Position numbers and translations under genes: made by a program
Assembly: GCA_028287235.1 (NCBI GenBank)
Contig: JAQBQB010000021.1
Coordinates: 1 to 64,000, forward strand
DNA from: Gemmatimonadota bacterium
Lineage (GTDB): Bacteria > Gemmatimonadota > Gemmatimonadetes > Gemmatimonadales > Gemmatimonadaceae
Direction of reading: 5' to 3'
DNA: 64,000 bases
Shown here: positions 1 to 64,000 of the stretch, piece after piece
How the letters are laid out: the number at the start of each line of letters is the position of its first letter
Position numbering within the stretch: the stretch's first letter is position 1
The notes under the pieces: generated by a model
The model's database searches: none
What the model saw: only the letters and a program-made list of their open reading frames with translations
Told to the model about the DNA's origin: nothing

Positions 1-2
1 GC

Positions 3-263
3 CGGCTGCGCGAAGCCGAGTACGTGTACGAGACCGAGGACAGCGCACGCGTGTGGATGTCCCCGGAGCTCGCGCTCAGGTCGAGCGAGCTGTCCACCTT
101 CCACCGTCGCACGTTGCGCCGGCTTCCTCGCCGCTGCCGCCGGCAGTGCGGAGCAGGGCGCGCCGCAGAGGTGCGCAATGATCGCCGCGGCGTCGGCGTC
201 CTCGGCCGCGTTGATCGCGGCGGCGAGCGCGTTCGTTGGTTTGCAAGACGTGTCCGGCGGTGA
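3..263 (+). CDS. Possible 3' end of a truncated CDS (window edge)
   Basis: An open frame enters from the window edge and stops at 261-263. The first ~35 residues (reading ...AEYVYETEDSARVWMSPEL...) have the composition of a normal protein. After about position 115 the frame becomes an Arg/Gly-rich run of the kind produced by GC-rich noncoding or out-of-frame sequence. Either this is the tail of a real gene with a frameshift near 115, or it is a chance frame. I do not recognise the family. The following 264-458 holds nothing I can support. Confidence 0.25.
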   Translation, partial: RLREAEYVYETEDSARVWMSPELALRSSELSTFHRRTLRRLPRRCRRQCGAGRAAEVRNDRRGVGVLGRVDRGGERVRWFARRVRR

Positions 264-458
264 GAAGTCGATCTACGTCGGACCCCAGTGTCTCCGCGCA
301 CGCGCGTCGTCGCGATCGGACGGGGTGCGAGTGCTCAAGAAACGATGACCTTCCAACCAAAGTCTGCGCGTGAGTCCGAGTCGCTGTGGCCGCCGTGCGT
401 TGTATCTACTCGCGTTGAGTGGCGAACACATAGGCGCCTGAGGAAAAGGAAGTGCTGC

Positions 459-647
459 ATGACCCACCGAGTCATCCAGGTTGACGGAATCGAGTGGATG
501 TTCTGGGACATCCGTTCGACGAACAGCTCGCGGCCGGCGCGGCACACGAACGTGTTGCATCGACTGGTCCGGCAATATTCGTCAATTGGTTCGCGAATCA
601 GTCAAGACGACTTCAGAGTAAGAGAATGCTCAAGCCCGGCCGAATGA
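459..647 (+). CDS. Possible small hypothetical protein (62 aa)
   Basis: An ATG at 459 is preceded by an A/G-rich stretch (AGGAAAAGGAAG, 441-452) that could be a ribosome site. The first 20 residues (MTHRVIQVDGIEWMFWDIRS) look like a genuine small protein; the rest is Arg/Ser-rich and less convincing. It would end inside the 3' end of the convergent barrel gene, overlapping it by 35 bases. Either the tail is wrong (frameshift) or the ORF is spurious. No function can be assigned. Confidence 0.25.
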   Translation: MTHRVIQVDGIEWMFWDIRSTNSSRPARHTNVLHRLVRQYSSIGSRISQDDFRVRECSSPAE

Positions 648-1413
648 GGACGGCGTTGGTGTTGTCGTAGGTCACGGCGAGCGACCACCACGTGTTCCGG
701 CGATAGTGTTGGCGGACTCCAACCATGACAACCTGTTCGGCACCGGCTAGCTCGGGAGCGTTCGGATTGACTAGGCCTTCGCCTCCCGAGAGAGACGCTG
801 ACGTAGACAGTACCTCTGCCATGGCGTCCAGGCCGTGCGGGAAGTGCCGCTCAACCGCCGCCGCGAGATTGAGCGTATTCTGAACTTGGAGCCCGACGGG
901 CCGCCCCATGAACGAGTAGCCGACGTTCACGTGCGCCTCGAAGTTCCCGAGCCGTTTGCTCGCAATGAGATATGGCGTGAAATCGGCCCGTCCGGTTCCG
1001 ATGGCGCGATTAGCGGCCGTCGGAAACTTCTCTTCCGCGGCTATCGCAAGCGCAGGGAGGGTGTGGCCCTCGGCGACCACCAAGAACTGCGACGTGACTT
1101 CGAGGTCGCCCACACCCAGCGCACGAGCTCCCGGCCGAGGCAGGATCGCGGTGAAAAAGACTGGCTCGACAAGGAGATTCCAGCGATCAGATAGGCCATA
1201 TTCCAGGGCGAAGGGCACCGCGTGCTCTGTTCCTTGCGTCGAGCTTTGAAACTCGTATGCGGCGTTCACCACCAGCTCGTGGCGCGCTGGGAGTCGCGCG
1301 GTCTCAGTCTCGAGCGGTTGCTGGGCGACGCAGACGTCCGTCCGCAGTATCAGCAACAATGCGACGGCGGTCGCGATCGCGCAGCGTAGTTCGTGACGAG
1401 CAGAAGCCTGCAT
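613..1413 (-). CDS. Outer-membrane beta-barrel protein, phenol-degradation MetA/transporter-like family
   Basis: The 266-residue product begins with a Sec signal peptide (Arg/His n-region, hydrophobic AIATAVALLLIL, cleavage near VCVAQQ). The rest has alternating hydrophobic/polar strands typical of a small outer-membrane barrel, with Gly/Asp turns such as GYSFMGRP and a C-terminus of hydrophobic residues (SILLL). Content and length match the putative MetA-pathway/transporter barrel family, whose substrates are mostly unproven. I chose ATG 1413 over the in-frame TTG at 1428 because GGAGGA lies just upstream of 1413. It is monocistronic as far as can be seen; the next gene is far upstream and divergent. 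Confidence 0.75.
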   Translation of the reverse strand: MQASARHELRCAIATAVALLLILRTDVCVAQQPLETETARLPARHELVVNAAYEFQSSTQGTEHAVPFALEYGLSDRWNLLVEPVFFTAILPRPGARALGVGDLEVTSQFLVVAEGHTLPALAIAAEEKFPTAANRAIGTGRADFTPYLIASKRLGNFEAHVNVGYSFMGRPVGLQVQNTLNLAAAVERHFPHGLDAMAEVLSTSASLSGGEGLVNPNAPELAGAEQVVMVGVRQHYRRNTWWSLAVTYDNTNAVLIRPGLSILLL

Positions 1414-1811
1414 GGTGCAATCCTCCAAGAGTGTTCGCCAACGAAACGCTGGCTACTGCGAATCTACGCCTGCGCGCCTGTCGCCCCCATGACGCGGCCT
1501 CGTAACGGGCGGTATGGTGCAGAACCCCAGTTCGCTAAGGTCAATTGCGCCGCTCTGGATCTCGTCGCGCTCGTCACCACGCTCAAGTAGGATACCGCTC
1601 GCTTGGTGTAGGGTCAGTTCCTAAACCCGTTCTCGACGCGGTGTAAGCAACCGGGATTGCGGGTATAGCCCCGCCGCGCCGGCCGAACACGTCGCGATGA
1701 AGTTGCGGCGGCGCGAGCTCTCATACCGGGCAGGACGGCGCGGCGGACGACTCTTCGGGGTGACCTAGACTGGCCCGTCCCAGTTGAGCAGAGACACTAT
1801 TGAAGGATCTC
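1414..1811. other. Gene-free stretch between divergent genes
   Basis: About 400 bases lie between the start of the leftward barrel gene and the start of the rightward small lipoprotein gene. No frame here has protein-like composition. It should hold both promoters, but I see no convincing -35/-10 pair and no strong hairpin. Confidence 0.5.
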
Positions 1812-2246
1812 ATGTCCAACGTGTCGCGCGTATGCATGCTGCTCGCCCTGTCTTGTGCGTGCGGGTGTTCATCGATCACCGATCTGGGTCTGTCCCAGGA
1901 ACTGCCCGTCACCATCACCTCCACGACGACGACTCCGCCCATCGCGCCGATCGCATCGATCACCGGTGCGGGCGACAGCGTCGTGGCCGTCATCGTGGCG
2001 CCCGCGACGTGCGGGCGGACATTGAGTGCGTCGGCGGGTTTGTCGCAGCAAACGGTCGTCGTCGCGGTGACTCTCACGGCAAGCGGAGTTCAGGCCTGCG
2101 ATCCGATTTTCGGGTCGACGACGTACCGCGCCGTCGCGCACGCCGTGCCGGCAGGAACACGGGACGCTGAGGCGATCCTGCGGACGGTATTCAATGGGGC
2201 CGCGTCAGACTCCGTGGTAGCGAGAAACAGGGTGATGTCTCCATAG
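1812..2246 (+). CDS. Small secreted lipoprotein of unknown function
   Basis: The 144-residue product has a lipoprotein signal (hydrophobic VCMLLALSCACGC followed by Ser-Ser), so it is probably an acylated envelope protein. A Thr/Pro-rich linker follows, then a compact beta-rich domain with three cysteines after the lipobox region. ATG 1812 was chosen over TTG 1800 because AAGGA sits 5-9 bases upstream of 1812. Its last ~157 bases overlap antisense with the 3' end of the convergent plug-protein gene; both frames look coding, which is unusual. No homologous family is recognised. Confidence 0.6.
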   Translation: MSNVSRVCMLLALSCACGCSSITDLGLSQELPVTITSTTTTPPIAPIASITGAGDSVVAVIVAPATCGRTLSASAGLSQQTVVVAVTLTASGVQACDPIFGSTTYRAVAHAVPAGTRDAEAILRTVFNGAASDSVVARNRVMSP

Positions 2247-3493
2247 AAGCGGAGGCGGTCGTCACCGTCGTTCGAGTCACACAGGGTGTTGTCGCCATGG
2301 CCCCTCACCAAATCCCGCTGACGCCTGATGAGAATCGTCAACGGCACCGTATCCACTGGCGAAATAGTCACGGCGAGCGTGGTGTCGCGAAACCCGTCAC
2401 GATGTAGCCGCAACGCGCCCGATCCTTCAGGAACGAAGAAGAGCGACACAGTCCCGGTGGCCGTGGTCTTCGCGCGCACGCCGCTCGCCGAGTCGATGAC
2501 GTCCACGTCCGGCACCGGATCGCCCGTGTCCAGATCGTAAACGCCGAGCAGTCGGAATCGGAATCGCGGCAGGCTATCGACGGACAACGCACGTCCAGCG
2601 GCCGGATGGTCGTCGATCACGTACGATCCGACGCCGTTCTTATAGCCGATCCCGGGCTTCAGCACGACGAACATCGACATGTCGCTGTTGTTCTTGCCGA
2701 TGGAGTCGTCGAAACAGTCGTGGTAAGTGATCTCTTGGATGTGCTCCGGGTGAATGTTGCGGAGGATCGACAGCACGGTGTCGATGTGCGAGAACGCTGT
2801 GAACGGCGATCGCGGCGCGCGCGGCGGCGCGGGGAGACGAGTGATGCGTGGGTTCGGTCGCGGCGGCAGAGGGGCGGGGATGCCGAGACCCGCCTTGCGC
2901 CCATAGACATACACCGAATCGACGTCGGCCAACGTCACGCGAATGCCATTTACCCACACGCTCTCGATCCATCCGGTTCGCGGCGTCCACGGTACTGCAC
3001 AGGCCATCGCGCCTCCGCGGCTATTCATCATGTCCGGGCGCAGCTTGAAAATGTCGGATCCGTCGATGATTGGACGACCGCTGTTCTCGATGTCCTCGGC
3101 GCCGAGGTGGTAGCTCTTTCGCTTGAGATCTTCTGCCGCCGAGACAGTCACGGGCGCGAGTGTCACGACGGTGCGTGCGAGCCGAACGTCCACCGTGACG
3201 GTGTCGGCCGCGGACACCGAGAAGAACCGATACGCCGCCTGAAATCCGATCTTTCGCACGGTGAGCTGCAGCGTACCTTCGGATCGGGAGACGTCGAGGG
3301 TCGCGCGGCCTTGGGGGCTCGTGGTCGCGCGCGCAACGGGCTCGGCGATTCCCCGAACAATCGCGACGTCGGCGCCCGCAATCGGCCCGCTCGCGGAGTC
3401 GGCGACCCGAACGGCGACGGTCATGTTGCTCAATCGCTGAGCCGTGAGGACGGCCGGGCAGGCAACTATCAGGCACATCGCTCGCAAGAGCAT
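2090..3493 (-). CDS. Orphan carboxypeptidase-regulatory / TonB-plug-like protein
   Basis: A signal peptide (MLLRAMCLIVACPAVLTAQ) precedes an Ig-like carboxypeptidase regulatory domain (~residues 25-105, with the RKIGFQA...F motif typical of SusC N-termini). Next comes a plug-like region (~115-300) with VWVNGIR, DVDSVYVYG and a later I..EITYHD segment. A second regulatory-like domain follows (~325-410, RFRLLGVYDLDTG...DGFRDTTL). There is no barrel: at 467 residues it cannot form a TonB receptor. The layout regulatory-plug-regulatory is unusual. ATG 3493 is preferred to TTG 3499, though neither has a clear ribosome site. Role is unknown; possibly a periplasmic partner or decoy for SusC-like machinery (inference). 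Confidence 0.65.
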   Translation of the reverse strand: MLLRAMCLIVACPAVLTAQRLSNMTVAVRVADSASGPIAGADVAIVRGIAEPVARATTSPQGRATLDVSRSEGTLQLTVRKIGFQAAYRFFSVSAADTVTVDVRLARTVVTLAPVTVSAAEDLKRKSYHLGAEDIENSGRPIIDGSDIFKLRPDMMNSRGGAMACAVPWTPRTGWIESVWVNGIRVTLADVDSVYVYGRKAGLGIPAPLPPRPNPRITRLPAPPRAPRSPFTAFSHIDTVLSILRNIHPEHIQEITYHDCFDDSIGKNNSDMSMFVVLKPGIGYKNGVGSYVIDDHPAAGRALSVDSLPRFRFRLLGVYDLDTGDPVPDVDVIDSASGVRAKTTATGTVSLFFVPEGSGALRLHRDGFRDTTLAVTISPVDTVPLTILIRRQRDLVRGHGDNTLCDSNDGDDRLRFYGDITLFLATTESDAAPLNTVRRIASASRVPAGTACATARYVVDPKIGSQA

Positions 3494-3903
3494 GCGCAAC
3501 GTTACGCGCCGAGGAAACCTTTGACAAGAATTCGCCCGATTCGATTACTCAAAACCCGGCACGGACGTGGCAAGATTTCACGTTGCTGCTGCTAGTTCAT
3601 GAGGCGAAGCGTGGCGCAGGCGCATCTGAGGACGGAGTGCCGTCGGCGGACACCGTCGCTCAGCCAAACGCCCTGCCCTCGGGAGTGTTCGGGGGAAAGC
3701 AACCCGAACTTCACTGGGTGCACCGGCGCCAAGGCCTGAGCCGGTCGGTGTAGCCAGGCGGTGACGGCTGTGAGACAGGGGTGCCAATCGGCGCCCCCTA
3801 TTTGTTGATCGGGGCATTCCGCGTCTGGCGTGTCTGTTCGACGGGGGCACCGCGCCGTCCGACAATCGGCGTCGTCATTTGCCACGTACGTTCGGGAACA
3901 CAG
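3494..3903. other. Gene-free stretch with one hairpin
   Basis: About 410 bases lie between divergent genes. No frame is convincing. It contains the hairpin at 3777-3799, annotated separately, and otherwise nothing recognisable. Confidence 0.5.
3777..3799. other. GC-rich hairpin of unknown role
   Basis: GGGGTGCC-AATC-GGCGCCCC forms an 8-bp stem with one G-T pair. It resembles the terminator of the first susCD operon at 5766-5791 in sequence and flanks (both follow GTGAxACAGG). No gene ends next to it, so it is either a leader hairpin for the gene starting at 3904 or a relic of a lost gene's terminator. Confidence 0.4.
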
Positions 3904-5049
3904 ATGAAGCAAACAAGAATCCGTCTCGGCGCGGGCGCTGTCGCGCTCTTGAGCGCCGCCTGCACATCGCATACGCCGCGCAGCCTCGGTACTGACCCCG
4001 TGGCGCTCGCGGCCGTGCGCGCCGACGTACGGCTGGTCGACGGGCAAACCACCTGGGTCGCGCACGGCACGGGCTACGAATTGGTCGGACGGTCCAAGGC
4101 GGACATCGCGGCGCTCCAGTCGCAACTGGACCGAGAAGCGGCGGTGGTCCGTCGCGTGTTTCCGGCCGACAGTCTCGCGCGTGTAGTGATCAAGGTGCGG
4201 CGCGCGTCCGCCGAAGGACAGCCGTTCGTCGCCGCGGCGCCCATACCGACGACTACGCGCGGTGCGGTGGTCGAAGTGGTGCTGGCCAATCCCAAAGCGA
4301 AGAAGGACAAGGAGAAGGACAAGGCTCCGGCCAACGCGGGCGGGCAAGGGCTGCTCGCCGAGCGCACGCCGACGCTCCCCGTGATGCGCGCGTGGCTGTC
4401 CGCGCACGCAACCTCGGTGACGCACACGCCGGCGCGCATCACTCAGGCATCGGGCGAGGTCGAGGATGCGCGAGTTCCGGCGTGGGCAGAGGAGATGATT
4501 CCGTCGCTGGCCGTCGACTCAGTGGTCGATCGGTTCACGGTGGCGCTCGCGACGCATTCCGAGGATCTGATTCCCCTGACGCGATACTTCACGATGGAGC
4601 GCCCCGCCGACGTCGTGCCGGCGGTGGCTCAGCGCGGAGGCAACGGTGGTGGAAACGGAGGCAACGGTGGTGGGGGCGGTGGTAGTTCGGGCGGCATGGG
4701 CGGCATGGGCGGTGGACGCGGCGGTCGCGGCGGCGGTGGTCGCGGGGGCGGCGGCGGCGGCATGGGTGGCCGAGGTGGCGGCATGGGCGGGGGCGGTTCC
4801 CGATCGCAAGGCGACAAGCCCGCGGCCCCGCTGCAGGGCGGAGCTCTCTTCGACATGCAGTCGGTCGTCTTCGGGCAGTATCTCGCGCACGAGAGCTACG
4901 ATCTGATCGGCGCGCTGGTCGACGCACAGCTCGCCGGCAAGAGCGTGGACGATGTGTTCACGGCGCGGAACTCGATGAGCCTCACGCAGATGGACGTCGA
5001 ATGGCACCGCTGGCTATCCGACCGCGCGGGCACCCTGCTCATGCGGTGA
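3904..5049 (+). CDS. Putative lipoprotein with long Gly/Met/Arg-rich tract
   Basis: The 381-residue product starts with a lipoprotein signal (GAGAVALLSAAC, Cys at ~residue 20). An N-terminal domain (~25-235) contains a Lys/Glu-rich loop (AKKDKEKDKA) and an acidic segment. A glycine-rich low-complexity tract (~242-300, GGN and GGMGGRG repeats) leads to a C-terminal helix-rich domain (~310-381) ending near DVEWHRWLSDRAG. The C-terminal part looks like the tail of a peptidase-associated or chaperone-like domain, but I do not recognise it. ATG 3904 was chosen because the signal peptide begins there; the longer upstream frame is not protein-like. Confidence 0.65.
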   Translation: MKQTRIRLGAGAVALLSAACTSHTPRSLGTDPVALAAVRADVRLVDGQTTWVAHGTGYELVGRSKADIAALQSQLDREAAVVRRVFPADSLARVVIKVRRASAEGQPFVAAAPIPTTTRGAVVEVVLANPKAKKDKEKDKAPANAGGQGLLAERTPTLPVMRAWLSAHATSVTHTPARITQASGEVEDARVPAWAEEMIPSLAVDSVVDRFTVALATHSEDLIPLTRYFTMERPADVVPAVAQRGGNGGGNGGNGGGGGGSSGGMGGMGGGRGGRGGGGRGGGGGGMGGRGGGMGGGGSRSQGDKPAAPLQGGALFDMQSVVFGQYLAHESYDLIGALVDAQLAGKSVDDVFTARNSMSLTQMDVEWHRWLSDRAGTLLMR

Positions 5050-5081
5050 TTTCGGCTACATTAGCGTTTGCTCAACATCGG

Positions 5082-5101
5082 TCAATGTGGGTCAACATTG
5101 A
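5082..5101. terminator. Possible bidirectional terminator between convergent genes
   Basis: TCAATGT-GGGTCA-ACATTGA forms a 7-bp perfect stem in the 52-base gap between the Gly-rich lipoprotein gene (ends 5049) and the SET-domain gene (ends 5102). No clear T-run follows on either strand, so it is a weak candidate. Confidence 0.35.
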
Positions 5102-5512
5102 TCAACGCGGCTCGGCGGGGACGAACCAGAGCGGCACGTCGTAGTCGTAGACGAGCTCCTCGCCGGCCGCGATGTCGCGGAGCGCCACCACGCACATGCT
5201 CTCCGGTTCGGGCCCCGACTGAAACTCGATGTTCGGGTCGGTGGAATGATTGTAGAACATCAACAGTCCGCCGCCCATGGCGACGGACTGCGCCGGATCG
5301 TCGCTCCAGTACAGCAGATACTGATCGAAGACCGTCAGCGCGCCCTCGCGATTGAGCAAGTCCACGTCGGGCACGGTGATGATGGGGGAGCACTCGAGCA
5401 CCGTGCCGGCGGAGCAAGCGTGCACCGCGACGACGCCGCGGCCCTTGTCGGCGGTCATGTGCCAATCGACGAGGCCGCGGGGACGAGCCGACGCTGACTT
5501 GAATTCGGTCAT
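5102..5512 (-). CDS. SET-domain protein (putative protein lysine methyltransferase)
   Basis: The 136-residue product is essentially a bare SET domain: an N-terminal GRGV...G motif (KGRGVVAVHACSAGTVL), the catalytic/SAM pocket motif NHSTDPN (~residue 90), and the C-terminal GEELVYDYD (~118-126) that forms the pseudoknot with the active-site Tyr. Known SET enzymes methylate lysines using S-adenosylmethionine; bacterial stand-alone versions are mostly uncharacterised. There are no pre- or post-SET zinc cysteines. Start ATG 5512 gives the standard length; upstream sequence in frame is noncoding in character. The substrate cannot be predicted. Confidence 0.8.
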   Translation of the reverse strand: MTEFKSASARPRGLVDWHMTADKGRGVVAVHACSAGTVLECSPIITVPDVDLLNREGALTVFDQYLLYWSDDPAQSVAMGGGLLMFYNHSTDPNIEFQSGPEPESMCVVALRDIAAGEELVYDYDVPLWFVPAEPR

Positions 5513-5586
5513 GGATCCAGGGTGAGGGGGAATGTGCCGGCACCTATGTAACGGCGGCAGAGTGCAAACGAATATCATGCGGCGTG

Positions 5587-5735
5587 TTGCAAGCAGCCGT
5601 TTTCCGTTGATCCGTTTTCCGTTCTCAGTTGGCCGAGGGGCAAACTGCTCCACGGACGGGGCCACGGTAAGAACCCTGCCGAGTAACGGAATACGGTTCA
5701 ACAGAACACAGGAAACGGAGAACGGTTGCCTGCAA
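5587..5735. repeat. Imperfect inverted repeat pair
   Basis: A 22-base segment at 5587-5608 (TTGCAAGCAGCCGTTTTCCG...) recurs in reverse complement at 5714-5735 with 19 of 22 matches. The two arms are separated by about 105 bases in the gap between the SET-domain gene start and the first susD stop. A second CCGTTTTCCGTT lies just inside the left arm. It could be a small nonautonomous repeat or a large leader hairpin. Confidence 0.5.
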
Positions 5736-5765
5736 GCCGCCGTGCTCTCATCTAGAAATGTGAAA

Positions 5766-5791
5766 CAGGGGGTGCCGCTTGGCACCCCCTG
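5766..5791 (-). terminator. Rho-independent-type terminator of first susCD operon
   Basis: CAGGGGGTGCC-GCTT-GGCACCCCCTG is a perfect 11-bp stem with a 4-base loop, 28 bases beyond the susD stop codon at 5819. On the minus strand it is followed by TTTCACATTT, a moderately U-rich tail. Confidence 0.75.
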
Positions 5792-5818
5792 CCTCGTCGA
5801 TCAACGCGCCGGCGCAGC

Positions 5819-7207
5819 TTACGGATTGCGATCCGTGCACGCCGACCAGTTCGGGTTGTTCGTCTCGGACTGCAACGGAACGAGGTTGACGTCGGTGCCG
5901 TAGGCGCCGCCCTTGAAGTACGCGCCGGTGGGGAACACCGACTCGGCCGTGCGCCCGTACTGCCGGATGAGGCGGCGCATGTCGCCCAAGCGATGCGCGG
6001 TCATGTACATCCAGAACGCTCGCTCGCGGAAGAGCAGGTTCACGCGTCCGTCCGCCGTGCCGGGGTCGGTGAGCGGCGCCAACGACGTCGCCGTCGTCGT
6101 CACCGTTCCGTAACTCTGCGGCGCGGCGCGCAACGCGTTGAGCGTGGCCAGGAACCCGGCCGTGTTGCCCGCGGCGAGCTGCGCTTCGGCTTCGATCAAC
6201 CGCGCCTCGATGCCGGTGGCGATGGCCACTGCCGCGTCGGTCGTGGTGTACTGGTTGAAGGTCGGAACGTTGCTGCCGTCCTGGCCGCGGAGAATCTTCG
6301 TGCCGTCGACCTTGACGCGTGGATCCTTCGCCGACACGAAGTCGAGCCCGTTGACGCCTTCCTTGTCCGAGGCGCCGAAGTTTCTCGTCGCGCTCATCCA
6401 GTCGTAGATCCCATTCACCACGCCGGCGGTCGACTTCGAGAAGACGGTGTTGTAGGTGAAGTTCGTCGCGACCTCGCCCACGAGCGCGGCAGCGGCGGCG
6501 AAGTTGGTGCCGAGCGCACCGGCCTTCGCCTGGTCGACGAGCGTGCGCGCCTTGCCGACGAGCGCGATGCTGCGAATGGTCTTGTCGGACGTGCCGATGA
6601 GGGCGAGCGCGCTGTCGTACTGCGCGACGGCGGCGTTGTAGAGATCGGCCGTCGACATCGTGGCGGTCGTGATGTTGATCTCGTCCTTGCCGTCCCACAG
6701 CGGAATGCCGTTGCAGTAGTCCTCCGCGGCAATCGTCAGGACGAGCCCTTCGTTGGCGTGAATCGTCGCGAGCTGTGCCGTGCCGCCGGTGGCCGGCGGG
6801 AAGAGGAGCAGCAGGTGGAGCGCCCGGAGATTGCGCGTGTGGGCGTTGGACACCTGGGTCCACGAGTCGATCGGAAAGTTGTTCGGGTTGATCCCACGGT
6901 TGTCGATCGTCTCGGTACCGGCGCGTGCCGCGAAGATCTCGTCGGCCAACAGGCCGCCCGTGAGGTTGAGCCCGAGCGGCGAGCTGCCGCCCCGGTCGCC
7001 GCCGATGACGCGGTAGAAGTCGCCGACGGCCGCGGTGTAGAACGCCTGCGCGCCCGCCGGACTGTTGGAGTTGGTGACCGTGATGATGTCCGGCGTCTGC
7101 ACGGCGAGCAGCCGGTCCTGCAAGTTGTTGCCGCACGCGACCGCCGTCAGCGCGACCGCGACAGCGGCGGCGGCGGTCAGCCCGTGAGAGATCTTATATC
7201 TAGTCAT
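5819..7207 (-). CDS. RagB/SusD family nutrient-uptake outer-membrane lipoprotein
   Basis: SusD-type proteins sit as surface lids on SusC transporters and capture ligands. This 462-residue copy has a lipoprotein signal (VALTAVACGNN, Cys ~25) and TPR-like helices through the middle (AAEDYCNGIPLWDG is the usual SusD signature region, ~150). The C-terminal conserved block is present (EARLIEAEAQLAAGN at ~330, then LLFRERAFWMYMTAHRLGDMRRL at ~400). It is the second gene of a leftward pair, 30 bases after the susC stop, and is followed by a strong hairpin. The ligand is unknown; no carbohydrate-active enzyme is adjacent to suggest one. Confidence 0.92.
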   Translation of the reverse strand: MTRYKISHGLTAAAAVAVALTAVACGNNLQDRLLAVQTPDIITVTNSNSPAGAQAFYTAAVGDFYRVIGGDRGGSSPLGLNLTGGLLADEIFAARAGTETIDNRGINPNNFPIDSWTQVSNAHTRNLRALHLLLLFPPATGGTAQLATIHANEGLVLTIAAEDYCNGIPLWDGKDEINITTATMSTADLYNAAVAQYDSALALIGTSDKTIRSIALVGKARTLVDQAKAGALGTNFAAAAALVGEVATNFTYNTVFSKSTAGVVNGIYDWMSATRNFGASDKEGVNGLDFVSAKDPRVKVDGTKILRGQDGSNVPTFNQYTTTDAAVAIATGIEARLIEAEAQLAAGNTAGFLATLNALRAAPQSYGTVTTTATSLAPLTDPGTADGRVNLLFRERAFWMYMTAHRLGDMRRLIRQYGRTAESVFPTGAYFKGGAYGTDVNLVPLQSETNNPNWSACTDRNP

Positions 7208-7237
7208 CCGATGGTCTCTGTTCGAGTGGGAGGCCGC

Positions 7238-10200
7238 TTAGAACGCGATGTTGAAGCGGGCGAGCCAGAGGCGAATCGCCGGCGGAGTGCCGAGATCGTC
7301 GTTTCCGTTGGCGCTGCGATTGGCCTCGGGATCGATGCCCGGATACTTCGTCCAGAGCGTTGCCAGGTTGCGCCCGCTCAACACGAGCTGCGCCGTGCGT
7401 CCGCGCAGGAACTTGCTCGTGAGGTTCGCCGGCAGGTCTGCCGTCACCGAGATCTCGCGCAGCTTGACGAAGTCGTTCGGCTGGTAGATGCCCCACTTGG
7501 TGTTCTTGAGCGCGGCCGACGCCGCGGCCACCGCCGCTGCCTGATCGGCGAGCGAGCTGCCCTTGACGTTGATCGCTTCGCAGTTGAGCGCCGACACGCA
7601 GCGGTTGGAGCCGATGGTGTAGGTGTTCCAGAAGCTGCCGCGATAGTCGAGCAACGCGGTCACGTGGAAGCGGTTGTTGAGCAGGCCGAAGGAGTTCGAC
7701 AGGCCGGCCTCGTACAGCGGCAACGTGGAGCCGCGGAAGGAGTCGGCCGCGGCGAGCGTGATCTCGCTCGCCGTGATGATGCCGTCGCCGTTGGCGTCCT
7801 TGTACGTGTACGGACGATCCCAGATACCGAACAGCGGATAGCCGACCACGTTGCGCACGCCCTGCGTGGTGGGCAGCACGACGGTTCCGATGTCGGCGAG
7901 CTTGTTGTTCAGGTGCGAGCCGTTGAGGCGCACGTTCCACGTCAGCGCCCGCCGGTCGATCACGTTGCCGTCCACGGCGAGCTCGATGCCGCGGTTGATG
8001 ACCTTGGCGACGTTGACCGTTTGCGTGCCGCCCGCGCCGAACGACGGCGGCAGGGGACGCGCGAAGATCTGGTCGCGACTCACTTTGTTGAACAGCGTAA
8101 ACTCGATGTTCACACGGTCGCCGAGCGCGCCCATGTCGAAGCCGCCTTCGTACTCCGTGGTGACTTCCGGCCGCAGGTCGGCGTTGCCGATCGACGCCAC
8201 GGTAAGACCGGGGTTGTCGCCGTTCGCCGCCGGATACGTGAGTGCGCTGAGGAACGCGAGTGCCGCCGTGGTGCCCGGAGGCAATCCGGCCTGACCCACT
8301 GTGGAGCGCAAGCGCAAGCGCGAGACGCCCGGCAGGTGCGGGAACCACGATTCGTCGGAGATGACGTACGAGATGTTGGCGCTGGGATACAGCGTGGTGC
8401 CGGCCGAACGACCGAACGCGCTGTTCTGGTCCGTGCGCGCGCTCACCGTACCGTACAACCGGTCGCGCCAGTTCAACTGCTCCTGCACGAAGGCGCCGTA
8501 CGTCGCGTTCTCCGTGGTCGTCGTGGACGCGAGGCGCTGCGACGCGGCGTTCGGCGTGGTCGATCCCACGCCCAAGCCGTAGCCCTCACCGAACAGCTGA
8601 TAGATGCCGCTCTTGAACCACTGGCCGCCCACCGTCGTATTCGACGTGAGCGTGTTGGTCAGCTTGCGGTTCGCCGCGCCGCGGATCGTCGCGGTGTACT
8701 GCAGCGAGTTCGTACGGAAGATGTCGACGCCGGAGAAGCCCTGCGACGCGGACGGTCCCCACGCAGCAGTCGTCGGTCCTTCGCCCGGCAGCTGGTTCTG
8801 CGCGTTGTTCGCGTTCGAGTTGTCGATGCCGCCTTCCGCCGTGAACTGGAACCAGGGAATGGGCGTCCAGTTCAGCGAGGTGGTGCCGGTGAAGCGCTCG
8901 AGCGTGTTGCGCTGGCCCACGGAGTAGATGTCGCCCACGAACTGACCGGCCGTTCCATTGCTCGCCGTCTTGAAGCCCGGCGCGGAGAAGAGCTGGTTCG
9001 AGAGGCCCTGGAAGAAGGTGCCGTCGAACGGCGACCAGAGGTCGCGATCCTGATAGCCGCCAGAGATGTCCAGCGTGGCGCTCGGCGCGAGCGTGAAGGT
9101 GAAGTTGCCGCGCACCGACGTCTGATGAAGCTGGTTGGGACGAACCTGTTGACTGTTCGGCGCGTAGCCGTGGAGCGTGGTGAGACGATCCTGCTCGAAG
9201 GCCGGCATGTAGTACGGGCCGGTCTCGCCCTGACGGTCGGCGCTGAAGAAGAAGCGCAGCGACTCGCTGCCGCCGGAGGCCTGGAAGCCATAGCGCGCGG
9301 ACGGGCCGTTCTTGAACGGATCCGACCGCGAGTCGGTCCACGGGTTGTAGCTCGACGTGCTGTCGATGAGGCACTGGCCGAGCGCCGAGGCGGCGAGCGT
9401 GCAGTGGATAGGCGTGGCGCCGGTCACCGGCACGCCGTTCACGATGTTGCGGCCGAACGTCCAGTAGTTCGCGGGATAGTTGCTCGGCATCACGGTGATG
9501 CCGGTCTCGCCGAACGCGGTCCAGCGGGTGCTGCCGGCGCGTCCGCGCTTCGTCTTGATGACGATGACGCCGTTCGCCGCCGCGGTTCCATAGAGCGCGG
9601 CCGCCGAGGGTCCCTTGATGACGTCGATCGACTCGACGTCTTCCGGATCGAGCGTCGAGATGCGGCTGATGCGCACCGCCGACACGTTGCCGGGCTCGTT
9701 CTCGTTGCTGAAGCGTACGCCGTCGAGCACGACGAGCGGCTCGTTGCTCAGAGAGAGCGAGCCGATACCGCGAATGCGGATGTTGGGCGAAGCGCCGATG
9801 ACACCCTGCGTCTGGATGACCTGCACGCCCGACGCGCGCGCCTGCATCATCTCGGTGATGTTCTGGATTGGCGACGTCTTGGCGATGGAGTCCACCATGA
9901 TCGACGCGACCACGTTGCCCATCTCACGGCGCGACTGCTCGCCGGTCGCCGTAGTGACGACTTCCTCGAGGCGCGCGACCGCGCGGCTGAGGCCGAAGTC
10001 GGCGGTAACGCTTCCGTCCGCTGGCACGGAGACCGTCTGGTCCATGGGCTGGTAGCCGATGCGCGTGACGCGCAGCGTGGCCTGGCCGGCGGGAGCGCCC
10101 GTCAACGTATAGTTGCCGTTCGCGTCGCTGATGGCGCCGATCCGCTGGGCGGCTCCGACCACCACGATCTGGGCCGACACCACCGGCTGCCCACTCTCCT

Positions 10201-10345
10201 TGTCGGTGACGCGGCCCTTGATGACTCCGGCGCGCGCGAGGGGTGCCGCGAGTGCGCCGTGGCCTGGGGCCGCGAACGTGTGGGACGGGAGCAACGGAAG
10301 CGCGAGCAGCGCGACTGCCGCCGTTCGCCGCAGGAAACGGGACAT
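7238..10345 (-). CDS. SusC/RagA family TonB-linked outer-membrane transporter
   Basis: The 1035-residue product has a signal peptide, a carboxypeptidase-regulatory Ig domain (~45-120, VIKGRVTDKESGQPV, ...RVTRIGYQPM), and a TonB plug (~130-250) with the SusC hallmark IDVIKGPSAAALYGTAAANGVI. A large barrel follows and ends in the aromatic IRLWLARFNIAF. It imports ligands across the outer membrane with energy from TonB. ATG 10345 was chosen because GGAGGA lies 4-5 bases upstream; the longer ORF upstream is not protein-like. It is the first gene of a susCD pair, with a candidate promoter at 10461-10491. Confidence 0.93.
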   Translation of the reverse strand: MSRFLRRTAAVALLALPLLPSHTFAAPGHGALAAPLARAGVIKGRVTDKESGQPVVSAQIVVVGAAQRIGAISDANGNYTLTGAPAGQATLRVTRIGYQPMDQTVSVPADGSVTADFGLSRAVARLEEVVTTATGEQSRREMGNVVASIMVDSIAKTSPIQNITEMMQARASGVQVIQTQGVIGASPNIRIRGIGSLSLSNEPLVVLDGVRFSNENEPGNVSAVRISRISTLDPEDVESIDVIKGPSAAALYGTAAANGVIVIKTKRGRAGSTRWTAFGETGITVMPSNYPANYWTFGRNIVNGVPVTGATPIHCTLAASALGQCLIDSTSSYNPWTDSRSDPFKNGPSARYGFQASGGSESLRFFFSADRQGETGPYYMPAFEQDRLTTLHGYAPNSQQVRPNQLHQTSVRGNFTFTLAPSATLDISGGYQDRDLWSPFDGTFFQGLSNQLFSAPGFKTASNGTAGQFVGDIYSVGQRNTLERFTGTTSLNWTPIPWFQFTAEGGIDNSNANNAQNQLPGEGPTTAAWGPSASQGFSGVDIFRTNSLQYTATIRGAANRKLTNTLTSNTTVGGQWFKSGIYQLFGEGYGLGVGSTTPNAASQRLASTTTTENATYGAFVQEQLNWRDRLYGTVSARTDQNSAFGRSAGTTLYPSANISYVISDESWFPHLPGVSRLRLRSTVGQAGLPPGTTAALAFLSALTYPAANGDNPGLTVASIGNADLRPEVTTEYEGGFDMGALGDRVNIEFTLFNKVSRDQIFARPLPPSFGAGGTQTVNVAKVINRGIELAVDGNVIDRRALTWNVRLNGSHLNNKLADIGTVVLPTTQGVRNVVGYPLFGIWDRPYTYKDANGDGIITASEITLAAADSFRGSTLPLYEAGLSNSFGLLNNRFHVTALLDYRGSFWNTYTIGSNRCVSALNCEAINVKGSSLADQAAAVAAASAALKNTKWGIYQPNDFVKLREISVTADLPANLTSKFLRGRTAQLVLSGRNLATLWTKYPGIDPEANRSANGNDDLGTPPAIRLWLARFNIAF

Positions 10346-10460
10346 GCGATCCTCCATGGGTGGTGGAAAGACAGCTAGAACGAGGGCTATAGCGTCAGCG
10401 GGTGTCGACGGGCGTTCTGGCGGGGGAACCGGGCACGAGGGGTATGCAGATTGGGCATCC

Positions 10461-10491
10461 ACTATAACTCGCGCAGTGGCCCATTGGTCAA
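10461..10491 (-). promoter_or_regulatory. Candidate promoter of first susCD operon, overlapping a palindrome
   Basis: On the minus strand TTGACC (10491-10486) and TATAGT (10466-10461) resemble sigma70 -35 and -10 boxes, separated by 19 bases (slightly long). The perfect palindrome CAACTAGTTG (10489-10498) touches the -35 box and could be an operator. The susC start lies ~115 bases downstream. Confidence 0.4.
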
Positions 10492-10565
10492 CTAGTTGTG
10501 TTTTCGCGCCAATTGCACAACATCAGTGATCGGGTGGCCGCACCCGGAGACGATGCGGAACAAAT

Positions 10566-11342
10566 ATGGGGAGGCGAGCGTTGGTTCGTCGCATTGAGGC
10601 GCTGAGTGTTATCGTCGCGCTCTTGTCGTGTTGCCGTGCGTCCGTCGCACCCGGGCAAGCAACAGAGTCGCCTCGGCGCGGCTACGCCGTGACCGGGACC
10701 GTCGCGGATCGCGCGGGCGGTCCTGTCGCCGACGCCGAAGTATCCGTGGTGGTGCGCGACACGATCGTGAGAAGCGTACGGACGGACGCCATGGGACACT
10801 TCTCTCTGGAGGAGCTGTCGACGGATGAGCCGACGCTTCGCGTTCGCCGCCCGGGATTTCAACCGCGCACCGTCTCGGTCCGAATCACACGTGCCGATCA
10901 TTCCGCGACGACCTTCGTGACACTCGATTTTGCAACCGCCGCACTCGACGCGGTGCGCATCGACGACGTGGCGCCCGACGACCGCAGTCCGCAGCTGCGC
11001 GCATTCTATGCGCGCGCGCGTGCCAATCATTTCGGCCACTTCCTCGACGAGCGGACGCTCGAAGAGCTGCATCCCGAGCACACGAGCGACGCGCTGCGCG
11101 GCGTTCCCGGGGTGATCGTCCGGCCGTCACGCCGCATCGGCAACGAGGTTCGCATCCGTGGGTGCGCGCCGCTCGTGTGGGTGAACGGCGTTCGCAATCC
11201 ACACGCGGAGATCGACGACGTGTCGCACGGCAACGACGTCGCGGCGATCGAGGTCTACAGCTCCGCAGCCGGGGTGCCGGCCGAGTTCTTCGATCGGACC
11301 GCCACCTGTGGGACGATCCTCGTGTGGCTCAAGGACCGCTGA
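10566..11342 (+). CDS. Orphan carboxypeptidase-regulatory / TonB-plug-like protein
   Basis: The 258-residue product has a signal sequence (IEALSVIVALLSCC), an Ig-like carboxypeptidase regulatory domain (~40-120, GYAVTGTVADRAGGPV ... LRVRRPGFQPRTV) and a plug-like C-terminal half (~155-258). Plug motifs are LRGVPGVIV, EVRIRGCAP, VWVNGVRNP and IEVYSSAAGVPAEF. There is no barrel. It lies between two leftward susCD operons but reads the other way. ATG 10566 is given, yet TTG 10581 has a better ribosome site (GGGGAGG six bases upstream) and is a real alternative. Function unknown; it belongs to the same architectural class as the genes at 2090 and 35080. Confidence 0.75.
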   Translation: MGRRALVRRIEALSVIVALLSCCRASVAPGQATESPRRGYAVTGTVADRAGGPVADAEVSVVVRDTIVRSVRTDAMGHFSLEELSTDEPTLRVRRPGFQPRTVSVRITRADHSATTFVTLDFATAALDAVRIDDVAPDDRSPQLRAFYARARANHFGHFLDERTLEELHPEHTSDALRGVPGVIVRPSRRIGNEVRIRGCAPLVWVNGVRNPHAEIDDVSHGNDVAAIEVYSSAAGVPAEFFDRTATCGTILVWLKDR

Positions 11343-11354
11343 CCGGCGAAAACA

Positions 11355-11390
11355 CGAATGCCCCGCGAACCGAAGTCCGCGGGGCATTCG
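11355..11390. terminator. Bidirectional terminator hairpin
   Basis: CGAATGCCCCGCG ... CGCGGGGCATTCG is a perfect 13-bp stem with a 10-base loop. It lies between the stop of the rightward plug gene (11342) and the stop of the leftward susD (11449), so it can serve both. No long T-run. Confidence 0.7.
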
Positions 11391-11421
11391 TCGAGAGGTG
11401 ACCCTCGGTGCTAGGTCACGT

Positions 11422-11453
11422 ATGCCTCACGCATGCCTCACGCATGCCTCACG
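11422..11453. repeat. Triplicated 11-base direct repeat at the susD stop codon
   Basis: ATGCCTCACGC occurs at 11422, 11433 and, with the last base changed, at 11444. The third unit contains the susD stop codon (TCA on this strand at 11449-11451), so the repeat copies the stop-codon region downstream of the gene. Confidence 0.8.
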
Positions 11454-12993
11454 AGCATGTCGGTGCGGCGGACGTCTTGTCCCACCACATCGGCGTGTTG
11501 TTCGCGTCACCGCCCATGCGGCTGGCGGCGGCTTGCACCTGCGCGTTGTTCGCCGCCTTCTCAGCCGTGGGGTACACTAACCGGCGCGGAACGTAGCTCA
11601 ACACCGCGACCTTCGACGGGACGAGCTTGGGCGTGCAGGTGCGGCGCCACTCGAACCAGGCCTGGCCGCCGTCCGAGTACAACGCGATCCACTTCTGTAG
11701 CGCGATCTGTTTGAGACCGGCCGTTCCCGCCTGATACGCCACCTGCGGTTGCGCGAGATACGCCGTGATCTTGCTCGCGTCGGTCACACCCCACTGGTTC
11801 ATCGACGCCGTGATGCCCGCGTTGTAGAAGCCAGCCGCCTGCGACGCGTTCAACCCGCCGAGACCGCGCTGCGCGGCCTCGGCCTGGATGAGTGCCAGCT
11901 CGGCGTACGTCATGAGGTACGACGGCTGCTTGCCTCCGTTCCCGCCGTACGCACCGGAGCCGTACGCAACCGGGCCCGGATAGAAGATGGCGCCCGGACG
12001 CGACGCGGTGTCGGAGTACGCCACCGCCTGCGCGTTCGTGAGGCCGTTCGGCTGGCCGACGAACTTGCCCGTCGCGGTTGCGGGCATGGCGTAGATCGAG
12101 ACGCGAGGATCGTTGTAGTGGTTCAGCGTGTCGACGAGGGTCTTCGACATCCGGTCGTCGTCGCGGCTGGAGAAGTTCACCGCCCACGGATTGTTGAAGA
12201 TGTTGTCGCCGGGCCAGTTCAACTGCGCGTTGTCGGAGTTCGACGTGAACACGCCGCCCGCGCCCGCGAAGGCGGCCTTGAGCTCTTTGTCGGCCGTGGC
12301 CTGGTCCACGTTCACGATGCGCATGGCGTCGCGGGCGTGGAGCGAGTTGGCGAACTTCTGCCACTTCGCGTTCGAGCCCCTGTAGATCTGGTCGGCGGAG
12401 CCGAGGCTGGACGCCGTGGCGCCGTTCAGATCGGTGGCCGCCTTCGTCAGCGCGGCGAACATGCCCGCATAGATCTGCTGCTGCGGGTCATAGGCCGGCG
12501 CGAGCACCGCGGCGGCCGAGTCGCCGGCGAGTGCCTGCGAGTACGGCACGTCGCCCCAACTGTCCGTGAGATAGCCGAACTCCCACTGCTGCATGATGCT
12601 CGCCGGCGCCGAGAGGCTCGGATCCTTCGCGGCAACGCCCGCGCGCACGACGATCTGGAAGTCCTCGAGGTCGTTCTGGTATGCGCTGGCGAACTGCGTC
12701 GTCAGAGAGCCCGACTGCACGCCCTTGTACTGGTCGTTGGCGATGTACTGATTTTCCGCGAAGTGTTGGATGAGCAGGGAAATGTCGCGGAGGTCGTAGC
12801 CCGAGCCGAGCCAGGTGCCGACGGCCGATTGGAGGGCATTGGTGAAGACCGCGGGCGCCGGAGCGCTGGTCGGGGCGTTCGGATTGTTGTTGACCGAGGT
12901 CAACTTGTCGTTGTTGCAGCCCGCCGCCGCGACGAGAAGCGCGGCGGTCGCCACTGCCAACGATGCGCGATGTGTATGAGTCATGAGAGTCAT
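11449..12993 (-). CDS. SusD/RagB family outer-membrane lipoprotein (SusD-like_2 type)
   Basis: The 514-residue product has a lipoprotein signal (ALLVAAAGCNN, Cys ~26). Its SusD-type helical fold shows the EFGYLTDSWGDVPYSQAL segment (~135-153) and a Tyr-rich middle with YAELALIQAEAAQRGL (~365). The C-terminal LQKWIALYSDGGQAWFEWRRT is characteristic of the SusD-like_2 branch rather than classical SusD. It is paired with the upstream susC across a 4-base gap. ATG 12993 and ATG 12984 are both possible; neither has a clear ribosome site, consistent with translational coupling to susC. Confidence 0.9.
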   Translation of the reverse strand: MTLMTHTHRASLAVATAALLVAAAGCNNDKLTSVNNNPNAPTSAPAPAVFTNALQSAVGTWLGSGYDLRDISLLIQHFAENQYIANDQYKGVQSGSLTTQFASAYQNDLEDFQIVVRAGVAAKDPSLSAPASIMQQWEFGYLTDSWGDVPYSQALAGDSAAAVLAPAYDPQQQIYAGMFAALTKAATDLNGATASSLGSADQIYRGSNAKWQKFANSLHARDAMRIVNVDQATADKELKAAFAGAGGVFTSNSDNAQLNWPGDNIFNNPWAVNFSSRDDDRMSKTLVDTLNHYNDPRVSIYAMPATATGKFVGQPNGLTNAQAVAYSDTASRPGAIFYPGPVAYGSGAYGGNGGKQPSYLMTYAELALIQAEAAQRGLGGLNASQAAGFYNAGITASMNQWGVTDASKITAYLAQPQVAYQAGTAGLKQIALQKWIALYSDGGQAWFEWRRTCTPKLVPSKVAVLSYVPRRLVYPTAEKAANNAQVQAAASRMGGDANNTPMWWDKTSAAPTCS

Positions 12994-12997
12994 GAGT

Positions 12998-15900
12998 TTA
13001 CGGCGTGATCCGGACGGCCACGCCGAAGCTGCGCGGCGCCGGCAGTGCGGCGTATTCGATGCCCTGGTTGCTGCCGGTGTTGTACGACACTTCCGGATCG
13101 ACGTTCGGGACCTTGGTGTGCGTCCACAGGTTCCGGCCGACGAGCGCGAAGTTCACGGCGTTGGCGTTCAAGTGGTGCGTGATCGACGGCGGCAGATCGT
13201 ACCCCACGCGCAACTCCCGCAGCTTGATGTAGCTGTCGTCGTAGACGTACGGCTCGGCGATGTTGTTGTACGCGAGCGACTGGAAGTACTGCTCCGACGT
13301 GATGTTCTGCGTGTTGGGCTTGCCCGTGGACTCGACGATGCCGTTGATGACGATACCCGGCTTGTCGAAGTCCACTTCGCGGCCGTACATCGTGGTGGCG
13401 AGCGTTCCCGTCGCCTGCCCGTAGAAGTTCGTGCCGCTGAAAATCTTGCCGCCGTGGCGGATGTCGAGCGTCGAGTTCAGCGTGATGCGGCCAATCTTGA
13501 GCGTGTTCGACCAGCCGCCCGTCCAATCCGGCTGAACGTTGCCGAGCACGGAGAGCGTGTCCGACGGCTCGTAGGAGCCGGCGTCGTCGATCAACGGCAG
13601 ACCCGTTGCCGCGTCGCGCTTGATCGTGTAGCCGCGCAGCGTGCCGAACGGCTGGCCGGCGCGCGCCTCGACGAACACGGCGCCCTGGAAGCCGCCGAAC
13701 TGAATCGTCTGCAGTCCCGGAGCGAGCGAGATCACGCGGCCGCGGTTATGCGAGAAGTTGAACGTCGAGCTCCAGTTCACTCGCGCGTTCCGAATGGGCT
13801 CCACGGTGAGCAGCGCCTCGTAGCCCTTGTTGTCGATCTTGCCGGCGTTGATCAGCTTGGAGCCGTAGCCGGTCGTGGGCGGGAGCGCGACGCTGGTGAT
13901 CTCGTCGGTGGTGTACTTGTCGTAGATGCTCGCGTCGATCGAGACGCGGCTGCCCCACAGTCCCACCTCGAAGCCGGCTTCGTTCGAGATCGTCGTCTCC
14001 GGCTTGAGGTTCGGATTGAGCAGCGAGTTGCCGAGGGTGAAGAGCGACTGGCCGTTGAACTTCGACGCGTTGCCCGTGTAGGTCGTATAGAGCGAGTAGG
14101 GTGGGGCGTCGTTGCCGACGCGCGCCGTACCGCCGCGAATCTTGAGATACGTGAGCACGCTGTTGGCGAGCCGCGGCATGGCGTCGGTGAGCACGATCGA
14201 CGTGTTGATCGACGGATAGAAGTACGAGTTGTGGCCCTGCGGCAGCGTGGAGGACCAGTCGTTGCGCCCCGTGCCTTCGACCGACCACCAGCCGTTCCAG
14301 GTGAAGCCCGCCGAGCCGAACACGCTGTTGACCGCCTGGTTCGTCGCGCTCTGGCCGTTCACCGGCGGCAGCGCGGCATTGGCCACGTTGTAGATGTCCG
14401 CCACGGTGATGCCGTTGACCGCGACGCTGTTGGTGCCCTGCGAGGAATAGCGGCGATTGCCGCCGACGGTGCCGTTGAGCGTGAGATGCGTCGTGACGTC
14501 GCGGTTCGCGTTCACGATCAGGTCGGTGTTGTTCTCGGTGTACGTGTCACCGATCAGCGTGAACGCGCCGGCGTACGCCGGGTTCACCGTGTTCGAGCCG
14601 TTGTTCAGCTCGATGTTTCCGCCGGCGTACGACGTGTTGATGTTGTACCGGTAGGTGTCCGTGCCGGTGCGTGCGGTGGCGTTCAGCCAATCGGTGAACT
14701 TGTACGTCGCCGAGCCGTTCGCGATCACGCGGTCGCGCTGGTCCGTCTCCGGATTCGCGTACTGCATGAAGTACGGATTGTTGTGGTAGCTGTAGTTCCA
14801 GTTGAACTCGCGGTTCGACGGCCCGTTGTTCAACGCCGCGCCCTGTTGGTAATTCTTGAGCGCGTTCATGTCGACCTGGCGTCCGAACCACACGAACAGC
14901 CCTTCCATGATGCCGCCGACGTAGCCCTGTCCCGGGCGGTTGGCGCCGTCGTTGCGGATGTAGTTGAGGGAGCCGTCGAGCGAGAGACGATCGCTGGCTT
15001 TGATCGAGCCGGTGGCGCTGCCGCTCAGCCGCCGCAGGAACTCGTTCGGAATGATGCCCTCGACGTTCTCACCGGCCACGGAGAGACGCGCGTTGCTGCG
15101 GTCCGTGCCGCCCGACACGGCGAAGGTGGCGTCGGAGGTGCGTCCGGTCTTGAAGAAGGAGCTGACGTTGTCCGGATGCGCGACCCACGGCTGCGCCTTG
15201 CCCGTGAACTGGTCGATGAGCCGGCCGTCGAGCTTTGGTCCGTAACTCTGGTCGTTGCCGTCGAGCGCGCCGAGTCCGTTCACCCACTTGAAGTCGCCGC
15301 CCGAACCCTGGCCATATGAGTTCTGGAATGTCGGCAGAACCGCCGGCCGGTCGAAGGTGACGCTCGAGCTCACGTCGACGTTCGACGCCCGCGCACCGCC
15401 GCGCTTCGTGGTGATGATGATGACGCCGTTCGCGGCGCGGGAGCCGTACAGCGCGCCGGCGTTCGGGCCCTTGAGCACGGAGATCGACTCGATGTCGTTG
15501 GAGTTGATGTCCTGGATCGCGTTGCCGAAGTCCTTCGAGCCGGTCATGCCGCCGCCCTGCTGCTGCGAGCCGCGGTCGGCGTTCGACACCGGCACGCCGT
15601 CGATCACGAACAGCGGTTGATTGGTGCCGCTGATCGACGTGTAGCCGCGAATCGTGATGCTCGTCGAGCCGCCCTGGGTGCCGTTGCCCACGATGTTCAC
15701 GCCGGACACCTTGCCCTGGAGCTGATTCTCGATGTTGGGCGCGAAGGTGGTGTTCAGCTCTTCGCTGCTGAGCTGCTGCTGCGCCGTTCCGAGCTGGCTC
15801 TTTTCACGCGTCTGGCCCAACGCCGTGACCACGACCTGGTCGAGCTGCGCGGCGCTGGCCACGAGCACGAAGTCCTGCGTGATCGTGGCACCGTTGATCG

Positions 15901-16186
15901 TGATGTTGACCGACCGTGCTTCGAAGCCGATGCGCCGCGCCGTGAGCACGGCGGTCTGACCGACTCCCCGGCCGGCGGCGATTCGGAAGGAGTAGCGGCC
16001 GTCGGCATCGGTGTGCGCGCCGACGCCAAGCGTGGGAATGCTCACGCTCGCGCCCTGCAGGGGCTGCTTTGCGTCGCCCGTGACTCGACCGGTGATGGTC
16101 GTTCCTTGCGCGAGCGCCGCCGCGGCGGGAAACAATCCCAGCAACGTGGCCACGACCGCAAGGGTGCGGTGGAGGTGTCTCGGCAT
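12998..16186 (-). CDS. SusC/RagA family TonB-linked outer-membrane transporter
   Basis: The 1062-residue product has a signal peptide (LAVVATLLGLFPAAAALAQ), an Ig-like carboxypeptidase regulatory domain (~28-110, TTITGRVTGDAKQPL ... LTARRIGFEARSV), and a plug (~120-250) with TIRGYTSISGTNQPLFVIDG and SISVLKGPNAGALYGSRAANGVI. A long barrel ends in RSFGVAVRITP. The ligand-lid partner is the next gene. A GTTAAC palindrome about 290 bases upstream may be a control site. Confidence 0.93.
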   Translation of the reverse strand: MPRHLHRTLAVVATLLGLFPAAAALAQGTTITGRVTGDAKQPLQGASVSIPTLGVGAHTDADGRYSFRIAAGRGVGQTAVLTARRIGFEARSVNITINGATITQDFVLVASAAQLDQVVVTALGQTREKSQLGTAQQQLSSEELNTTFAPNIENQLQGKVSGVNIVGNGTQGGSTSITIRGYTSISGTNQPLFVIDGVPVSNADRGSQQQGGGMTGSKDFGNAIQDINSNDIESISVLKGPNAGALYGSRAANGVIIITTKRGGARASNVDVSSSVTFDRPAVLPTFQNSYGQGSGGDFKWVNGLGALDGNDQSYGPKLDGRLIDQFTGKAQPWVAHPDNVSSFFKTGRTSDATFAVSGGTDRSNARLSVAGENVEGIIPNEFLRRLSGSATGSIKASDRLSLDGSLNYIRNDGANRPGQGYVGGIMEGLFVWFGRQVDMNALKNYQQGAALNNGPSNREFNWNYSYHNNPYFMQYANPETDQRDRVIANGSATYKFTDWLNATARTGTDTYRYNINTSYAGGNIELNNGSNTVNPAYAGAFTLIGDTYTENNTDLIVNANRDVTTHLTLNGTVGGNRRYSSQGTNSVAVNGITVADIYNVANAALPPVNGQSATNQAVNSVFGSAGFTWNGWWSVEGTGRNDWSSTLPQGHNSYFYPSINTSIVLTDAMPRLANSVLTYLKIRGGTARVGNDAPPYSLYTTYTGNASKFNGQSLFTLGNSLLNPNLKPETTISNEAGFEVGLWGSRVSIDASIYDKYTTDEITSVALPPTTGYGSKLINAGKIDNKGYEALLTVEPIRNARVNWSSTFNFSHNRGRVISLAPGLQTIQFGGFQGAVFVEARAGQPFGTLRGYTIKRDAATGLPLIDDAGSYEPSDTLSVLGNVQPDWTGGWSNTLKIGRITLNSTLDIRHGGKIFSGTNFYGQATGTLATTMYGREVDFDKPGIVINGIVESTGKPNTQNITSEQYFQSLAYNNIAEPYVYDDSYIKLRELRVGYDLPPSITHHLNANAVNFALVGRNLWTHTKVPNVDPEVSYNTGSNQGIEYAALPAPRSFGVAVRITP

Positions 16187-16542
16187 GACGTGTGTCTACC
16201 TCAAATGAGTGCCTGGCTCGGGCGTTGGCGCGAACCCGGCGGCGGGTGGCAAACGCAGTCCAGTATCCCGCACGATTGGCGTGCTGCGGGCGACGAAATC
16301 GCGACGTCTCGCTCGAGAGTCGGGGACGCGCGTTGCCTGGGGACGAAGCGGCCCTGCAACGTGACCGATGGGCGAGCTCTCGCGATGGTGTGCTAACTAA
16401 AGCGCGGCCGCACCGTAGTCAACAGGCGCCCATGGAGACAGTGCGAAATCTCTAAGTCGTTTCGGTGTTGATAGTTAACATGTTAACAAATCATAAACAC
16501 CGCACGACGGGCTGCGCGACTCACGCAAGGCAGACGTCGACG
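16187..16542. other. Gene-free leader/promoter region of second susCD operon
   Basis: About 356 bases lie between the M23 peptidase stop and the susC start, both leftward. It is relatively AT-rich around 16440-16500 and contains the perfect palindrome at 16474-16487; no protein-like frame is present. Confidence 0.5.
16474..16487. promoter_or_regulatory. Perfect 14-base palindrome, candidate operator
   Basis: GTTAACATGTTAAC is an exact inverted repeat in an AT-rich island of an otherwise GC-rich sequence, 288 bases upstream of the susC start. Such sites often bind dimeric regulators; the protein is unknown. Confidence 0.45.
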
Positions 16543-17517
16543 CTAATGCACGCCCGCTGTGACGAACGGGCTGCCCAGTGCAAGCAGGTCGGCGGGGTCG
16601 ATGGTCAGCGCACCGAACCTCGCACTCCAATGAAGGTGCGGGCCCGTGACGCGCCCGGTCGACCCGACCAGCCCGATCTCCTGGCCGCGTTCCACCGTGT
16701 CGCCTACCGCCACCTCGGGCCGGCTCATGTGGAAGTAGGCCGTCACGAGCCCGTCGCCATGGTCGATGTACACAACGTTGCCCGCGAGGAAGAACTCCGC
16801 GACGAGCGCGACGACACCGCGATTCGCCGCGTAGATCGGCTCGCCGACGGCGCCGCGATAGTCGATCCCGAGGTGATTGCTCGACACGCGTCCGTTGAAC
16901 AAGCGTCCGCTGCCGAACCGGCTCGTCACGCGCGATGCGCGCGGGCGCAAGAACGGCAGAGTCCACAGCTGTGGCGTATCCTGCGCTCGATGGCCAACTT
17001 GTCTGGCAAGCTCGTTCTCGTGCTCGACGCGCGCGTCCGCCGCGGAATCCGTCCGCTGCGTGAACCGTTTGTCGACGCTGAGCCGCCGCGCGTTCTTCGC
17101 GCGGCCGCGCGCTTTCGCCGCTGGCGCAGGAGGTGGCTGGTGCGGATATCGAAGAACGGCACGCACCGTATCGACGGCTCCCGATTGCCGCTGCAGTTCC
17201 ACGCGCGCAACGACGGAATCCGAAACGCCAACGGGAATCGCGCCGAGTGCTTGCAGGCGTCCGCCTGGCACGCCGCGAAAGTGCAGCGGCTCGCCCGCCA
17301 TCTGCCCCGTGACGCTCACGACACTGTCGCCGCGGCCGAGGCGGTCGATCGTCAACCGAACGAGGGAGCCGCCCGACGGCTGGCGTGGCTCGACAGCGAG
17401 CCGTGGCTGCTGCGGCAGCTGCCGCAACTGCGCGCGAGCGACGTGCGGCGACGCGACGATGAGAGCGCCAAGTGCGCCGAGCGTGTGACGCGCGAGACGC
17501 GCGTGAAGAAATCGCAT
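16543..17517 (-). CDS. M23 family metallopeptidase (LytM/peptidoglycan endopeptidase)
   Basis: The 324-residue product has a signal peptide (LGALGALIVASPHVARAQ) and a linker/Ig-like region with a Pro/Arg-rich spacer. The C-terminal M23 domain (~195-310) carries the zinc motif HLGID (His215, Asp219) and the second motif HLH (294-296). These enzymes cut peptide cross-links in peptidoglycan. All expected ligands are present, so it should be active. ATG 17517 begins the signal peptide; the much longer upstream frame runs antisense through the neighbouring peptidase gene and is a shadow. It is divergent from the 17586 gene, with 68 bases between. Confidence 0.85.
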   Translation of the reverse strand: MRFLHARLARHTLGALGALIVASPHVARAQLRQLPQQPRLAVEPRQPSGGSLVRLTIDRLGRGDSVVSVTGQMAGEPLHFRGVPGGRLQALGAIPVGVSDSVVARVELQRQSGAVDTVRAVLRYPHQPPPAPAAKARGRAKNARRLSVDKRFTQRTDSAADARVEHENELARQVGHRAQDTPQLWTLPFLRPRASRVTSRFGSGRLFNGRVSSNHLGIDYRGAVGEPIYAANRGVVALVAEFFLAGNVVYIDHGDGLVTAYFHMSRPEVAVGDTVERGQEIGLVGSTGRVTGPHLHWSARFGALTIDPADLLALGSPFVTAGVH

Positions 17518-17585
17518 TCGGGCAAAATACACCGCGGTGCGCCAACGCCGGCAACTCCACGCGGTCCCGAGGGTACGAACCATCA

Positions 17586-19805
17586 ATGGATGTAGTCCGC
17601 CGGTTTTCGCTCCTGGCCACGGCCAGTCTGCTGGGTATCGCGGTGATGCTCGGATGGGCCAGCGCTCGACCGGTGATGAGCTCAAACGCCGCGTCGTCGC
17701 TGTCGAGCGCCTCGTCGTATTTCGATTCGACGATCGTGCTCGCGCGCGGATCGCGGCCGCGTGGCTCGCGCGGCGACGAGCTGGTGATCGCGCTCGGCTA
17801 TCTCGAGCGGTTGCGCCTCGGGCTGGGAAGTCCGTTCCGGCTCGTGGACGAAGCCGCGCACGATCCGCGGCTTCGCGGCGACATGAGCCCGCGCGTGGCG
17901 TGGGCGGTGTTGGCACGCTTGCGTCGCGGTGACGCGTACGCGATCGACGCCTCGGTGCTCGACGGGGCCGGCCCGTGGGCGCACGATGGCCGCGGCACCA
18001 CCGGTGCCGCGCACCTCGCGTTGATCGAGCACGCCGTGCGCGGCGGCTCCGATCCGCGCGCCGGGGAGCTCGCGGTGCGGCTCGCGTATCAGATAGAAGC
18101 CGCGAAGGGCGCGTTGGCGTCGTCCAGCGTGTCGATCGCAACGCAGGTCGCGGCGCTCGTGCGCGATCGCGAGCTCGCCGTGGCGGACGTCGCCGACCTG
18201 TTCGCCGACGCAGGCGGGCGGCACGCGGACGTGCTCGAGCTGCTCGCGGCGCGGCGTGCCGAGCACACGTTCCGTGTGGAGCGGCCGCCGCTCGCACCCA
18301 TCGGCGCCGACCTGCAGCTCGAGGCGATGAACGCCGTGCCCGGGCTGGTGCGCGCGCTCGATACGCTGGACCGCGTGGACGCGCCACCGCTGACGGCCGC
18401 TGTCGACAAATCGTCGCCGGTGATCGGACGGGCGTTCGCGGCGCGGCTTGTGGTGCTGAGCCAGAGCCGGCCTCCGGTTGCGCAGGTCGTGGTGACGTTG
18501 CGCAGCCACGAGCGAACGGCGCTGCGCGCGACGAACGACGAATCGCTCGCCGCCGGCTATTCGCCGGCCGCCGTTCGATCGGATTCGGCGCGGCGGCCCA
18601 CGGCGCTCGCGCTGCTGTCGGCGGCGGTCGCGCTTCGCTCGCTCGCGCAGCAGGTTCCGTGGTTCGCCGGCGACGGCGGTCCGGACGCCGCCGATCTCGC
18701 CGCGGAATTCGGGCTCGCCAATGTGTCGTTCGCGCGCGGTGTGCCGAGCGAGTGGCGGCCGTACTACATGCGCGAGCTGCAAGGTGCGTTGCGCGACATG
18801 CAGCGCGTGCTTCCGACGTTCGCGATGGACGGCCTCCGCGTGCAGTTCGGCGTGGACGCGCTGCCCGACTCGGCGCTCGCCATGCACGACCCGCGGACAC
18901 GCACGTTGCAGCTCTCGGTGTCGACGTCGGGTGGAACGCTCGCGCACGAGCTGTCGCACGATCTCGACTGGCAGGCGTCGCGCCGGCTGTTCGCGGTTGC
19001 CGGGGGGTACAGCACCGACCGGTCGATTCGCGAGCGGCGCGGCACGTTGGCGCGGTCGCTGCGCGGGCTGGCCGAAGCGCGGCTGCTCCGCTCCCCGGGC
19101 GTAGCGGCCACGGCGCCGATGGACCGGCCGGCCGAGCTGTTCGCGCGCGGCGCCGACTGGTTCGTGGCCTCGTCGCTCGCGCAGCAGGGCCGGACGAACG
19201 GCTTTCTCTCGGCGATCGAAGACGCGTCGCTCGGCGGCTACGCTGCCGGTCCGCCCACGGCGATCGGCGTGGCGGGAGCGGGTGCGCTCACATCGGCGAT
19301 CGAGGCGATGACGTATCTTCCCGATTCGACGCGCGCCGCGTTCGAGTCGCAGTGGTCCGATCCGCGCGTGGTCGATCCCACGCTGCTCGTGCGCCGGGCG
19401 CTCGAGACGCCGGTGTCGTGGCGCGCCGCGTGGCAGCTTCGCGGCGGCGCGGCCGGCGCAGCCGGCTCGCTCGCCGGTGCGCCGGCGCAGCTCTGCGTCA
19501 GCGACGACTCACCGGCATCGCGTGCTCGTGAGCGTTTGCTCATGACGGCCGTGGACGCGCGGGCACGCGGGATGGCGCTGCGCCGGGCGCGGTACCGGCC
19601 GGCGGCGTGGACGCGACCGGAGTGGGCGAGCAGTGTCCTCGGTCTCGCGCCATGGGCGCCCGACGAGGGCCTGCGACTGATCGACGGCCTGCGCGCGGCG
19701 ATCGTGAGCGAATTGACGTCGGCGCTGCCCGATCAGGGCGTAGTGCCGGCCGTGCCGGTGATCTTCCGCTCCAACGCGGCGAGCTGCTCGAGTATCTCGC
19801 GCTGA
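17586..19805 (+). CDS. Putative secreted/membrane-anchored metallopeptidase (HELSH motif)
   Basis: The 739-residue product starts with a signal anchor (FSLLATASLLGIAVMLGWA). Much of the protein is Ala/Arg-rich helical sequence. The active-site motif HELSH at residues 454-458 fits the HExxH zinc peptidases. About 60 residues later PAELFARGADWFV offers a Glu that could be the third zinc ligand, as in gluzincins. The family is not recognised more closely. Its last 73 bases overlap the 3' end of the convergent DUF421 gene. ATG 17586 is the start that exposes the signal sequence. Confidence 0.7.
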   Translation: MDVVRRFSLLATASLLGIAVMLGWASARPVMSSNAASSLSSASSYFDSTIVLARGSRPRGSRGDELVIALGYLERLRLGLGSPFRLVDEAAHDPRLRGDMSPRVAWAVLARLRRGDAYAIDASVLDGAGPWAHDGRGTTGAAHLALIEHAVRGGSDPRAGELAVRLAYQIEAAKGALASSSVSIATQVAALVRDRELAVADVADLFADAGGRHADVLELLAARRAEHTFRVERPPLAPIGADLQLEAMNAVPGLVRALDTLDRVDAPPLTAAVDKSSPVIGRAFAARLVVLSQSRPPVAQVVVTLRSHERTALRATNDESLAAGYSPAAVRSDSARRPTALALLSAAVALRSLAQQVPWFAGDGGPDAADLAAEFGLANVSFARGVPSEWRPYYMRELQGALRDMQRVLPTFAMDGLRVQFGVDALPDSALAMHDPRTRTLQLSVSTSGGTLAHELSHDLDWQASRRLFAVAGGYSTDRSIRERRGTLARSLRGLAEARLLRSPGVAATAPMDRPAELFARGADWFVASSLAQQGRTNGFLSAIEDASLGGYAAGPPTAIGVAGAGALTSAIEAMTYLPDSTRAAFESQWSDPRVVDPTLLVRRALETPVSWRAAWQLRGGAAGAAGSLAGAPAQLCVSDDSPASRARERLLMTAVDARARGMALRRARYRPAAWTRPEWASSVLGLAPWAPDEGLRLIDGLRAAIVSELTSALPDQGVVPAVPVIFRSNAASCSSISR

Positions 19806-20338
19806 CGCGCTTCAATTTGGCCGATCAGGCCGATCGTCTCGTGATGCCGCATGTCGTCGTCGGTCGGGTGCTTCTGCGTGAAGGTCAGCGCGCCGCCCGT
19901 CTCGAGGCGGCAGTCCCGGACGTGGGCGAGCGAATCGATTCCCTGGCGCCGCGCCGCCGACTCCAGCTCGGCCACGGTGATCAGCTCGCGCTCGAGGTGA
20001 TGGCGGAGAATGCGGCCGTTGCGGATCAGCGTGTCCGGCTTGCCTTCGATCGTGTCGAGCTTGCCGTAGTGGTAGAGCGCACGAACGAGGACGCCGTTGA
20101 GGACCAGCAGCGTCGCCGCGCCCACGAGGCCGCCGATGAGAGAATTGTCATTTCCGATGATCGCGTTCTGCACCGTGTTGGAGAGGAGCAGGAGCACGAC
20201 GAGGTCGAACGGGTTGAGCTGGGACAGCTCGCGCTTGCCCGCGAGGCGCAGCCCGATGAGGAGAAAGGCGTACACGACGACGGTGCGCACCAGCTTGTCG
20301 CCGAGGGAAATGCCGGGGGTGAGGAGGTCATTTAGCAT
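19733..20338 (-). CDS. DUF421 / YetF-type membrane protein
   Basis: The 201-residue product has three N-terminal transmembrane helices (~15-35, ~42-60 and ~65-85, with RLAGKRELSQLNPFDLVVLLLLSN between helices). A cytoplasmic domain follows with the family's RNGRILRHHLERELITVAELESAARRQG segment, then a coiled-coil-like Gln/Glu-rich tail. The order and spacing match the DUF421/YetF family, whose biochemical role is unknown. Its 3' end overlaps antisense the preceding metallopeptidase gene by 73 bases, covering the low-complexity tail. Confidence 0.85.
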   Translation of the reverse strand: MLNDLLTPGISLGDKLVRTVVVYAFLLIGLRLAGKRELSQLNPFDLVVLLLLSNTVQNAIIGNDNSLIGGLVGAATLLVLNGVLVRALYHYGKLDTIEGKPDTLIRNGRILRHHLERELITVAELESAARRQGIDSLAHVRDCRLETGGALTFTQKHPTDDDMRHHETIGLIGQIEARQREILEQLAALERKITGTAGTTP

Positions 20339-20483
20339 GGCAGAACGCTGGCTCGGTCGAGCGGGTTGGCGCTAGAGCGATCAGGAACAATTAGCGCCCC
20401 GAACTCATTGCCGGCGGGTGCCAAATGGCAGTCGATTGCCTTTCTTCGCGCTCGAGCATGTTCTCATTGGCCACGGCCGACGG

Positions 20484-21776
20484 TCAGCCACCCTTCTCGC
20501 GCCGCTCGAGGCGCTCGCGCAACGTTCTTCCAATTCGCCGCTCGGCTTTGGGGCCGACGTCCCACGCGTCGAGATGGCGCAGCAGGAAGTCGAGGGAGAA
20601 GACGTGGCGCGTCTTGTCGCGGTCGCGGCGGAAGACGACGTGCGACCAGCCGCGCATGCCGGTTGGCGTGTAGAGGTCGCGCGCGAGCTGGAGCTTGCGG
20701 CCCGAGATCGCGCGGATGAACACGCGCTCGTACTTCGAGCGGGGCAGCGCGCGCACGGGGAACAGATTGGCCCATGTGCACAGGCGCCCGACGCTGTCGT
20801 ACGACGGCGGACGGTCCTCGAGCTCGAGGAGCGACGGCGCGCGGCCGTCCATGACGGCCGAGATGAGCCGAAGAGAGCGGTCGTCGCCCAAACGGCTGAT
20901 CGACGGCCAGAAGTAGCGCGTAATGCGCGCGGCGATGCGCCGGAGCGACAGCGTATCGCCGCCGTCGGTGCCCCATACCGGTGCGTTCACGTCGGCCATG
21001 AACGGATTCTCGGTGAACGACGAGAAGCGCGCGACCCAACCTTTGCGCGAGCTGTGCGGCTCGGGCGTGAAGCGGCGCACGCGCGGAAAGTCGTGCGCGT
21101 CGAGCGCGTCGAGCTCGAACGACGGCCAGCGCATCACCTCGCGTGCTACACCGACGATGACCGTCGCCGTGGCGATCATCAGCGCGGCGTCGGGCGTGAA
21201 GTCCGCGGTGATCTCGATGCGATTGCCGCGCGGGCGCACGCCCACGCCGGTGGAGCGGCGGTTGGCCGCGAGCAGCATGACCGGCATGGCCAGGACGTGC
21301 GTGAGCAGCAGCGCCAGCTTCTCGACCGTGCGGCTCGCGCCGCGCTCGCTCTCCGGTAGGTCGAACGACACGTTGTAGTGCGTGCTGAACCCCGCGAGTT
21401 GCACCGTGTGGTCACGACGCTCCTCCCAGGCATCGAGCTCGGCGCGGAGAAAGCGTATACTCTCCCAGAGCGAGCGGCCGGCACGCGCCGCGCAGCCCTT
21501 GTCGATCTCGATGATCGGCGTGGCGATCTCGATGACGCCGGTGTCGAAATACACCGCGCCGCCGGTGGGCATGTGATAGGAGCGCCCGGTGCGATGCATC
21601 ATGGGTCCGCGCACGATGTGCCGCGGACTGCGGAAGACGTCCTCCGGCTTGACCGGCTCGCCATCGAGGACGACGGAAAATTCCGCCTCGAGCCCCATCG
21701 CGGCGAGTGCCGCCGTCGGTTGCCGAAGCCGGTCGTCGCCGCCCTTCGGCAGCTTGCGCTCGTCGCGCGTCGTCAT
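20484..21776 (-). CDS. Carboxylate-amine ligase of the glutamate-cysteine ligase / Pup-ligase-like fold
   Basis: The 430-residue product shows GLEAEF at 28-33, the Mg/ATP-binding beta-strand motif of this superfamily. GGAVYFDTGVIEIATP (72-87) resembles the matching strand of PafA/Dop and GCS-type ligases. RRSTGVGVRPRGNRIEI (~175) and Arg-rich ATP-contact segments follow. These enzymes join a carboxylate to an amine using ATP. The substrate is unknown. It is the third gene of an operon: its ATG overlaps the preceding stop as ATGA, after an M15-fold protein and a beta-lactamase-like hydrolase, hinting at peptide or cell-wall-fragment chemistry (inference). Confidence 0.65.
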   Translation of the reverse strand: MTTRDERKLPKGGDDRLRQPTAALAAMGLEAEFSVVLDGEPVKPEDVFRSPRHIVRGPMMHRTGRSYHMPTGGAVYFDTGVIEIATPIIEIDKGCAARAGRSLWESIRFLRAELDAWEERRDHTVQLAGFSTHYNVSFDLPESERGASRTVEKLALLLTHVLAMPVMLLAANRRSTGVGVRPRGNRIEITADFTPDAALMIATATVIVGVAREVMRWPSFELDALDAHDFPRVRRFTPEPHSSRKGWVARFSSFTENPFMADVNAPVWGTDGGDTLSLRRIAARITRYFWPSISRLGDDRSLRLISAVMDGRAPSLLELEDRPPSYDSVGRLCTWANLFPVRALPRSKYERVFIRAISGRKLQLARDLYTPTGMRGWSHVVFRRDRDKTRHVFSLDFLLRHLDAWDVGPKAERRIGRTLRERLERREKGG

Positions 21777-22405
21777 GACGCCCTCCGTTCAGCGTCGAAC
21801 CCGAGATGGTTCTCCGGCGCGTTCCGCGGCATGGAGAGCACGTAGCCCAAATCGATGTGCAAATGGTCATCCGTTTCGCCCGGGCTCGACCCGAACGGAC
21901 GCGTCCATGCGCTCGGCATCGCATCGCGGGCGAGGGCGGCGTGCCGGTCGATCGACTCGCGCGTATCGAGGAAGACGTCGCCGACGCGATAGATGTTCAC
22001 CGCGGTGCCCCAGCAATGCGGCGACCCGTTCACGCTGAGCGCGTGGCGCGGTGAGCGATAGCCGCCGTTGGCCGCGATGTGGACGAAGGTGCCGGTGGCG
22101 TCTCGGAAGCGCTCGAGCGCGAGCGCGAGGAGCGTGATGGCGCACGGGACATAGCGCGGAAAGGCGCGCAACGGCGCCGCCTCGCGCACGTCGGTCTGAA
22201 TGAACTCCCACAGCCCGAAGCTCGGCGAGAGCTTGAGCTCCATCGCGCTGCTCCACGTTGGGATCTCGTAGAAGTAGCGCGGCAGCCGGCGCGCGTGGCC
22301 GGCGTCGTTGGCCACGATGCGCCCCGGCAGCAGCGCGTCGCGCAGCGCTTTCTCGAGGCGGAGCCCGTCGACCACTCGGAGCGGAAAGCGATTGGCGTCA
22401 GCCAC
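21773..22405 (-). CDS. M15-fold (D-Ala-D-Ala carboxypeptidase-like) protein, possibly zinc-site altered
   Basis: The 210-residue product contains the M15 landmarks GYRSPRH (~128), SPHCWGTAVNIY (~141) and DDHLHIDLGY (~190). In active M15 peptidases the second motif is SxHxxGxAxD, with His and Asp as zinc ligands; here the Asp is Asn. The HLHID part is intact. It may bind rather than cut peptidoglycan-type peptides, or use Asn unusually. No signal peptide is seen. GTG 22405 was chosen: GGGAGG lies 7-8 bases upstream and it overlaps the previous stop by 8 bases. The longer upstream frame is a shadow. Confidence 0.7.
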   Translation of the reverse strand: MADANRFPLRVVDGLRLEKALRDALLPGRIVANDAGHARRLPRYFYEIPTWSSAMELKLSPSFGLWEFIQTDVREAAPLRAFPRYVPCAITLLALALERFRDATGTFVHIAANGGYRSPRHALSVNGSPHCWGTAVNIYRVGDVFLDTRESIDRHAALARDAMPSAWTRPFGSSPGETDDHLHIDLGYVLSMPRNAPENHLGFDAERRAS

Positions 22406-23294
22406 GAGGTGATCCTCCCGGCGCGTGCAACAGCTCGTACACGGCGTGCGACACCTCGGCGATCGTGGCGGACCGGCCGGTCGACTCGGGCGACCATTCG
22501 GTGAGCACCGCAATGACGTACGGTTTGCGCCCCGGTGTGTAGACGACACCCGCATCGTGCGCGATCGTCGAGATCTCGCCCGTCTTGTGCGCGACGCGGA
22601 CGGCGCGCGGCAAGCGGGCGGGGATGCCGCTGCGAAATTCCTGCGCGTGCAAGATGGTCAGCATGTCGCGCGACAGCTCCGGCGAGAACGCGCGCTCCTC
22701 GGCGATGAGCCGCAGCAGCTGCACGAGCCCGTCGGCGGTGACGCGGTTGTTGATGCCGTACTGGAAGGCGCGCTCGTCTTCCACGCCGCGGCGAATGTCG
22801 ATGCCGTCGACGTTGAGCTCGTCGAGGCTGCGCTGCACCGTGTCGAGCCCCACGAGGTCGAGCAGCAGATTCGTGGCGAGGTTGCTGCTCGTCGTGATCA
22901 TGTGCAGCGCGAGGTCGGAGATGCGGAGCATCTTGCCGATTGCATCGTGGACCGCGGAGTTCGCGTCGCGGTCGGCGAGCACGCGAAACGGCTGGCCGTC
23001 GACGGCGCTGAGAAACCGGTTCCGCACGTGCAGGCGCGAGTGCGGCAGCAGCCAGCCGTGGTGAATCGACGCGTACACACCGAGCAGGATGGCGACCTTG
23101 ATCGTGCTCGCGGCGTGGAACCAGCGGTCCGCGTGGCGGCGAAAGCTCGTTTGCGTCTCGGTGTCGTACACCGCGACGGCGAGCGAGCGCGCGCCCGATT
23201 TTCGCTCGAGGGCGTCGAGACGAAGATGCAGCGCGTCGAGCGCCTCGATGTGGGGTTGAGGCGCGACCGAGTGACCCAGCACAGGGGAGGGCAT
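22398..23294 (-). CDS. Class A beta-lactamase-like serine hydrolase without signal peptide
   Basis: The catalytic motifs of the class A/penicillin-binding fold are present: STIK (S-x-x-K) at about residue 60, SSN (S-x-N) about 75 residues later, and KTG near the C-terminal third (HKTGE). An acidic VEDE stretch lies where the omega-loop Glu is expected, but ExxLN is not clear. No Sec signal is visible, which is unusual for a periplasmic lactamase, so a cytoplasmic esterase/peptidase role is possible. ATG 23294 has GAGGG just upstream and is preferred; ATG 23375 has no ribosome site and would overlap the divergent CYTH start. First gene of a three-gene operon. Confidence 0.75.
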   Translation of the reverse strand: MPSPVLGHSVAPQPHIEALDALHLRLDALERKSGARSLAVAVYDTETQTSFRRHADRWFHAASTIKVAILLGVYASIHHGWLLPHSRLHVRNRFLSAVDGQPFRVLADRDANSAVHDAIGKMLRISDLALHMITTSSNLATNLLLDLVGLDTVQRSLDELNVDGIDIRRGVEDERAFQYGINNRVTADGLVQLLRLIAEERAFSPELSRDMLTILHAQEFRSGIPARLPRAVRVAHKTGEISTIAHDAGVVYTPGRKPYVIAVLTEWSPESTGRSATIAEVSHAVYELLHAPGGSPRG

Positions 23295-23373
23295 TGCGCC
23301 CTCGACAGTGGCAAAGGGAGTGCCGAGCAACGAACTTGGTTGAGCCCGCTTGTTGCTCTCGGTAGTATCAGTC

Positions 23374-23841
23374 ATGGCGACCAACGAACGTGAAATCGAG
23401 CGAAAATATCTGTTGCGCGCGCTACCGGCCGAAGCGGCGGGCGCGCCGGTCGTCGAGATGGACCAGGGCTACCTGCCGGGCGAACGGATTCTCGAGCGCA
23501 TTCGGCGGGTGACAGCCGCCGACGGCGTACGATACTACCGGACCGTGAAGGTCGGCGTCGGGATTGAGCGACTCGAGTTCGAGGAAGAGACGACCGAGCT
23601 CTTCTTCACCACGGTCTGGCCGCTGACCCGTGGCCGGCGCGTTCACAAGCGCCGGTACGTCGTTCCCGCTGGCGGAATGGCCTGGGAAATCGACGAGTTC
23701 CTCGATCGAACGCTGGTGCTGGCCGAGCTGGAGCTCGAGCGGGCGGATCAGGCGGTGGAGATCCCCGGGTGGCTCCGGGCGGCCCTCGATCGGGAAGTGA
23801 CCGAGGAAAAAGGATTCAGCAACTTCGAGCTGGCGCGGTGA
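23374..23841 (+). CDS. CYTH domain protein (triphosphate tunnel metalloenzyme)
   Basis: The 155-residue product opens with EIERKYLL (residues 6-13), the signature strand of CYTH/TTM proteins. Alternating charged strands follow (GYLPGERILERIRRV, LEFEEETTEL, RRVHKRRYVVP, WEIDEFLDRTLVLAELELE), as needed to line the tunnel with basic and acidic residues. Family members hydrolyse inorganic triphosphate or thiamine triphosphate, or act as adenylyl cyclases; which one applies here cannot be told. It is transcribed away from the beta-lactamase operon. Confidence 0.88.
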   Translation: MATNEREIERKYLLRALPAEAAGAPVVEMDQGYLPGERILERIRRVTAADGVRYYRTVKVGVGIERLEFEEETTELFFTTVWPLTRGRRVHKRRYVVPAGGMAWEIDEFLDRTLVLAELELERADQAVEIPGWLRAALDREVTEEKGFSNFELAR

Positions 23842-23883
23842 GCGTTGCCCCAGGACCGAGCTCGCGCGGGACGACCGCGCGGC

Positions 23884-24360
23884 TCACGCCGGCGCGGTGT
23901 CGCCGATCTCTTCGTTGAGCAGCGCGAGGCAGTGGGCGGCGAGCGCGGCGGTGTCGTAGGTCGTGCCGTCGTCGGCGCGCCAGAACGCGCCCTCGCCCGG
24001 ATTCTCGATGGGGTGCATCACCTGCTGGCGCACGACCGACGCGGCGTCTGGGCGCTGGGCCGCTCCGCGGCGCGATACGACGCCGCGCCATTGCACGACT
24101 TGGAGCTCGCCCAGCCGCGTGTCGTCCGCGGCATCGGCGTACCACGACACACTCAGCGCGGCCGCGGGCGCCTGGAGGATGCAGCCGTTCGGCGTGCGAT
24201 GTTGCTGAATGGGCAGCGGAACGCGATCGCCCCGGGTGGTCGCGCGCTCGGGGGCCAGCTCGTCGAGCAAGCGGGTGACTTCGCGCTGGACGGCGTTCTT
24301 CTCCTTGGACGTCGGGAGCGTACCGCGGTGCAGGTCGGCGGGATTGGTCGGCTGAGTCAT
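23884..24360 (-). CDS. Hypothetical protein
   Basis: The 158-residue product has no signal or membrane segment. A hydrophobic core (NGCILQAPAAALSVSWYADAADDTRLGELQVVQWRG, ~50-85, quoted only by its ends NGCIL and VVQWRG in importance) and a C-terminal segment with VMHPIENPGEGAFWRADDG give it an ordinary globular look. I do not recognise the family. ATG 24360 is the first ATG giving protein-like sequence; the longer frame upstream is Arg/His-rich. Confidence 0.6.
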   Translation of the reverse strand: MTQPTNPADLHRGTLPTSKEKNAVQREVTRLLDELAPERATTRGDRVPLPIQQHRTPNGCILQAPAAALSVSWYADAADDTRLGELQVVQWRGVVSRRGAAQRPDAASVVRQQVMHPIENPGEGAFWRADDGTTYDTAALAAHCLALLNEEIGDTAPA

Positions 24361-24489
24361 GGCGCTCGTGTCGTGATGCTCGTGTCGTGGTGCGAATGGA
24401 TGCATCGAGATCGACGCCCGCGAACAACGCGGGCGCCGTCCCATCCCATTCAATCTAGTCCGGTGTCGTTGGGTAGACCTGCCGAAGGC

Positions 24490-25227
24490 CTACCGCTCGA
24501 TTCGGAAGACGAATTCTTGCGCGACCAGCTGCGCCACGCGCCGGCCCGCCAGCACGGCCGGGAGATAGCGGGAGCGAAGCAGCGAGCGCCGTACGGCATC
24601 GACGAAGAGCGAGTGTGCATTCTCGGGAAACTGGACCGACTGCTTCTCGACCCGCCCGGTGCTGTCGACCACGAAGTGGACGACGAAGTCTCCTTCGATG
24701 CCAGCCGCCATGAGCGATCGTGGATAGTCGGGCCTGGGGTTCTGGGGAAGCGGTGTCACGATCTTTTCCACCATGTCGGGCGCATACGCACCGCTGGCCA
24801 TCGCGGCCGAGGGCCGGCGGATCAGGCGGCCCACCGCCTCGACGACCGTGGGGCCGGCGAAGTCGAGCGAATCGGTCAACTTGCTGGTGAAGTCGACGTC
24901 CGGAATGTTTGGAGTCACGTCCCCGACCGTCATGGCGTCGAGCTCGGACAATCCGAATGCCGGCAGCGCGCCCAGCGTCGCTTCCTTCGCCTTATCGCGT
25001 GATTTGGCGCGCTCGGCGTGCCGTGCCGCGGGCGCCGCGGCGGTCTCGATGAAACGGACATGCTCGGTGACGTAACCGTGATCGGCGGCGGCGACGGTAT
25101 ATGACAGCGACACGTGGCTCGGCGCGATGGCCACGACGAGCAGCGTCGTGTGGGCGGCAACGCTGAACGTCATCGAACCCAAATAGCCTGCGCGGAGCGC
25201 TCGCGTACTGATGAACGGATGAAGCAT
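24490..25227 (-). CDS. TonB family protein
   Basis: The 245-residue product has one N-terminal transmembrane anchor (SMTFSVAAHTTLLVVAIA, ~20-37) and a periplasmic spacer. A C-terminal TonB domain (~155-245) has the typical PDYPRSLMAAGIEGDFVVHFVVD opening followed by G.V....V and ...RYLPAVLAGRRVAQLVAQEFVF. TonB transmits proton-motive energy from ExbBD to outer-membrane receptors, so this could energise the SusC transporters in the window, though no exbBD is nearby. Start ATG 25227 places the anchor near the N-terminus; the ribosome site is weak. Confidence 0.85.
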   Translation of the reverse strand: MLHPFISTRALRAGYLGSMTFSVAAHTTLLVVAIAPSHVSLSYTVAAADHGYVTEHVRFIETAAAPAARHAERAKSRDKAKEATLGALPAFGLSELDAMTVGDVTPNIPDVDFTSKLTDSLDFAGPTVVEAVGRLIRRPSAAMASGAYAPDMVEKIVTPLPQNPRPDYPRSLMAAGIEGDFVVHFVVDSTGRVEKQSVQFPENAHSLFVDAVRRSLLRSRYLPAVLAGRRVAQLVAQEFVFRIER

Positions 25228-25336
25228 GCTGATACCCAGCGTGACGATATCGGGGTAATTGGCATGTGGCGGGCCGCGGCGCGCGGCGGTTGTCGACAAC
25301 CCCATTTGGAGCCGGCGGGGCGAGCCGTGGGCACCG

Positions 25337-25375
25337 AAAAAAAGGGAAGCCGAAGAGCGTGCTCTCCGGCTTCCC
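25337..25375 (-). terminator. Rho-independent terminator of third susCD operon
   Basis: GGGAAGCCG-A-AGAGC-GT-GCTCT-C-CGGCTTCCC (25344-25375) is a 14-bp stem with one mismatch and a tiny loop. On the minus strand it is followed directly by a run of seven T. It lies 26 bases beyond the susD stop at 25402. Confidence 0.9.
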
Positions 25376-25401
25376 TCGGGATCACTCCAGCAGGACAACG
25401 A

Positions 25402-26829
25402 TCAGGTAATTCCCGCCGACCGGTTGATGCAGGCGCCGGCGCCCTTCAGGAACAACGGGTTGTTCGACTCCTCCGACGGGATCGGAAGGTTCACGTCGGT
25501 GCCGAAATTCGTGCCGGCCTTCGACGTGTTGTCAGGCTCGTACGGTCCGACCGGGAAGACGGCGTCCGCACTTCGGCCATACTGCCAGATCAAGCGGCGC
25601 AGATCGCCAAGGCGGTGCGACGTGAGGAACAGGTCGATGGCGCGCTCCTGGAAGAGGAGATTCTGCTTTCCCGTCGCGGTCGCGGGAATGGCGCTCTGCG
25701 CAATGGGCGCGGGCGATGGGAGCGCCTGGCTCGTGCTGCTGCCGTCGGCCGTATAGGTCAGCGCGTTCGCGCGCGCATCGTTGACCATGCTGACGAACGT
25801 GCCCAGATCGCCGTTCCGCAGCGCGGCCTCGGCCTGGATGAGACGCGCCTCGGTGCCGACCGCGAGCGGCGTGGGCGATTTGCGGTCGGAGTACTTCGTG
25901 GTGAGGAACAACTCCGTCTCCCCGTCGAAGCCAGGGCCGGCGTCGATGATCGGCATGCGCGGATCGTTGAGCGAGACGAACGGCAGGCCGTTGGTGCCCT
26001 CGCGATCGCCGACCGCGAAGCGCGCTTCGAGATAATTGAAGCTGAAGATGGCGTTGTTCTGCCGGCCGGTGTTCTCGTCGTGCTGGATGCTGTAGTTGAA
26101 CGACGACGGCACCGCCGCAACCGCGGCCGCGGCCTCGGTGGGCTTGTTCAGGTCGAGCAGCGCGCGGCCCTTGCCGATGCGCGCCAGGTTCAGCGCGGTG
26201 CTGCCGTGCGTTGCCGTGGCGAGCGTGATCGCGGAGTCGAACTTCGCGACCGCGGTGTTCAGGATCTGCTGGCCGGTCTGCGGCGCGCCGAAGGTGAAGC
26301 TGCCGTCGTCGTTCACCGTGCTGGTGGGAACGCCGTTGCAATAGTCCTCGGCGAGCAGCACGTACGAGAACGCGGCCAGCGCCTGAATTTCGGCGCCCTG
26401 CGGGTTGGTGGGATCGAACTGGCGGAAGCGGCTCGCCACCAGGTCGGCCGTGGCTCGCGCACGCTGAATGTCCTGGAAGGTCTGCAGCGTGGTGGCGTTG
26501 ATCACCTTCGTGGCGCGGCGGTCCACCTCGATGCGCGTGTTGAACGTCTCCGCGTCGATCAGCTCGTCGGCGAGTAGTCCCGACATCTGGGCCATGCCTT
26601 CGTTGTTGTCCAGACCCGTGCCGTATCCGCCGGCGTAGGCGACCTGAAAGTCGCCGATGGCCGCGGCGTACGCGGCGGGCAGCGCCGCCGGACCGGTGAT
26701 GTCCTTCGGAAGCACGACGTCGGGAGTCGGCGCGACGAGGAGCTTGTCCTGATTACAGGCGGCCAGGCCCGCCGCGCCCGATAGCGCGACGATCAGAGCG
26801 GTCCGCCCACGATATTTGAAAAGAGGCAT
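25402..26829 (-). CDS. RagB/SusD family outer-membrane lipoprotein
   Basis: The 475-residue product has a lipoprotein signal (ALSGAAGLAACNQ, Cys ~25) and SusD helices. LLAEDYCNGVPTST (~160) matches the same region of the gene at 5819. The C-terminal block GTEARLIQAEAALRNGD and LLFQERAIDLFLTSHRLGDLRRL (~420) is strongly conserved with that gene. The two are clearly paralogues of one SusD subfamily. It follows its susC partner after 26 bases and ends in a strong terminator. The ligand is unknown. Confidence 0.92.
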   Translation of the reverse strand: MPLFKYRGRTALIVALSGAAGLAACNQDKLLVAPTPDVVLPKDITGPAALPAAYAAAIGDFQVAYAGGYGTGLDNNEGMAQMSGLLADELIDAETFNTRIEVDRRATKVINATTLQTFQDIQRARATADLVASRFRQFDPTNPQGAEIQALAAFSYVLLAEDYCNGVPTSTVNDDGSFTFGAPQTGQQILNTAVAKFDSAITLATATHGSTALNLARIGKGRALLDLNKPTEAAAAVAAVPSSFNYSIQHDENTGRQNNAIFSFNYLEARFAVGDREGTNGLPFVSLNDPRMPIIDAGPGFDGETELFLTTKYSDRKSPTPLAVGTEARLIQAEAALRNGDLGTFVSMVNDARANALTYTADGSSTSQALPSPAPIAQSAIPATATGKQNLLFQERAIDLFLTSHRLGDLRRLIWQYGRSADAVFPVGPYEPDNTSKAGTNFGTDVNLPIPSEESNNPLFLKGAGACINRSAGIT

Positions 26830-26855
26830 TGGATTCGTGTTAGAGATTCGTCGTC

Positions 26856-29800
26856 TTAGAAACCGAGGGCGAGGCGCACGGTGAAGTACCGCACCTGCGG
26901 CGCCGTGAGGAAATCGGCGGTGGTGAAGTTGGCCTGTGCGCCGGCGTTGAGCTCCGGATCCAAACCGCTGTACTTCGTCCACGTGTGCAGGTTGCGGCCG
27001 GCGACGGTCAGCGTCGCGGAGCTCGCGTGCGCCTGCGCGGCGAACCGCTGCGGCAGCGAGAGCGACAGCGTGACCTCGCGCAGCTTGGTGAACGACGCGT
27101 CCTCGATGTAGCCACCGTTGAAGCCGAACGTCGCCGCCTGCGCCGCGGCCTGCTGCGCGAGGTTCGCCGCCGACGGCGACTGCACCGCGGCGCCGTTGAG
27201 GAAAATCGAATTGCGGTAGACGCCCGTGAGATTGTAGAGCTTCTGCCCGCCGCGGTGATCGACCGTCGCCGTCATGCGAACGTAGCGGCCGAGCGAGAGC
27301 GAGGGGGTGAAGTTGAGCTCCACGGTGGGGAACGGCGTGCCCTGGAAGCTCGCCGAGTCGGCGAGCGTGTACTCGCATCCCGTGCTGCCCGGACCATTCG
27401 GGCAGGCGATCAAGCCGTCGTTGTTGGCATCGGTCACGGAGGTGATGCCGCGAATGTAGTATGCGCCAAGCGGCAGCCCGGTCTTGAAGATCTGCGTGTC
27501 GTCGAAGCCGCCGGTGAACTGCGGAATCGCGACGCCGTTCTCGTCGACGCCCAAGTCCTGGAGCCGATTCTTCGTCCACGAGCCGTTGACCGTGAGGTCG
27601 AGCTTCAGCTGGTCGCGGCTGAGGATTGCCGCGCGAACCACGGCTTCGTGGCCGGAGTTGCGCACGCGGCCAAGGTTCTGAAAGCGGTTGGTGCTGGACC
27701 CGAGCGACGGGGCGAGGTTCACGTTCACCAACGCGTCTCTCGTGATCTTGCTGTAGTACGTGTACTCGAAGTTCAACTTGTCGCCGAACATTCCGAGGTC
27801 GAAGCCCCCCTCTCCTTCGGTCGACTTCTCCGGCTTGAGGTTCGGGTTGCCGGCGCCGCCGACGGTGAACGCCGGCACGTCGGTGCCGTTGATGGCGACG
27901 GCGACCGGATTGTAGAACTGCTCGGCCGCGAGATAGCCCGGGTTCTGTCCGGACGATCCGGATGCGGCGCGCAAGCGGAGCGACGACACCTTCGGGATCT
28001 TCGGGAAGTGGCTGTTGTCGCTCACGACCCACGAGGCGCTCAACGACGGGTAGTAGACGCGCCGGAAGTTCACGCCAAACGCGCTGTTTCTGTCGGTGCG
28101 AACGGCCGCGGCGAGAAAGACCTGATCCGCCCAGCTCGCCTGCTCGCGCCCGAGGAAACCGAGCGTGCGCACGTCGCTGTTGGTCTCGCTCACCGAGAAG
28201 CGCGCGGTCGTTCCCGCGAGCGACGTGGTGCCGGCGAGGAGCTTCGCGCCGAACGCGTCGGTCCGGGTGAAGCCCACGTCGGTGTACTGCGTGCCGACCG
28301 TGGAGACGAACCGGAACGACGAATAGTCGTACGTCGCCGATGCATTGAGGCTCGACGTGTAGTTCGTGATGATCGCACGCTGCACGCTGCGATAGCCATC
28401 GAGGCTGTTCTGGTCCACGGTCAACACGGCCGGCGGCAGCGTCTCGTTGTCGTTCCGGTGATCGATGTCGGCGCCGACGGTGCCGTTCATCGCGAGCCAG
28501 CTGGTCGGCGTCCAATTGCTGGTCAAGCCGCTGATGAGCCGCTGGACCTGTTGGCGCGTATTGATGTTGAAGAACGCGGTCGGCGCGACACCGGGGTTGA
28601 AGTAGCCGTGGCTGAGCGTGTCGCCGCCGCCGGAGCACAGCCCCGGATGCTGCTTCGCGCCGGTGGGCGTACAGTCGGCGGCGCGTCCAAGCAGCGAGCC
28701 GGAGACGACGCCGAACGAGTTGTTGTCGTTCTGCGGGCGCCGCAGGTCGCTGTTGGTGTAGCCGACGTTGAGCTGCATGTCGAGCGCCTTCGTGAGCTGG
28801 CTCCGCAGGTTCGTGCGAAGGTTCAGGCGCTGCTGCTCGTTGACCGAGATGACCGCCTGCTCCTTCTGATACTCGCCGGACACGTAGTAGGTGGCGATGT
28901 CGGCCCCGCCCGCGACACTGAGCCCGGTGAGGCGCCGGTTGCCCACGCCCTCGATGCCCGAGGCCTTGAGCGGATCGTTCGACGCCACCGAGTCCACCGC
29001 GACGCACGCGTTGGCCAAGCCCGACGTCCGGCGGAAGAGGCTGCAGTTCGTGACGAGACCCTTCGTCGCGGTGTGGCCGTACGAGCGAAGGTTGGCCGGA
29101 TAGTCGTTGATGTCTCGCAGGCTGCCCGACTCGCCAAACGCGTCCCAACGCGTGCGGCCGGCGCGACCCTTCTTCGTCGTCACCTGAATGACGCCGTTCG
29201 CGGCGGCCGTTCCATAGAGCGCGGCGGCCGCGGGTCCCTTGATGATCTCGATGTCCTCGATCTCTTCGGGATTGATGTCGTTGAAGCGCGACGGCAGCTG
29301 GCCGCCGGTGCCCTGCGCCGACGACTGCGAGGAATTGTCGGCGCGAATACCGTCGATGATGAGCAGCGGGTCGTTCGACAGTGAGATCGAGTTGGAGCCG
29401 CGGATGCGAATCCGCGAGCCAGCCCCGGTCTCACCGGCCGCCTGCTGCACGACCACGCCCGCCACGCGAGAGCTCAGCGCGTCGGACAGGGTGCTGACCA
29501 CCGCCTTGTTGATCGCCGCGCTGTCGATCGTCGCGGTTGGCGCGCCGTTCTCTCGCTTGCGCTCCGTTTGGCCGGTGGCCGTGACGGTGACCGCATCGAG
29601 CGTCGTGACGGCGGTGCTCATGACGAAATCGGCGGTCGTCGTACCGCCCGAGGAGACCGTGACGCTGCGCGACTGCGGACCATAGCCGAGGCGCTGCGCG
29701 GCAACTTGCATTGGTCCGGTGGGAACGTTGACGATGCGATACGAGCCGGAATCGTCGGTCACCGCTCCGCGGTTGGTGCCCACCACACGCACCTGAGTGT

Positions 29801-29927
29801 TGGCGAGTGGGCGCAGGGTCTGCCGTTCCGTGACGCGACCGGTAATGGTGCCGGTGCTCTGGGCAAGCGCGGGCGACGCGAGTGCAAGGGCAATCGCACC
29901 GACCAGGAATTGACGAACTCTAACCAT
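26856..29927 (-). CDS. SusC/RagA family TonB-linked outer-membrane transporter
   Basis: The 1023-residue product has a signal peptide (FLVGAIALALASPALAQ), a carboxypeptidase regulatory domain (~22-100, TGTITGRVTERQTL ... AAQRLGYGPQSR) and a plug (~110-230) with SRIRIRGSNSISLSNDPLLIIDG and EIIKGPAAAALYGTAAANGVI. The barrel ends in FTVRLALGF. ATG 29927 is preceded by GGAGGAG and is preferred over upstream codons. It is closely related in layout to the gene at 7238. A hairpin at 30040-30069 lies in its leader. Confidence 0.93.
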   Translation of the reverse strand: MVRVRQFLVGAIALALASPALAQSTGTITGRVTERQTLRPLANTQVRVVGTNRGAVTDDSGSYRIVNVPTGPMQVAAQRLGYGPQSRSVTVSSGGTTTADFVMSTAVTTLDAVTVTATGQTERKRENGAPTATIDSAAINKAVVSTLSDALSSRVAGVVVQQAAGETGAGSRIRIRGSNSISLSNDPLLIIDGIRADNSSQSSAQGTGGQLPSRFNDINPEEIEDIEIIKGPAAAALYGTAAANGVIQVTTKKGRAGRTRWDAFGESGSLRDINDYPANLRSYGHTATKGLVTNCSLFRRTSGLANACVAVDSVASNDPLKASGIEGVGNRRLTGLSVAGGADIATYYVSGEYQKEQAVISVNEQQRLNLRTNLRSQLTKALDMQLNVGYTNSDLRRPQNDNNSFGVVSGSLLGRAADCTPTGAKQHPGLCSGGGDTLSHGYFNPGVAPTAFFNINTRQQVQRLISGLTSNWTPTSWLAMNGTVGADIDHRNDNETLPPAVLTVDQNSLDGYRSVQRAIITNYTSSLNASATYDYSSFRFVSTVGTQYTDVGFTRTDAFGAKLLAGTTSLAGTTARFSVSETNSDVRTLGFLGREQASWADQVFLAAAVRTDRNSAFGVNFRRVYYPSLSASWVVSDNSHFPKIPKVSSLRLRAASGSSGQNPGYLAAEQFYNPVAVAINGTDVPAFTVGGAGNPNLKPEKSTEGEGGFDLGMFGDKLNFEYTYYSKITRDALVNVNLAPSLGSSTNRFQNLGRVRNSGHEAVVRAAILSRDQLKLDLTVNGSWTKNRLQDLGVDENGVAIPQFTGGFDDTQIFKTGLPLGAYYIRGITSVTDANNDGLIACPNGPGSTGCEYTLADSASFQGTPFPTVELNFTPSLSLGRYVRMTATVDHRGGQKLYNLTGVYRNSIFLNGAAVQSPSAANLAQQAAAQAATFGFNGGYIEDASFTKLREVTLSLSLPQRFAAQAHASSATLTVAGRNLHTWTKYSGLDPELNAGAQANFTTADFLTAPQVRYFTVRLALGF

Positions 29928-30039
29928 TGCGTGCTCCTCCGATGGCGGAGACGTGAAAAAGAAGGTGACGTGCTCGGGCTCACGGCGCCCGGATGACAAC
30001 TTGCTCATGTCACGCGGCAGTCACGTTCTCGACAAATAT

Positions 30040-30069
30040 TCGGCGGGGTTCCGTAAAGAGCCCCGCCGA
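30040..30069. other. GC-rich hairpin in susC leader
   Basis: TCGGCGGGG ... CCCCGCCGA forms a perfect 9-bp stem around a 12-base loop. It is 113 bases upstream of the leftward susC start. No T-run follows. It may be an attenuator-like leader element or an old terminator of the permease remnant. Confidence 0.4.
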
Positions 30070-30240
30070 GTCCTCGGCGCGTACGCGTGGGACGAGCCGA
30101 TGGTTCGCCGGGACGAAACGGCGAAAAAGACGCATGGACGGTCGCCTCGTAGCTGCCGGACCAGCGCGATTTTAGCCGTCGAGCCCGCCAGGGCACGGGC
30201 TTCAGTAGGTATGCGAACTATCGCATCAACCCGACAACGT

Positions 30241-30268
30241 GGTTCGTGGTTCGTGGTTCGTGGTTCGT
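30241..30268. repeat. Tandem 7-base repeat, four copies
   Basis: GGTTCGT is repeated four times exactly, with a partial unit on each side (CGT before, GG after). It lies in noncoding sequence between two susCD operons. Confidence 0.85.
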
Positions 30269-30331
30269 GGGCAGAGCTCGGACTGGTACGCCGATTGGAG
30301 TTGCAGCGCGCCGAACGAGATTGATGAAGCT

Positions 30332-30427
30332 CTAATCGGCTCGCAGCGCCGCGGTTGGATCGATGCGCGAGCAGCGCAGCTGTAACTCGGCAACCGGCGG
30401 CTTGGTCACATCCGCTGCACTCAATTT
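30332..30427 (-). pseudogene. C-terminal remnant of a MacB/FtsX-type ABC permease (ADOP-like)
   Basis: Read on the minus strand, the last codons before a TAG stop give ELQLRCSRIDPTAALRAD. The stretch SRIDPTAALRAD-stop matches the very conserved C-terminus of MacB/FtsX-type permeases, especially the duplicated orphan permeases common in Acidobacteria and Gemmatimonadota. Upstream of about 30427 no permease-like sequence continues. This is best read as the tail of a gene otherwise deleted, probably when the susCD operon was inserted or moved. Confidence 0.6.
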
Positions 30428-30587
30428 TCTTAGTGTACAGCGTCATTACAAGTCTTTGCATCCGTCCTGATTTTCCCGCTGTACGGCACGCATGCGTATA
30501 GGTCCATTCTATCACCGATTTGGGCCTTTCCGTCATACCATCCCTCTGGTCTGACGCTCGTCATTCCCTTCGTGAAGTGGAGGCGAT

Positions 30588-33566
30588 GTGAAAAGATTCG
30601 CGGTGTCCCTTTTGGCGATGCTCCTCATCGTTACGCTCGGTGCCAGCGCCTCGGCGCAGCGGCGGGTCACGGGGCGCGTCACCGACAGCACGGGCACGCC
30701 GATTCCCGGCGCGACCGTGAACGTGCAAGGCACGGCGCTGGGCGCGGGAACGAACGCGGACGGCCAGTACACCATCAACAACGTTCCGTTGGGCACGCAG
30801 ACGCTCATCGCGCGGCGCATCGGTTTCCGTCGCACGACGACCACGCTTCCGGTGAACGCGACGACCGCCGATTTCCGCATGGCGCGCGATCCGCTCCAGC
30901 TCGAGGAAGTGGTCGTCACCGGCCAGGCAACCACGGTATCGACGCAGAACTCGGCCAACTCGGTCGGAATCGTCAGCGGCGCCGAGCTGAATCGCGTGCC
31001 TCAAGCCAACATCGAGAACGCGCTCCAGGGCAAAGTGGCCGGCGCGGTGATCACACAGAACGGCGGCGCACCGGGCGGCGGCGTGCAGGTGCAAATTCGC
31101 GGCAGCAACACGGTCAACGGCGCGTTTCTGCCGTTGTACGTCGTGGATGGCGTGATCATCAACAACGACGCCATCTCGATCGGCTTGAACTCGATCACCG
31201 GCGCGGGCGCCGGCATCACGTCGAGCCAGGACCAGCAGGTAAACCGGGTGGCGGACCTGAACCCGGATGACATCGAGGACATCCAGATTCTCAAGGGTCC
31301 CTCGGCGGGCGCGATCTACGGCTCGCGCGGCGCCAACGGTGTCATCGTGATCACGACCAAGCATGGGCAAGCCGGCCACCCCTCGTTCAACATCACGCAA
31401 CGCCTGGGCACGCAGATGTTGGCGCATACCTACGACATCCGTTGCTTCAGCTTCGATCAGGCGGTGGCCGAAGCGAAGGCGGATTTCGGGTTGACCCTCA
31501 CGCCCGACCAGTACGCGGGATGCGTCGATCCGCAGCAGACGCTTTACGGCAATCACTTCCTGTCGTACGAGACGAACCTCGCGCTGCGCGGCGGCACGGA
31601 CAACGCCAACACGACGTATTTTCTGTCGGGCACGGTGCACCACGACGGCGGCCTGGCGCTGAACAGCGGCTACGGCAAGCAGTCGCTGCGGCTGAACCTC
31701 AATCAGCTCGTCGGCTCGAAGATCAACCTGCGCGCCTCGAGCGAGATTCTGCACACGTTGACCGAGCGCGGTATCTCCGGCAACGACAACAACAACATTG
31801 CGCCGTACACCATCATTGGTGCGACGCCGTCGTACTTCGATTTCAGCCGCATCGATCCGGTCACGGGCCAGCTCGTGAAGAATCCGTTCATCTCCGGCGG
31901 CGCGAACCCGCTCCAGAACGCGCAGGAGATCCGGACCCCCGAAGAGGTTTTCCGCCTGGTCGGCAACGTCTCGGGCGACTGGACGATCTTCACCAGCCAG
32001 CGCCAGAACCTGATGCTCACCGCGCTCGGCGGCGTCGACGCGTACAACGACCACGCCCGGGTCTATTCGCCGCCCGACACGTACGTGGAGCAGAGCGGCA
32101 ACATCAGCCCGTATCCGGGCACCGTGGTGGAAGGCAACGCCGACGTGGTGAACGCGAACCTGAACGCCTCGCTCATTCACAAGTTGACGATGCGGTCCGG
32201 AATCGCGACGACGTCCGTCGGCGTGAGCCAGGAACACTCGTCGAACGTACAGTCCAACGAGCAGGGACGCGGCCTGTTTCCGGGCATCACCAACTTTGCG
32301 ACGGCGGTTCAGACCGCGGTGTCGGAAAACCAGGCGATCACCAAGACCTTCTCGGTCTACGCCCAGGAGGAGTTTCTCACGCTCAAGGAGCGTCTGCTGG
32401 TCACGGCCGCCGTCAACGCGGAGCGCTCGAGCACGAACGGCGACACGGCGAAGTTTTACGCCTTCCCCAAGTACTCCGCGTCGTACAACGTGCCGTTCAC
32501 GCCGCGCGGCGTGGACTTCTTCAAGCTGCGCATCGCGACAGGCCGAGCGGGCAACCGCGTGCCGGTGAACTTCAAGTACACGTTCCTCACGCAGGTGCCG
32601 GAAAACGGAATCGTGGGGCTGCGTCCCTCGGCCACCGTGGGTCTGGCAAACGTCCAGCCGGAAGTGACGGGTGAGACGGAAGGGGGCTTCGACGCGCAGT
32701 TCCTCAAGGGCAAGGCTCAAGTCGACTTCACGCTCTATAAGAAGAAAACGACCGGTCTCGTGCTGCAGTCGTCGCCGCCGCCCTCGAGTGGCTTCACGAC
32801 GCAGATCATCAATGGCGGCTCACTCACCAATACCGGCGTCGAGGTGGGCCTCAACCTGCTGCCGATCGATTCGAAGATGTTGACGTGGCAGTCGCGGACC
32901 ACGTTCTCGCACAACCGCGGCCTGGTCACCTCCTTGCCGGTGCCGGCGTTCTACACGGGCAGCGTCTTTTCGGAGCGCTACGGCCGGACGAAGGTGCAGG
33001 TGGGGTACGCGCCGGACGAAGTCGTGGCGTACAACGGCTTCAACGCCGACAAGTCGCGGCACGAGGAGTTCTTCGGATCGGAGAGCCCGGACTTCGAGAT
33101 GGGGTTCGGCAACGACTTCACTCACGGACCGTTCCGCCTGTCCGGGTTGGTCGAGTGGCGTCACGGCGGCTATCTCGCCGACTTGAGCCAGTCGTATCTC
33201 GAAGACGGCTCGGGCCAAAGCGCCATCGCGGGCGGCAACTTCGCCAACACCACGATGGACAGCATCGACCAGGCGAACTTCGCCAAGGGGCTGCCGGTCT
33301 ATCTCGAGCACGCGAGCTTCGCCAAGCTGCGCGAGGTGACGCTCAGCTACTCGCTCAATTCGCGCCTGACGAACACGCTGTTCCGCGGCGCGGCGCACGA
33401 TGCGCGGCTCGAGATCAGCGGCCGCAATCTCTACACGTGGACGCACTATCGCGGGCTCGATCCCGAGGTGTCGAACTTCGGCAACTCGGCGCTCAGCCGA
33501 ATGCAAGACTTGGCGCCGTACCCGCCGAACCGACAGTTCTTCTTCTCGATCAACGCCAACTTCTAA
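30588..33566 (+). CDS. SusC/RagA family TonB-linked outer-membrane transporter
   Basis: The 992-residue product has a signal peptide (VSLLAMLLIVTLGASASAQ), a carboxypeptidase regulatory domain (~25-100, RRVTGRVTDSTGTPI ... LIARRIGFRRTT), and a plug (~108-255) with VQIRGSNTVNGAFLPLYVVDG and IQILKGPSAGAIYGSRGANGVI. The barrel ends in NRQFFFSINANF, a typical outer-membrane C-terminus ending in Phe. Start GTG 30588 is supported by GTGGAGG a few bases upstream. It is the first gene of the only rightward susCD pair in the window. Confidence 0.93.
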   Translation: MKRFAVSLLAMLLIVTLGASASAQRRVTGRVTDSTGTPIPGATVNVQGTALGAGTNADGQYTINNVPLGTQTLIARRIGFRRTTTTLPVNATTADFRMARDPLQLEEVVVTGQATTVSTQNSANSVGIVSGAELNRVPQANIENALQGKVAGAVITQNGGAPGGGVQVQIRGSNTVNGAFLPLYVVDGVIINNDAISIGLNSITGAGAGITSSQDQQVNRVADLNPDDIEDIQILKGPSAGAIYGSRGANGVIVITTKHGQAGHPSFNITQRLGTQMLAHTYDIRCFSFDQAVAEAKADFGLTLTPDQYAGCVDPQQTLYGNHFLSYETNLALRGGTDNANTTYFLSGTVHHDGGLALNSGYGKQSLRLNLNQLVGSKINLRASSEILHTLTERGISGNDNNNIAPYTIIGATPSYFDFSRIDPVTGQLVKNPFISGGANPLQNAQEIRTPEEVFRLVGNVSGDWTIFTSQRQNLMLTALGGVDAYNDHARVYSPPDTYVEQSGNISPYPGTVVEGNADVVNANLNASLIHKLTMRSGIATTSVGVSQEHSSNVQSNEQGRGLFPGITNFATAVQTAVSENQAITKTFSVYAQEEFLTLKERLLVTAAVNAERSSTNGDTAKFYAFPKYSASYNVPFTPRGVDFFKLRIATGRAGNRVPVNFKYTFLTQVPENGIVGLRPSATVGLANVQPEVTGETEGGFDAQFLKGKAQVDFTLYKKKTTGLVLQSSPPPSSGFTTQIINGGSLTNTGVEVGLNLLPIDSKMLTWQSRTTFSHNRGLVTSLPVPAFYTGSVFSERYGRTKVQVGYAPDEVVAYNGFNADKSRHEEFFGSESPDFEMGFGNDFTHGPFRLSGLVEWRHGGYLADLSQSYLEDGSGQSAIAGGNFANTTMDSIDQANFAKGLPVYLEHASFAKLREVTLSYSLNSRLTNTLFRGAAHDARLEISGRNLYTWTHYRGLDPEVSNFGNSALSRMQDLAPYPPNRQFFFSINANF

Positions 33567-33582
33567 GCGACCCATAGCCTAT

Positions 33583-34998
33583 ATGACAAAATTCAAAGCG
33601 GCGCTCGCGGGGATGCTCGTCCTTGCCGGCGCCTGCAGGGAAGGGCTGTCGGCGCCGAGCCAGGACGCGATCGTAGCGGGCAGCGCACAGCCGTTGCAGA
33701 ACCTCGTCACCGGCATCGCGGCGACGGATCGCGGACAAGCGTCGGCGTTCGCGTACCTGCTGTATCCGGAGACCATGGCGCGGAACACCGCCCGGATCGA
33801 TCCGAACGAGCCGCGCTTCATCAACGAGTTGATCGCGGTGCCGATCGACAACTCGGATTTCATCGGCGCGTCGGGGTGGACGGCCGGATTCCAGACCGTT
33901 CGTGCGGCGGACCAACTTCTCGCCGGGACCACGATCGCTGCCCTCGCGGCCGGCGATCAGAGCGCAACGCGGGGCTACGTCCAAACGATCAAGGCGCTGG
34001 ACTACATTCGCGTGGTGCAGCTTCGTGATTCGCTCGGCGCCCCGATCCAGGGCAACGATGCGTCGGTGATCGATCCATTCCGGACGAAGGCGGCGGTGCT
34101 GGCGTACGTCGCCGCGGTGCTCGATTCGGCGTATCAGAACCTGACCGCCTCGGGGGTCAGCGCCTCGTTCCCGTTCACGCTGCCGAGCGGCTACAAGGCG
34201 AGCGGCGATTACACCAAGACGGCGACATTCGCGCTGTTCAACCGCGGTCTCGCGGGCGAAGTGGCCGTGATGCGCGCCTTCGATCACCAGTCGCCGTGCA
34301 CGACGTGTTTTGCCGGCGCGATCACGGCGTTCAACATTGCTCTGGCCGGCTCCGGTGCGACGCCCTCGGCTGCGCAGCTCGCCGCCGGTCCGTATTACGA
34401 GTACAACCCGAGCGCGCCGGAGTCGTTCCCCAACCCGCTCGTGGACAATCACATTTTCCTCACCACCAACTTCGTCAACTCGATTCAGGCGGGCGATCTG
34501 CGCGCCTCCAAGATCGTCAAGGCGGCCGCGGCGTCTTCACAGGTGAGCGGACTGCAACTGACGATGCGCGATCCGATCACGGATCCGGCGATCACGGCGA
34601 ACCTGACGCGGACGATTCCGGCGCGCCGCAACGCGGATTTCTATTTGATTCGCGCCCAGGCCGAAGCGGAATCGGGAAATCTGGCCGGGGCGACGGCGGA
34701 TGTGAACGCCGTTCGCGTTGCCGAAGGCGGGCTGGCCCCGGTCGCGACGTTCGCGAGCGTGGCGGCCGCGCGAGCCGGCATACTCTACGAGATGCGCTAC
34801 TCGCTCGTGTACGAGGGTCCGTTCTATCTTCAGGCGCTGCGCGAGTACGGCGCGCTGACCAAGGCGTACGTGACGCAGGCGGGCATGCCGGCTCTGTCAT
34901 CGGATCCAGCGCATGCGAACGATCCACTCCAGACGGTGATTCCGATTCCGTCCGGCGAAGTCGCAGCACGCAGTGGAAACGTGACGCCGCAGCCGTAA
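33583..34998 (+). CDS. RagB/SusD family outer-membrane lipoprotein
   Basis: The 471-residue product has a lipoprotein signal (AGMLVLAGACRE, Cys ~18) and a SusD-like helical body. Its C-terminal region has ADFYLIRAQAEAESGNLAGA (~350), EMRYSLVYEGPFYLQALREYG (~405) and a closing IPIPSGEVAARSGN that matches the usual SusD C-terminal 'IP..E...N' pattern. It is 16 bases downstream of its susC. It is more divergent from the other three susD genes than two of those are from each other. Ends in a perfect terminator. Confidence 0.88.
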   Translation: MTKFKAALAGMLVLAGACREGLSAPSQDAIVAGSAQPLQNLVTGIAATDRGQASAFAYLLYPETMARNTARIDPNEPRFINELIAVPIDNSDFIGASGWTAGFQTVRAADQLLAGTTIAALAAGDQSATRGYVQTIKALDYIRVVQLRDSLGAPIQGNDASVIDPFRTKAAVLAYVAAVLDSAYQNLTASGVSASFPFTLPSGYKASGDYTKTATFALFNRGLAGEVAVMRAFDHQSPCTTCFAGAITAFNIALAGSGATPSAAQLAAGPYYEYNPSAPESFPNPLVDNHIFLTTNFVNSIQAGDLRASKIVKAAAASSQVSGLQLTMRDPITDPAITANLTRTIPARRNADFYLIRAQAEAESGNLAGATADVNAVRVAEGGLAPVATFASVAAARAGILYEMRYSLVYEGPFYLQALREYGALTKAYVTQAGMPALSSDPAHANDPLQTVIPIPSGEVAARSGNVTPQP

Positions 34999-35012
34999 GC
35001 GTCGACGCCGGC

Positions 35013-35050
35013 AAACCAACAGCCCGGACGAACGTCCGGGCTGTTGGTTT
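35013..35050. terminator. Perfect 18-bp terminator hairpin
   Basis: AAACCAACAGCCCGGACG-AA-CGTCCGGGCTGTTGGTTT is an exact inverted repeat just past the susD stop at 34998. The AAA/TTT ends give a U-run on the transcript, so this is a strong terminator for the rightward susCD operon. Confidence 0.9.
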
Positions 35051-35079
35051 GTCGGATGTACGGTTGAGCGAGGAGGGGT

Positions 35080-35475
35080 ATGCACGACCGATCGCTTGCG
35101 CTGATTGCCGTGATCACGCTGATCGCCGCGAGCGCGTGCGGCATGCACCGCACCGACCCCGGCGGTCCGGCAGACGGCACCGTCATCACCGGGGAGCAGA
35201 TCGACTCGGTACACGCGCTGAACGCACTCGAGGCGGTGGATCGTTTGCGCCCGGTGTTCTTGGTCGGCCGCGGAAAGATGTCCGTGCAACCCGGCGCGCA
35301 GCCGGCGCTGCCAAATGTGTACATCGACAATCAGTTCTACGGCGACGCGTCTTCGTTACGAACTATTTCGGCCGCGATCATCGAGTCGATCAAGTTCTAC
35401 AGCGCCGCCGAAGCGCAGTTCAAGTTTGGCCGTGGCAATGAAGCGGGAGTGATCGGCATCACGACGAAGCACTGA
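35080..35475 (+). CDS. Small lipoprotein with TonB-plug-like C-terminus
   Basis: The 131-residue product has a lipoprotein signal (AVITLIAASACGM, Cys ~20). Its C-terminal ~60 residues read like the end of a TonB plug: NVYIDNQFYGDASSLRTI (dummy DG loop), IIESIKFYSAAEAQFKFG and GVIGITTKH, equivalent to the VEVLKGP...GVIxITTK segment of SusC. There is no regulatory domain and no barrel. ATG 35080 follows GAGGAGGGGT closely. It is the smallest of three orphan plug proteins in this window; function unknown. Confidence 0.75.
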   Translation: MHDRSLALIAVITLIAASACGMHRTDPGGPADGTVITGEQIDSVHALNALEAVDRLRPVFLVGRGKMSVQPGAQPALPNVYIDNQFYGDASSLRTISAAIIESIKFYSAAEAQFKFGRGNEAGVIGITTKH

Positions 35476-35492
35476 GCCTGACGCGAACCGCT

Positions 35493-36428
35493 TCAGGCCT
35501 GCATCAAGTCCCGCACGTGCTTCGGCTCCTCGCCGAGCCAATCCGGATGCGTCGCGGTGGAATCGAAGATCGAGCTCGTCTTGAACGGCTCGAACTCCCC
35601 GCGCATCGCAGCCGGCTTCGTCTTGGCGAGAATCGCGTTCACTTCCGCCTCGCTCATGGGACGGAACGTCGCCACCGCGCTCAACGCCTGCTCGAGCACC
35701 TCCATGCTGTCGCAGCCCGTGATGACGACCGACGTCGGAAGATTCAGCGCGTAGTGAAGACACTCCACCGGGGTCGCGGTTTTCGATTTCAGAATGACCC
35801 CGTTGCCCATGCTCTTCATGCCGAGCACGCCGATGCCTTGCTTGACGAGCTCGGGCACGACCAGCTTCCCGAAGCTGCGGTAGTGCGCATCCATGACGTT
35901 CAGCGGCATCTGCGCGCTATCGAACGCGAAGCCGTGCTCGCTCGCCACCTGGAGCATGTGCAGGTGAATCTGCGGGTCTTTGTGTCCCGTAAATCCGATG
36001 TATCTCAGCTTGCCCGCCTGACGCGCCTCGATGAGCGCCGCGTTGGCACCTTCGTCGTCGAACACGCGATGCGGATCGTCGAACCGGATCACCTCGTGAT
36101 GCTGTACGAGGTCGATGTGGTCGGTCTGCAGCCGCCGAAGTGATTCGTCGAACTGTCGAGCGGCCTCACGCTTGGAGCGCCCGTCGATCTTGGTCATCAG
36201 GAACACCTTGTCCCTGTAGCCGTCGCGGAGGGCCTTGCCCATCCGGACCTCGCTCGCGCCCTCGTTGTAGTCCCAGGAGTTGTCCAGGAACGTGACGCCT
36301 TCGTCGATCGCGCGGCGAACGATGCGAAGGCCGAGCTGCTCGTCGACGTGTGGGAGACCGATGTGCCAGCCTCCGAGCCCGATCGCCGACACGCGCTCTC
36401 CGGTGCGTCCAAGAATGCGGTATTCCAT
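35493..36428 (-). CDS. Aldo/keto reductase family oxidoreductase
   Basis: The 311-residue product starts MEYRILGRTGERVSAIGLGGW, the standard AKR opening. The catalytic tetrad is visible: Asp/Tyr in DNSWDYNEG (~50-58), Lys in MTKIDGRS (~80) and His in LVQHHEVI (~112). IGFTGHKD (~148) and the C-terminal cofactor-binding region GCDSMEVLEQAL follow. AKRs reduce carbonyls with NAD(P)H; the QHH...D insert and length fit the bacterial AKRs lacking a defined substrate. Start ATG 36428 was preferred to 36446 because family proteins begin at MEYR. Divergent from the SDR gene. Confidence 0.88.
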   Translation of the reverse strand: MEYRILGRTGERVSAIGLGGWHIGLPHVDEQLGLRIVRRAIDEGVTFLDNSWDYNEGASEVRMGKALRDGYRDKVFLMTKIDGRSKREAARQFDESLRRLQTDHIDLVQHHEVIRFDDPHRVFDDEGANAALIEARQAGKLRYIGFTGHKDPQIHLHMLQVASEHGFAFDSAQMPLNVMDAHYRSFGKLVVPELVKQGIGVLGMKSMGNGVILKSKTATPVECLHYALNLPTSVVITGCDSMEVLEQALSAVATFRPMSEAEVNAILAKTKPAAMRGEFEPFKTSSIFDSTATHPDWLGEEPKHVRDLMQA

Positions 36429-36505
36429 GGATCGAGCGAACTGCATACGCAGGGCCAGCGCGATCGCGCCCGCCGCGCGCGCGGAATATGCAGCGGCGGC
36501 GTCGA

Positions 36506-37375
36506 ATGAACGGTCGTCTCCATGGCAAGCGAGCCGTAGTCACCGGCGCCGCGCGCGGCATTGGCCGGGCGGTGGCCGTGGCGATGGCGCGCGAGGGCGC
36601 TGATGTCGCCGGCATCGATATTTGTGCGGTCGTCGATCCGCGGTCGGGCGTCGAACCGGCAACACCGGACGATCTACGCGAGACTGGCCGACAGATCGAA
36701 GGGGCCGGCCATCGCTGGGTGGGCATCGTCTGCGATCAGCGCGACCTCGCCGCGCTGCGCGACGCCGCGGCCCGCGCGGCGGAGGAGCTCGGCGGCATCG
36801 ACATCCTCTTCGCCAACGCGGGCATTCAGGCGTTTCAACCTCTCCTCGAGATGGACGACGCGCACTGGCACGTTCACATGGACGTCAACCTCACCGGCAC
36901 GGCGAACGCGATTCGCGCGTTCGCGCCGCACATCATCAAGCGCAGCAATGGAAAGGGCGGCGGTCGCATCATCGTGACGACGTCGACACAAGGCAGGCAT
37001 GGCACGCTGCACGGTGCCGCGTACTCGGCCTCCAAATGGGGGATCATTGGCCTGATGAAGTCGGCGGCGCTGGAGCTCGGCCGGTACGGCATCACCGTCA
37101 ACGCGCTCGTTCCGGGACTCATCGATACGCCGTTGACTCGGCATCAGGAACGGTATGCACAAGTGCTCGAGGCCGCGGGCAAGAAACCGTCGGCGGCACC
37201 AGCGGACGAGGATGCCGCCAAACAGATCCTCATGGCCGGGTCTCCGCTCGGCGTGCCGTGGATCGAACCGGAGGATATCGCGCCAGTGGTGGTGTTTCTC
37301 GCATCCGACGAGGCGCGGATGGTGTCGGGGGCGACGTACGATGCGACGGCGGGGGACAGCGCGCACTACACATGA
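36506..37375 (+). CDS. SDR oxidoreductase resembling the mycofactocin-coupled subfamily
   Basis: The 289-residue product has the NAD-binding TGAARGIG (13-20), FANAGI (~105) and the catalytic Ser...YSASK (Tyr/Lys ~173-177). The insert after the second strand (DICAVVDPRSGVEPATPDDL) and the following VRDLAAL-like stretch are typical of SDRs coupled to mycofactocin, as is the ending ATAGDSAHYT. These enzymes hold NAD(H) tightly and pass electrons to mycofactocin. No mycofactocin biosynthesis gene lies in this window. Start ATG 36506 sits at the expected N-terminus. Confidence 0.8.
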   Translation: MNGRLHGKRAVVTGAARGIGRAVAVAMAREGADVAGIDICAVVDPRSGVEPATPDDLRETGRQIEGAGHRWVGIVCDQRDLAALRDAAARAAEELGGIDILFANAGIQAFQPLLEMDDAHWHVHMDVNLTGTANAIRAFAPHIIKRSNGKGGGRIIVTTSTQGRHGTLHGAAYSASKWGIIGLMKSAALELGRYGITVNALVPGLIDTPLTRHQERYAQVLEAAGKKPSAAPADEDAAKQILMAGSPLGVPWIEPEDIAPVVVFLASDEARMVSGATYDATAGDSAHYT

Positions 37376-37465
37376 CCCGCACGGGCGCACCGCGCCCGGC
37401 GAATCCAAAGGCGCGCACCGATTCCGTCTGCCACGAGTCGCGGATGCGGGGGAATGAATGCTACG

Positions 37466-37885
37466 TCAGGGCTTCGCCTTCTTCGAAGGCTTCGACTTGC
37501 CAGCACTGTTCAGGGCGACCGCTTCGCGAACGAGCGCCTTGAAATCGGACTTGTCCACGTCTTCGCCTTCGTGGATGTCGATCGCGCGGCGGACGTTTCC
37601 GTCGAGACTCGAGTTGAACAGATGGGCCGGATCCTTCAGCGACGCGCCCTTGGCGAACGTGAGCTTCACGACGGTCTTGTAGGATTCGCCGGTGCAGATG
37701 ATGCCGCTGTGCGACCAAACCGGAGTGCCCATCCATTTCCATTCTTCGACGACGTCGGGGTCTGCTTCCTTGATGAGCGCGCGCATTCTGCCGAGGGTTT
37801 TCCCGCGCCAGTCTCCGAGCTCGGCGATTCTGCTGGAGATGAGCTCCGCTGCCGACTGGTCCTGGCTCGCGACCGATTTTTTCAT
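37466..37885 (-). CDS. DUF1801 (YdhG-like) domain protein
   Basis: The 139-residue product contains the DUF1801 core: ISSRIAELGDWRGKTLGRMRALI, DVVEEWKWMGTPVWSHSGIICTGE (~45-68) and YKTVVKLTFAKGASLKDPAHLFN (~70-92). A Lys/Ser-rich tail follows. The family has a CyaY-like fold and unknown function, and is often found with ArsR-SRPBCC-VOC cassettes, as here. It is the last gene of a leftward four-gene operon, 4 bases after the VOC gene. Confidence 0.88.
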   Translation of the reverse strand: MKKSVASQDQSAAELISSRIAELGDWRGKTLGRMRALIKEADPDVVEEWKWMGTPVWSHSGIICTGESYKTVVKLTFAKGASLKDPAHLFNSSLDGNVRRAIDIHEGEDVDKSDFKALVREAVALNSAGKSKPSKKAKP

Positions 37886-37889
37886 GTGC

Positions 37890-38285
37890 TCACTTCCAGG
37901 CCTCGAGGGCGACGATCTGGATCCGATTGCCGCACGTGTCGTTCAACATGGCGATGGTCGAGCCGGTCACCTTGGTCGGCGGCATGGTGAACTCCGCCCC
38001 CAGCGGTTTCATGCGGTCGTACTCGCGCTGCACGTCGTCCACGTAGAACATGGCGGCTGGTTGGCCCTGTTCGAATCTTGCCTGCTGGTAGGCCCGAGCG
38101 GCCGGATTGTCGTTGAGGGCCAGCTGCAGCTCAGTGCCGTCCGGCTCCTCGGGCGACGCAACGGTCAGCCATCGGAACGGCCCTTGGGTGAAGTCGGCTT
38201 TCTTCACGAAGCCCAGCACTTCGGTGTAGAAGCGCAGCGCTTTCTCCTGGTCGGTCACGTAGATGCTGGTGAGCTTGATCTTCAT
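37890..38285 (-). CDS. VOC (glyoxalase/bleomycin resistance) family protein
   Basis: The 131-residue product shows the VOC repeat layout: IYVTDQEKALRFYTEVLGF (7-25) begins the first beta-alpha-beta module, and MFYVDDVQREYDRMKPLGAEF (~79-99) begins the second. It ends with CGNRIQIVAL, where the metal-binding His/Glu/Gln of active members would lie. VOC proteins include lyases, dioxygenases and drug-binding proteins; the exact activity cannot be assigned. It sits 15 bases downstream of the SRPBCC gene. Confidence 0.9.
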   Translation of the reverse strand: MKIKLTSIYVTDQEKALRFYTEVLGFVKKADFTQGPFRWLTVASPEEPDGTELQLALNDNPAARAYQQARFEQGQPAAMFYVDDVQREYDRMKPLGAEFTMPPTKVTGSTIAMLNDTCGNRIQIVALEAWK

Positions 38286-38300
38286 GACGATTTCCTCATG

Positions 38301-38855
38301 TCACGTTGTGGGGTGTGGGTTCGCCGCTTCGACGCCGAACTGCTTGGCGTACTCGGTATTCAAGCGTTGCCAGCCGAACTTCATCGCCTCGCGACCGACG
38401 ATGCGGCCAATTGGGTGGCCGGCCAGGAAGCGCTCGAGCACGTCGAAGCAGATGTGCCAGCCAGCCGCGCCCATCGACACGAAATTGCGACCGATGTTGT
38501 GCCAGAGCGTGAGGCGCGTACCGTTGGCCACCGGCTCCAGCTCCCACCGAATGTCGTTCTCGCCCCAGCTGTACTCGAGCAGCCTCGGGGCCTCCACGCG
38601 CGTGACGCTCGTCTCGGAGATTTGCGGCGTGGGCGTCCCAATCGTCGAGAGCTTCACCCGTCCGGCGGTGTCGAGGCTCCGATCGGCATCGAACGGCGCC
38701 CATTCGCGCAGGTGTTCCGGTTCGGTCAGGGCTTGCCAGACTTTCGCCGGTGGATGACGGAGCTCTCGAACGAGAACGAGTGTCCACCGATCTCCGTCCT
38801 TTCGGACGTCGGCGCCGGTGGCGGGGCCCGGTGCGTACGTCTCACGGCTGCTCAT
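38301..38855 (-). CDS. SRPBCC (AHSA1-like) domain protein
   Basis: The 184-residue product carries an AHSA1/START-like fold signature: VLVRELRHPPAKVWQALTEPEHLREWAPF (~27-55), then SVTRVEAPRLLEYSWGENDIRWEL (~83-106) and a long C-terminal helix (WHICFDVLERFLAG). Such proteins bind hydrophobic ligands or act as polyketide-cyclase-like enzymes. Its ATG overlaps the ArsR gene stop as ATGA, so translation is coupled. The upstream part of the longer frame lies inside arsR and is discarded. Confidence 0.88.
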   Translation of the reverse strand: MSSRETYAPGPATGADVRKDGDRWTLVLVRELRHPPAKVWQALTEPEHLREWAPFDADRSLDTAGRVKLSTIGTPTPQISETSVTRVEAPRLLEYSWGENDIRWELEPVANGTRLTLWHNIGRNFVSMGAAGWHICFDVLERFLAGHPIGRIVGREAMKFGWQRLNTEYAKQFGVEAANPHPTT

Positions 38856-39205
38856 CGTTTTTTTCCTTTCTTTCGTTTCGTTCCTTTCCTCGGCGGCGCC
38901 TGGTCCATGCGGTCGAGGTGGCGTTCGAGCGCGTCGACGTGGGTGGACCAAAAGCGCCGGAACGGAGCGAGCCAGGCGTCGACCTCGCGGAGCGGATCCG
39001 GCCGGATCCGGTAGACGCGCCGCTGCGCATCGACTCGCGCCTCCACGAAGCCGGCCTCTCGGAGCACCCTGAGGTGTTTGGAGACCGAGGGCTGGGGCAT
39101 TCGAAGGCGGTGCTCGATCTCGCTGACCGACTGCTCCGAGGAGGCGAGGAGGCTCAGGATGGCCCGACGGTTTGGTTCCGCAATGATGCCGAAGGTAGAT
39201 TCCAC
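38852..39205 (-). CDS. ArsR family winged-helix transcriptional regulator
   Basis: The 117-residue product is a compact ArsR-type winged helix: FGIIAEPNRRAILSLLASSEQSVSEIEHRL (~4-34), recognition helix MPQPSVSKHLRVLREAGFV (~36-54) and wing ARVDAQRRVYRIR. A Lys/Arg-rich tail follows. No metal-binding CxC is present, so it is the organic or unknown-signal type that usually controls AHSA1/SRPBCC genes. Start GTG 39205 was chosen because homologues begin at (M/V)ESTFxII; the longer TTG start at 39241 would translate the GTATATAC repeats. Confidence 0.88.
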   Translation of the reverse strand: MESTFGIIAEPNRRAILSLLASSEQSVSEIEHRLRMPQPSVSKHLRVLREAGFVEARVDAQRRVYRIRPDPLREVDAWLAPFRRFWSTHVDALERHLDRMDQAPPRKGTKRKKGKKR

Positions 39206-39210
39206 GCCAG

Positions 39211-39234
39211 GTATATACTTGTGTGCGTATATAC
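39211..39234. promoter_or_regulatory. GTATATAC repeat pair, candidate ArsR operator
   Basis: The palindrome GTATATAC occurs at 39211-39218 and 39227-39234, with centres 16 bases apart, immediately upstream of the arsR GTG. Two half-turn-spaced palindromes in a GC-rich genome suggest the autoregulatory operator, overlapping the promoter. Confidence 0.6.
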
Positions 39235-39298
39235 CTGTCAAGTCCGCCCGTGCCGTCGGTAGGCCGGCAACTGCGACCGACCTACCGATTGCGAAGAC

Positions 39299-40786
39299 CT
39301 AGCTGGTCGCGCGGATCATGCAGGCGATGATGTACTTGCCTTTCGTGCCCGCGTTGAGATCGCCCATGTTCTTCGACGACGCGGCGAACGCCACGTTCTC
39401 ACCGGTGGTGCAGGTCAGCGGATCCACGCCGACAAACGCCGTCACCAGCGCGAGACGAGTCGTCGTACGGAACCCGATGTTGCTCAGCGGCAACTGTCCC
39501 GCTCCCGGGGCCTTGGTGAAGCACAGGTAGAGATAGGAGCCGCCTGAACCCTTATTGAGATCGTTGTCGCCTAGTACCGTGTAGCCGTCCGGGCAGTTCA
39601 TGCCAGCCGAATTCGGCGTCTGGATGCCGATGTTGTAAATGGCGCGGCTGCGATCGGAACCCCACTGCAGGCACAGGAAGATGTAGTCTCCGCCGGCTCC
39701 CTCGTTGAGGTCTTGTCCCGTCGGTGCGTAGCCGTTTGGGCAGCCGGCCATTGCCGTTGCGAAATCAGCGTTCGACGTGACCGCGATATCGGTCAGGTAC
39801 GGGCCCGTCATCAGCGGCTGCCACAATCCCCAATTGCCCGCGTTGTCCGCGGCCAGCCGCATGAGCATGTTGCCGCCGGCTACCATCGCAATGAGCTCAG
39901 GCGTGTGCCTCTGTGAGTTATATGCGAGCGCGGGCGACGACGCGGCGTGCCACGGGCTCAACTCGTATTGCCAGCCGGACCAGCCGCCATTGGAATACGA
40001 CTGTCCGAAGAGCCGGTTGTCGGTGCCGAGTGCGCTCACATAGAGCGAGTTGCCTGCCGACGCGTACGCTGTCGGCGTCCCAACAATGCAGCAGCCCACC
40101 TGGGCGTACTCCGACCACGCGGTGCCGAGCCACGCCTTGGTGTACATATAGCTGCCGCCGCCCGCCATGAAGACGTCGAGGCGATTCGGTGCCCAGGATG
40201 CGACGGCGGGTCCACCGGCGAGGACGCCACCCAGCGACTCCCAACCCGACCAGCGCCCAGTGGACGTCGGCCAGAAGTTGTGGCCGAGCGTCTTGTCCAC
40301 GGCGTTGCGAGCGAAGACGTCGACCCGGTTCGGGCCCCACGACACGGATGTAGGATCGGAGTCGATGTTGCCGCCGAGATCTTCCCAAGCGGACCACGCG
40401 CTGCCGGTCAGCCAGCGGTGCGCGAGATGGTTGGACGCACCACGAACGAAGACGTCGATCGTGTTGTCCGGACGGACCGAGGCGCTCGGGCCGGAGAGGA
40501 GTGTTCCGGCCAACGACTCCCACACACTCCAGGAAGAGGTGGCATCCGCGCCGGCGCGCTCGCGGTGCCACAGTGCGTTGTCAGTTCCCTTCACGAACAC
40601 GTGGAGATGCTGGGAATTGTCCACCACCGCGCCTGGCTTATCGGTTGGCGAGGGACGAACGCAGCTCGGCGGCGTATCCCTATCGCGGAAGCATTGGGCG
40701 GAGAGTCGCGCGGAGCCGGCGGTGATCGCGACCATGGCCGCCGCTGCGGGAACGAACATGCGACGTACTGCAGGATGAATGGGCAC
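39299..40786 (-). CDS. Secreted PLL-like beta-propeller (lectin-like) protein, copy 1
   Basis: The 495-residue product has a signal peptide (FVPAAAAMVAITAGSARLSAQ). An N-terminal beta-propeller (~35-315) is built of repeats ending in patterns such as WSVWESLAGTLLSGPSAS, WSAWEDLGGNIDSDPTS and WSGWESLGGVLAGGPA, as in PLL-like fucose-binding propellers. The C-terminal ~180 residues carry repeated CPxGYxxxxDLNxGxGGxYIFLC blocks, resembling MABP-type beta-prism repeats. Probably binds glycans or lipids outside the cell (inference). GTG 40786 was chosen: GAGG lies six bases upstream, as in all three intact copies. It is ~90% DNA-identical by eye to copy 2 over the propeller but diverges in the C-terminal part. 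Confidence 0.78.
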   Translation of the reverse strand: MPIHPAVRRMFVPAAAAMVAITAGSARLSAQCFRDRDTPPSCVRPSPTDKPGAVVDNSQHLHVFVKGTDNALWHRERAGADATSSWSVWESLAGTLLSGPSASVRPDNTIDVFVRGASNHLAHRWLTGSAWSAWEDLGGNIDSDPTSVSWGPNRVDVFARNAVDKTLGHNFWPTSTGRWSGWESLGGVLAGGPAVASWAPNRLDVFMAGGGSYMYTKAWLGTAWSEYAQVGCCIVGTPTAYASAGNSLYVSALGTDNRLFGQSYSNGGWSGWQYELSPWHAASSPALAYNSQRHTPELIAMVAGGNMLMRLAADNAGNWGLWQPLMTGPYLTDIAVTSNADFATAMAGCPNGYAPTGQDLNEGAGGDYIFLCLQWGSDRSRAIYNIGIQTPNSAGMNCPDGYTVLGDNDLNKGSGGSYLYLCFTKAPGAGQLPLSNIGFRTTTRLALVTAFVGVDPLTCTTGENVAFAASSKNMGDLNAGTKGKYIIACMIRATS

Positions 40787-40929
40787 AGTGACCTCAGGAG
40801 AGGAGAATGAGCAGCGAGTGTCGCGTCCAACATCGGCGACCCTACTCACTTGGCGCTCACTCGCCTCTCCTGAAGTGGAGACCGGACGATTATCTGGCTG
40901 ATTATTTCATCGACTACTAACAACTCCGG
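40787..40929 (-). promoter_or_regulatory. Conserved leader of propeller copy 1
   Basis: This ~140-base leader is nearly identical to that at 42442-42575 and similar to 45897-46028. Common elements are GTCGCCGATGTTGG (minus strand; 40840-40827), a CAGGAGAGG ... CCTCTCCTG inverted repeat just upstream of the ribosome site, and an AT-rich stretch with GATAAT-like words at its far end. It probably holds promoter plus regulatory hairpin. Confidence 0.5.
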
Positions 40930-42441
40930 CTAGTTTGTCGCCCGGATCATACAGGCGATGATGTATTTACCCTTGGTCGTCTTCAGGTTGAGATTGCTCT
41001 GCTGCGCCTTCGCGGCGCCATACCGCACGTTGTCGCCGATGGTACAGGCGAGTTGATCTTCGCCCAAAATCGCCGGCACGAATTGCGCAAAGCCAGTCGC
41101 TGCTCGGAACCCTATGTTGCTCAGCGCCGATCCCGTATGCGGGTCTCTGGAGTAGCACAGGTAGAGAGAGGCGCCGCCCGCGCCTTTGTTGAGATCGTTG
41201 GCGTTGAGCACCTCATAGTTGGCCGGACAGCGGACATCATGATCCGTACCCGCCACCTGGATGCCGAGGTTGTAAATGGCGTGGAATCGATCAGATCCCC
41301 ACTGCAAGCACAGGAAGATGTAGTCGCCGCCGGCGCCCTCGTTGAGATCCTGCCCCGTCGGCGAGTAGCCCGCTGGGCAGCCATTCATGGCCGTTGCGTA
41401 GTCGGTGTTTGACGTGACCGCGATGTTGCTCAAGTACTGGCCCGACATCAGCGGCTGCCAGAATCCCCACGTGCCGGCGGCGTCCGCCGCGAGCCGCATG
41501 AGAATACCGCCCGGGATCATCGCAATGAGCTCAGGCGTGTGCCTCTGTGAGTTATATGCGAGCGCGGGCGACGACGCGGCGTGCCACGGGCTCAACTCGA
41601 ATTGCCAGCCGGACCAGCCGCCATTGGAATACGACTGTCCGAAGAGCCGGTTGTCGGTGCCGAGTGCGCTCACATAGAGCGAGTTGCCTGCCGACGCGTA
41701 CGCTGTCGGCGTCCCGACAATGCAGCAGCCCACCTGGGCGTACTCCGACCACGCGGTGCCGAGCCACGCCTTGGTGTACATATAGCTGCCGCCGCCCGCC
41801 ATGAAGACGTCGAGGCGATTCGGTGCCCAGGATGCGGCGGCGGGTCCACCGGCGAGGACGCCACCCAGCGACTCCCAACCCGACCAGCGCCCAGTGGACG
41901 TCGGCCAAAAGTTGTGGCCGAGCGACTTGTCCACGGCGTTGCGAGCGAAGACGTCGACGCGGTTCGCGCCCCACGACACGGATGTCGGATCGGAGTCGAT
42001 GTTGCCGCCGAGATCTTCCCAAGCGGACCACGCGCTGCCCGTCAGCCAGCGGTGGGCGAGATGGTTGGACGCACCACGAACGAAGACGTCGATCGTGTTG
42101 TCCGGACGGACCGAGGCGCTCGGTCCGGAGAGGAGTGTTCCGGCCAACGACTCCCACGCACCCCAGGGAGAGGTGGCATCCGCGCCGGCGCGCACGCGAT
42201 GCCACAGTGCGTTGTCAGTTCCCTTCACGAACACGTGGAGATGCTGGGCGTTGTCGACCACCGCGGCCGGCTTGTCGGTGGGCGACGGTCGGAGGCAGCT
42301 GGGGGGCGTGTCTGCGTCGCGGAAGCATTGGGCGGAGAGCCGCGCGGAGCCGGCGGTGATCGCGACCATGGCCGCGGCCGCGGGAACGAACATGCGGCGT
42401 GCTACATAGCGTACTACACGATGGAGTCGATGAATCGGCAC
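40930..42441 (-). CDS. Secreted PLL-like beta-propeller (lectin-like) protein, copy 2
   Basis: The 503-residue product has the same plan as copy 1: signal peptide (FVPAAAAMVAITAGSARLSAQ), propeller repeats (WGAWESLAGTLLSGPSAS, WSAWEDLGGNIDSDPTS, WSGWESLGGVLAGGPA) and C-terminal CPAGYSPTGQDLNEGAGGDYIFLC and NDLNKGAGGASLYLC blocks. The propeller half is almost unchanged from copy 1 at the DNA level, whereas the last ~190 codons differ at many sites. That is consistent with a recent tandem duplication or gene conversion of the first half. GTG 42441 has GAGG six bases upstream. It ends 143 bases before copy 1 starts. Confidence 0.78.
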   Translation of the reverse strand: MPIHRLHRVVRYVARRMFVPAAAAMVAITAGSARLSAQCFRDADTPPSCLRPSPTDKPAAVVDNAQHLHVFVKGTDNALWHRVRAGADATSPWGAWESLAGTLLSGPSASVRPDNTIDVFVRGASNHLAHRWLTGSAWSAWEDLGGNIDSDPTSVSWGANRVDVFARNAVDKSLGHNFWPTSTGRWSGWESLGGVLAGGPAAASWAPNRLDVFMAGGGSYMYTKAWLGTAWSEYAQVGCCIVGTPTAYASAGNSLYVSALGTDNRLFGQSYSNGGWSGWQFELSPWHAASSPALAYNSQRHTPELIAMIPGGILMRLAADAAGTWGFWQPLMSGQYLSNIAVTSNTDYATAMNGCPAGYSPTGQDLNEGAGGDYIFLCLQWGSDRFHAIYNLGIQVAGTDHDVRCPANYEVLNANDLNKGAGGASLYLCYSRDPHTGSALSNIGFRAATGFAQFVPAILGEDQLACTIGDNVRYGAAKAQQSNLNLKTTKGKYIIACMIRATN

Positions 42442-42575
42442 GGTGACCTCAGGAGAGGAGAATGAGCAGCGAGTGTCGCATCCAACATCGGCGACCGTAC
42501 TCACTCGGCACTCACTCGCCTCTCCTGAAGTGGAGATGGGGCGATTACCTGGCTGATTATTTCGTGGATTCCGGG
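42442..42575 (-). promoter_or_regulatory. Conserved leader of propeller copy 2
   Basis: Carries the same 14-base core (42495-42482 on the minus strand) exactly 41 bases upstream of the start codon, as in copy 1, and the CAGGAGAGG ... CCTCTCCTG inverted repeat beside the ribosome site. Confidence 0.5.
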
Positions 42576-42970
42576 CTAGCGGGTCACCCGGATCATACAG
42601 GCAATGATGTACTTACCTTTTGGAGTGCCCATGTTGAGGTTGCCCACCGCGTTCGTCGGTAAGGCACCGAGCCTCACGGTCTCGCCTGTGGTGCAGGTCG
42701 GTGGATCTATCCCCACCGTCGACGCGACGACCCCCATCGGCGAGTAGCCCGGCGAGCAATTGTTGATGGCACTTCCGTAGTCAGCGCTCGATGCGACCTC
42801 GATGTCGGTCAAGTACGGACCCGACATCAGCGGTTGCCAAAACCCCCAAGTGCCGGCGTTGTCCGATGCCAGGCGCATCAGAACGCCGCCGGATATCATC
42901 GCAATGAGCTCGGTCGTACCGTTTTGCGGATGATACGCGACCGCGGGCGACGGATTGACACCGTGGCCTT
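42576..42970 (-). pseudogene. Truncated propeller/lectin copy (C-terminal remnant with internal deletion)
   Basis: The frame gives SPAVAYH...TELIAMISGGVLMRLASDNAGTWGFWQPLMSGPYL, matching the end of the propeller in copies 1 and 2. It then runs CSPGYSPMG directly into VGIDPPTCTTGETV and ...TPKGKYIIACMIRVTR. The DLNEGAGGDYIFLC and DLNKG blocks between are missing, so ~100 codons are deleted inside. The N-terminal two thirds, signal peptide and start are also absent; the frame simply continues upstream into the secretin 3' end. A degraded third tandem copy, not expected to make a secreted protein. Confidence 0.75.
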
Positions 42971-42993
42971 GGGAAAAAGTATGAGTAGTACGC

Positions 42994-44442
42994 TCACGGC
43001 CGGATCGGACGATCGTCGCCGCGGGCGCCAAACGCGCCAGGAACAACGAGCGGCGGATCCATGCTTGGATCCCAGATGTGCGGTGTGATGAAAATGACGA
43101 CTTCCTGATTCTTTCCCGTCATGCTCTCCTGCGACCCAAATAGTTTGAGGAACGGGATATCGCGGAGAATCGGAATGCCTGTGTTGTCGTGCGATTGTCG
43201 GTCGAGCGCCAAGCCACCGATGATGATCGTCTGGCCGCTCGGCACCTGCATGCTCGTCTCGGCGACGTTCTTATCTGTCTCCGCTGCAGCGTTGTCCGTG
43301 GTCGGAATGAACTGCGACTCTTCCACGTGCATGTCCACGCGCACCCGGTTGCCCGGAAGCGCCGTCGGCGTGATGCGGAGCTGTACGCCCGTCTCCACGC
43401 TCGTCGAGCCCGCGGTCAGCTGTCCCGCCTGAAACGTCTGCGTGATGTAGTATCTCGTCCGACCGATATTGACGGTGGCTGGTTCGCCGCTGCGCGCGCT
43501 GATGTATGGACGGGCCACCACGCGTGCCTTGTCCGTGCCCGAGACCGCTTGAATCGCCGCAACGAACGCCTTGGGATTCGAGTGGCCGTATTCGCGTAAG
43601 AGCTGAAGTGTTGCGCCAGTCAGATTGCCGGGCGTGAAGAGGATCTGACTGAAGTTGCCGGTCTGGCCGCCGGAGAAACTCACGCCGAGCTGGCGCATCG
43701 TCTCGACGTCGAACTCCACGACGAGCGCTTCGAGGAACACGTGCTGCGTCGGCTGGTCGGCGCGGCGGATGATCGCTATGGCTTGGTTGACGTCTGCTTC
43801 AGATCCCCAGAGTAGAACGCGGCTGCGCGCCGCGTCGAACAGCGCGCGCAACTGACCGCCGCGCAAAAAGCCGTCGACGAGCGCGCCGGCCGCCTTGGCG
43901 TCGAGGTGCTCGACGGGTACCTCACTTTGAACCGTCGGCAACGCCCGTCCCTGGGGTTCGCCCATCGCCTGGCTCTGAGGTCCGCCCATTGTCGGTCCTG
44001 CTTGTGCCGCCGCGGCGGTCGGCGCGGCGGGCCGAACAACCACGAGTCCGTCGCGAAGCACCGCCGTGAAGTCGTGCGGTTCGAGGAGAATGTTGAGCCC
44101 CGCGACGAGCGGCTGCTGCTCGAATCGCGCTGTCACCATCCCGGAGGGAGCGCCGCCCTCGTAGACAAACCCCTGCGGCGCCGCCTCGAGCGCACGGCGC
44201 AGCACAGCCGCTACAGATGCGTCGCGCACGTCGACGCTGAGTGTGAGCGCCGGGCTCGCACCGGCGACTTCGACGCGGCCGTATCGCGCGCGCGCGAGGC
44301 TGTCCTCGCGCGCGCGCACCGCCACGTTTTCCGTGCGGTACGCTTCCATGAGTTGTGGCAGGTCCGGATGCGTCTTCCGGAGCGGGCCGATGCAACCGGT
44401 CGCGAACACGGCGATGGGGACAACGCGGACCAGAGCGCGCAT
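42994..44442 (-). CDS. Lipoprotein secretin (GspD/PulD-like outer-membrane channel)
   Basis: The 482-residue product starts with a lipoprotein signal (VPIAVFATGC, Cys17). An STN-like/N0 domain (~60-130, LSVDVRDASVAAVLRRAL ... GLVVVRP), a linker and an N-domain (~170-235, VPVEHLDAKAAGALVDGFL) follow. The secretin core (~240-460) contains VFLEALVVEFDVETMRQLGVSF, ...NIGRTRYYITQTF, VETGVQLRITPTALPGNRV, SGQTIIIGGL and KNQEVVIFITPHI. Secretins form multimeric outer-membrane gates for type II/III/IV pilus systems. No other secretion genes are here; instead its start overlaps the upstream lectin-like gene by one base (TGATG). Confidence 0.85.
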   Translation of the reverse strand: MRALVRVVPIAVFATGCIGPLRKTHPDLPQLMEAYRTENVAVRAREDSLARARYGRVEVAGASPALTLSVDVRDASVAAVLRRALEAAPQGFVYEGGAPSGMVTARFEQQPLVAGLNILLEPHDFTAVLRDGLVVVRPAAPTAAAAQAGPTMGGPQSQAMGEPQGRALPTVQSEVPVEHLDAKAAGALVDGFLRGGQLRALFDAARSRVLLWGSEADVNQAIAIIRRADQPTQHVFLEALVVEFDVETMRQLGVSFSGGQTGNFSQILFTPGNLTGATLQLLREYGHSNPKAFVAAIQAVSGTDKARVVARPYISARSGEPATVNIGRTRYYITQTFQAGQLTAGSTSVETGVQLRITPTALPGNRVRVDMHVEESQFIPTTDNAAAETDKNVAETSMQVPSGQTIIIGGLALDRQSHDNTGIPILRDIPFLKLFGSQESMTGKNQEVVIFITPHIWDPSMDPPLVVPGAFGARGDDRPIRP

Positions 44443-45896
44443 CACCTCGCGGCCCGAGTCAAGCACATGATGATGAACTTCCCGTTGTTGCCTTGGTTGA
44501 AATCACTCGTGAAGTTGAAATTCATTCTCGCGCCGTACGTGCAGTCGAAGTGCCGCGCCCCTGTCACATCGGAATTCCTCGTTTCGAACACGATCTCGTG
44601 CAACGGGTCACCGTGGGGCTGGGTGCTGAAGCACAGCTGCATGAAGTCCCCGCCGGTGCCTTCGTTGAGGTTCTCGGGTAGCCTGGTGCCGTGATCTGGA
44701 CCGAGACAGTAAGCAGCGGGCTCAGTGTGGTTATCCATTACGAGGACGCCGACGTCGTAGATGGCGCGGGCCGAACTGGAGCTCCGCCGCACGCACAGGT
44801 AGATGTAGGCGCCGCGCGCGCCCTCGTTGAGATCCTGAGCCAGGGGCACATAGCCCACCGGGCAGCGGGCCATGGCTATTCCGTTGTCGACGCTCGACGC
44901 TATCGCCAGGCCGGTGATGTACGTGCCCGACATCAGCGGCACCCACGTTCCCCATGTGCCTGGGCCAGTGGACATGAGGTCCATGAGGTATCCGCCAGCG
45001 CCCATCGCGACGATCTCGGTGACGCCATCGTGATACGCCACTGCGGGCGATGACGTCGCGGCCCACGTGCTCAACTCATATTGCCAACCCGACCAGGCGC
45101 CGGAATACGTCTGCGCGAAGAGCCGGCCATCGGTGCCGCGCGCGGTCACGAAGAGTGAGTTCGTTCCCGCGGTGTATGCCGCCGGCGTCCCGATGATGCA
45201 GCAGCCTTCGTGATCGTAGTCCGACCATGCTGTGCCGTTCCAAGACTTGTGATACATGTAGGAGTCGCTGCCTGCCACGAAGACGTCGAGCCGGTTCGGG
45301 GCCCAGGATGTGACTGCGGGTCCGCCACTGAGCACGCCGTTCAACGACTCCCACGCCGACCAAGTGCCGTTGGCCGGCCAGTAGATGTGGTCGAGATGAG
45401 TGGTCGTTGCGTTGCGGGCGAACACATCGATGCGGTTCGCGGCCCACGAGACCGAGGCAGGGTCGGAGTCGATGTTGCCGCCGAGGTCCTCGAACGTGGA
45501 GAAGTGGCCGCCGGTCCGCATGAGGTGGAACAGATGATTGCGGCCGCCGCGAACGAAGACGTCGATGGTGGTGGTGCCGGGACGAAGAGAGACGCTGGCC
45601 CCGGAGAGGAGCACGCCGCCCAGCGACTCCCACGGTGACCAGTGGGAGAGGAGAACATCCGGTCCGCCCCGCACGGCGTGCCAGAGCGCGTTGTCTGTGC
45701 CCTTCACGAACACGTGAAGAGTCGTGCCCTCCACTAGCAAGGCCGGCGTGTCGGTCGGCGAGGGACGGTTACAAGAGGGATAAGGCTCCGTGTCAACGAA
45801 GCATTGCGCGGGGAGCCGCACGGCAAGGGCGGTGATTGCGAGCGCGGCGGCGGCCGCGCGACCGAGCGTGCGGCGCGCAACGTGTTGGATTTGCAC
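44442..45896 (-). CDS. Secreted PLL-like beta-propeller (lectin-like) protein, copy coupled to secretin
   Basis: The 484-residue product has a signal peptide (AAAAALAITALAVRLPAQ) and the same propeller repeats as copies 1-2 in diverged form (WSPWESLGGVLLSGAS, FEDLGGNIDSDPAS, WSAWESLNGVLSGGPA). C-terminal QDLNEGARGAYIYLC, ENLNEGTGGDFMQLC and DFNQGNNGKFIIMC blocks show three MABP-like repeats. Cysteines flank these blocks. GTG 45896 follows GAGG. The stop TGA shares its A with the secretin ATG, so the two are translated together; the propeller may be a secretin partner or cargo (inference). Older in sequence than the tandem pair. Confidence 0.8.
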   Translation of the reverse strand: MQIQHVARRTLGRAAAAALAITALAVRLPAQCFVDTEPYPSCNRPSPTDTPALLVEGTTLHVFVKGTDNALWHAVRGGPDVLLSHWSPWESLGGVLLSGASVSLRPGTTTIDVFVRGGRNHLFHLMRTGGHFSTFEDLGGNIDSDPASVSWAANRIDVFARNATTTHLDHIYWPANGTWSAWESLNGVLSGGPAVTSWAPNRLDVFVAGSDSYMYHKSWNGTAWSDYDHEGCCIIGTPAAYTAGTNSLFVTARGTDGRLFAQTYSGAWSGWQYELSTWAATSSPAVAYHDGVTEIVAMGAGGYLMDLMSTGPGTWGTWVPLMSGTYITGLAIASSVDNGIAMARCPVGYVPLAQDLNEGARGAYIYLCVRRSSSSARAIYDVGVLVMDNHTEPAAYCLGPDHGTRLPENLNEGTGGDFMQLCFSTQPHGDPLHEIVFETRNSDVTGARHFDCTYGARMNFNFTSDFNQGNNGKFIIMCLTRAAR

Positions 45897-46028
45897 GGGA
45901 GCCTCAAATGGAGAGTGAGTTCGAACGTGCGCCAACATCGGCGACGCCCCTCACCCGGCGCTCACTTGCCGCTCTCGTACTCGAGGCTCTGCGATTACCT
46001 GATCAATTTTCTCGAGATCGGCGCGCTT
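45897..46028 (-). promoter_or_regulatory. Conserved leader of secretin-linked propeller gene
   Basis: The 14-base core (45945-45932 on the minus strand) lies 36 bases upstream of the start. Flanking GAGAG...GTGAG and CTCACTCTC words form a partly different inverted repeat that occupies the same place as in copies 1 and 2, suggesting a conserved structure. Confidence 0.45.
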
Positions 46029-48896
46029 CTAGCGGCTCAGCGTGGCCAGCCGCGCCTTCGCCGCTGTCACGACCGGCGCCAGCTCTGGGTCGGCGTCCGC
46101 CCAGAGCGCGAGGAAGCGGCGATACGAAACCGCGGCCGCCGCTCGCTCGCCGAGAGCTTCGTGGAACTGCGCTTCGCGAAGCCGCGCGGCCGGCGCGTAC
46201 ATGAAGTCGTAGCCCGCTGGATCAGGAAAGGTCGACAGCCAGGCCAGAGCATCCTGCGGGCGATGCACGTCGGACAACAGCTCCGCGCGGAGAAACCGCT
46301 CATGCGCGAGAGGGAAGCTGTACACGTGCGGCAGCCGGTGATCGGGAGCGAGGTGGGGCTCTCCGAGAAGCGCGAGCGCCCGCGCCGAGTTCCCGGCGGA
46401 ACGCATCGCCTCTGCCCTCACGACGCGCGCGAAACGGTGTGAATACGCGGTGTCCGCGCTTCGGACGGACCTGAAAGCGTCGAGCGTGCGCGCGGAGCGC
46501 TCCGCGGTCGCGGTGTCTCCCGCGCGGACCGCGAGCATACCCAACAAATAGTGACGGAGCGGCACCGTCATAGGATGCACGGCAGTACGCGGCAGCGGCA
46601 AAGAGAGAGCACGCGCCGCACGGAGTCGTTCAGCCGGCGCAGCCTGGGGCAGCGGCAGCATTGCGAGCACGGCACGGTATTCCACAGCGTGTCCCTCGTG
46701 GAGCGACATCGCCGAATCGACGGTTGCGGAGGCGGCGCGCGCGTGCCCCCGAGCGAGCTGGAATTGCGCTCGCAGGAACATCATGCCGGCGTCGCGAGAC
46801 TCGAAGGTCTGCCGAGCGAAGAAGGGGGGAACCAATAGCTCGGCGACGTCCGCTTGGTCCGGAGACGCCACGGCCACGCTCTCGAGGATGCCGCGCGCGA
46901 CAGACACGGGAATGAGCGCGAAGCGCTCGGCGGCGACGACGCGTCCGGGATGATCGCCGAACGCAAAAGCCCTAAGGAGGCGTAGCTCGATCACGCGGTT
47001 TTCGTCGGGATCCGAGCGCTCGAGCTGCGACGCCAAGCGATTGAACTCCACGCTGTCGCCCGCCCGAGCGGCAAGACGCGCGGCGTGAAGCAGCGCGCTC
47101 GCGTTGCGCGGCTCGAGCTCCAGTGCCCGCCGCCAGTCGGGCCGTGAATCGACCGAAGGACGACCGAGGCTCGGTCCCCAATGGAACGCGATCTCCGCGA
47201 GCTGCGTCCGCGCCTCCAAGTCGTACTCGTCATCGGCGGCGAGACGGCGATAGAGAAACTCCGCCGAATCTGCGACGCCGCGAAGGTAGAGACTCCATGC
47301 TTCCACCCCAGCGCGTTGGCGCGTGGCGAGCCGCCCGCTGTATGCAAGCGCGCGTTCCGCCGCCCAATCGGCGATTGCACTCTGGGCGGTCCAACTGGCC
47401 GCGCCGCTCAAGCCGCGATACGCGAGCGCGAAGGTGCTGTCGCCATCGATGGCGCGCTGGAATGCTGAAACCGCGGCGGGATATCGCCCGCTCGTGTACT
47501 CCGCCTCGCCGCGCAGATATGCGCGCAGCGCTTCAATAGAGTGCGTCGTGAGAGCGGCCGACCGATAGCGCCGTGCCGGCGCGCTGGCGTCGAGCTGCGT
47601 CATCAGTTGCGCGGCGAGCGCATCGACGAGCTCGAACAAATCGCCCGGCTTGCCGTCCACCTTTGCGTTCACCACGGTCCCGACTGCGTTGGGTGCTCCG
47701 ATCGATGCAGAGATGCGGAGCCGTCCGCCTGCCTCGGTGACTTCGCCGACGATGAACCGTTCCGCGCCGAACCGCTGCGCGAGCTTCGCACCCTCCTCCA
47801 TCGTTGCGGGGCCGGCGGCGGTGCCGCGCTCCGAGGCGACCGCGCGCGCGCCGACCGTTTTCAGGTCGCCCGCGCCGTCGAGGTCAGAGTCGAGAAGGTG
47901 GGCGATGCCCGCGCCGAGGTAGGAGAGATCGGGGCCGCCGTTGTACGTGAAGGGCAAGACCAGCACAGTCCGCGCGGCATTGGAGGACACGGCCGCACTG
48001 CGATTCCGAAGCGCGAGAGTGCCGGCGCCCGCAGCGAACAACGCGGCGGCGACGAGCGCGGCGACGCCTTTGCGACGACGCCATCGTCGCCCGGTTGCGG
48101 ACGAGACGGCCGCGACCAGGGCCAGTGGTTGTTCCACGGCCACCGGTGTCGCAGACGTCGCCGGATGATACATGTTGACGTCGACGCGCGTGCGCACCGA
48201 GGCGAGCAACGACTGGGTCTCGGGCGACGGGTCCGCGCCGTACTCTTCCTGAAGCTGGCGGGCGAACTGCGCGTACTCTCGGAGCGCGCCGGCGCGGTCG
48301 CCGGTGCGATCGTGCAGCGCCATCAAGCGACGCACCGACTGTTCGTCGGGATGGATGTTCGCCGCGCGCTGGCCCCAGGCAAGCGCCGTCGTCGCATCGC
48401 CAGCGCCGGCAGCGCGCTCGGCGAGGGTCCACGCGGATGACGCGGCGCGGCGAGCGAGCCGCGTCCGTTCGTTGCCGAGCCATTCTTCGAACGCGGGAGC
48501 GTCCTTCAGAAAAAAACCCGCGAGTAGCGGGCCGCGATACCACTCGAGCGCTTCCTCGTGCGCGTCGCGGGCCACGGCTTCCTCGAAGGCGATGACGTCG
48601 CACGAGAGGCGTTCAGGATCGACGCTTACCGCGCCGCCTTCGCGAGTCACGATCACACCCGGTCCGACCACGCGCCGCAAGAAATGGAGCGACTGATTGA
48701 GCGCTTGGCGCGCACGCTCGGCGTCGGACTCGGGCCAGAAGCATGCGAGCAGCGAGTCGCGGCGATGCAGGTCGCGCGGCTCGGCCGCGACGAGGTATGC
48801 AAGCAGCGCGGTCCGTTTGGGTTGGGCCAGTGCCGCGGTTAGCGCTGTCTCCGACGAGTCACGAAGATCGAGCGCGCCGAGCAGCCGGAGCCGCAT
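46029..48896 (-). CDS. BTAD/SARP-type regulator with membrane segment and TPR-like C-terminus
   Basis: The 955-residue product opens with an OmpR/SARP winged helix (residues 1-95, including FWPESDAERARQALNQSLHFLR) and a bacterial transcriptional activation (BTAD) helical domain (~96-240). One transmembrane helix follows (~276-296, after RRWRRRKG). A periplasmic or cytoplasmic C-terminal part begins with VLVLPFTYNG (~311), as in TolB-N-like/adenylate-cyclase-associated modules, and continues with TPR-like helices to the end. ATG 48896 was preferred to TTG 48911. Such membrane-anchored regulators are common in Gemmatimonadota. It is directly upstream of the propeller/secretin operon and may control it (inference). 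Confidence 0.82.
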   Translation of the reverse strand: MRLRLLGALDLRDSSETALTAALAQPKRTALLAYLVAAEPRDLHRRDSLLACFWPESDAERARQALNQSLHFLRRVVGPGVIVTREGGAVSVDPERLSCDVIAFEEAVARDAHEEALEWYRGPLLAGFFLKDAPAFEEWLGNERTRLARRAASSAWTLAERAAGAGDATTALAWGQRAANIHPDEQSVRRLMALHDRTGDRAGALREYAQFARQLQEEYGADPSPETQSLLASVRTRVDVNMYHPATSATPVAVEQPLALVAAVSSATGRRWRRRKGVAALVAAALFAAGAGTLALRNRSAAVSSNAARTVLVLPFTYNGGPDLSYLGAGIAHLLDSDLDGAGDLKTVGARAVASERGTAAGPATMEEGAKLAQRFGAERFIVGEVTEAGGRLRISASIGAPNAVGTVVNAKVDGKPGDLFELVDALAAQLMTQLDASAPARRYRSAALTTHSIEALRAYLRGEAEYTSGRYPAAVSAFQRAIDGDSTFALAYRGLSGAASWTAQSAIADWAAERALAYSGRLATRQRAGVEAWSLYLRGVADSAEFLYRRLAADDEYDLEARTQLAEIAFHWGPSLGRPSVDSRPDWRRALELEPRNASALLHAARLAARAGDSVEFNRLASQLERSDPDENRVIELRLLRAFAFGDHPGRVVAAERFALIPVSVARGILESVAVASPDQADVAELLVPPFFARQTFESRDAGMMFLRAQFQLARGHARAASATVDSAMSLHEGHAVEYRAVLAMLPLPQAAPAERLRAARALSLPLPRTAVHPMTVPLRHYLLGMLAVRAGDTATAERSARTLDAFRSVRSADTAYSHRFARVVRAEAMRSAGNSARALALLGEPHLAPDHRLPHVYSFPLAHERFLRAELLSDVHRPQDALAWLSTFPDPAGYDFMYAPAARLREAQFHEALGERAAAAVSYRRFLALWADADPELAPVVTAAKARLATLSR

Positions 48897-49098
48897 TGTC
48901 TGGCTTGTCAAAGTTGGGTGCGGTGGGTGCCGTCGGCTGGGGCACGCTCGGCTCTCGCAATTTCAAAGGAGGGGATGAGTGCGTCAAGCGATTCACGGCT
49001 TTGAACGTCAGTTCTTCGTAACAAGTGATCGCAAAGCGCCCCGTAAGCGGCAGATCACCGGCGCAGCGTACACTCGAGCATCCTTCAACCATTTTCCG

Positions 49099-49794
49099 AT
49101 GCGCAGCCGTCCCGTTTTCCGCACCCTTGCTCTTCTCGCCATTCTCCCGGTGCTCGTCACGATCGCCGCACCGCTCGATTCGTCACTCGGCGCGCAGCGC
49201 TCGCCGGATTACAGCTGCCCGCTCGACGGCGCACCGCTCATCCCGGAACCGGATGCCCTCGGAATCGGCGGCTGGCCGACCGGGGGCGCGTTTGACGACA
49301 CACGCGCGGATGGTATCAGCGCGGCCGGCGATCGCATCATGCGGCCGCACGGCGCGTGGGAGCTCGCGGCCGGCGAAGGCGCGAACGTGCACGCGGTGCG
49401 CGGCGGCCGCGTTGCCGCATCAGCGGTGTGGCCGAACCTGGGCAACGTCGTGATCGTCGATCATGGAGACGGCGAATACGCCGTGTATGGACTGCTCGGC
49501 ACCCGGACGGCGCGCGAGGGTGCGACCATCGCGCGCGGCGAAGTCATTGGCACCGTGGGTTTCTCCGGCGACGGCGCGGTCGTCCACGCCCGGCTTCCAT
49601 CGGCCTCGGCACGACTTCACCTCGCGCTGGTGGTTGCCGGCCGAAGTGGGTTAGCCGATGCCGGCCAACCATTGCGCCAACTCGCCGGCTGGACAGACGC
49701 ATGGCGGCAGACGATCGCGGGCGTGACCGGCCCGATCGATCCGGGAATCCGGCTGCCCGCAACCTGCCGGGCCGGTCGGCGAACGACGCAGTAG
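49099..49794 (+). CDS. LytM/M23-fold protein with degenerate zinc motifs
   Basis: The 231-residue product has a signal peptide (ALLAILPVLVTIAAPLDSSLGAQ) and an M23-like beta domain: GANVHAVRGGRVAASAVWPNLGNVVIVDHGDGEYAVYGLL (quoted by its ends GANVHAVRGG and YAVYGLL), then GEVIGTVGFSGDG. The first zinc motif HxxxD is replaced (RPHGAWELA) and the second HLHFE is reduced to RLHLAL, so the peptidase is probably inactive. Non-catalytic LytM proteins such as EnvC activate amidases or act as scaffolds. ATG 49099 gives the signal peptide at the N-terminus. Confidence 0.7.
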   Translation: MRSRPVFRTLALLAILPVLVTIAAPLDSSLGAQRSPDYSCPLDGAPLIPEPDALGIGGWPTGGAFDDTRADGISAAGDRIMRPHGAWELAAGEGANVHAVRGGRVAASAVWPNLGNVVIVDHGDGEYAVYGLLGTRTAREGATIARGEVIGTVGFSGDGAVVHARLPSASARLHLALVVAGRSGLADAGQPLRQLAGWTDAWRQTIAGVTGPIDPGIRLPATCRAGRRTTQ

Positions 49795-49828
49795 TCGCAC
49801 TGAGAGAATCGACGACGCGCGTCGGGCT

Positions 49829-49866
49829 TTCACGAACGGCTGCCTCAATGGGCGGCCGTTCGTGAA
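49829..49866. terminator. Bidirectional terminator hairpin
   Basis: TTCACGAACGGC-TGCCTCAATGGGC-GGCCGTTCGTGAA pairs over 12 bp (GCC/GGC continue the stem). It lies between the convergent LytM-like gene (ends 49794) and the LamG lipoprotein gene (ends 49878). Confidence 0.7.
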
Positions 49867-49877
49867 GACCGTCACTC

Positions 49878-50924
49878 TCAGAGTTTCGTCCGAATCGCGT
49901 TCACCGCCCCGTGCAGCGCGTCGGCGGTCGCCTGCGTGATCTTATGAGAATTCAATGCCGCGTCGATCTTGTTGTCGGTGGAGTTCAGCTTCCCTTTCAC
50001 CGAGGTGACCGGCGCGTTGCTCTGGATCGCGTCCGCCACCTGTTGGAGCGAGGCTGTGATCGTCGACGCCGTCTTCGGTTCGATTGCCCCGCTCGACGCG
50101 AGCGCTTGAACGGCGGAAATCGCGACGGTCGTGAGCGCGGCCGCCGTGGGCGGACAGATACCGGCGCTCCCCGCGTTGTAGATCGAGCTGACTTCGCCGG
50201 CGGTGAGCGCCCGGTCGTACAGCGCCGCATCGTCGATCAGGCCCGCGAAGAACGACGGGCCGCCAACGAACTCTGGGAACGCGCCGAACTTCGCGCCGAA
50301 CGACGCATCGGTGTTGAGAACCCCGAAGAGCCCTCCCATCGCCTGGCCGTTCGTGTAGATGATCGCGTGATTGCCGTCGTACGTCATGGCGACGTGCATC
50401 CATCCGTCGGGCGACGGCATGCCGGAATAGAACGACGCGTCGTAGCCCCAGGTGAAAAACTGAAGATTCGGATAGCCGTCGAAGTCCAGGCTGAACGCGC
50501 GCTGGAGTTCCTGGCCGCCCGTGTGAAACGGCGTGTGGCGATCGCCGTCCCACTGCGACGCCGACACGTAGAGCCAAAACGTCCACGTCCGCGCGGCGGC
50601 GCCGGCGGGCATCGTCGCGGAGGTGGGGACGAACACATAGCCGTCTCCCGCAAGCGAGAATGCGTCGCCGACCATCCCGGGGGCGTACGACACGTTGCCC
50701 GTGGCGATTCCATTGTTGGTGCCAAGCGCGTCCGCGGTTGTGCCGTCACCGGTCCAATGGCTGACGAGACCTCCAAGAACCGCGGCGCACGTGCCGGGCG
50801 TGATGCTGTGCGAAGCCGGGCCATTGGCGGCAATTCGGGGAGTGGTGACGCCTTGATTGTCCTGACACGCTGTGGCGGCAACGAGCAACGAGAGCGTTGC
50901 CATGAGGCGGGCGGTGCTTCGCAT
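49878..50924 (-). CDS. LamG-domain lipoprotein with C-terminal FIMAH-like domain
   Basis: The 348-residue product has a lipoprotein signal (LSLLVAATACQD, Cys ~20). A LamG/concanavalin-like jelly roll (~45-260) reads LVSHWTGDGTTADALG, RTWTFWLYVSASQWDG, DGWMHVAMTYDG and FAGLIDDAALYDRALTAGEV, the last being the standard LamG ending. A helical C-terminus (~275-348, ending DALHGAVNAIRTKL) resembles the FIMAH-type domain found at the ends of extracellular proteins. LamG domains bind glycans or calcium. ATG 50924 begins the signal; upstream frame is Arg/Ser-rich. Confidence 0.82.
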   Translation of the reverse strand: MRSTARLMATLSLLVAATACQDNQGVTTPRIAANGPASHSITPGTCAAVLGGLVSHWTGDGTTADALGTNNGIATGNVSYAPGMVGDAFSLAGDGYVFVPTSATMPAGAAARTWTFWLYVSASQWDGDRHTPFHTGGQELQRAFSLDFDGYPNLQFFTWGYDASFYSGMPSPDGWMHVAMTYDGNHAIIYTNGQAMGGLFGVLNTDASFGAKFGAFPEFVGGPSFFAGLIDDAALYDRALTAGEVSSIYNAGSAGICPPTAAALTTVAISAVQALASSGAIEPKTASTITASLQQVADAIQSNAPVTSVKGKLNSTDNKIDAALNSHKITQATADALHGAVNAIRTKL

Positions 50925-51044
50925 CGGAATCCCTGGAGAGGAGGGGGCTGACGGCGTCGGCTCGTCGGCGGACAGGGTACAGACGGAGGGAGAGGAACAG
51001 CGGCCGCTAACGTACTGCGCCAGGCCGTCGCGTGCCACAACGCG

Positions 51045-51524
51045 TTATGATCGGTTCGGTGCTTCAACGAGGACCTGGGACCTCGAAAGCCATGCCGCAG
51101 AGGCCAGGCACACCGCGATGACAAGTGAGAACGCGATCGGGACGATGAAGATGTATCTCCAACTCACCACCGCGATCGCGGCAAAGCACAGGGCCGCCGC
51201 CCACCCTATGCCGCGTAGGCGCGACAACGTCTCCGCTGGAAGCCCGCCCAGCTGCCAGGCGAGCACCGCCGCGAACAGGTAGAGCACTGCGATCGTGAAT
51301 CCGGAACCGAGATAGAAGTCCCAATACGTTCGGTCAGACCCCATGGCGTCGAAGTGAATAGACCGCATCGAGGCGACAAGCGCATCTACGCCCCACTGGG
51401 GGTCGGGCGGTTGGCGAAACCCCACGGTGTGTCCCACGGCAAACAGCAACAGCAAGACAGCGGCGACGCACACGTGATCGCTTCCGCGCGACACAGTCAG
51501 CCGAGGCGCCGAGGAAAAGGGCAA
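51045..51524 (-). CDS. Small integral membrane protein (LIC_13387-like)
   Basis: The 159-residue product has four hydrophobic segments (~18-36, ~75-92, ~102-122, ~124-145) and the stretch MRSIHFDAMGSDRTYWDFYLG between the first two, a motif I associate with a family of small hypothetical membrane proteins. Function unknown. The start is uncertain: TTG 51524 opens the frame, but a GTG at the VSRGSDHV segment, just before the first helix, is also possible. It lies 121 bases upstream of the LamG gene on the same strand. Confidence 0.65.
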   Translation of the reverse strand: MPFSSAPRLTVSRGSDHVCVAAVLLLLFAVGHTVGFRQPPDPQWGVDALVASMRSIHFDAMGSDRTYWDFYLGSGFTIAVLYLFAAVLAWQLGGLPAETLSRLRGIGWAAALCFAAIAVVSWRYIFIVPIAFSLVIAVCLASAAWLSRSQVLVEAPNRS

Positions 51525-51532
51525 TCCGGTCG

Positions 51533-51961
51533 GTGAAAAAGCGCGCGGACGATAAGGACAACGATGCGCATTCGCCTGATTTTCTCGACTTCATCGCAGC
51601 GCTCAACGAGCACCGCGTCGATTTCGTGCTCGTTGGCGGTTACGCGCTTGGTGTTCACGGGGTCATTCGGGCCACTGGCGATATCGACTTCTTCTATCGA
51701 CGGACGAAGGCTGTGGTGCGCCGACTCTGCGCCGCAATGCATGATTTCGGCGCGCCGACTGAAGTGATCGATGCGGAGGCGCTAATGGCGCCCAGATAGT
51801 GACGTAGTTCGGCTGGCGCGACGACGATTACCATTCAAGCCCAGCCATTGCGTGTCATCGGCCTCACCGAGCTCCGAGCCAACAAGGCTGCGACGGGCCG
51901 GAAGAAGGACGCCGATGATCTGCAAAAACTACGTGCTCTCAACGCACGGAAGAAACGCTAA
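51533..51961 (+). pseudogene. Broken nucleotidyltransferase (MNT/AbiEii-like fold)
   Basis: The first 88 codons read FLDFIAALNEHRVDFVLVGGYALGVHG...TGDIDFFY, the GG(Y/G)A...D(I/L)DF core of minimal nucleotidyltransferases. The frame then hits TAG TGA at 51797-51802. In the same frame, sequence resumes with QPLRVIGLTELRANKAATGRKKDADDLQKL up to TAA at 51959-51961, which is the normal C-terminus of this family. The usual ~30-40 residues between are missing, so an in-frame-neutral deletion plus stops broke the gene. Such proteins often belong to toxin-antitoxin or phage-defence pairs; no HEPN partner remains. Confidence 0.7.
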
Positions 51962-52013
51962 TTCGCGGTGCGCTCTCATCCTCGATGCCTTCCGGAGCGC
52001 CCCGCCCCGGCGC

Positions 52014-52042
52014 TTGACACCCGCGCTCGCCTCCACGATAGT
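52014..52042 (+). promoter_or_regulatory. Sigma70-type promoter for ankyrin-repeat gene
   Basis: TTGACA at 52014-52019 is a perfect -35 box; GATAGT at 52037-52042, 17 bases further, matches four of six -10 positions. The ankyrin gene start is ~140 bases downstream and no other gene intervenes. Confidence 0.6.
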
Positions 52043-52184
52043 TTTTGCCAGCGCGCCTGACAGGGCGCCTCCCACCCGCGGCGAGGGAAGCATTCCCACC
52101 TGTCATGGTCTGAAACGCGGTGCTGGACACCTTCTTTCAGCCTGATTCCGCAGCGGGTACAGGCGTTACGTGAAAGGAGGCGCC

Positions 52185-53813
52185 ATGTCACCTGCTCGCG
52201 ATCTACCCGCACGCCCGTCGCTCGACTCACTTCGGAAACAAGCGAAGAGACTCGCCCGCGACGCTGATGCCGGAAACGGCGAAGCCATCGGCCGCATTCA
52301 CGCGCAGTTGCCTCGGAGCGCGCTCCCACTCTCCAACCGCGATGCGCAACTCGTCATCGCCCGAGAGTACGGATTCGCCGGCTGGACGGATCTGACGGCC
52401 GAGGTGCAGAAGCGCCTGGGCAACGCGGTCGAGTGGGCTGCGTCGCAGGCCAAGGTTGCCGTTCACCAGCAGGACGACGAGCGGCTGCGAACGCTGCTGG
52501 CCGAATACCCGGCGCTGGTCTCGTGGCGTGACGAAAACGACCGGACCCTGCTCGACTCCACGACATCCTATGCGATGGACTGCTCGGATCCGGAACGCGA
52601 GCACCTCTACACGCGTCCGGTTTCCGCCGAGCGGCTGCTCGACGCCGGCGCGATCGTCGATCGCAGGACCGCGGAACACGTGATCCGGACGGGCGCCGCA
52701 GGAATGCTCCACTTGCTCGCGCGAAAAAATGCGTTGCCGCGAACGCTGTTCGTTCTCGCCGCACTCGGCGACGATGCAGCGGTTCGCGCGCGTCTCGAAC
52801 ACAATGGCGGGCGACACGACGCAGAAGGCCGCGATCAGCAAACTGTGATCGGCCGCGCGCTGCTGAGCGCGTGTCGCTTTCGACACGCAGGCGTTGCATT
52901 GCGGCTTCTCGAGCGCGCGATCATGCTCGATCCGGAGCTGGGCCGGCGCATCGAACAATGGGAGAGCCGCCCGGCATTCGTCGAGTTCCTGATCCAGCAT
53001 CCGGGCGCCTTGTGGCAGGAGCCCGACACCACGCCGTGGGAGGCGTTCGTGATCCTGCAGCTGGCGCGCGCGCGCGATCGCGCCGATCTCCCAACGTTCC
53101 GCCGCTGGCTCGACGACGAACCGTGGGTGCTCCAACCCTCGTTCACGCACGTCCAGGCTGGGTTGATCCTGCCGGCTTGCTATGAGAAGGATCGCGAAGC
53201 GTTCATCGTGACGCTGCTGGACCGCGATCCGGCGCTACTCCACGCCGAGCCTCCACCGCCCTCGCAGTGCATCGTCCAAGCGCTCTCGTACGGGAATGCG
53301 CACCTCATTCCGCTGCTGACGCGCATCTGGCCGCTGCCGAGCGACTTGCCGCATGCGGCCGGCGTTGGCGACGCAGCTGGAGTGTCGTGTTGGTTCGACG
53401 CGTCTGGCGAGCCGGTGTTGGGACCGTTGACCCACCACTACCCTCACAGCGATCCGCACTTCCCCCGTGCCGACCTGCATTGGGGATCTCCGACGACTCA
53501 GCAGGTTCTGGACATCGCGCTCGCGTGGGCGGTGTTGAATCGACACTTCGAGATCGCGACGTTTCTGCTGGAACGCGGCGCCAACATCGACACCGACTGG
53601 GCGACGCACGAGCCGGCGAGCATTCTTCACGAAGCGGCAATTCAAGGGAATGAGGACGCCGTGCGGTTCCTCATCGACCACGGCGCCGATCTGACGATGA
53701 CGGACTATCGCTACCAGTCCAACGCCGAAGGTTGGGCACGGTACGGGTCACCCGATGAACGGATGGCCGACTTGTTGGCGGCGGCCGCTGACCGCGCCCG
53801 TGACAACACGTAG
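52185..53813 (+). CDS. Ankyrin-repeat protein
   Basis: The 542-residue product begins with a DARPARPSLDSLRKQAKRLARDAD segment (quoted by its key SLRKQAKRL), seen at the N-terminus of a family of bacterial ankyrin proteins, then LVIAREYGFAGWTDL (~60-75). Diverged ankyrin-like helical repeats run through the middle, and two clear repeats lie near the end (RHFEIATFLLERGANIDTDW and NEDAVRFLIDHGADLTMTD, ~455-515). No signal peptide; likely cytosolic and protein-binding. ATG 52185 is four bases after AAAGGAGG, a near-perfect ribosome site. A hairpin follows the stop. Confidence 0.82.
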   Translation: MSPARDLPARPSLDSLRKQAKRLARDADAGNGEAIGRIHAQLPRSALPLSNRDAQLVIAREYGFAGWTDLTAEVQKRLGNAVEWAASQAKVAVHQQDDERLRTLLAEYPALVSWRDENDRTLLDSTTSYAMDCSDPEREHLYTRPVSAERLLDAGAIVDRRTAEHVIRTGAAGMLHLLARKNALPRTLFVLAALGDDAAVRARLEHNGGRHDAEGRDQQTVIGRALLSACRFRHAGVALRLLERAIMLDPELGRRIEQWESRPAFVEFLIQHPGALWQEPDTTPWEAFVILQLARARDRADLPTFRRWLDDEPWVLQPSFTHVQAGLILPACYEKDREAFIVTLLDRDPALLHAEPPPPSQCIVQALSYGNAHLIPLLTRIWPLPSDLPHAAGVGDAAGVSCWFDASGEPVLGPLTHHYPHSDPHFPRADLHWGSPTTQQVLDIALAWAVLNRHFEIATFLLERGANIDTDWATHEPASILHEAAIQGNEDAVRFLIDHGADLTMTDYRYQSNAEGWARYGSPDERMADLLAAAADRARDNT

Positions 53814-53837
53814 CGATTGCTTGCGACGGAATTGCGA

Positions 53838-53861
53838 ACGGCCGTCCCGAGGGACGGCCGT
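53838..53861 (+). terminator. Terminator-like hairpin after ankyrin gene
   Basis: ACGGCCGTCCC-GA-GGGACGGCCGT is an exact inverted repeat 25 bases past the stop codon at 53813; no T-run follows. Confidence 0.6.
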
Positions 53862-53881
53862 CGCCAATGACCTAGCCTTCA

Positions 53882-53923
53882 TGACCCGGATGGGGGTCGA
53901 ACCCATGACCTACGGATTAAAAG
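53882..53923 (-). tRNA. 3' part of tRNA-Lys(UUU): attachment-site remnant
   Basis: On the minus strand CTTTTAATC gives an anticodon loop with UUU (lysine). GTAGGTC variable region, a perfect T-arm (ATGGG-TTCGACC-CCCAT) and acceptor strand CCGGGTC plus A follow. The 5' half is absent: upstream sequence gives no matching anticodon 5' stem, D-arm or GACCCGG acceptor strand. This is what remains of a tRNA 3' end at one edge of an integrated element, with the break in the anticodon loop as is usual for tyrosine-integrase sites. No CCA is encoded. Confidence 0.8.
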
Positions 53924-54032
53924 GTCATTGGTCCAAGGGGTCACGTTTGGTTCTACGAGTAGCGGTTCGGTCGCGTTAGGCCAGGCGGGGAAGTCGGTAG
54001 AGTCCCGTTTGGCGGGCTCGGACGAGCCGAAC

Positions 54033-54629
54033 GTGTCAAGTCCGTGTCTGGAGGATGGCGTCGCGGGGGACGCCGAACCTCCGTCGCGACCTCGCTTTCT
54101 GTCGGCGCCGTTGGGCCTCCGATTGTTTGGCGACGAGTGCCTCAAGGTGCCGGCGCTTCCGGTCGAGTCGCTCGAGACGCTTGACCGCAGAGTCGTCGCC
54201 GTGCTCGCGCGAGAGATGAAGAAGTACGCCGGGCTGGGCATGGCCGCGCAGCAGGTGGGCGGCACCCAACGCGTGTGCGTTGCCGCGCTCTCGACCCACG
54301 GCTCGGGCAAACCCGGCGCGCCGCGGTCGACGGTGGTGCTCATCAACCCGCGACTCCTCGACCACGCGCCGAACACGGTGGTGTGCACGCAGGAAGGGTG
54401 TCTCTCGGTGCCGGGGTTCCGCACCTCGACGCGGCGGTATCCCTGGATCGTGGTGGAGTGGGAGAACGAGCGGTTCGAGACGCAGACCGCGCGTGTGGAG
54501 GGGCTCGACGCACAGATCGTTCAGCACGAGATGGATCACCTCGCGGGACGGTGTATCGCGGACGGCGTCTCGCGGCAGCAGCGGCGCCAGGCGGAGAAGC
54601 TCGTCGCGTCGGCGCGGAGGCAGGCATGA
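54033..54629 (+). CDS. def: Peptide deformylase encoded on the mobile element
   Basis: Removes the N-formyl group from nascent proteins. All three metal/active-site motifs are present: GLGMAAQQVG (67-76, GxGxAAxQ), EGCLS (121-125, Cys metal ligand) and QHEMDH (164-169, two His ligands and catalytic Glu). The N-terminal ~25 residues before PLGLRLFGDECLKVP are extra. There is no ATG: GTG 54033 is the first plausible start, but a CTG/TTG nearer the domain at ~54111-54123 is possible. Phage deformylases are known and often help ribosome takeover or organelle-type functions. Its stop overlaps the next start as ATGA. Confidence 0.88.
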   Translation: MSSPCLEDGVAGDAEPPSRPRFLSAPLGLRLFGDECLKVPALPVESLETLDRRVVAVLAREMKKYAGLGMAAQQVGGTQRVCVAALSTHGSGKPGAPRSTVVLINPRLLDHAPNTVVCTQEGCLSVPGFRTSTRRYPWIVVEWENERFETQTARVEGLDAQIVQHEMDHLAGRCIADGVSRQQRRQAEKLVASARRQA

Positions 54630-54967
54630 ACGCCGCGCGCGAAACGAAGGCGGCAGCAGGGAGCAATGGGCTGAAATTTCTCGCCATTCTCGTGCTCGCG
54701 GCCCCGGCCTATTGGTCGATTGGGGTGGTTGGCTCAATGCTGTGGCGCTGGTACGTCACGCCGGCATTCGCGTCGGCTCCGCACCTCACGGCACCAATGT
54801 TCGTTGGTCTCTGGATCTCCCTGCGCTGGTTCACCGGTGGAGGACCGACGCCGAAGCGCCCGGAGCAAACGACCAAAGAGTTCGTCATCGAGTTGATTTC
54901 CAACTCCATCGCGTGGCCGTGGATGGCGTTGTTCTTCGCGTGGTGCGTAAAGGCGGTGTGGCTATGA
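54626..54967 (+). CDS. Small membrane protein, two transmembrane helices
   Basis: The 113-residue product has hydrophobic helices at ~17-40 (LKFLAILVLAAPAYWSIGVV) and a second at ~58-68/95-112 (SNSIAWPWMALFFAWCVKAVW), separated by a Pro/Lys-rich loop. No family recognised; small membrane proteins near the start of phage early operons are common and undescribed. ATG 54626 overlaps the deformylase stop; GGAGGCAGG precedes it. Confidence 0.7.
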   Translation: MNAARETKAAAGSNGLKFLAILVLAAPAYWSIGVVGSMLWRWYVTPAFASAPHLTAPMFVGLWISLRWFTGGGPTPKRPEQTTKEFVIELISNSIAWPWMALFFAWCVKAVWL

Positions 54968-55155
54968 CGCGCCGCTACGTGTACCTCGGCGACCACTACA
55001 CCGATCGCGCGCTCGTCGGCGCGCAGTGCGAAGCCGTACTCCGCGCGGACGGGAAGTGCATCGTCGGCAAACTGGGAACGATGCTCGTGTTGTTCCATGG
55101 CGAGCAACGTCCGCGCGTCGTTATCCGGCGGCGGCTGCGGAAGGCGGGCGTATGA
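54964..55155 (+). CDS. Small basic hypothetical protein (63 aa)
   Basis: Starts ATG 54964 inside the ATGA overlap and stops at 55155 in another ATGA. The sequence (MTRRYVYLGDHYTDRALVG ... GKCIVGKLGTMLVLF ... RRRLRKAGV) has a beta-rich, SH3-like look with a basic tail. The gap-free overlap chain and protein-like composition support it as real; it is too short to be listed by most callers without that context. Function unknown. Confidence 0.7.
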   Translation: MTRRYVYLGDHYTDRALVGAQCEAVLRADGKCIVGKLGTMLVLFHGEQRPRVVIRRRLRKAGV

Positions 55156-55652
55156 AGGCGCTCACCCTCACCCAGCCGTGGGCGTCCCTCGTCGCGTTCG
55201 GCGCCAAGTCGATCGAGACGCGCAGTTGGCGGACCGAGTACCGCGGCCGCATCGCGATTCACGCCGCCAAGGGCTTCCCCGACGACGCGCGCTACTTCGT
55301 GAGCGCGTCGCCGTTCCAAGAGACGCTATCTGCGGCGATGGGCCTCTCGCCCGTGCTCGCGTCGGCGCTTCCCATCGCGTCGATCATCGCCGTGGCGACG
55401 CTCAAGGACTGCTTCAAGTTCGATGCGCGAACCGCGATGCTGATCGAGGGCCGTGCGATCACCGGCCGTCTCCCCGATCACGAGCTCGCGTTCGGTGACT
55501 ACTCGCCGGGGCGATTCGGCTTCGTGCTCGCCGACGTCGTCGCGCTGCGCGAGCCGGTTCCCGCGCGCGGGATGCTCAACCTCTGGAATATCCCGCACGA
55601 CGTCGAGGCGAAGATCACGGCGCAGCTCGCCGAGATGGGGGTTGCAGCATGA
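55152..55652 (+). CDS. ASCH-domain protein
   Basis: The 166-residue product opens with the ASCH signature LTLTQPWASLVAFGAKSIETRSW (3-25, quoted by its key TQPWASLV and KSIETRSW), then YRGRIAIHAAKGF (~30-42), and closes with GRFGFVLADVVALREPVPARG (~125-145). ASCH domains bind RNA or modified nucleotides, and some cleave acyl-cytidine; phage versions are common. Which activity applies here is not shown. Start by ATGA overlap. Confidence 0.85.
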   Translation: MKALTLTQPWASLVAFGAKSIETRSWRTEYRGRIAIHAAKGFPDDARYFVSASPFQETLSAAMGLSPVLASALPIASIIAVATLKDCFKFDARTAMLIEGRAITGRLPDHELAFGDYSPGRFGFVLADVVALREPVPARGMLNLWNIPHDVEAKITAQLAEMGVAA

Positions 55653-55876
55653 AGCCGCGCCTTCCCTACATCTGCCGCCTGGAGATCTGGTCGCTCTCAG
55701 ACAAAGGGCACCCGCGCCGTCGGCCGGCGATCGGCTATCAGGCGAAGAATCAGCGCCTCGGTTTCTCCCGATTCTTCAACGCCCGGAAGCATGGCGGCGT
55801 TCGGCGTGCGATGCGCGCGGCCGAGCGGTTCGTGCGTCGCGAGCTGCGTCAGCGTGGCATGGCGGTGAGCGTATGA
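55649..55876 (+). CDS. Small basic hypothetical protein (75 aa)
   Basis: Coupled by ATGA at both ends. Sequence is Arg-rich (MKPRLPYICRLEIWSLSDKG ... RFFNARKHGGVRRAMRAAERFVRRELRQRG), likely a small alpha/beta nucleic-acid-associated protein. No family recognised. Confidence 0.65.
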   Translation: MKPRLPYICRLEIWSLSDKGHPRRRPAIGYQAKNQRLGFSRFFNARKHGGVRRAMRAAERFVRRELRQRGMAVSV

Positions 55877-56808
55877 CCGGCACTATCACCGGCCTCACGC
55901 CGACCGACTACGACCCGGACGAGTACGCGGCAACGTGTGCGGCGTTCCTCGCCGAGCACCCCGATTATCGCGTGCTCAAACGCTTCACGCCGCGCGATTT
56001 CTACACGCCGGTCACGCCGATTGCCGACGAGGCGCCGCTCAAGACTGCGCTCTTCGTCGACGTCGAGACGACTGGCCTCGATACCGACAAGGAACGCGTC
56101 ATCGAGCTCGCGATGGTGCCATTCGAGTTCGACACCGCCGGCAACATCTACGGCGTCGGCGCCGGTGAGTCGTGGTTCAGTGATCCCGGTATTTCGATTC
56201 CGCCGGCGATCACCGAGCTGACCGGCATCACCGACGAGATGGTGCAGCGGAAAGCGATCGACGGCACGCGCGTGCGGCAGCTGCTCGCCGGCGCCTCGCT
56301 CGTCGTCGCACACCACGCCGACTTCGACCGCCGGATGCTCGAGCGCGTCGACGCGCAGTTCGCCGCGATCTCGTGGGGCTGCTCGTACAGAGAAGTCGAA
56401 TGGGAACGGTTCGGCTGTACGAGCAAGAAGTTGGAACACATCCTCGCCTCGACGTGCCGCGAATTCTATAGCGCGCACCGGGCCCTCGACGACTGCTACG
56501 TCGGCGTCCACTTGCTCGCCGCGGCGACGCTCGACGGACGGACTGCGTTCTCGTACCTGCTCGACTCGGTACGGCAGCCGACCGCCCGCGTCTACGCGAT
56601 GGGCGCGCCGTTCAGCGCGAAGGACGCGCTCAAGCTGCGCGGCTACAAGTGGTCGGACGGAACCGGCGGCAAGCGGAAGGCGTGGTACCTGGATGTGAAG
56701 TTGGCGCTCAACGACGAAGCGCGCTGGCTTCACACGATCGGCGTTGACATGCCCGAGGTGGTGAAGCTCACGGCGCGCGATCGCTTCAGCGTGAGGGCGG
56801 ACGTATGA
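55873..56808 (+). CDS. DEDDh 3'-5' exonuclease (DnaQ-like)
   Basis: The 311-residue product carries Exo I DVET (63-66), Exo II HADFD (148-152) and Exo III HRALDD (202-207), the DEDDh set with the catalytic His in Exo III. These enzymes remove nucleotides from 3' ends and proofread or trim DNA/RNA. A C-terminal extension (~245-311) contains APFSAKDALKLRGYKWSDG, a module I have seen appended to phage exonucleases. The N-terminal 60 residues are an additional helical region. ATGA overlaps both neighbours. Confidence 0.88.
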   Translation: MTGTITGLTPTDYDPDEYAATCAAFLAEHPDYRVLKRFTPRDFYTPVTPIADEAPLKTALFVDVETTGLDTDKERVIELAMVPFEFDTAGNIYGVGAGESWFSDPGISIPPAITELTGITDEMVQRKAIDGTRVRQLLAGASLVVAHHADFDRRMLERVDAQFAAISWGCSYREVEWERFGCTSKKLEHILASTCREFYSAHRALDDCYVGVHLLAAATLDGRTAFSYLLDSVRQPTARVYAMGAPFSAKDALKLRGYKWSDGTGGKRKAWYLDVKLALNDEARWLHTIGVDMPEVVKLTARDRFSVRADV

Positions 56809-57578
56809 TGCGCTGGAAACACATTCAGGATTTGGATGAGCCGAGCGACACCTACCTGTCGCGACTCATGCTGTTCAAGACGCGGTGGCTTGGCGTCTAC
56901 TTCCATATCATCCGCCGGCCCGACTACGCGCGGTGCGAGCACGATCACCCATGGGCGTTCGTCACGCTGATCCTGCGCGGCGGATACGAGGAGGAAGTCG
57001 AGGGCAAGAAGTTCATGCGGCGCCCTGGCTACGTCGGCTATCGGCCACGGTCATTCGAGCACCGCATCACGCAGCTCCCCAAGGGCACCGCGTGGTCGCT
57101 CGTGATTCGTGGGCCCGATCATGTCGAGTGGGGTTTCCGCACCCTGCGCGGGCGCGTGTCGTGGCAGGAGTATGTCTCGTGGCCGGGCATCAAGCGTGTG
57201 CTCTGGTGTGATGACCGATCGAGGCCGACGCGCGCGCGCGCGGAGCGACCAATGAGCGCGAAGCCATCGGTCGAGCGCGACCCCGAGGAAGCCGCCGGCA
57301 AGCTGGCGACCATGCTCGCCGCTCTCGTGGACCAAGCCAGGCTGACGCCGAAGACGACGCCGTTCATGGCTGCGCAGATTGACGAGATCATCAGCCTCGC
57401 GGCGTGCGGCATCGCGGACAGTCAGCGACTCGAATATCTGGCCGAGGATCGCGAGAACCTCCGCGCCCTCTACGATCTCATGGAAAACAGTGAGGGCGAC
57501 GACGAGGATGGGCCAGCGGAGCGCTTGCGGTCCCTCCTCGACGAGTTCATCGAGATGGACGAGGAGGATGACGCATGA
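56805..57578 (+). CDS. Cupin-like protein fused to an acidic helical domain
   Basis: Residues 1-140 look like a single-domain cupin: LFKTRWLGVYFHIIRRPDY, CEHDHPWAFVTLILRGGYEEEV (~47-68, metal-type His cluster) and GYVGYRPRSFEHRITQLP (~78-95). A short Arg-rich linker (TRARAERP) leads to MSAKPSVERDPEEAA and an acidic helical C-terminus. In many phages the second part is a separate gene; here one uninterrupted frame joins them, or the internal ATG at 57252 is also used. Role unknown. Confidence 0.7.
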   Translation: MMRWKHIQDLDEPSDTYLSRLMLFKTRWLGVYFHIIRRPDYARCEHDHPWAFVTLILRGGYEEEVEGKKFMRRPGYVGYRPRSFEHRITQLPKGTAWSLVIRGPDHVEWGFRTLRGRVSWQEYVSWPGIKRVLWCDDRSRPTRARAERPMSAKPSVERDPEEAAGKLATMLAALVDQARLTPKTTPFMAAQIDEIISLAACGIADSQRLEYLAEDRENLRALYDLMENSEGDDEDGPAERLRSLLDEFIEMDEEDDA

Positions 57579-58048
57579 CGCGCCTCCCCATCAGCGGCGA
57601 CTACTCGGCCGATTGGGCCGCGGTCTCGCTCCAGACGCGCGACGAAGCCGGATGGCGGTGCGTCCGCTGCCGGCACGCGTTCGACTCGAAGACCGGCCGC
57701 CCGCTCCACTGTGACGCCGAGTGCGACCCGCGCCGCTGTCGCGCTGTGCGCATCGCGGATCGCGGGGGGAGCCACAACTACGGCGTGCATCACCTGGACG
57801 GCGACAAGAGCAACAACCGCTGGTGGAACCGGTTGGCCCTCTGCAACAGCTGTCATCTGTACGTCCAAGCCTCGGTGATTCCCGAGAGGCTGTTCATGTT
57901 CACCCACTCGCCGTGGTTCGTCCCCTACGTCTGCGGCTACTACGCCCACGTCGCCGGTATCGTCATCACGCGGGACGAGGCGATCGCCACGCCGGAGAAA
58001 TGGTTGGCTCTCGGCCAGCCGTATCTGTTCGAGGCGGTCACGCCATGA
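57575..58048 (+). CDS. HNH endonuclease-like protein
   Basis: The 157-residue product has a zinc knuckle CVRC (29-32), the HNH strand HHLDGDKSNNRWWN (72-85) and CNSCH (90-94), so the full Cys-HNH-Cys site is present. HNH nucleases cut DNA, sometimes as homing or restriction enzymes; in phages they can nick at packaging or recombination sites. Specificity cannot be read. ATGA overlap at both ends. Confidence 0.82.
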   Translation: MTRLPISGDYSADWAAVSLQTRDEAGWRCVRCRHAFDSKTGRPLHCDAECDPRRCRAVRIADRGGSHNYGVHHLDGDKSNNRWWNRLALCNSCHLYVQASVIPERLFMFTHSPWFVPYVCGYYAHVAGIVITRDEAIATPEKWLALGQPYLFEAVTP

Positions 58049-58464
58049 GACTCCTCGACGTACTGACCGCGCACGACCGCGCCTACACCTACGACTGCGC
58101 GTGCGGGGGAACGATCCTCTTGGGCACCGATGGCGACGGCCACGCGACGGAATTCTGTCTCTCGTGCGGAGCCTTCACCGTCACCCCGCGCGTCGAACCG
58201 AGGGCGCATCCGGCGATCGTGGCGCACGAACAGGCGATGCGCGCCGAGCGCGTGCTCGTCGAAATCGAGCGAGCGGCGTTGCCATTCTGCCGAACCTGCC
58301 TGAACCACGTCACGCATGCGCGCGGCGAGTACTGCGCCGAGTGCGCCCAGGCACGCCGGCGGGTGAACGATCGGTTGGCGAAGCGGGTGGTAAAAGGTCT
58401 CGCGACTCCCCGGCCCAACTACCCGCACGAGCTACTGCCTCAGACCGAGAAACGCACAACATGA
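58045..58464 (+). CDS. Zinc-ribbon protein
   Basis: The 139-residue product has four cysteine pairs: CAC (~18-20), CLSC (~38-41), CRTC (~82-85) and CAEC (~98-101). That suits two zinc ribbons separated by a helix. Basic tail. Possibly a nucleic-acid or protein adaptor; no closer family recognised. Its stop overlaps a 4-codon mini-ORF start (58461-58464). Confidence 0.7.
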   Translation: MRLLDVLTAHDRAYTYDCACGGTILLGTDGDGHATEFCLSCGAFTVTPRVEPRAHPAIVAHEQAMRAERVLVEIERAALPFCRTCLNHVTHARGEYCAECAQARRRVNDRLAKRVVKGLATPRPNYPHELLPQTEKRTT

Positions 58465-58475
58465 GGAATCTCTGA
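58461..58475 (+). other. Four-codon mini-ORF (Met-Arg-Asn-Leu) bridging two genes
   Basis: ATGAGGAATCTCTGA begins in the ATGA overlap with the zinc-ribbon gene and stops one base before the ParB-like ATG at 58477. It also provides the GAGGA ribosome site for that gene. It may pass ribosomes from one gene to the next; alternatively it is only a by-product of that site. Confidence 0.5.
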
Positions 58476-58476
58476 C

Positions 58477-60144
58477 ATGGAGAACGCAATGACAACGCAC
58501 GTCGCCCGTGAAGTGGATCTGCAGCGCATCCCCCTCGGCCTCTTGCACGAGTCGCCGCTCAACACGCGAAAGCACTTCGATCCGGCGAAGCTCGCGGACC
58601 TCGCGACGTCGATGAAGGGGAGCGGCCAGCTCACGCCGCTCCTCGCCCGGCCGTCGAAGCTGCCGAAGAAGCCGGGGTTCGAGCTCGCGTCCGGACACCG
58701 TCGTCGGCGCGCGGCGGAACTGGCCGGGATCGCGGAACTGACGGTGATCGTCAAGGATCTCGACGACCGAACGTTCCTCGAGATCCTCACGATCGACAAC
58801 CTGCAGCGTGAAGACGTCCATCCGCTCGAGGAAGCGCAGGGCTACCGCAACCTGCTGACGATCGACGGCTACGACATCAAGCAGATCGCCGAGCGCGTGG
58901 GCAAGAGCGAGTCATACGTCTACGATCGCATGAAGCTGCTGCAGCTGACACCCGCGGCGCAGGAGCTGTTCTTCGCCAACCGGTTCACGCTCGGGCACGC
59001 GATTCTCCTGGCACGCATCCCCGCGGCGGATCAGGAGCACGCGATCGAGACGACGGGCAGCCACAACAACGCCGGCGGCCTCTGGCGCGGAGAAGGCGTT
59101 GCGCACCCGACGCTCGACTTCCCCGCCGATCGGGACGACGACGAGTATGCCGGTTTGGTGCCGCGTAGCGTGCGCGAGCTGCAGGCGTGGATCGACACCT
59201 ACGTTCGCTTCGACACCGAGGACGAAGCCGTACCACAGCTCTTCCCCAATACCGCGGCAACGCTCGCGCAGGCGGAGACGGCGAAGGACAAGGTCATCGC
59301 GATCACGCGAGACTATCACGTCCAGCCGGGTGCGAAAGATCCGGAGGGCGCGCGCACCTACGGCCCGACGTCGTGGAAGCGCGCTAATGGCCAACCCGAC
59401 GAGGATCGGTTTGGCAACGACCGGCCGTCGAAAGTCTGCGAACACTCGGTTGTGGGTGTCGTCGCCGTCGGCGAAGGCCGCGGCGATTCGTTCCGGGTGT
59501 GCGTCGACAAGAAGCGGTGTACGGTGCACTGGGGCGACGAGATCCGGGAGCGAAACAAACGGGAGCGCGCTCGCGAGAACGCGCCGGCGAGCCCGTCGAC
59601 GTCGGCCGGAAAGGACGCGTCGCCCGCGGCCGCAGAGGCCAAGCGAAAGGCCGAGCAGGCCGCGCGTGAGGTGGAGCACAAACGGTGGGAGAAGGCTATG
59701 CCGTCAGTGCTCACCGCACTCGGGCGCGCCGTCAAGTCAGCGCCGGCAAACTCTGCGAGTCCGATCGCGAAGTTCGTGTGGAAGCTCCTCGAGAACGGGT
59801 TGTGGGGTCTCGACAGTCTCTCGAAGACCGCGACGAAGTATGTCCCGCGCGGCGTGAGCTCGAGCGATTTCCTGGCTCACATCGCCATGTGCGCGCTCGT
59901 TGACGACTGCGAGAACAACCAGATGATCGACGTCGTCGAGACAGCGAAGGAGCTCAAGCTCAACGTCGACGTCGCGAAGATCGTCAATGCCGTCTCTCCG
60001 CGTCCGGAGGCGAAGCTCGAGCCGAAGAACGTGCCGGGATCCAAGCTGGCCGCCGAGAGCGCGAAGAGCGCGAAGAGCGCGAAGAAGGCACCGAAGACGA
60101 AAAAGAAGGCGACGAAGGTGACGACGCGGAGAGCCTCCACGTGA
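58477..60144 (+). CDS. ParB/Noc-family DNA-binding protein
   Basis: The 555-residue product has the ParB N-terminal domain with GHRRRRA (73-79, the CTP-binding GxRR motif) and NLQREDVHPLEEA (108-120). A helix-turn-helix follows (~134-155, KQIAERVGKSESYVYDRM). ParB proteins load onto DNA at parS as CTP-dependent clamps and aid segregation; phage versions may act in replication or as nucleases. The C-terminal half is longer than usual, with a Glu/Lys/Arg region (~355-400), helical segments and a Ser/Lys-rich tail (~525-555). No parA is nearby. ATG 58477 follows GAGGA. Confidence 0.88.
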   Translation: MENAMTTHVAREVDLQRIPLGLLHESPLNTRKHFDPAKLADLATSMKGSGQLTPLLARPSKLPKKPGFELASGHRRRRAAELAGIAELTVIVKDLDDRTFLEILTIDNLQREDVHPLEEAQGYRNLLTIDGYDIKQIAERVGKSESYVYDRMKLLQLTPAAQELFFANRFTLGHAILLARIPAADQEHAIETTGSHNNAGGLWRGEGVAHPTLDFPADRDDDEYAGLVPRSVRELQAWIDTYVRFDTEDEAVPQLFPNTAATLAQAETAKDKVIAITRDYHVQPGAKDPEGARTYGPTSWKRANGQPDEDRFGNDRPSKVCEHSVVGVVAVGEGRGDSFRVCVDKKRCTVHWGDEIRERNKRERARENAPASPSTSAGKDASPAAAEAKRKAEQAAREVEHKRWEKAMPSVLTALGRAVKSAPANSASPIAKFVWKLLENGLWGLDSLSKTATKYVPRGVSSSDFLAHIAMCALVDDCENNQMIDVVETAKELKLNVDVAKIVNAVSPRPEAKLEPKNVPGSKLAAESAKSAKSAKKAPKTKKKATKVTTRRAST

Positions 60145-60392
60145 AGAATCGACTCACCGACCTGAACGACGCGCTCTTCCTGCAGCTCGAGCGGCTCGCC
60201 GACGATGAGCTGACAGGCGAGGCGATCGCGGGGGAGATCAAACGCGCCGAAGCCATCGTGCTGGTCGCCGACAAAATCGTCGATAACGCACGGCTGCAGC
60301 TCCAGGCGTGCAAGCTGGTGGCGGATCACGGTGATCGCTTCGCCAAGCAGCTGCCGATGCTCGCTCCGGTAGCCGTGGAGCTGAAATCGTGA
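60141..60392 (+). CDS. Small helical hypothetical protein (83 aa)
   Basis: GTG start within a GTGA overlap of the ParB-like stop. The product is a helical-looking acidic protein (LNDALFLQLERLADDELTGE ... IKRAEAIVLVADKIVDNARL) of the type found next to phage ParB genes. Function unknown. Confidence 0.7.
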   Translation: MKNRLTDLNDALFLQLERLADDELTGEAIAGEIKRAEAIVLVADKIVDNARLQLQACKLVADHGDRFAKQLPMLAPVAVELKS

Positions 60393-61228
60393 AGGGACGC
60401 GCGATCTCGTACAGCAGCGCGGAGCTCCGCTTCATCAAAGCCGGTCGTGCGATGAAGCGGCGAGCGCTCCACGCGGCGTTCGTCGAGAAGTTCGGCCGCG
60501 GCGACGTCACGCCGGGGCACATCAAGACAATCTGTACGCGTCGCGGCTGGACGACTGGCAGAAACGAGCGCTGGAGTCCTCAGGATGACGCGCTCCTCCG
60601 CCAGCTCTATCCCGATACACCCACGGAGGACGTTGCTCGCCGCTTAGGCCGAACGCTCACGAGCACCTACGGCCACGCGATGAAGCTCGGTTTGGAAAAG
60701 AGCGAGGCGTATCTCGCGAGCCCGGCCGCGTGTCGGCTGCGCCGCGGCGACAATGTCGGTGCAGCGCACCGCTTTCGACAGGGACACGCGCCGGCGAACA
60801 AAGGCATGCGTCGTCCCGGATGGACGGCCGGGCGAATGAGCGAAACCCAGTTCAAGAAGGGGCAGCGAGGGAATCGGTTTCAGCCGATCGGCAGCACGCG
60901 CCTCGTCGACGGCTATCGCTATACGAAGATCAGCGCGACGCCCAACGTCCCTTGGACGCGTAATTGGAAGTGCACGCACATCATCGAATGGGAGAAGCTG
61001 AACGGCCCTCTACCGAAGGGCATGATCCTCAAATGCCTCGACGGTAATCGACTGAACACTGATCCCTCGAACTGGGAGCAGCTGTCGCGCGCGCTGTTGC
61101 CCCGGCTGAACGGGAAGTCTGGTCGCAACTACGACGGCGCGCCGAGCGAACTGAAGCCGGCTATCATGGCCATCGCAAAACTAGAACACGCCGCGAGGAA
61201 TCGGTCGGCTCGGGAGCGTGAGGCGTGA
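60389..61228 (+). CDS. HNH homing-type endonuclease with N-terminal DNA-binding module
   Basis: The 279-residue product has helix-turn-helix-like segments at the N-terminus (SSAELRFIKAGRAMKRRALH and RWSPQDDALLRQLYPDTPTEDVARRLGRT, ~50-85). The C-terminal HNH block reads WKCTHIIEWEKLNGPLPKGMILKCLDGNRLNTDPSNWEQ (~190-230, quoted by its key CTHIIEWE and NRLNTDPSNW). That order, HTH then HNH, is typical of phage free-standing homing endonucleases. GTG start in a GTGA overlap. Confidence 0.8.
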   Translation: MKGRAISYSSAELRFIKAGRAMKRRALHAAFVEKFGRGDVTPGHIKTICTRRGWTTGRNERWSPQDDALLRQLYPDTPTEDVARRLGRTLTSTYGHAMKLGLEKSEAYLASPAACRLRRGDNVGAAHRFRQGHAPANKGMRRPGWTAGRMSETQFKKGQRGNRFQPIGSTRLVDGYRYTKISATPNVPWTRNWKCTHIIEWEKLNGPLPKGMILKCLDGNRLNTDPSNWEQLSRALLPRLNGKSGRNYDGAPSELKPAIMAIAKLEHAARNRSAREREA

Positions 61229-62292
61229 CGATGCTCGCCGGGGACTGCCGCACCGTGATCCCAACACTTGGCGAAGCCTCGATTGCTTCCGTCGTCACTG
61301 ATCCGCCGTATCACCTCACCGGCGCGACTCGCTTCGGCAACACGCGGAGCGAGCGCGGGTTCATGAACAAGGCGTGGGACGGCGGCGACGTCGCTTTCAA
61401 TCCCGAGACGTGGGCGACCGTTGCGCGCGTCGTTCGGCCAGGTGGCTATCTCCTCGCGTCCGGCGGCACACGGACCTATCACCGGTTGGCGTGCGCGGCA
61501 GAAGACGGCGGGTGGGAGATCGTCGACTGTCTCGCGTGGCTGTACGGCCAAGGGTTCCCGAAGCACGCCAGTAAGCTCAAGCCGGCATTCGAGCCGATTC
61601 TTATGGCCAGGACGCCCGGGCCGATGCATGCACTCGCGATCGATGAGTGCCGCATTGGGTTCGCGAATGCTAGTGACGAAGCGGAGGCGAAAGGAAAGAA
61701 CCGCCACGCTGATTTCGGGAGTGGCGCCAGAAAGAATCAGGTATACGGTGCTGATCACCGTGCCCGCGGCGAGAACGGCAACTACGACGCACCGGGGCGT
61801 TGGCCGGCGAACGTTATCCTCGACGAGACCGCGGCGGCGGCGCTCGACGCGCAGGCCGGCGATCGCCGCGCGTCGAGTCGTGGCGTGCGAACGACCAAGA
61901 ACATCATGAAGCTCGGTGGCGCGAATCGCCGGCCAAGTCACGGTGACGCCGACGGATCCGCACGTCCAGGATATGCGGACGCCGGTGGCGCGTCGCGCTT
62001 CTTCTACTGCCCGAAGGCGAGCCGCGCCGAGCGAGACGCGGGGCTCGATGGGATGAGGAACAATCACCCAACCGTGAAGCCGATCGCGTTAATGCGGTGG
62101 CTGGTACGCCTCGTCACGCCACGGGGGGGGGTAGTCCTCGACCCGTTCGCCGGTTCGGGCTCCACGGGCGCTGCGTGCGCAATGGATGGCGTTCCCTTCG
62201 TCGGTGTCGACATCACGCCCGAGTACGTCGAGATCGCACGCCGTCGCATCATCCATTGGCGGCGCGACGAACTATTCGGAGTGGCTGAATGA
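61225..62292 (+). CDS. DNA N4-cytosine/N6-adenine methyltransferase, beta type
   Basis: The 355-residue product has the catalytic motif IV TDPPY (25-29) near the N-terminus and the SAM-binding motif I DPFAGSGSTG (306-315) near the C-terminus, the beta-class order. HPTVKPIALMRWLVRLV (~280-297) is the usual lead-in. DPPY fits adenine N6 or cytosine N4 transfer. There is no restriction partner, so it is probably an orphan or protective phage enzyme. A G9 tract at 62123-62131 lies at codons 300-303, just before motif I. GTG start in GTGA overlap. Confidence 0.88.
   Translation: MTMLAGDCRTVIPTLGEASIASVVTDPPYHLTGATRFGNTRSERGFMNKAWDGGDVAFNPETWATVARVVRPGGYLLASGGTRTYHRLACAAEDGGWEIVDCLAWLYGQGFPKHASKLKPAFEPILMARTPGPMHALAIDECRIGFANASDEAEAKGKNRHADFGSGARKNQVYGADHRARGENGNYDAPGRWPANVILDETAAAALDAQAGDRRASSRGVRTTKNIMKLGGANRRPSHGDADGSARPGYADAGGASRFFYCPKASRAERDAGLDGMRNNHPTVKPIALMRWLVRLVTPRGGVVLDPFAGSGSTGAACAMDGVPFVGVDITPEYVEIARRRIIHWRRDELFGVAE
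62123..62131 (+). repeat. Nine-base G homopolymer inside the methyltransferase gene
   Basis: Nine consecutive G in codons 300-303, reading Arg-Gly-Gly-Val, directly before the SAM-binding motif at 306. Loss or gain of one G by slippage would shift the frame and remove that motif. Confidence 0.9.
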
Positions 62293-62699
62293 CCCGCCGC
62301 CACGCCCACCACGCCGAACGCTTCGTCGCCGACCGCGGCACGGACGAGCTGCCGATGTTCGCGCGCCCCAATAAGGCGGAGAAACGCGCGGAGCTGAAGC
62401 AGCTGCAGGCGCGCCTCGAACCCCACATCATCGCGATGGCCGCGAACGCGGGCGCCGAGGGCATCATCGCGAGCGAAGTGATCGCGGCCGCCATCGCGGA
62501 CTGGGGCACGTGGACCGGACAGGAGTGGCGCTCCAATCCGCGCGCCTACTCGATGGTCGGTCCCTTCCTCGCCGTGCTCGCGCGCCGCGGTGTGCTCGCA
62601 CCGAAGCGCGTGCAGGGCTACCACGTGTCGCGGAAAGCGGAGCGGGACAACAGTCATGGCAACAACAATCTCATATATGTCGACCTGAGGTACGCATGA
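62289..62699 (+). CDS. Hypothetical phage protein (136 aa)
   Basis: The product has a helical N-terminal half (NKAEKRAELKQLQARLEPHII, ~28-48) and a middle that reads like a small winged helix (EGIIASEVIAAAIADWGTW ... MVGPFLAVLARRGVLAPK), ending in Asn-rich HGNNNLIYVDLRYA. No family recognised; ATGA overlaps both neighbours. Confidence 0.65.
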   Translation: MTRRHAHHAERFVADRGTDELPMFARPNKAEKRAELKQLQARLEPHIIAMAANAGAEGIIASEVIAAAIADWGTWTGQEWRSNPRAYSMVGPFLAVLARRGVLAPKRVQGYHVSRKAERDNSHGNNNLIYVDLRYA

Positions 62700-62887
62700 C
62701 GGCACCAATAGAGCGGGAGACACCGACCGGGGAGACGCAACACAATCCCGATGGAATGACCTGGTGCAGCGCGTGTGGTGAACTTCGCCGCGCAGGAATG
62801 ATCTCGTTCGAGATTCGTGATGAGCACAACCGCGCCACACGCTCCGACACCACTCCCGCGTCTCCCACTGCCGAGACACCGCAATGA
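62696..62887 (+). CDS. Small zinc-finger-like hypothetical protein (63 aa)
   Basis: A single CSAC (~24-27) in DGMTWCSACGELRRAGMI is followed by a disordered Thr/Ser/Pro tail. It is coupled at both ends by ATGA. Probably real because the overlap chain is unbroken; function unknown. Confidence 0.6.
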   Translation: MTAPIERETPTGETQHNPDGMTWCSACGELRRAGMISFEIRDEHNRATRSDTTPASPTAETPQ

Positions 62888-63075
62888 GCGTCAACACGCG
62901 GAATATCGTCGCGGATTTGAAGGACACGGCAGCGGCGCATCGACTGATACAGGCCATCGTCAAGGCGTTCCCGCTCGCCAACTCAGACGAGTCGGACCAC
63001 TCTGGCATCATTCACGATTTCGGCTTGGTGCTCGACGCGAACGGCCGCCCCACCACTCCCCAGGAACCCCGATGA
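62884..63075 (+). CDS. Small hypothetical protein (63 aa)
   Basis: The product (NTRNIVADLKDTAAAHRLIQ ... DHSGIIHDFGLVLDANG) is mixed alpha/beta with no recognised family. Coupled at both ends by ATGA overlaps. Confidence 0.6.
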   Translation: MSVNTRNIVADLKDTAAAHRLIQAIVKAFPLANSDESDHSGIIHDFGLVLDANGRPTTPQEPR

Positions 63076-64000
63076 GCGACGTAGCCAAATTCACATCCTT
63101 CCACGTCGGAACGCGTGATGGATCGGTCCTCTGCTCATGCGGCGTGGCGCACGTGATCGGAGAGGATGGTTTCGGGACCGCGCCAGCCACGACAGCGATC
63201 GGCAACGAAGAAGTTGCGTGGGTCATCGTTCGGGATGACGCGGGCGCGCTCATGTACTTCACGGGACTCGGCGACGGCAACTGGCACACGGCGTGGGCAG
63301 GCGACTCGCTGAAGGCGGAGCGGTATCCGACGCGATACGACGCGCTCGCGAAGCAGGATGAGGGTAACACGCGTGGCCGAGGCGCGTTCTTCGGTACTCG
63401 CATCGAGCAGCACATGTGGTGTGCCACTCCCGCCGCCACGCCAGCAAGCGAGAGGACGCCGCGAGATAGTCGGCAGTCGGCAGCGGCGGAGTGGGTGCGA
63501 ACGACGTTCGGCGATTCAGCGATGCGGACGTCCGAGCGTCTCGCACGGTTTTACGAAGAGGCGACGGAGCTCGCGCAATCGCTCGGCGCCGACGCGGCGT
63601 TCCTGTCGCGCATCATCGACGTGGTCTACAGCCGTCCGCCGGGTGTTGCGTCACAGGAGGCTGGCGGCGTCGGGCTTACCCTGCTCGCGCTAGCCGAAGC
63701 GGAAGGATTCTCCGCAGAGGTGAGCGAAGCGCGTGAGTTGGAGCGCGTGCTGTCGAAATCCCGCGACCATTTTCGCGCACGCCAAGCCACCAAAGCAGAT
63801 CTCGGAATCTCAGAGCCAGTCGTCGCGTCCCGCTCTACAGAGGAGCCGGACGGAGCGCCGAAGCCGAGCGCGTGGCGGCTCATTGACGTTGCTGGCTATT
63901 CGCATCGCATCCAAGACGACGGCGAGGACATCGCCATCAAGGAGCGCGATGCGTTGAACGCGGCGTCGAAGCGTCCCACGGATTTCCGCATTGAGCAGCT
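63072..64000 (+). CDS. Partial: phage protein with MazG-like helical region (open at window end)
   Basis: ATG 63072 overlaps the previous stop as ATGA. I read the frame by hand to the last base (309 codons) with no stop. The first ~125 residues have a Cys-x-Cys (SVLCSCGVAH) and strand-rich segments. Residues ~145-235 read AEWVRTTFGDSAMRTSERLARFYEEATELAQSLG, then SRIIDVVYSRPPG and QEAGGVGLTLLALAEAEGF. This resembles the MazG-like NTP-pyrophosphohydrolase helices found in phage early proteins (EExxE-type metal site EEATE). The remainder past 64000 is unknown. Confidence 0.75.
   Translation, partial: MSDVAKFTSFHVGTRDGSVLCSCGVAHVIGEDGFGTAPATTAIGNEEVAWVIVRDDAGALMYFTGLGDGNWHTAWAGDSLKAERYPTRYDALAKQDEGNTRGRGAFFGTRIEQHMWCATPAATPASERTPRDSRQSAAAEWVRTTFGDSAMRTSERLARFYEEATELAQSLGADAAFLSRIIDVVYSRPPGVASQEAGGVGLTLLALAEAEGFSAEVSEARELERVLSKSRDHFRARQATKADLGISEPVVASRSTEEPDGAPKPSAWRLIDVAGYSHRIQDDGEDIAIKERDALNAASKRPTDFRIEQ

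Follow-up and report, generated by a model that had tools for sequence, protein, structure and literature searches.

The stretch analysed here (the window, 64,000 nucleotides of a Gemmatimonadota genome) contains a cassette of three overlapping genes between positions 20484 and 23294 (Table 1). An earlier reading of this DNA, made from the sequence only, had described a three-gene operon at this place, and its coordinates and overlaps were confirmed. The start of the M15 gene overlaps the hydrolase stop by 8 bases, and the ligase and M15 genes overlap by the sequence ATGA. Upstream of its ATG the hydrolase frame stays open as far as a TTG at 23384. The cassette is flanked by CYTH and YetF genes, and the annotation of the neighbouring genes shows no DAP or recycling gene beside the window's own copy.

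Table 1. Genes of the cassette in the window.
Feature	Position	Strand	Product and start
Class-A-beta-lactamase-fold serine hydrolase	22398-23294	minus	298 aa from ATG at 23294
M15/LAS-fold protein	21773-22405	minus	210 aa, GTG start
Dop/PafA-fold carboxylate-amine ligase	20484-21776	minus	430 aa

Conservation and distribution of the cassette

The three genes are inherited strictly together. A set of 148 related genomes was compared: ligase and cassette-type M15 protein are present in the identical 21, the hydrolase gene is adjacent in all of them, and the association holds for 21 of 21 in both directions. In 20 Gemmatimonadaceae genomes besides that of the window, the three frames are found with 58-82% identity and in the same order. 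Since frames and order are both conserved there, the trio is not a chance arrangement. Of 80 loci sampled across six phyla, 77 share this gene order, and the divergence of the cassette proteins is correlated. The distribution is patchy inside one genus, in which genome G004 has no cassette. Named Ramlibacter strains carry it, which makes laboratory work practical.

Family comparisons were based on row sets of 93 M15, 101 ligase and 77 hydrolase sequences, in which some genomes occur twice; the distinct M15 rows number 78. From the 80 loci, these sets omit 24 hydrolases (21 lacking a start close to where one was expected, 3 lacking a match) and 8 M15 proteins (6 and 2, respectively), and the hydrolase set retains three ORFs of less than 150 aa. 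Besides the window, the alignments A4, A5 and A6 contain 56, 54 and 43 loci out of the 80, respectively.

Cargo of mobile elements was rejected as an explanation, as tblastn with the ligase gave no match in plasmid and phage collections. Anti-phage defence was likewise rejected, because PADLOC models match 0 families for all three cassette proteins (E ≤ 0.01). The literature search found no description of the trio; a 2009 amidoligase survey, which lay outside its scope, may mention it.

Folds and active sites of the three proteins

The serine hydrolase belongs to the fold family Beta-lactamase2 of Pfam (PF13354; E 7e-47, 160 bits at a cut-off of 22), which is that of the class A beta-lactamases, and its PDB profile match is TLL2115 (E 4e-35). 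It stays under the class A equivalog level, with 100 bits for NF033103 at a cut-off of 200, and attains none of the NCBIfam class A cut-offs listed. The motifs SxxK, SSN and KTG are invariant or almost so across the family, with SSN replacing SDN in 74 of 74 filled rows and SxxK and KTG kept. In the comparison with class A enzymes no counterpart of Glu166 (class A beta-lactamase numbering) was seen.

Because the family models match the M15 protein weakly, its identity rests on structure. Peptidase_M15_3 is matched below the cut-off (E 0.17), and a PHROG endolysin family at E 6e-6. For PF08291, 26 of 55 members give a match with E ≤ 0.1. The predicted structure (pLDDT 91.6) shows the LAS fold by comparison with 1lbu (Z 9.4 over 114 residues) and also resembles ChiX (Z 6.8); a Foldseek search of the model gave no match under E 0.001. 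The zinc-ligand places in the window's protein are His130, Asn137 and His183, of which His130 is present in 93 and His183 in 90 of 93 rows. The sequence-only reading had noticed Asn in place of the zinc-ligand Asp. This residue is indeed present in the window's protein and is not unique to it, since 81 of the 93 rows carry Asn at position 137, but it does not reflect a family-wide loss, as the other 12 carry Asp. On the 78-row tree, in the building of which the column of residue 137 was included, at least 6 switches between Asn and Asp are found, 4 of them forced by strongly supported branches. Because of this alternation, a degenerate metal site was rejected as a rule of the family.

For the ligase, neither Pfam nor NCBIfam gives a family in any of 57 members, and its identity therefore rests on structure as well. 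PF03136 matches 0 of the 57 at E ≤ 0.1 and is absent from the 148 genomes, including G000. The ligase model (pLDDT 90.2) has the two-domain fold of Dop and PafA, with Z 21.1 for Dop 5lrt (rmsd 3.7 over 344 residues, model range 24-411), Z 18.5 for PafA 4bjr and Z 17.4 over 258 residues for YbdK. Identity to Dop/PafA in the structural alignment is 11-13%. The motifs GLEAEF, YFDxGxxExxTP and HYN were recognised, and E30, E32, D78, H133 and N135 are kept in 101 of 101 rows. GhExE, the catalytic Asp and [HQ]x[NH] align with the PafA/Dop motifs, and D78 pairs with D94 of Dop in the profile alignment. The significance of the profile comparison with PafA/Dop varies with the rows used (E 6.6e-5 with 16, 0.0014 with 6 and 0.017 with 7). 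No PF04107 (GCS2) match is listed for the 57 members, and an origin from GCS2 was rejected, since the profile comparison is not significant (hhalign E 0.46 with 30 GCS2 rows; another GCS2 row set was poorly extracted). Elsewhere, the genome of the window carries separate GCS2 genes. The earlier assignment of a GCS/Pup-ligase-like enzyme is thus borne out, with the structure nearer to Dop/PafA than to GCS2. Judged from the model, the ligase is a further relative of the Dop/PafA-fold enzymes, in a family without a Pfam or NCBIfam model.

Export signals were screened within the first 50 residues as a mean Kyte-Doolittle value of at least 1.6 over 15 residues. One of 77 hydrolase rows and 1 of 93 M15 rows are flagged, as are 16 of 101 ligase rows, probably on account of the first core strand. 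No signal peptide is evident in the trio by this hydrophobicity screen, which agrees with the earlier statement that none of the proteins has one.

Genomic neighbours and candidate role

In 6 of the 8 Acidobacteriota genomes with room, the genes asd-lysC-dapB-dapA-dapD-aminotransferase are located directly upstream of the cassette on the same strand, with the cassette last. SLT and RlpA-type lytic transglycosylases lie next to this DAP operon and cassette region. The DAP operon context is probably the result of one event in one clade. At 14 of 80 loci, and in at least 3 layouts, mpl (murein peptide ligase) is found no more than about 5 kb away; 9 of these 14 loci have a DppB-type permease upstream and 7 a solute-binding protein. 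No further mur-cluster gene was seen beside the cassette in the gene lists drawn up, which are a non-exhaustive annotation. Among the 148 relatives, mpl is present in 16 of 21 cassette genomes versus 7 of 127 others, and by genus in 7 of 7 with the cassette versus 4 of 60 without it. S66 genes (LdcA family) occur in 21 of 21 versus 59 of 127 of these genomes. In these co-occurrence tests, kinship is allowed for at genus level at most. Both the proximity of mpl and this co-occurrence link the cassette to recycling genes. No clear mpl is present in G069 or in four cassette-bearing genomes from the genus of the window. In Acidobacteriota, all 6 cassette genomes have mpl, which tells little because the gene is common there (132 of 297 over the cut-off), and this presence was dropped as support. 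The Ramlibacter loci show none of 17 searched neighbour genes, except DUF885 in two.

The neighbours point to DAP-containing murein peptides as candidate substrates. The sequence-only reading had suggested tailoring of cell-wall peptides, a guess which gains support from neighbours found elsewhere than in the window, namely genes for DAP biosynthesis, mpl, peptide permeases and lytic transglycosylases. We tentatively prefer a role in which murein peptides, imported or recycled, are processed in the cytosol and the Pup-ligase-fold enzyme possibly forms or breaks a gamma-glutamyl amide. The divergent C26 gene of the gamma-glutamyl-hydrolase type at 17 of 19 Verrucomicrobiota loci also speaks for this role. 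None of the trio is known to belong to the murein recycling pathway.

Peptides released from the wall would enter via an Opp/Mpp-type permease, or the peptides would arise from the DAP pool. The class-A-fold serine hydrolase and the M15/LAS protein, whose folds elsewhere act on D-amino-acid peptides, might then trim them in the cytosol. The M15 protein could either bind metal via His, Asn/Asp and His or act as a peptide-binding subunit. The Dop/PafA-fold enzyme would activate a gamma-glutamyl carboxylate with ATP and then couple an amine. PafA couples Pup, through the gamma-carboxylate of its terminal Glu, to a lysine epsilon-amine; by analogy, candidate substrates would be L-Ala-D-Glu and DAP, yielding free murein tripeptide, which Mpl attaches to UDP-MurNAc. 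Ligation is the proposed direction, and Dop-like hydrolysis would be the alternative. The most specific version, for which we see rather poor prospects, is that the ligase makes the gamma-D-Glu-DAP amide of the free tripeptide in a soluble, MurE-like reaction separate from the UDP-MurNAc pathway and forms, with its two cytosolic peptidase-fold partners, a salvage cassette in at least five phyla.

A function in small-molecule metabolism of DAP, lysine or polyamines is unlikely. The ligase would put a gamma-glutamyl group on free DAP or lysine, giving a store, a protected intermediate or a solute, and the peptidase-fold proteins and a C26 hydrolase would remove it. This agrees with the DAP/lysine operon in Acidobacteriota and with a divergent C26 gene of the gamma-glutamyl-hydrolase type at 17 of 19 Verrucomicrobiota loci; the C26 family includes gamma-Glu-GABA hydrolase, although the neighbour scores below the cut-off of that model. 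However, the mpl, permease and lytic-transglycosylase neighbours and the presence of two wall-peptidase folds are left unexplained. A general replacement of DapE is ruled out by Ramlibacter genome G155, in which the cassette occurs together with an unmistakable DapE (501.6 bits, cut-off 361.8); in Acidobacteriota the DapE search matched ambiguous M20 relatives.

Editing of peptidoglycan precursors is a distinctly improbable explanation, in which the ligase would extend the stem peptide of UDP-MurNAc-peptide or lipid II by an amino acid or an amide and the other two proteins would trim it. The DAP and mpl neighbours, the wall-peptidase folds and the lack of evident signal peptides would suit it, but in the gene lists mpl stands alone among mur-cluster genes, and the patchiness within one genus speaks for an accessory function and not for one that defines the wall.

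Modification of proteins with a Pup-like or single-amino-acid tag, matured or removed by the peptidase-fold proteins, appears very unlikely despite the fold and catalytic motifs common to ligase, PafA and Dop. The Pup gene product has 50-90 aa, and no small conserved gene was found beside the cassette among ORFs of at least 80 aa, a length which Pup falls short of or about reaches. Furthermore, two PF03136 genes accompany the cassette in the Verrucomicrobiota genome G153, and the 148 relatives have none. Tailoring of a peptide natural product, the other suggestion of the sequence-only reading, seems just as remote: a ligase with two peptidase-fold proteins could plausibly serve for tailoring and 21 of 148 genomes is a patchy distribution, but no biosynthetic neighbours were noticed, primary-metabolism genes are the neighbours in three phyla, and plasmids and phages gave no match.

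If murein peptide processing is the function, the cassette could supply widespread soil bacteria with an additional cytosolic step of murein recycling, and three unannotated or loosely annotated proteins would gain DAP peptides as one shared candidate substrate class. A further Dop/PafA-fold branch would link protein tagging and cell-wall metabolism through one enzyme fold.

Comparison with known systems

The hydrolase shares the PF13354 fold family, SxxK and KTG with class A beta-lactamases but differs in SSN for SDN, and neither a Glu166 counterpart nor an evident signal peptide was seen. Similarly, the M15 protein has the fold and the SPxH...HxxGxAx(N/D) and HxD motifs of LAS metallopeptidases (1lbu, ChiX, VanX/VanY, hedgehog), whereas Asn prevails at its metal place and no export signal is evident. 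In contrast to 1lbu it has an N-terminal part (approximately residues 1-55) beyond the matched region.

With GCS2/YbdK the ligase has the superfamily fold in common, but neither a PF04107 match nor a significant profile comparison. Its likeness to Dop/PafA extends over both domains and includes GhExE, Y-x-D and the H-x-N strand motif, while it differs in low identity, the lack of a PF03136 match and its neighbours, which are peptidase-fold rather than proteasome genes, with no pup gene seen. Uncharacterised carboxylate-amine ligase families of the same superfamily were described with contexts such as a transglutaminase fusion and an amidotransferase-like peptidase or Aig2 (Iyer et al., 2008; PMC2588565). 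One of these adjoins a glutamine-amidotransferase-like peptidase, as the cassette adjoins a C26 gene in Verrucomicrobiota, but the described contexts do not include this trio, a distinction drawn from the published descriptions (PMC2588565). Passages of PMC3060825 describe the recycling of murein peptides (Opp/MppA import, LdcA, Mpl) with no cassette protein, yet its permease, mpl and S66 genes adjoin the cassette or co-occur with it.

Gene layout and inheritance of the cassette

The positions and overlaps proposed by the sequence-only reading for the serine hydrolase, the M15 protein and the ligase were confirmed, with all three genes on the minus strand. The cassette lies between a CYTH-like gene, likewise found beside it in three near-relative loci (L042-L044), and a YetF gene.

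Cassette genes and neighbouring features in the window
Feature	Position	Strand	Remarks
Serine hydrolase	22398-23294	-	Pfam PF13354, E 7e-47
M15 protein	21773-22405	-	GTG start, 8-base overlap; score under Pfam cut-off
Ligase	20484-21776	-	ATGA overlap; no match in Pfam, NCBIfam or PDB sequences
CYTH-like gene	23350-23841	+	divergent from cassette; narrowly misses its Pfam cut-off (E 2e-4)
YetF/DUF421 membrane protein gene	19733-20338	-	just 3' of ligase, same strand
ORF resembling secreted M23-type peptidase	~16543-17500	-	translation judged by eye

The ligase was present in 21 of 148 related genomes searched, all of which show the gene order hydrolase, M15, ligase. Cassette-type M15 genes (>300 bits with the M15 family profile) were identified in exactly these 21 genomes, all remaining matches scoring <31 bits; the trio is thus co-inherited in these relatives, against the refuting outcome named by the sequence-only reading. 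A wider scan with one genome per species revealed 115 ligase relatives, and the full trio occurs in the same order in 77 of the best-scoring 80. Three loci depart from this pattern: L059 and L082 are cut by contig ends, and L118 is a stand-alone second copy whose genome (G152) carries the trio at another place. By record title, with MAG bins that can be wrong, the loci belong to Gemmatimonadota, Pseudomonadota (Ramlibacter, Caenimonas), Verrucomicrobiota, Acidobacteriota, Rhodothermota and one Bacteroidota MAG. Over 60 loci the pairwise identities of hydrolase, M15 protein and ligase correlate with one another (Mantel r 0.91, 0.90 and 0.84; highest r in 500 permutations 0.17). A role of the three genes as a single functional unit is well supported.

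Stand-alone second ligase copies without hydrolase or M15 were found in three Acidobacteriota genomes which also carry the trio (L118/L136 in G152, L138 in G199, L146 in G149). This suggests that the ligase function is separable from the other two. In the M15 tree, locus L080, on a contig labelled Gemmatimonadetes, clusters with the Ramlibacter sequences. The ligase of L066 (labelled Bacteroidetes) is 62-68% identical to Gemmatimonadota ligases. Both cases may reflect transfer or misbinning.

Predicted folds and active sites

The hydrolase keeps SxxK (S93, K96), S166-S167-N168 and K267-T268-G269, and its top PDB profile match is TLL2115. Judged from its motifs, lactamase activity seems doubtful, because the usual class A motif S-D-N is replaced by S-S-N and no counterpart of Glu166 (class A beta-lactamase numbering) was seen. 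A hydrophobicity screen for export signals (mean Kyte-Doolittle ≥1.6 over 15 residues, first 50 residues) was positive in 1 of 77 hydrolase rows.

The M15-type fold assumed from the sequence was recovered as a LAS/hedgehog fold in the predicted structure (pLDDT 91.6), with a Z of 9.4 over 114 residues to 1lbu and of ~7 to other matches; Foldseek by itself gave no match under E 0.001. H130 is present in 93/93 aligned rows and H183 in 90/93. The Asn at position 137 is not unique to the window, being found in 81 rows against Asp in 12. On the tree of the 78 distinct rows the label switches at least six times, and branches with strong support force four of these changes. The Asn may thus be an alternative ligand that has arisen repeatedly, or it may indicate that metal use is altered.

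None of 57 aligned ligase family members showed a relevant Pfam or NCBIfam match. The predicted structure (pLDDT 90.2) was best matched in Foldseek by PafA and Dop (E 2e-8 to 4e-6), followed by YbdK, and VIA-align gave Z values of 21.1 for Dop 5lrt (344 residues), 18.5 for PafA and 17.4 for YbdK (258 residues). As the profile alignment to PafA/Dop is only moderately significant by itself, and weaker with fewer PafA rows, it is the fold that carries this assignment. E30, E32, D78, E83, H133, N135 and E188 are kept in 101/101 rows.

Neighbouring genes and a possible link to murein peptide metabolism

In six Acidobacteriota loci (L137, L139, L140, L141, L142, L145) asd, lysC, dapB, dapA, dapD and an aminotransferase gene precede the cassette on the same strand (families checked on L140 only, tblastn on the other five). 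L143 and L147 carry the cassette without this run of genes before it, and the contig of L144 stops shortly before the cassette. Downstream of Acidobacteriota cassettes there are lytic transglycosylase genes of SLT and RlpA type. A Peptidase_C26 gene is divergent from the cassette in 17 of 19 Verrucomicrobiota loci, four of them with dapA farther upstream. Nine loci have an upstream permease gene, seven of these also a family 5 solute-binding protein gene. In 14 of 80 loci the murein peptide ligase gene mpl (confirmed by NCBIfam on L046) and the cassette ligase are no more than ~5 kb apart. The arrangements number at least three: mpl downstream and convergent, convergent and almost abutting, or upstream and divergent. 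Because the genes next to the cassette differ between lineages but represent parts of one metabolism, the best single reading, still a tentative one, is that the trio works on murein peptides containing DAP, in the cytosol. The ligase would form or cleave an amide.

Clear mpl-type genes (22 at >300 bits and one partial at 241, next best 224; only 8 above the curated cut-off) were found in 16/21 cassette genomes vs 7/127 others; by genus, with phylogeny ignored beyond that level, in 7/7 with the cassette vs 4/60 (Fisher 4e-7). S66 (LdcA family) genes occur in 21/21 vs 59/127 genomes and at least two copies in 17/21 vs 10/127, phylogeny again ignored beyond genus. Five cassette genomes (G001, G002, G003, G005, G069) lack a clear mpl, which counts against the mpl link. 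Among Acidobacteriota, mpl is so widespread that its presence says little.

Comparison with known ligases

GhExE and [HQ]x[NH], named as superfamily motifs by Iyer et al. 2008 (PMC2588565), appear in the ligase as GLEAEF and HYN. According to PMC8599861, the Dop active site holds R90, Y92, D94 and H95, and D94 probably activates water; Y76-x-D78 of the ligase is located at the place matching Y92/D94 in the profile alignment. In the Verrucomicrobiota genome G153 (locus L108) two PF03136 (Pup ligase family) genes were found besides the cassette (also L150, L159), therefore pupylation and the cassette can coexist. Iyer et al. 2008 (PMC2588565) also mention two more uncharacterised ligase families, one in the context of a transglutaminase fusion and the second with a glutamine-amidotransferase-like peptidase or Aig2. 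The trio is unlike the neighbours described there, although the divergent C26 gene of the Verrucomicrobiota loci is reminiscent of the amidotransferase-like peptidase of the second family.

What the first reader, a model, noticed from the sequence alone, without database searches (positions are those of the whole stretch)
39299..46028. Lectin-like beta-propeller genes built around a lipoprotein secretin: possible undescribed export/adhesion system
Three propeller genes and one remnant surround a secretin, all leftward. One propeller stop shares a base with the secretin start (TGATG), which links their translation. Secretins are outer-membrane gates of larger machines, yet no other secretion gene is here. 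Propeller proteins with C-terminal DLNxGxGG repeats look like secreted glycan/lipid binders. The set, with a membrane-bound BTAD regulator directly upstream, could be a compact display or secretion unit. The linkage and sequences are seen; the joint function is inference.
Basis: partly seen in the sequence, partly recalled or inferred. Interest (0 to 1): 0.8.

Follow-up and report, generated by a model that had tools for sequence, protein, structure and literature searches.

The report
Orphan secretin with lectin-like propeller proteins
A Gemmatimonadaceae bacterium carries two copies of a small gene set that pairs an outer-membrane gate protein with secreted sugar-binding-type proteins, a membrane-bound regulator and a cell-wall-enzyme relative, which suggests a dedicated exit route for these lectins, though no experiment has shown it.

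Summary
Three DUF346/PLL-type propeller genes and one propeller remnant flank a lipoprotein secretin. The TGATG overlap is real, and a transmembrane BTAD-TPR regulator lies directly upstream. Each propeller protein is a PLL/PHL-type lectin propeller fused to a C-terminal DLN beta-prism like that of Mpf2Ba1.

The association is more than chance. The same genome holds a second locus (contig C22) with the closest paralogues of all four parts: regulator 45%, secretin 51%, M23-like protein 46%, and two propellers. Of the genome's eight secretins, only these two lack a nearby ATPase or Pil operon. In a sister genus, the same secretin subfamily sits beside an unrelated exported protein family found nowhere else in 179 family genomes. 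The TGATG junction itself is not conserved.

Best reading: an accessory module in which a self-piloting, pIV/PilQ-like mini-secretin is a dedicated outer-membrane exit for co-encoded Sec-exported lectins, probably borrowing a motor from one of the genome's T2SS or T4P platforms. Export is inferred, not shown. New variant of a known kind, moderate interest.

The parts
44442..45938 (-). Propeller A: signal peptide (likely GTG start 45896), PLL/PHL-type beta-propeller, C-terminal DLN beta-prism with three DLN-like motifs
   Evidence: PF03984 E 3e-7; PDB sequence hits PLL3/PHL E 3e-64 and 2e-63; Foldseek top 22 hits all PLL/PHL, TMt about 0.7; Mpf2Ba1 hit
42994..44442 (-). Lipoprotein mini-secretin (STN/N0-like, one Secretin_N, secretin domain); ATG in the TGATG overlap
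   Evidence: PF00263 E 3.6e-34; PHROG 1012 pIV E 1.3e-34 over residues 70-457; paralogue at C22 51%
42576..42980 (-). Propeller remnant B: last blade(s) and broken C-terminal domain, no signal peptide
   Evidence: 73-residue, 55% match to propeller A; 75-81% DNA match to C and D
40930..42504 (-). Propeller C (likely GTG start 42441)
   Evidence: PF03984 E 1e-8; 85.9% DNA identity with D over 1.71 kb; DLN beta-prism matches Mpf2Ba1 E 3e-16
39299..40849 (-). Propeller D (likely GTG start 40786)
   Evidence: PF03984 E 5e-9; C and D propeller parts 93% identical, C-termini 63%, dN/dS 0.24 and 0.44
46029..48911 (-). One-component regulator: N-terminal winged-helix/BTAD, one apparent transmembrane segment, TolB_N/TPR C-terminal part presumably periplasmic
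   Evidence: PF03704 E 1e-13, TPR; closest paralogue C22:14895-17786, 45% over full length, next best much weaker
48979..49794 (+). Exported M23/LytM-like protein, divergent from the regulator; lacks the YxH and first HxH histidines
   Evidence: PF01551 E 2e-14; closest paralogue C22:14066-14731, 45-46%
45897..46028 (-). Leader/promoter region of propeller A, sharing a stretch (CAGGTAATCGC...CGCCGATGTTGG) with the leaders of C and D
   Evidence: alignment of the three leaders

Best explanation
This is an accessory, duplicated gene module. Shown by sequence, its parts are (1) a one-component transmembrane BTAD-TPR regulator, (2) a compact lipoprotein secretin, (3) signal-peptide-bearing lectin proteins made of a PLL-type propeller plus a variable C-terminal domain, here a DLN beta-prism, and (4) an exported, catalytically degenerate M23/LytM-like protein. 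Inferred: the lectins reach the periplasm by Sec and fold there; the secretin needs no pilotin because it is itself a lipoprotein, and forms the outer-membrane ring through which they leave or are displayed; the M23-like protein helps the ring sit in or cross peptidoglycan; the regulator senses a periplasmic signal and switches the set on. Because no ATPase, platform protein or pseudopilin is encoded nearby, the secretin most likely works as an alternative outer-membrane exit for one of the genome's T2SS or T4P platforms. Outside, the lectin would bind glycans with its propeller and possibly lipid membranes with its cation-holding prism.
For: All four parts have their best paralogues together on contig C22 within about 10 kb: secretin 51% and propellers 41%, regulator 45%, M23-like 46%, gene order. 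Three further parts falling by chance within 10 kb of the second secretin in a 5.7-Mb genome is of the order of 1e-7 (my arithmetic). All propellers of this type found in the genome lie at these two loci. Of eight secretins, five have a T2SSE-type ATPase within about 9 kb, one (C23) is PilQ in a pilMNOPQ operon, and only these two are orphans. The lipobox Cys is invariant in the 4 aligned relatives. In sister genus g13 the same secretin subfamily (47%) lies beside an unrelated exported protein family found in only 2 of 179 family genomes, both at the secretin, as if the secretin stays and the cargo changes. Propeller genes are under purifying selection. The propeller is PLL/PHL-type; the DLN motifs of Mpf2Ba1 hold a metal ion in its membrane-binding prism (PMC10344926). 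Lipoprotein secretins that need no pilotin are known (PMC4471445).
Against: No motor or platform gene in either locus, and no direct evidence of substrate-secretin contact. The TGATG junction is not kept at C22. One relative (G316) has only DsbB/DsbA-like genes and a TonB-C-like reading frame nearby, though its contig ends about 0.7 kb upstream. None of the five other genomes of the genus examined has the secretin. In two relatives PLL-type propellers occur with no secretin on their short contigs, apparently fused to proteases, so such propellers do not always need this secretin.
Confidence: 0.45

Rival explanations
1. A motor-free two-partner system: the secretin alone, like the pore of a two-partner secretion pair, lets its own folded lectin through the outer membrane, with folding or ligand binding as the driving force.
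For: Secretin and cargo are adjacent or near at both loci, and in the sister genus with a different cargo; no ATPase nearby. The secretin has a short pIV-like layout.
Against: Well-studied secretins work with an inner-membrane motor or platform (established knowledge), and this genome has several that could be shared.
Confidence: 0.12
2. The lectins do not pass through the secretin but bind it at the surface or in the periplasm, forming a surface structure or a gated receptor/adhesin; the lectin is exported by an ordinary T2SS.
For: Propellers and prisms are binding modules; the DLN prism is a membrane-binding fold. The genome has several T2SS-like clusters.
Against: Does not explain why the secretin subfamily lies next to different exported proteins in different lineages.
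Confidence: 0.2
3. Co-regulated but mechanistically separate genes: a response island in which lectins, orphan secretin and M23-like protein act independently under one BTAD regulator.
For: The four parts are shuffled between the two loci, so only linkage is conserved; the regulator has several weaker relatives in this genome.
Against: A secretin without any substrate is hard to explain; the closest paralogy holds for all four parts at once.
Confidence: 0.18
4. The secretin is a leftover of a filamentous phage or of a decayed T2SS or pilus, and the neighbourhood is chance.
For: Its one PHROG match is pIV of M13, and phage pIV-type proteins match at 23-28% identity.
Against: No other phage-assembly gene among the flanking genes scanned and no ATPase on the contig; two intact paralogues with matching neighbours; dN/dS 0.39 between them.
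Confidence: 0.05

Closest known systems
PLL/PHL family of seven-bladed propeller lectins (Photorhabdus)
   Same: Same repeat (DUF346), same fold by sequence and by structure search
C-terminal DLN beta-prism of Mpf2Ba1 and related bacterial MACPF proteins
   Same: Repeated DLN-G-GG motifs aligning at E 3e-16
   Different: No MACPF pore-forming domain; the prism is attached to a lectin propeller
Filamentous-phage pIV and short lipoprotein secretins (BfpB, HxcQ type)
   Same: Short periplasmic part plus secretin domain; lipobox; PHROG 1012 E 1.3e-34
   Different: No phage or pilus genes beside it
Orphan T2SS secretin XqhA of Pseudomonas aeruginosa (recalled from memory; papers found mention it only in passing)
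   Same: Secretin away from a platform operon that can plug into another T2SS
   Different: Here linked to lectin genes and a BTAD regulator, and short and lipidated
Two-partner secretion (type Vb)
   Same: Cargo and dedicated outer-membrane pore encoded together
   Different: The pore is a secretin, not an Omp85-type barrel with POTRA domains

Membership tests
Secretin family (PF00263) | C-terminal secretin domain above curated cut-off | tested here: met
   118 bits against cut-off 27.5
Type II secretion system GspD | NCBIfam equivalog GspD score above cut-off | tested here: not met
   105 bits against cut-off 351
Type II secretion system locus | GspE-type ATPase encoded near the secretin | tested here: not met
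   No T2SSE match on contig C18 or C22
Type IV pilus PilQ | NCBIfam PilQ cut-off and pilMNOP neighbours | tested here: not met
   114 bits against cut-off 284; the genome's PilQ is on C23
Filamentous phage pIV | Zot/pI and other inovirus genes beside it | tested here: not met
   None of the flanking genes scanned with Pfam (39.3-51.0 kb) matches such a family
Lipoprotein (self-piloting) secretin | Lipobox Cys at the end of the signal peptide, conserved in relatives | tested here: met
   C17 invariant in 4 aligned relatives
Lipoprotein (self-piloting) secretin | Lipidation and pilotin-free outer-membrane assembly | not testable with these tools
   Needs biochemistry
PLL-type lectins | DUF346 repeats and propeller fold | tested here: met
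   the model is of moderate confidence (mean pLDDT 52, most propeller blocks 55-86)
PLL-type lectins | Sugar binding | not testable with these tools
   No binding data
DLN beta-prism (Mpf2Ba1 type) | Three DLN motifs around a three-fold axis | tested here: inconclusive
   Sequence match and three DLN-like motifs per protein, but that part of the model has pLDDT below 50
Active M23 peptidase | Catalytic histidines YxH and HxH | tested here: not met
   YGLLG/YAFLG and ARLH/PRMH in the two module copies; the nearest homologue outside the module, in G372, keeps YAHLS and HLHF
Two-partner secretion (type Vb) | Omp85-type pore with POTRA domains | tested here: not met
   The pore protein is a secretin; no POTRA or barrel family among the flanking genes scanned

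The most novel reading that the evidence does not exclude
A secretin-based two-partner export system: a lipidated mini-secretin that by itself, without ATPase or pseudopilus, exports a co-encoded folded cargo, with the cargo family exchanged between lineages (lectin propellers in one, a different exported repeat protein in another).
Probability: 0.12. Interest if true: 0.85.

Novelty: new variant of a known kind. Interest (0 to 1): 0.5.

Why it matters
Secretins are thought of as the outer gates of large machines. A secretin subfamily that travels with its presumed cargo and not with a machine would show either how bacteria add substrates to an existing T2SS by adding a second exit, or that a secretin can work alone. 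Both can be tested with a few gene deletions. It would also give Gemmatimonadota a defined candidate locus for lectin export.

Tried and rejected
Filamentous phage origin: no phage-assembly genes beside the secretin; phage relatives only 23-28% identical. Scans of viral contigs found no relative of the secretin and one weak propeller. A plasmid search gave only partial propeller hits at 26-30%. The first genome-contig scan found nothing; the second, with a four-row alignment, found only the three sister-genus loci. The third-closest regulator (contig C15) has no secretin, propeller or M23-like relative near it. Structure prediction of the secretin was poor (mean pLDDT 49), so no fold search was run on it. 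The sister-genus companion proteins (795/951 aa) had no Pfam, NCBIfam or PDB match, and the exported protein behind one secretin, PLC-like by eye, had none either. The recalled MABP/Vps62 idea for the C-terminal domain was replaced by the closer DLN prism of Mpf2Ba1. A paper search for 'orphan secretin' found nothing relevant.

Full report
What is there. Propellers A, C and D, remnant B and the secretin are all present and leftward as described. The junction of A and the secretin is GCGAGGTGATG: stop and start share one base and a Shine-Dalgarno lies just upstream. The best starts of the propellers are internal GTG codons, which give ordinary signal peptides. The leaders of A, C and D share a stretch of sequence.

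The cargo-like proteins. Pfam sees only DUF346, but PDB sequence search gives PLL3 and PHL at 3e-64 and 2e-63. The predicted model is of moderate confidence (mean pLDDT 52, most propeller blocks 55-86), yet its first 22 PDB hits are all PLL/PHL lectins. The C-terminal part of propeller C matches the DLN beta-prism of Mpf2Ba1 at 3e-16; A and D carry similar sets of three DLN-like motifs. In Mpf2Ba1 three DLN motifs hold a metal ion and the prism is the membrane-binding domain (PMC10344926). Here there is no MACPF domain. C and D are a tandem copy of 1.71 kb at 85.9% DNA identity. Their propellers are 93% identical but their C-termini only 63%, with dS 0.15 against 0.61. This points to conversion or exchange of the propeller part and divergence of the tail; dN/dS is below 0.5 in both parts.

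The secretin. It has a signal peptide with a lipobox, a weak STN, one weak Secretin_N and a clear secretin domain. It falls far below the NCBIfam cut-offs for GspD, SctC and PilQ. The one PHROG family it matches is pIV of M13, over residues 70-457. The genome has eight secretins. Four lie within about 9 kb of T2SSE-type ATPases on C1 (two) and C15 (two), and one beside a shorter ATPase match on C16, Tad-like by inference. C23 is PilQ in what reads as a pilMNOPQ operon. Only the window's secretin and the one on C22 have no such partner.

The second locus. Contig C22 carries, in order, two propellers, a 558-residue exported protein and an M23-like protein on the minus strand, then divergently the regulator and the secretin on the plus strand. 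Each counterpart is the closest relative in the genome of the window's gene: secretin 51%, regulator 45% over its length, M23-like 46%, next best 33% over a short stretch. The propellers are 41% identical to A over the propeller part. This duplicated association is the main argument that the finding is not chance. It also shows that the TGATG junction and the gene order are not essential. The C22 propeller proteins keep the propeller but have other C-termini, so the propeller is the constant part.

The M23-like part. The window copy and the C22 copy both lack the YxH and first HxH histidines, while the nearest homologue found outside the module (G372) keeps both. It is thus likely a binding or scaffolding protein, as other degenerate LytM proteins are (established knowledge), not a hydrolase.

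Distribution. In 395 genomes of the phylum and 179 of the family, the secretin subfamily occurs in this genome and in three genomes of one sister genus. A scan of 84,980 species genomes found only those same three, though that tool relies on short peptide patterns and may miss others. None of the five other genomes of the same genus has it. In two of the three sister-genus loci an exported protein of 795 or 951 residues lies beside, or one gene away from, the secretin; this family was found in only those two of 179 genomes. In one of them a further exported protein lies directly behind the secretin. The third locus (G316) has DsbB- and DsbA-like genes behind the secretin and ends about 0.7 kb upstream. 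The 795/951 loci are orthologous (both beside LeuRS and a cysteine-synthase-like gene), so they count as one event.

Interpretation. The gene set behaves as an accessory module whose constant part is the secretin and whose exported neighbours change. The simplest reading is a dedicated outer-membrane exit for co-encoded exported proteins, with the motor borrowed from one of the genome's platforms. Each step beyond gene content is inference: Sec export from signal peptides read by eye, self-piloting from the lipobox, passage through the secretin from linkage, and regulation from the regulator's position and layout. Motor-free export, surface complex formation without export, and mere co-regulation remain open.

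Limits. Proteins were called by ORF and codon composition, not by annotation. The sister genomes are draft assemblies with contig ends near the loci. The secretin model was poor.

Noticed in passing
window 49878-51038: Lipoprotein-like protein with a Laminin_G_3 (concanavalin A-like) domain next to the M23-like gene, convergent; could be another glycan binder of the set but has no counterpart at the second locus.
   Followed up: partly
L051 12402-14078: 558-residue exported protein without family match between the M23-like gene and the propellers; a 20-residue piece of its C-terminus recurs at 9017-9076 behind the second propeller, a trace of local duplication.
   Followed up: partly
L061 10289-12676 and L062 8274-11129: Exported repeat proteins (795 and 951 aa) without Pfam, NCBIfam or PDB match, found in two genomes only, both beside the orphan secretin.
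   Followed up: yes
L072 3626-5317 and L073 3260-5521: PLL-type propellers apparently fused to a matrixin-like metalloprotease and to a subtilase-like protein in other Gemmatimonadota, judged by reading the sequence.
   Followed up: no
window 5819-16186 and 26856-34998: Several SusC/SusD-like genes (large TonB-dependent receptors with lipoprotein partners), judged by reading.
   Followed up: no
window about 55400-63000: Genes that look prophage-like by reading: ParB-like, HNH-type and DNA-methylase-like proteins.
   Followed up: no
window 42576-43046: Propeller-like sequence begins within about 50 bases of the secretin stop, as if the 5' half of an older propeller gene had been replaced by the propeller A-secretin pair.
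   Followed up: partly
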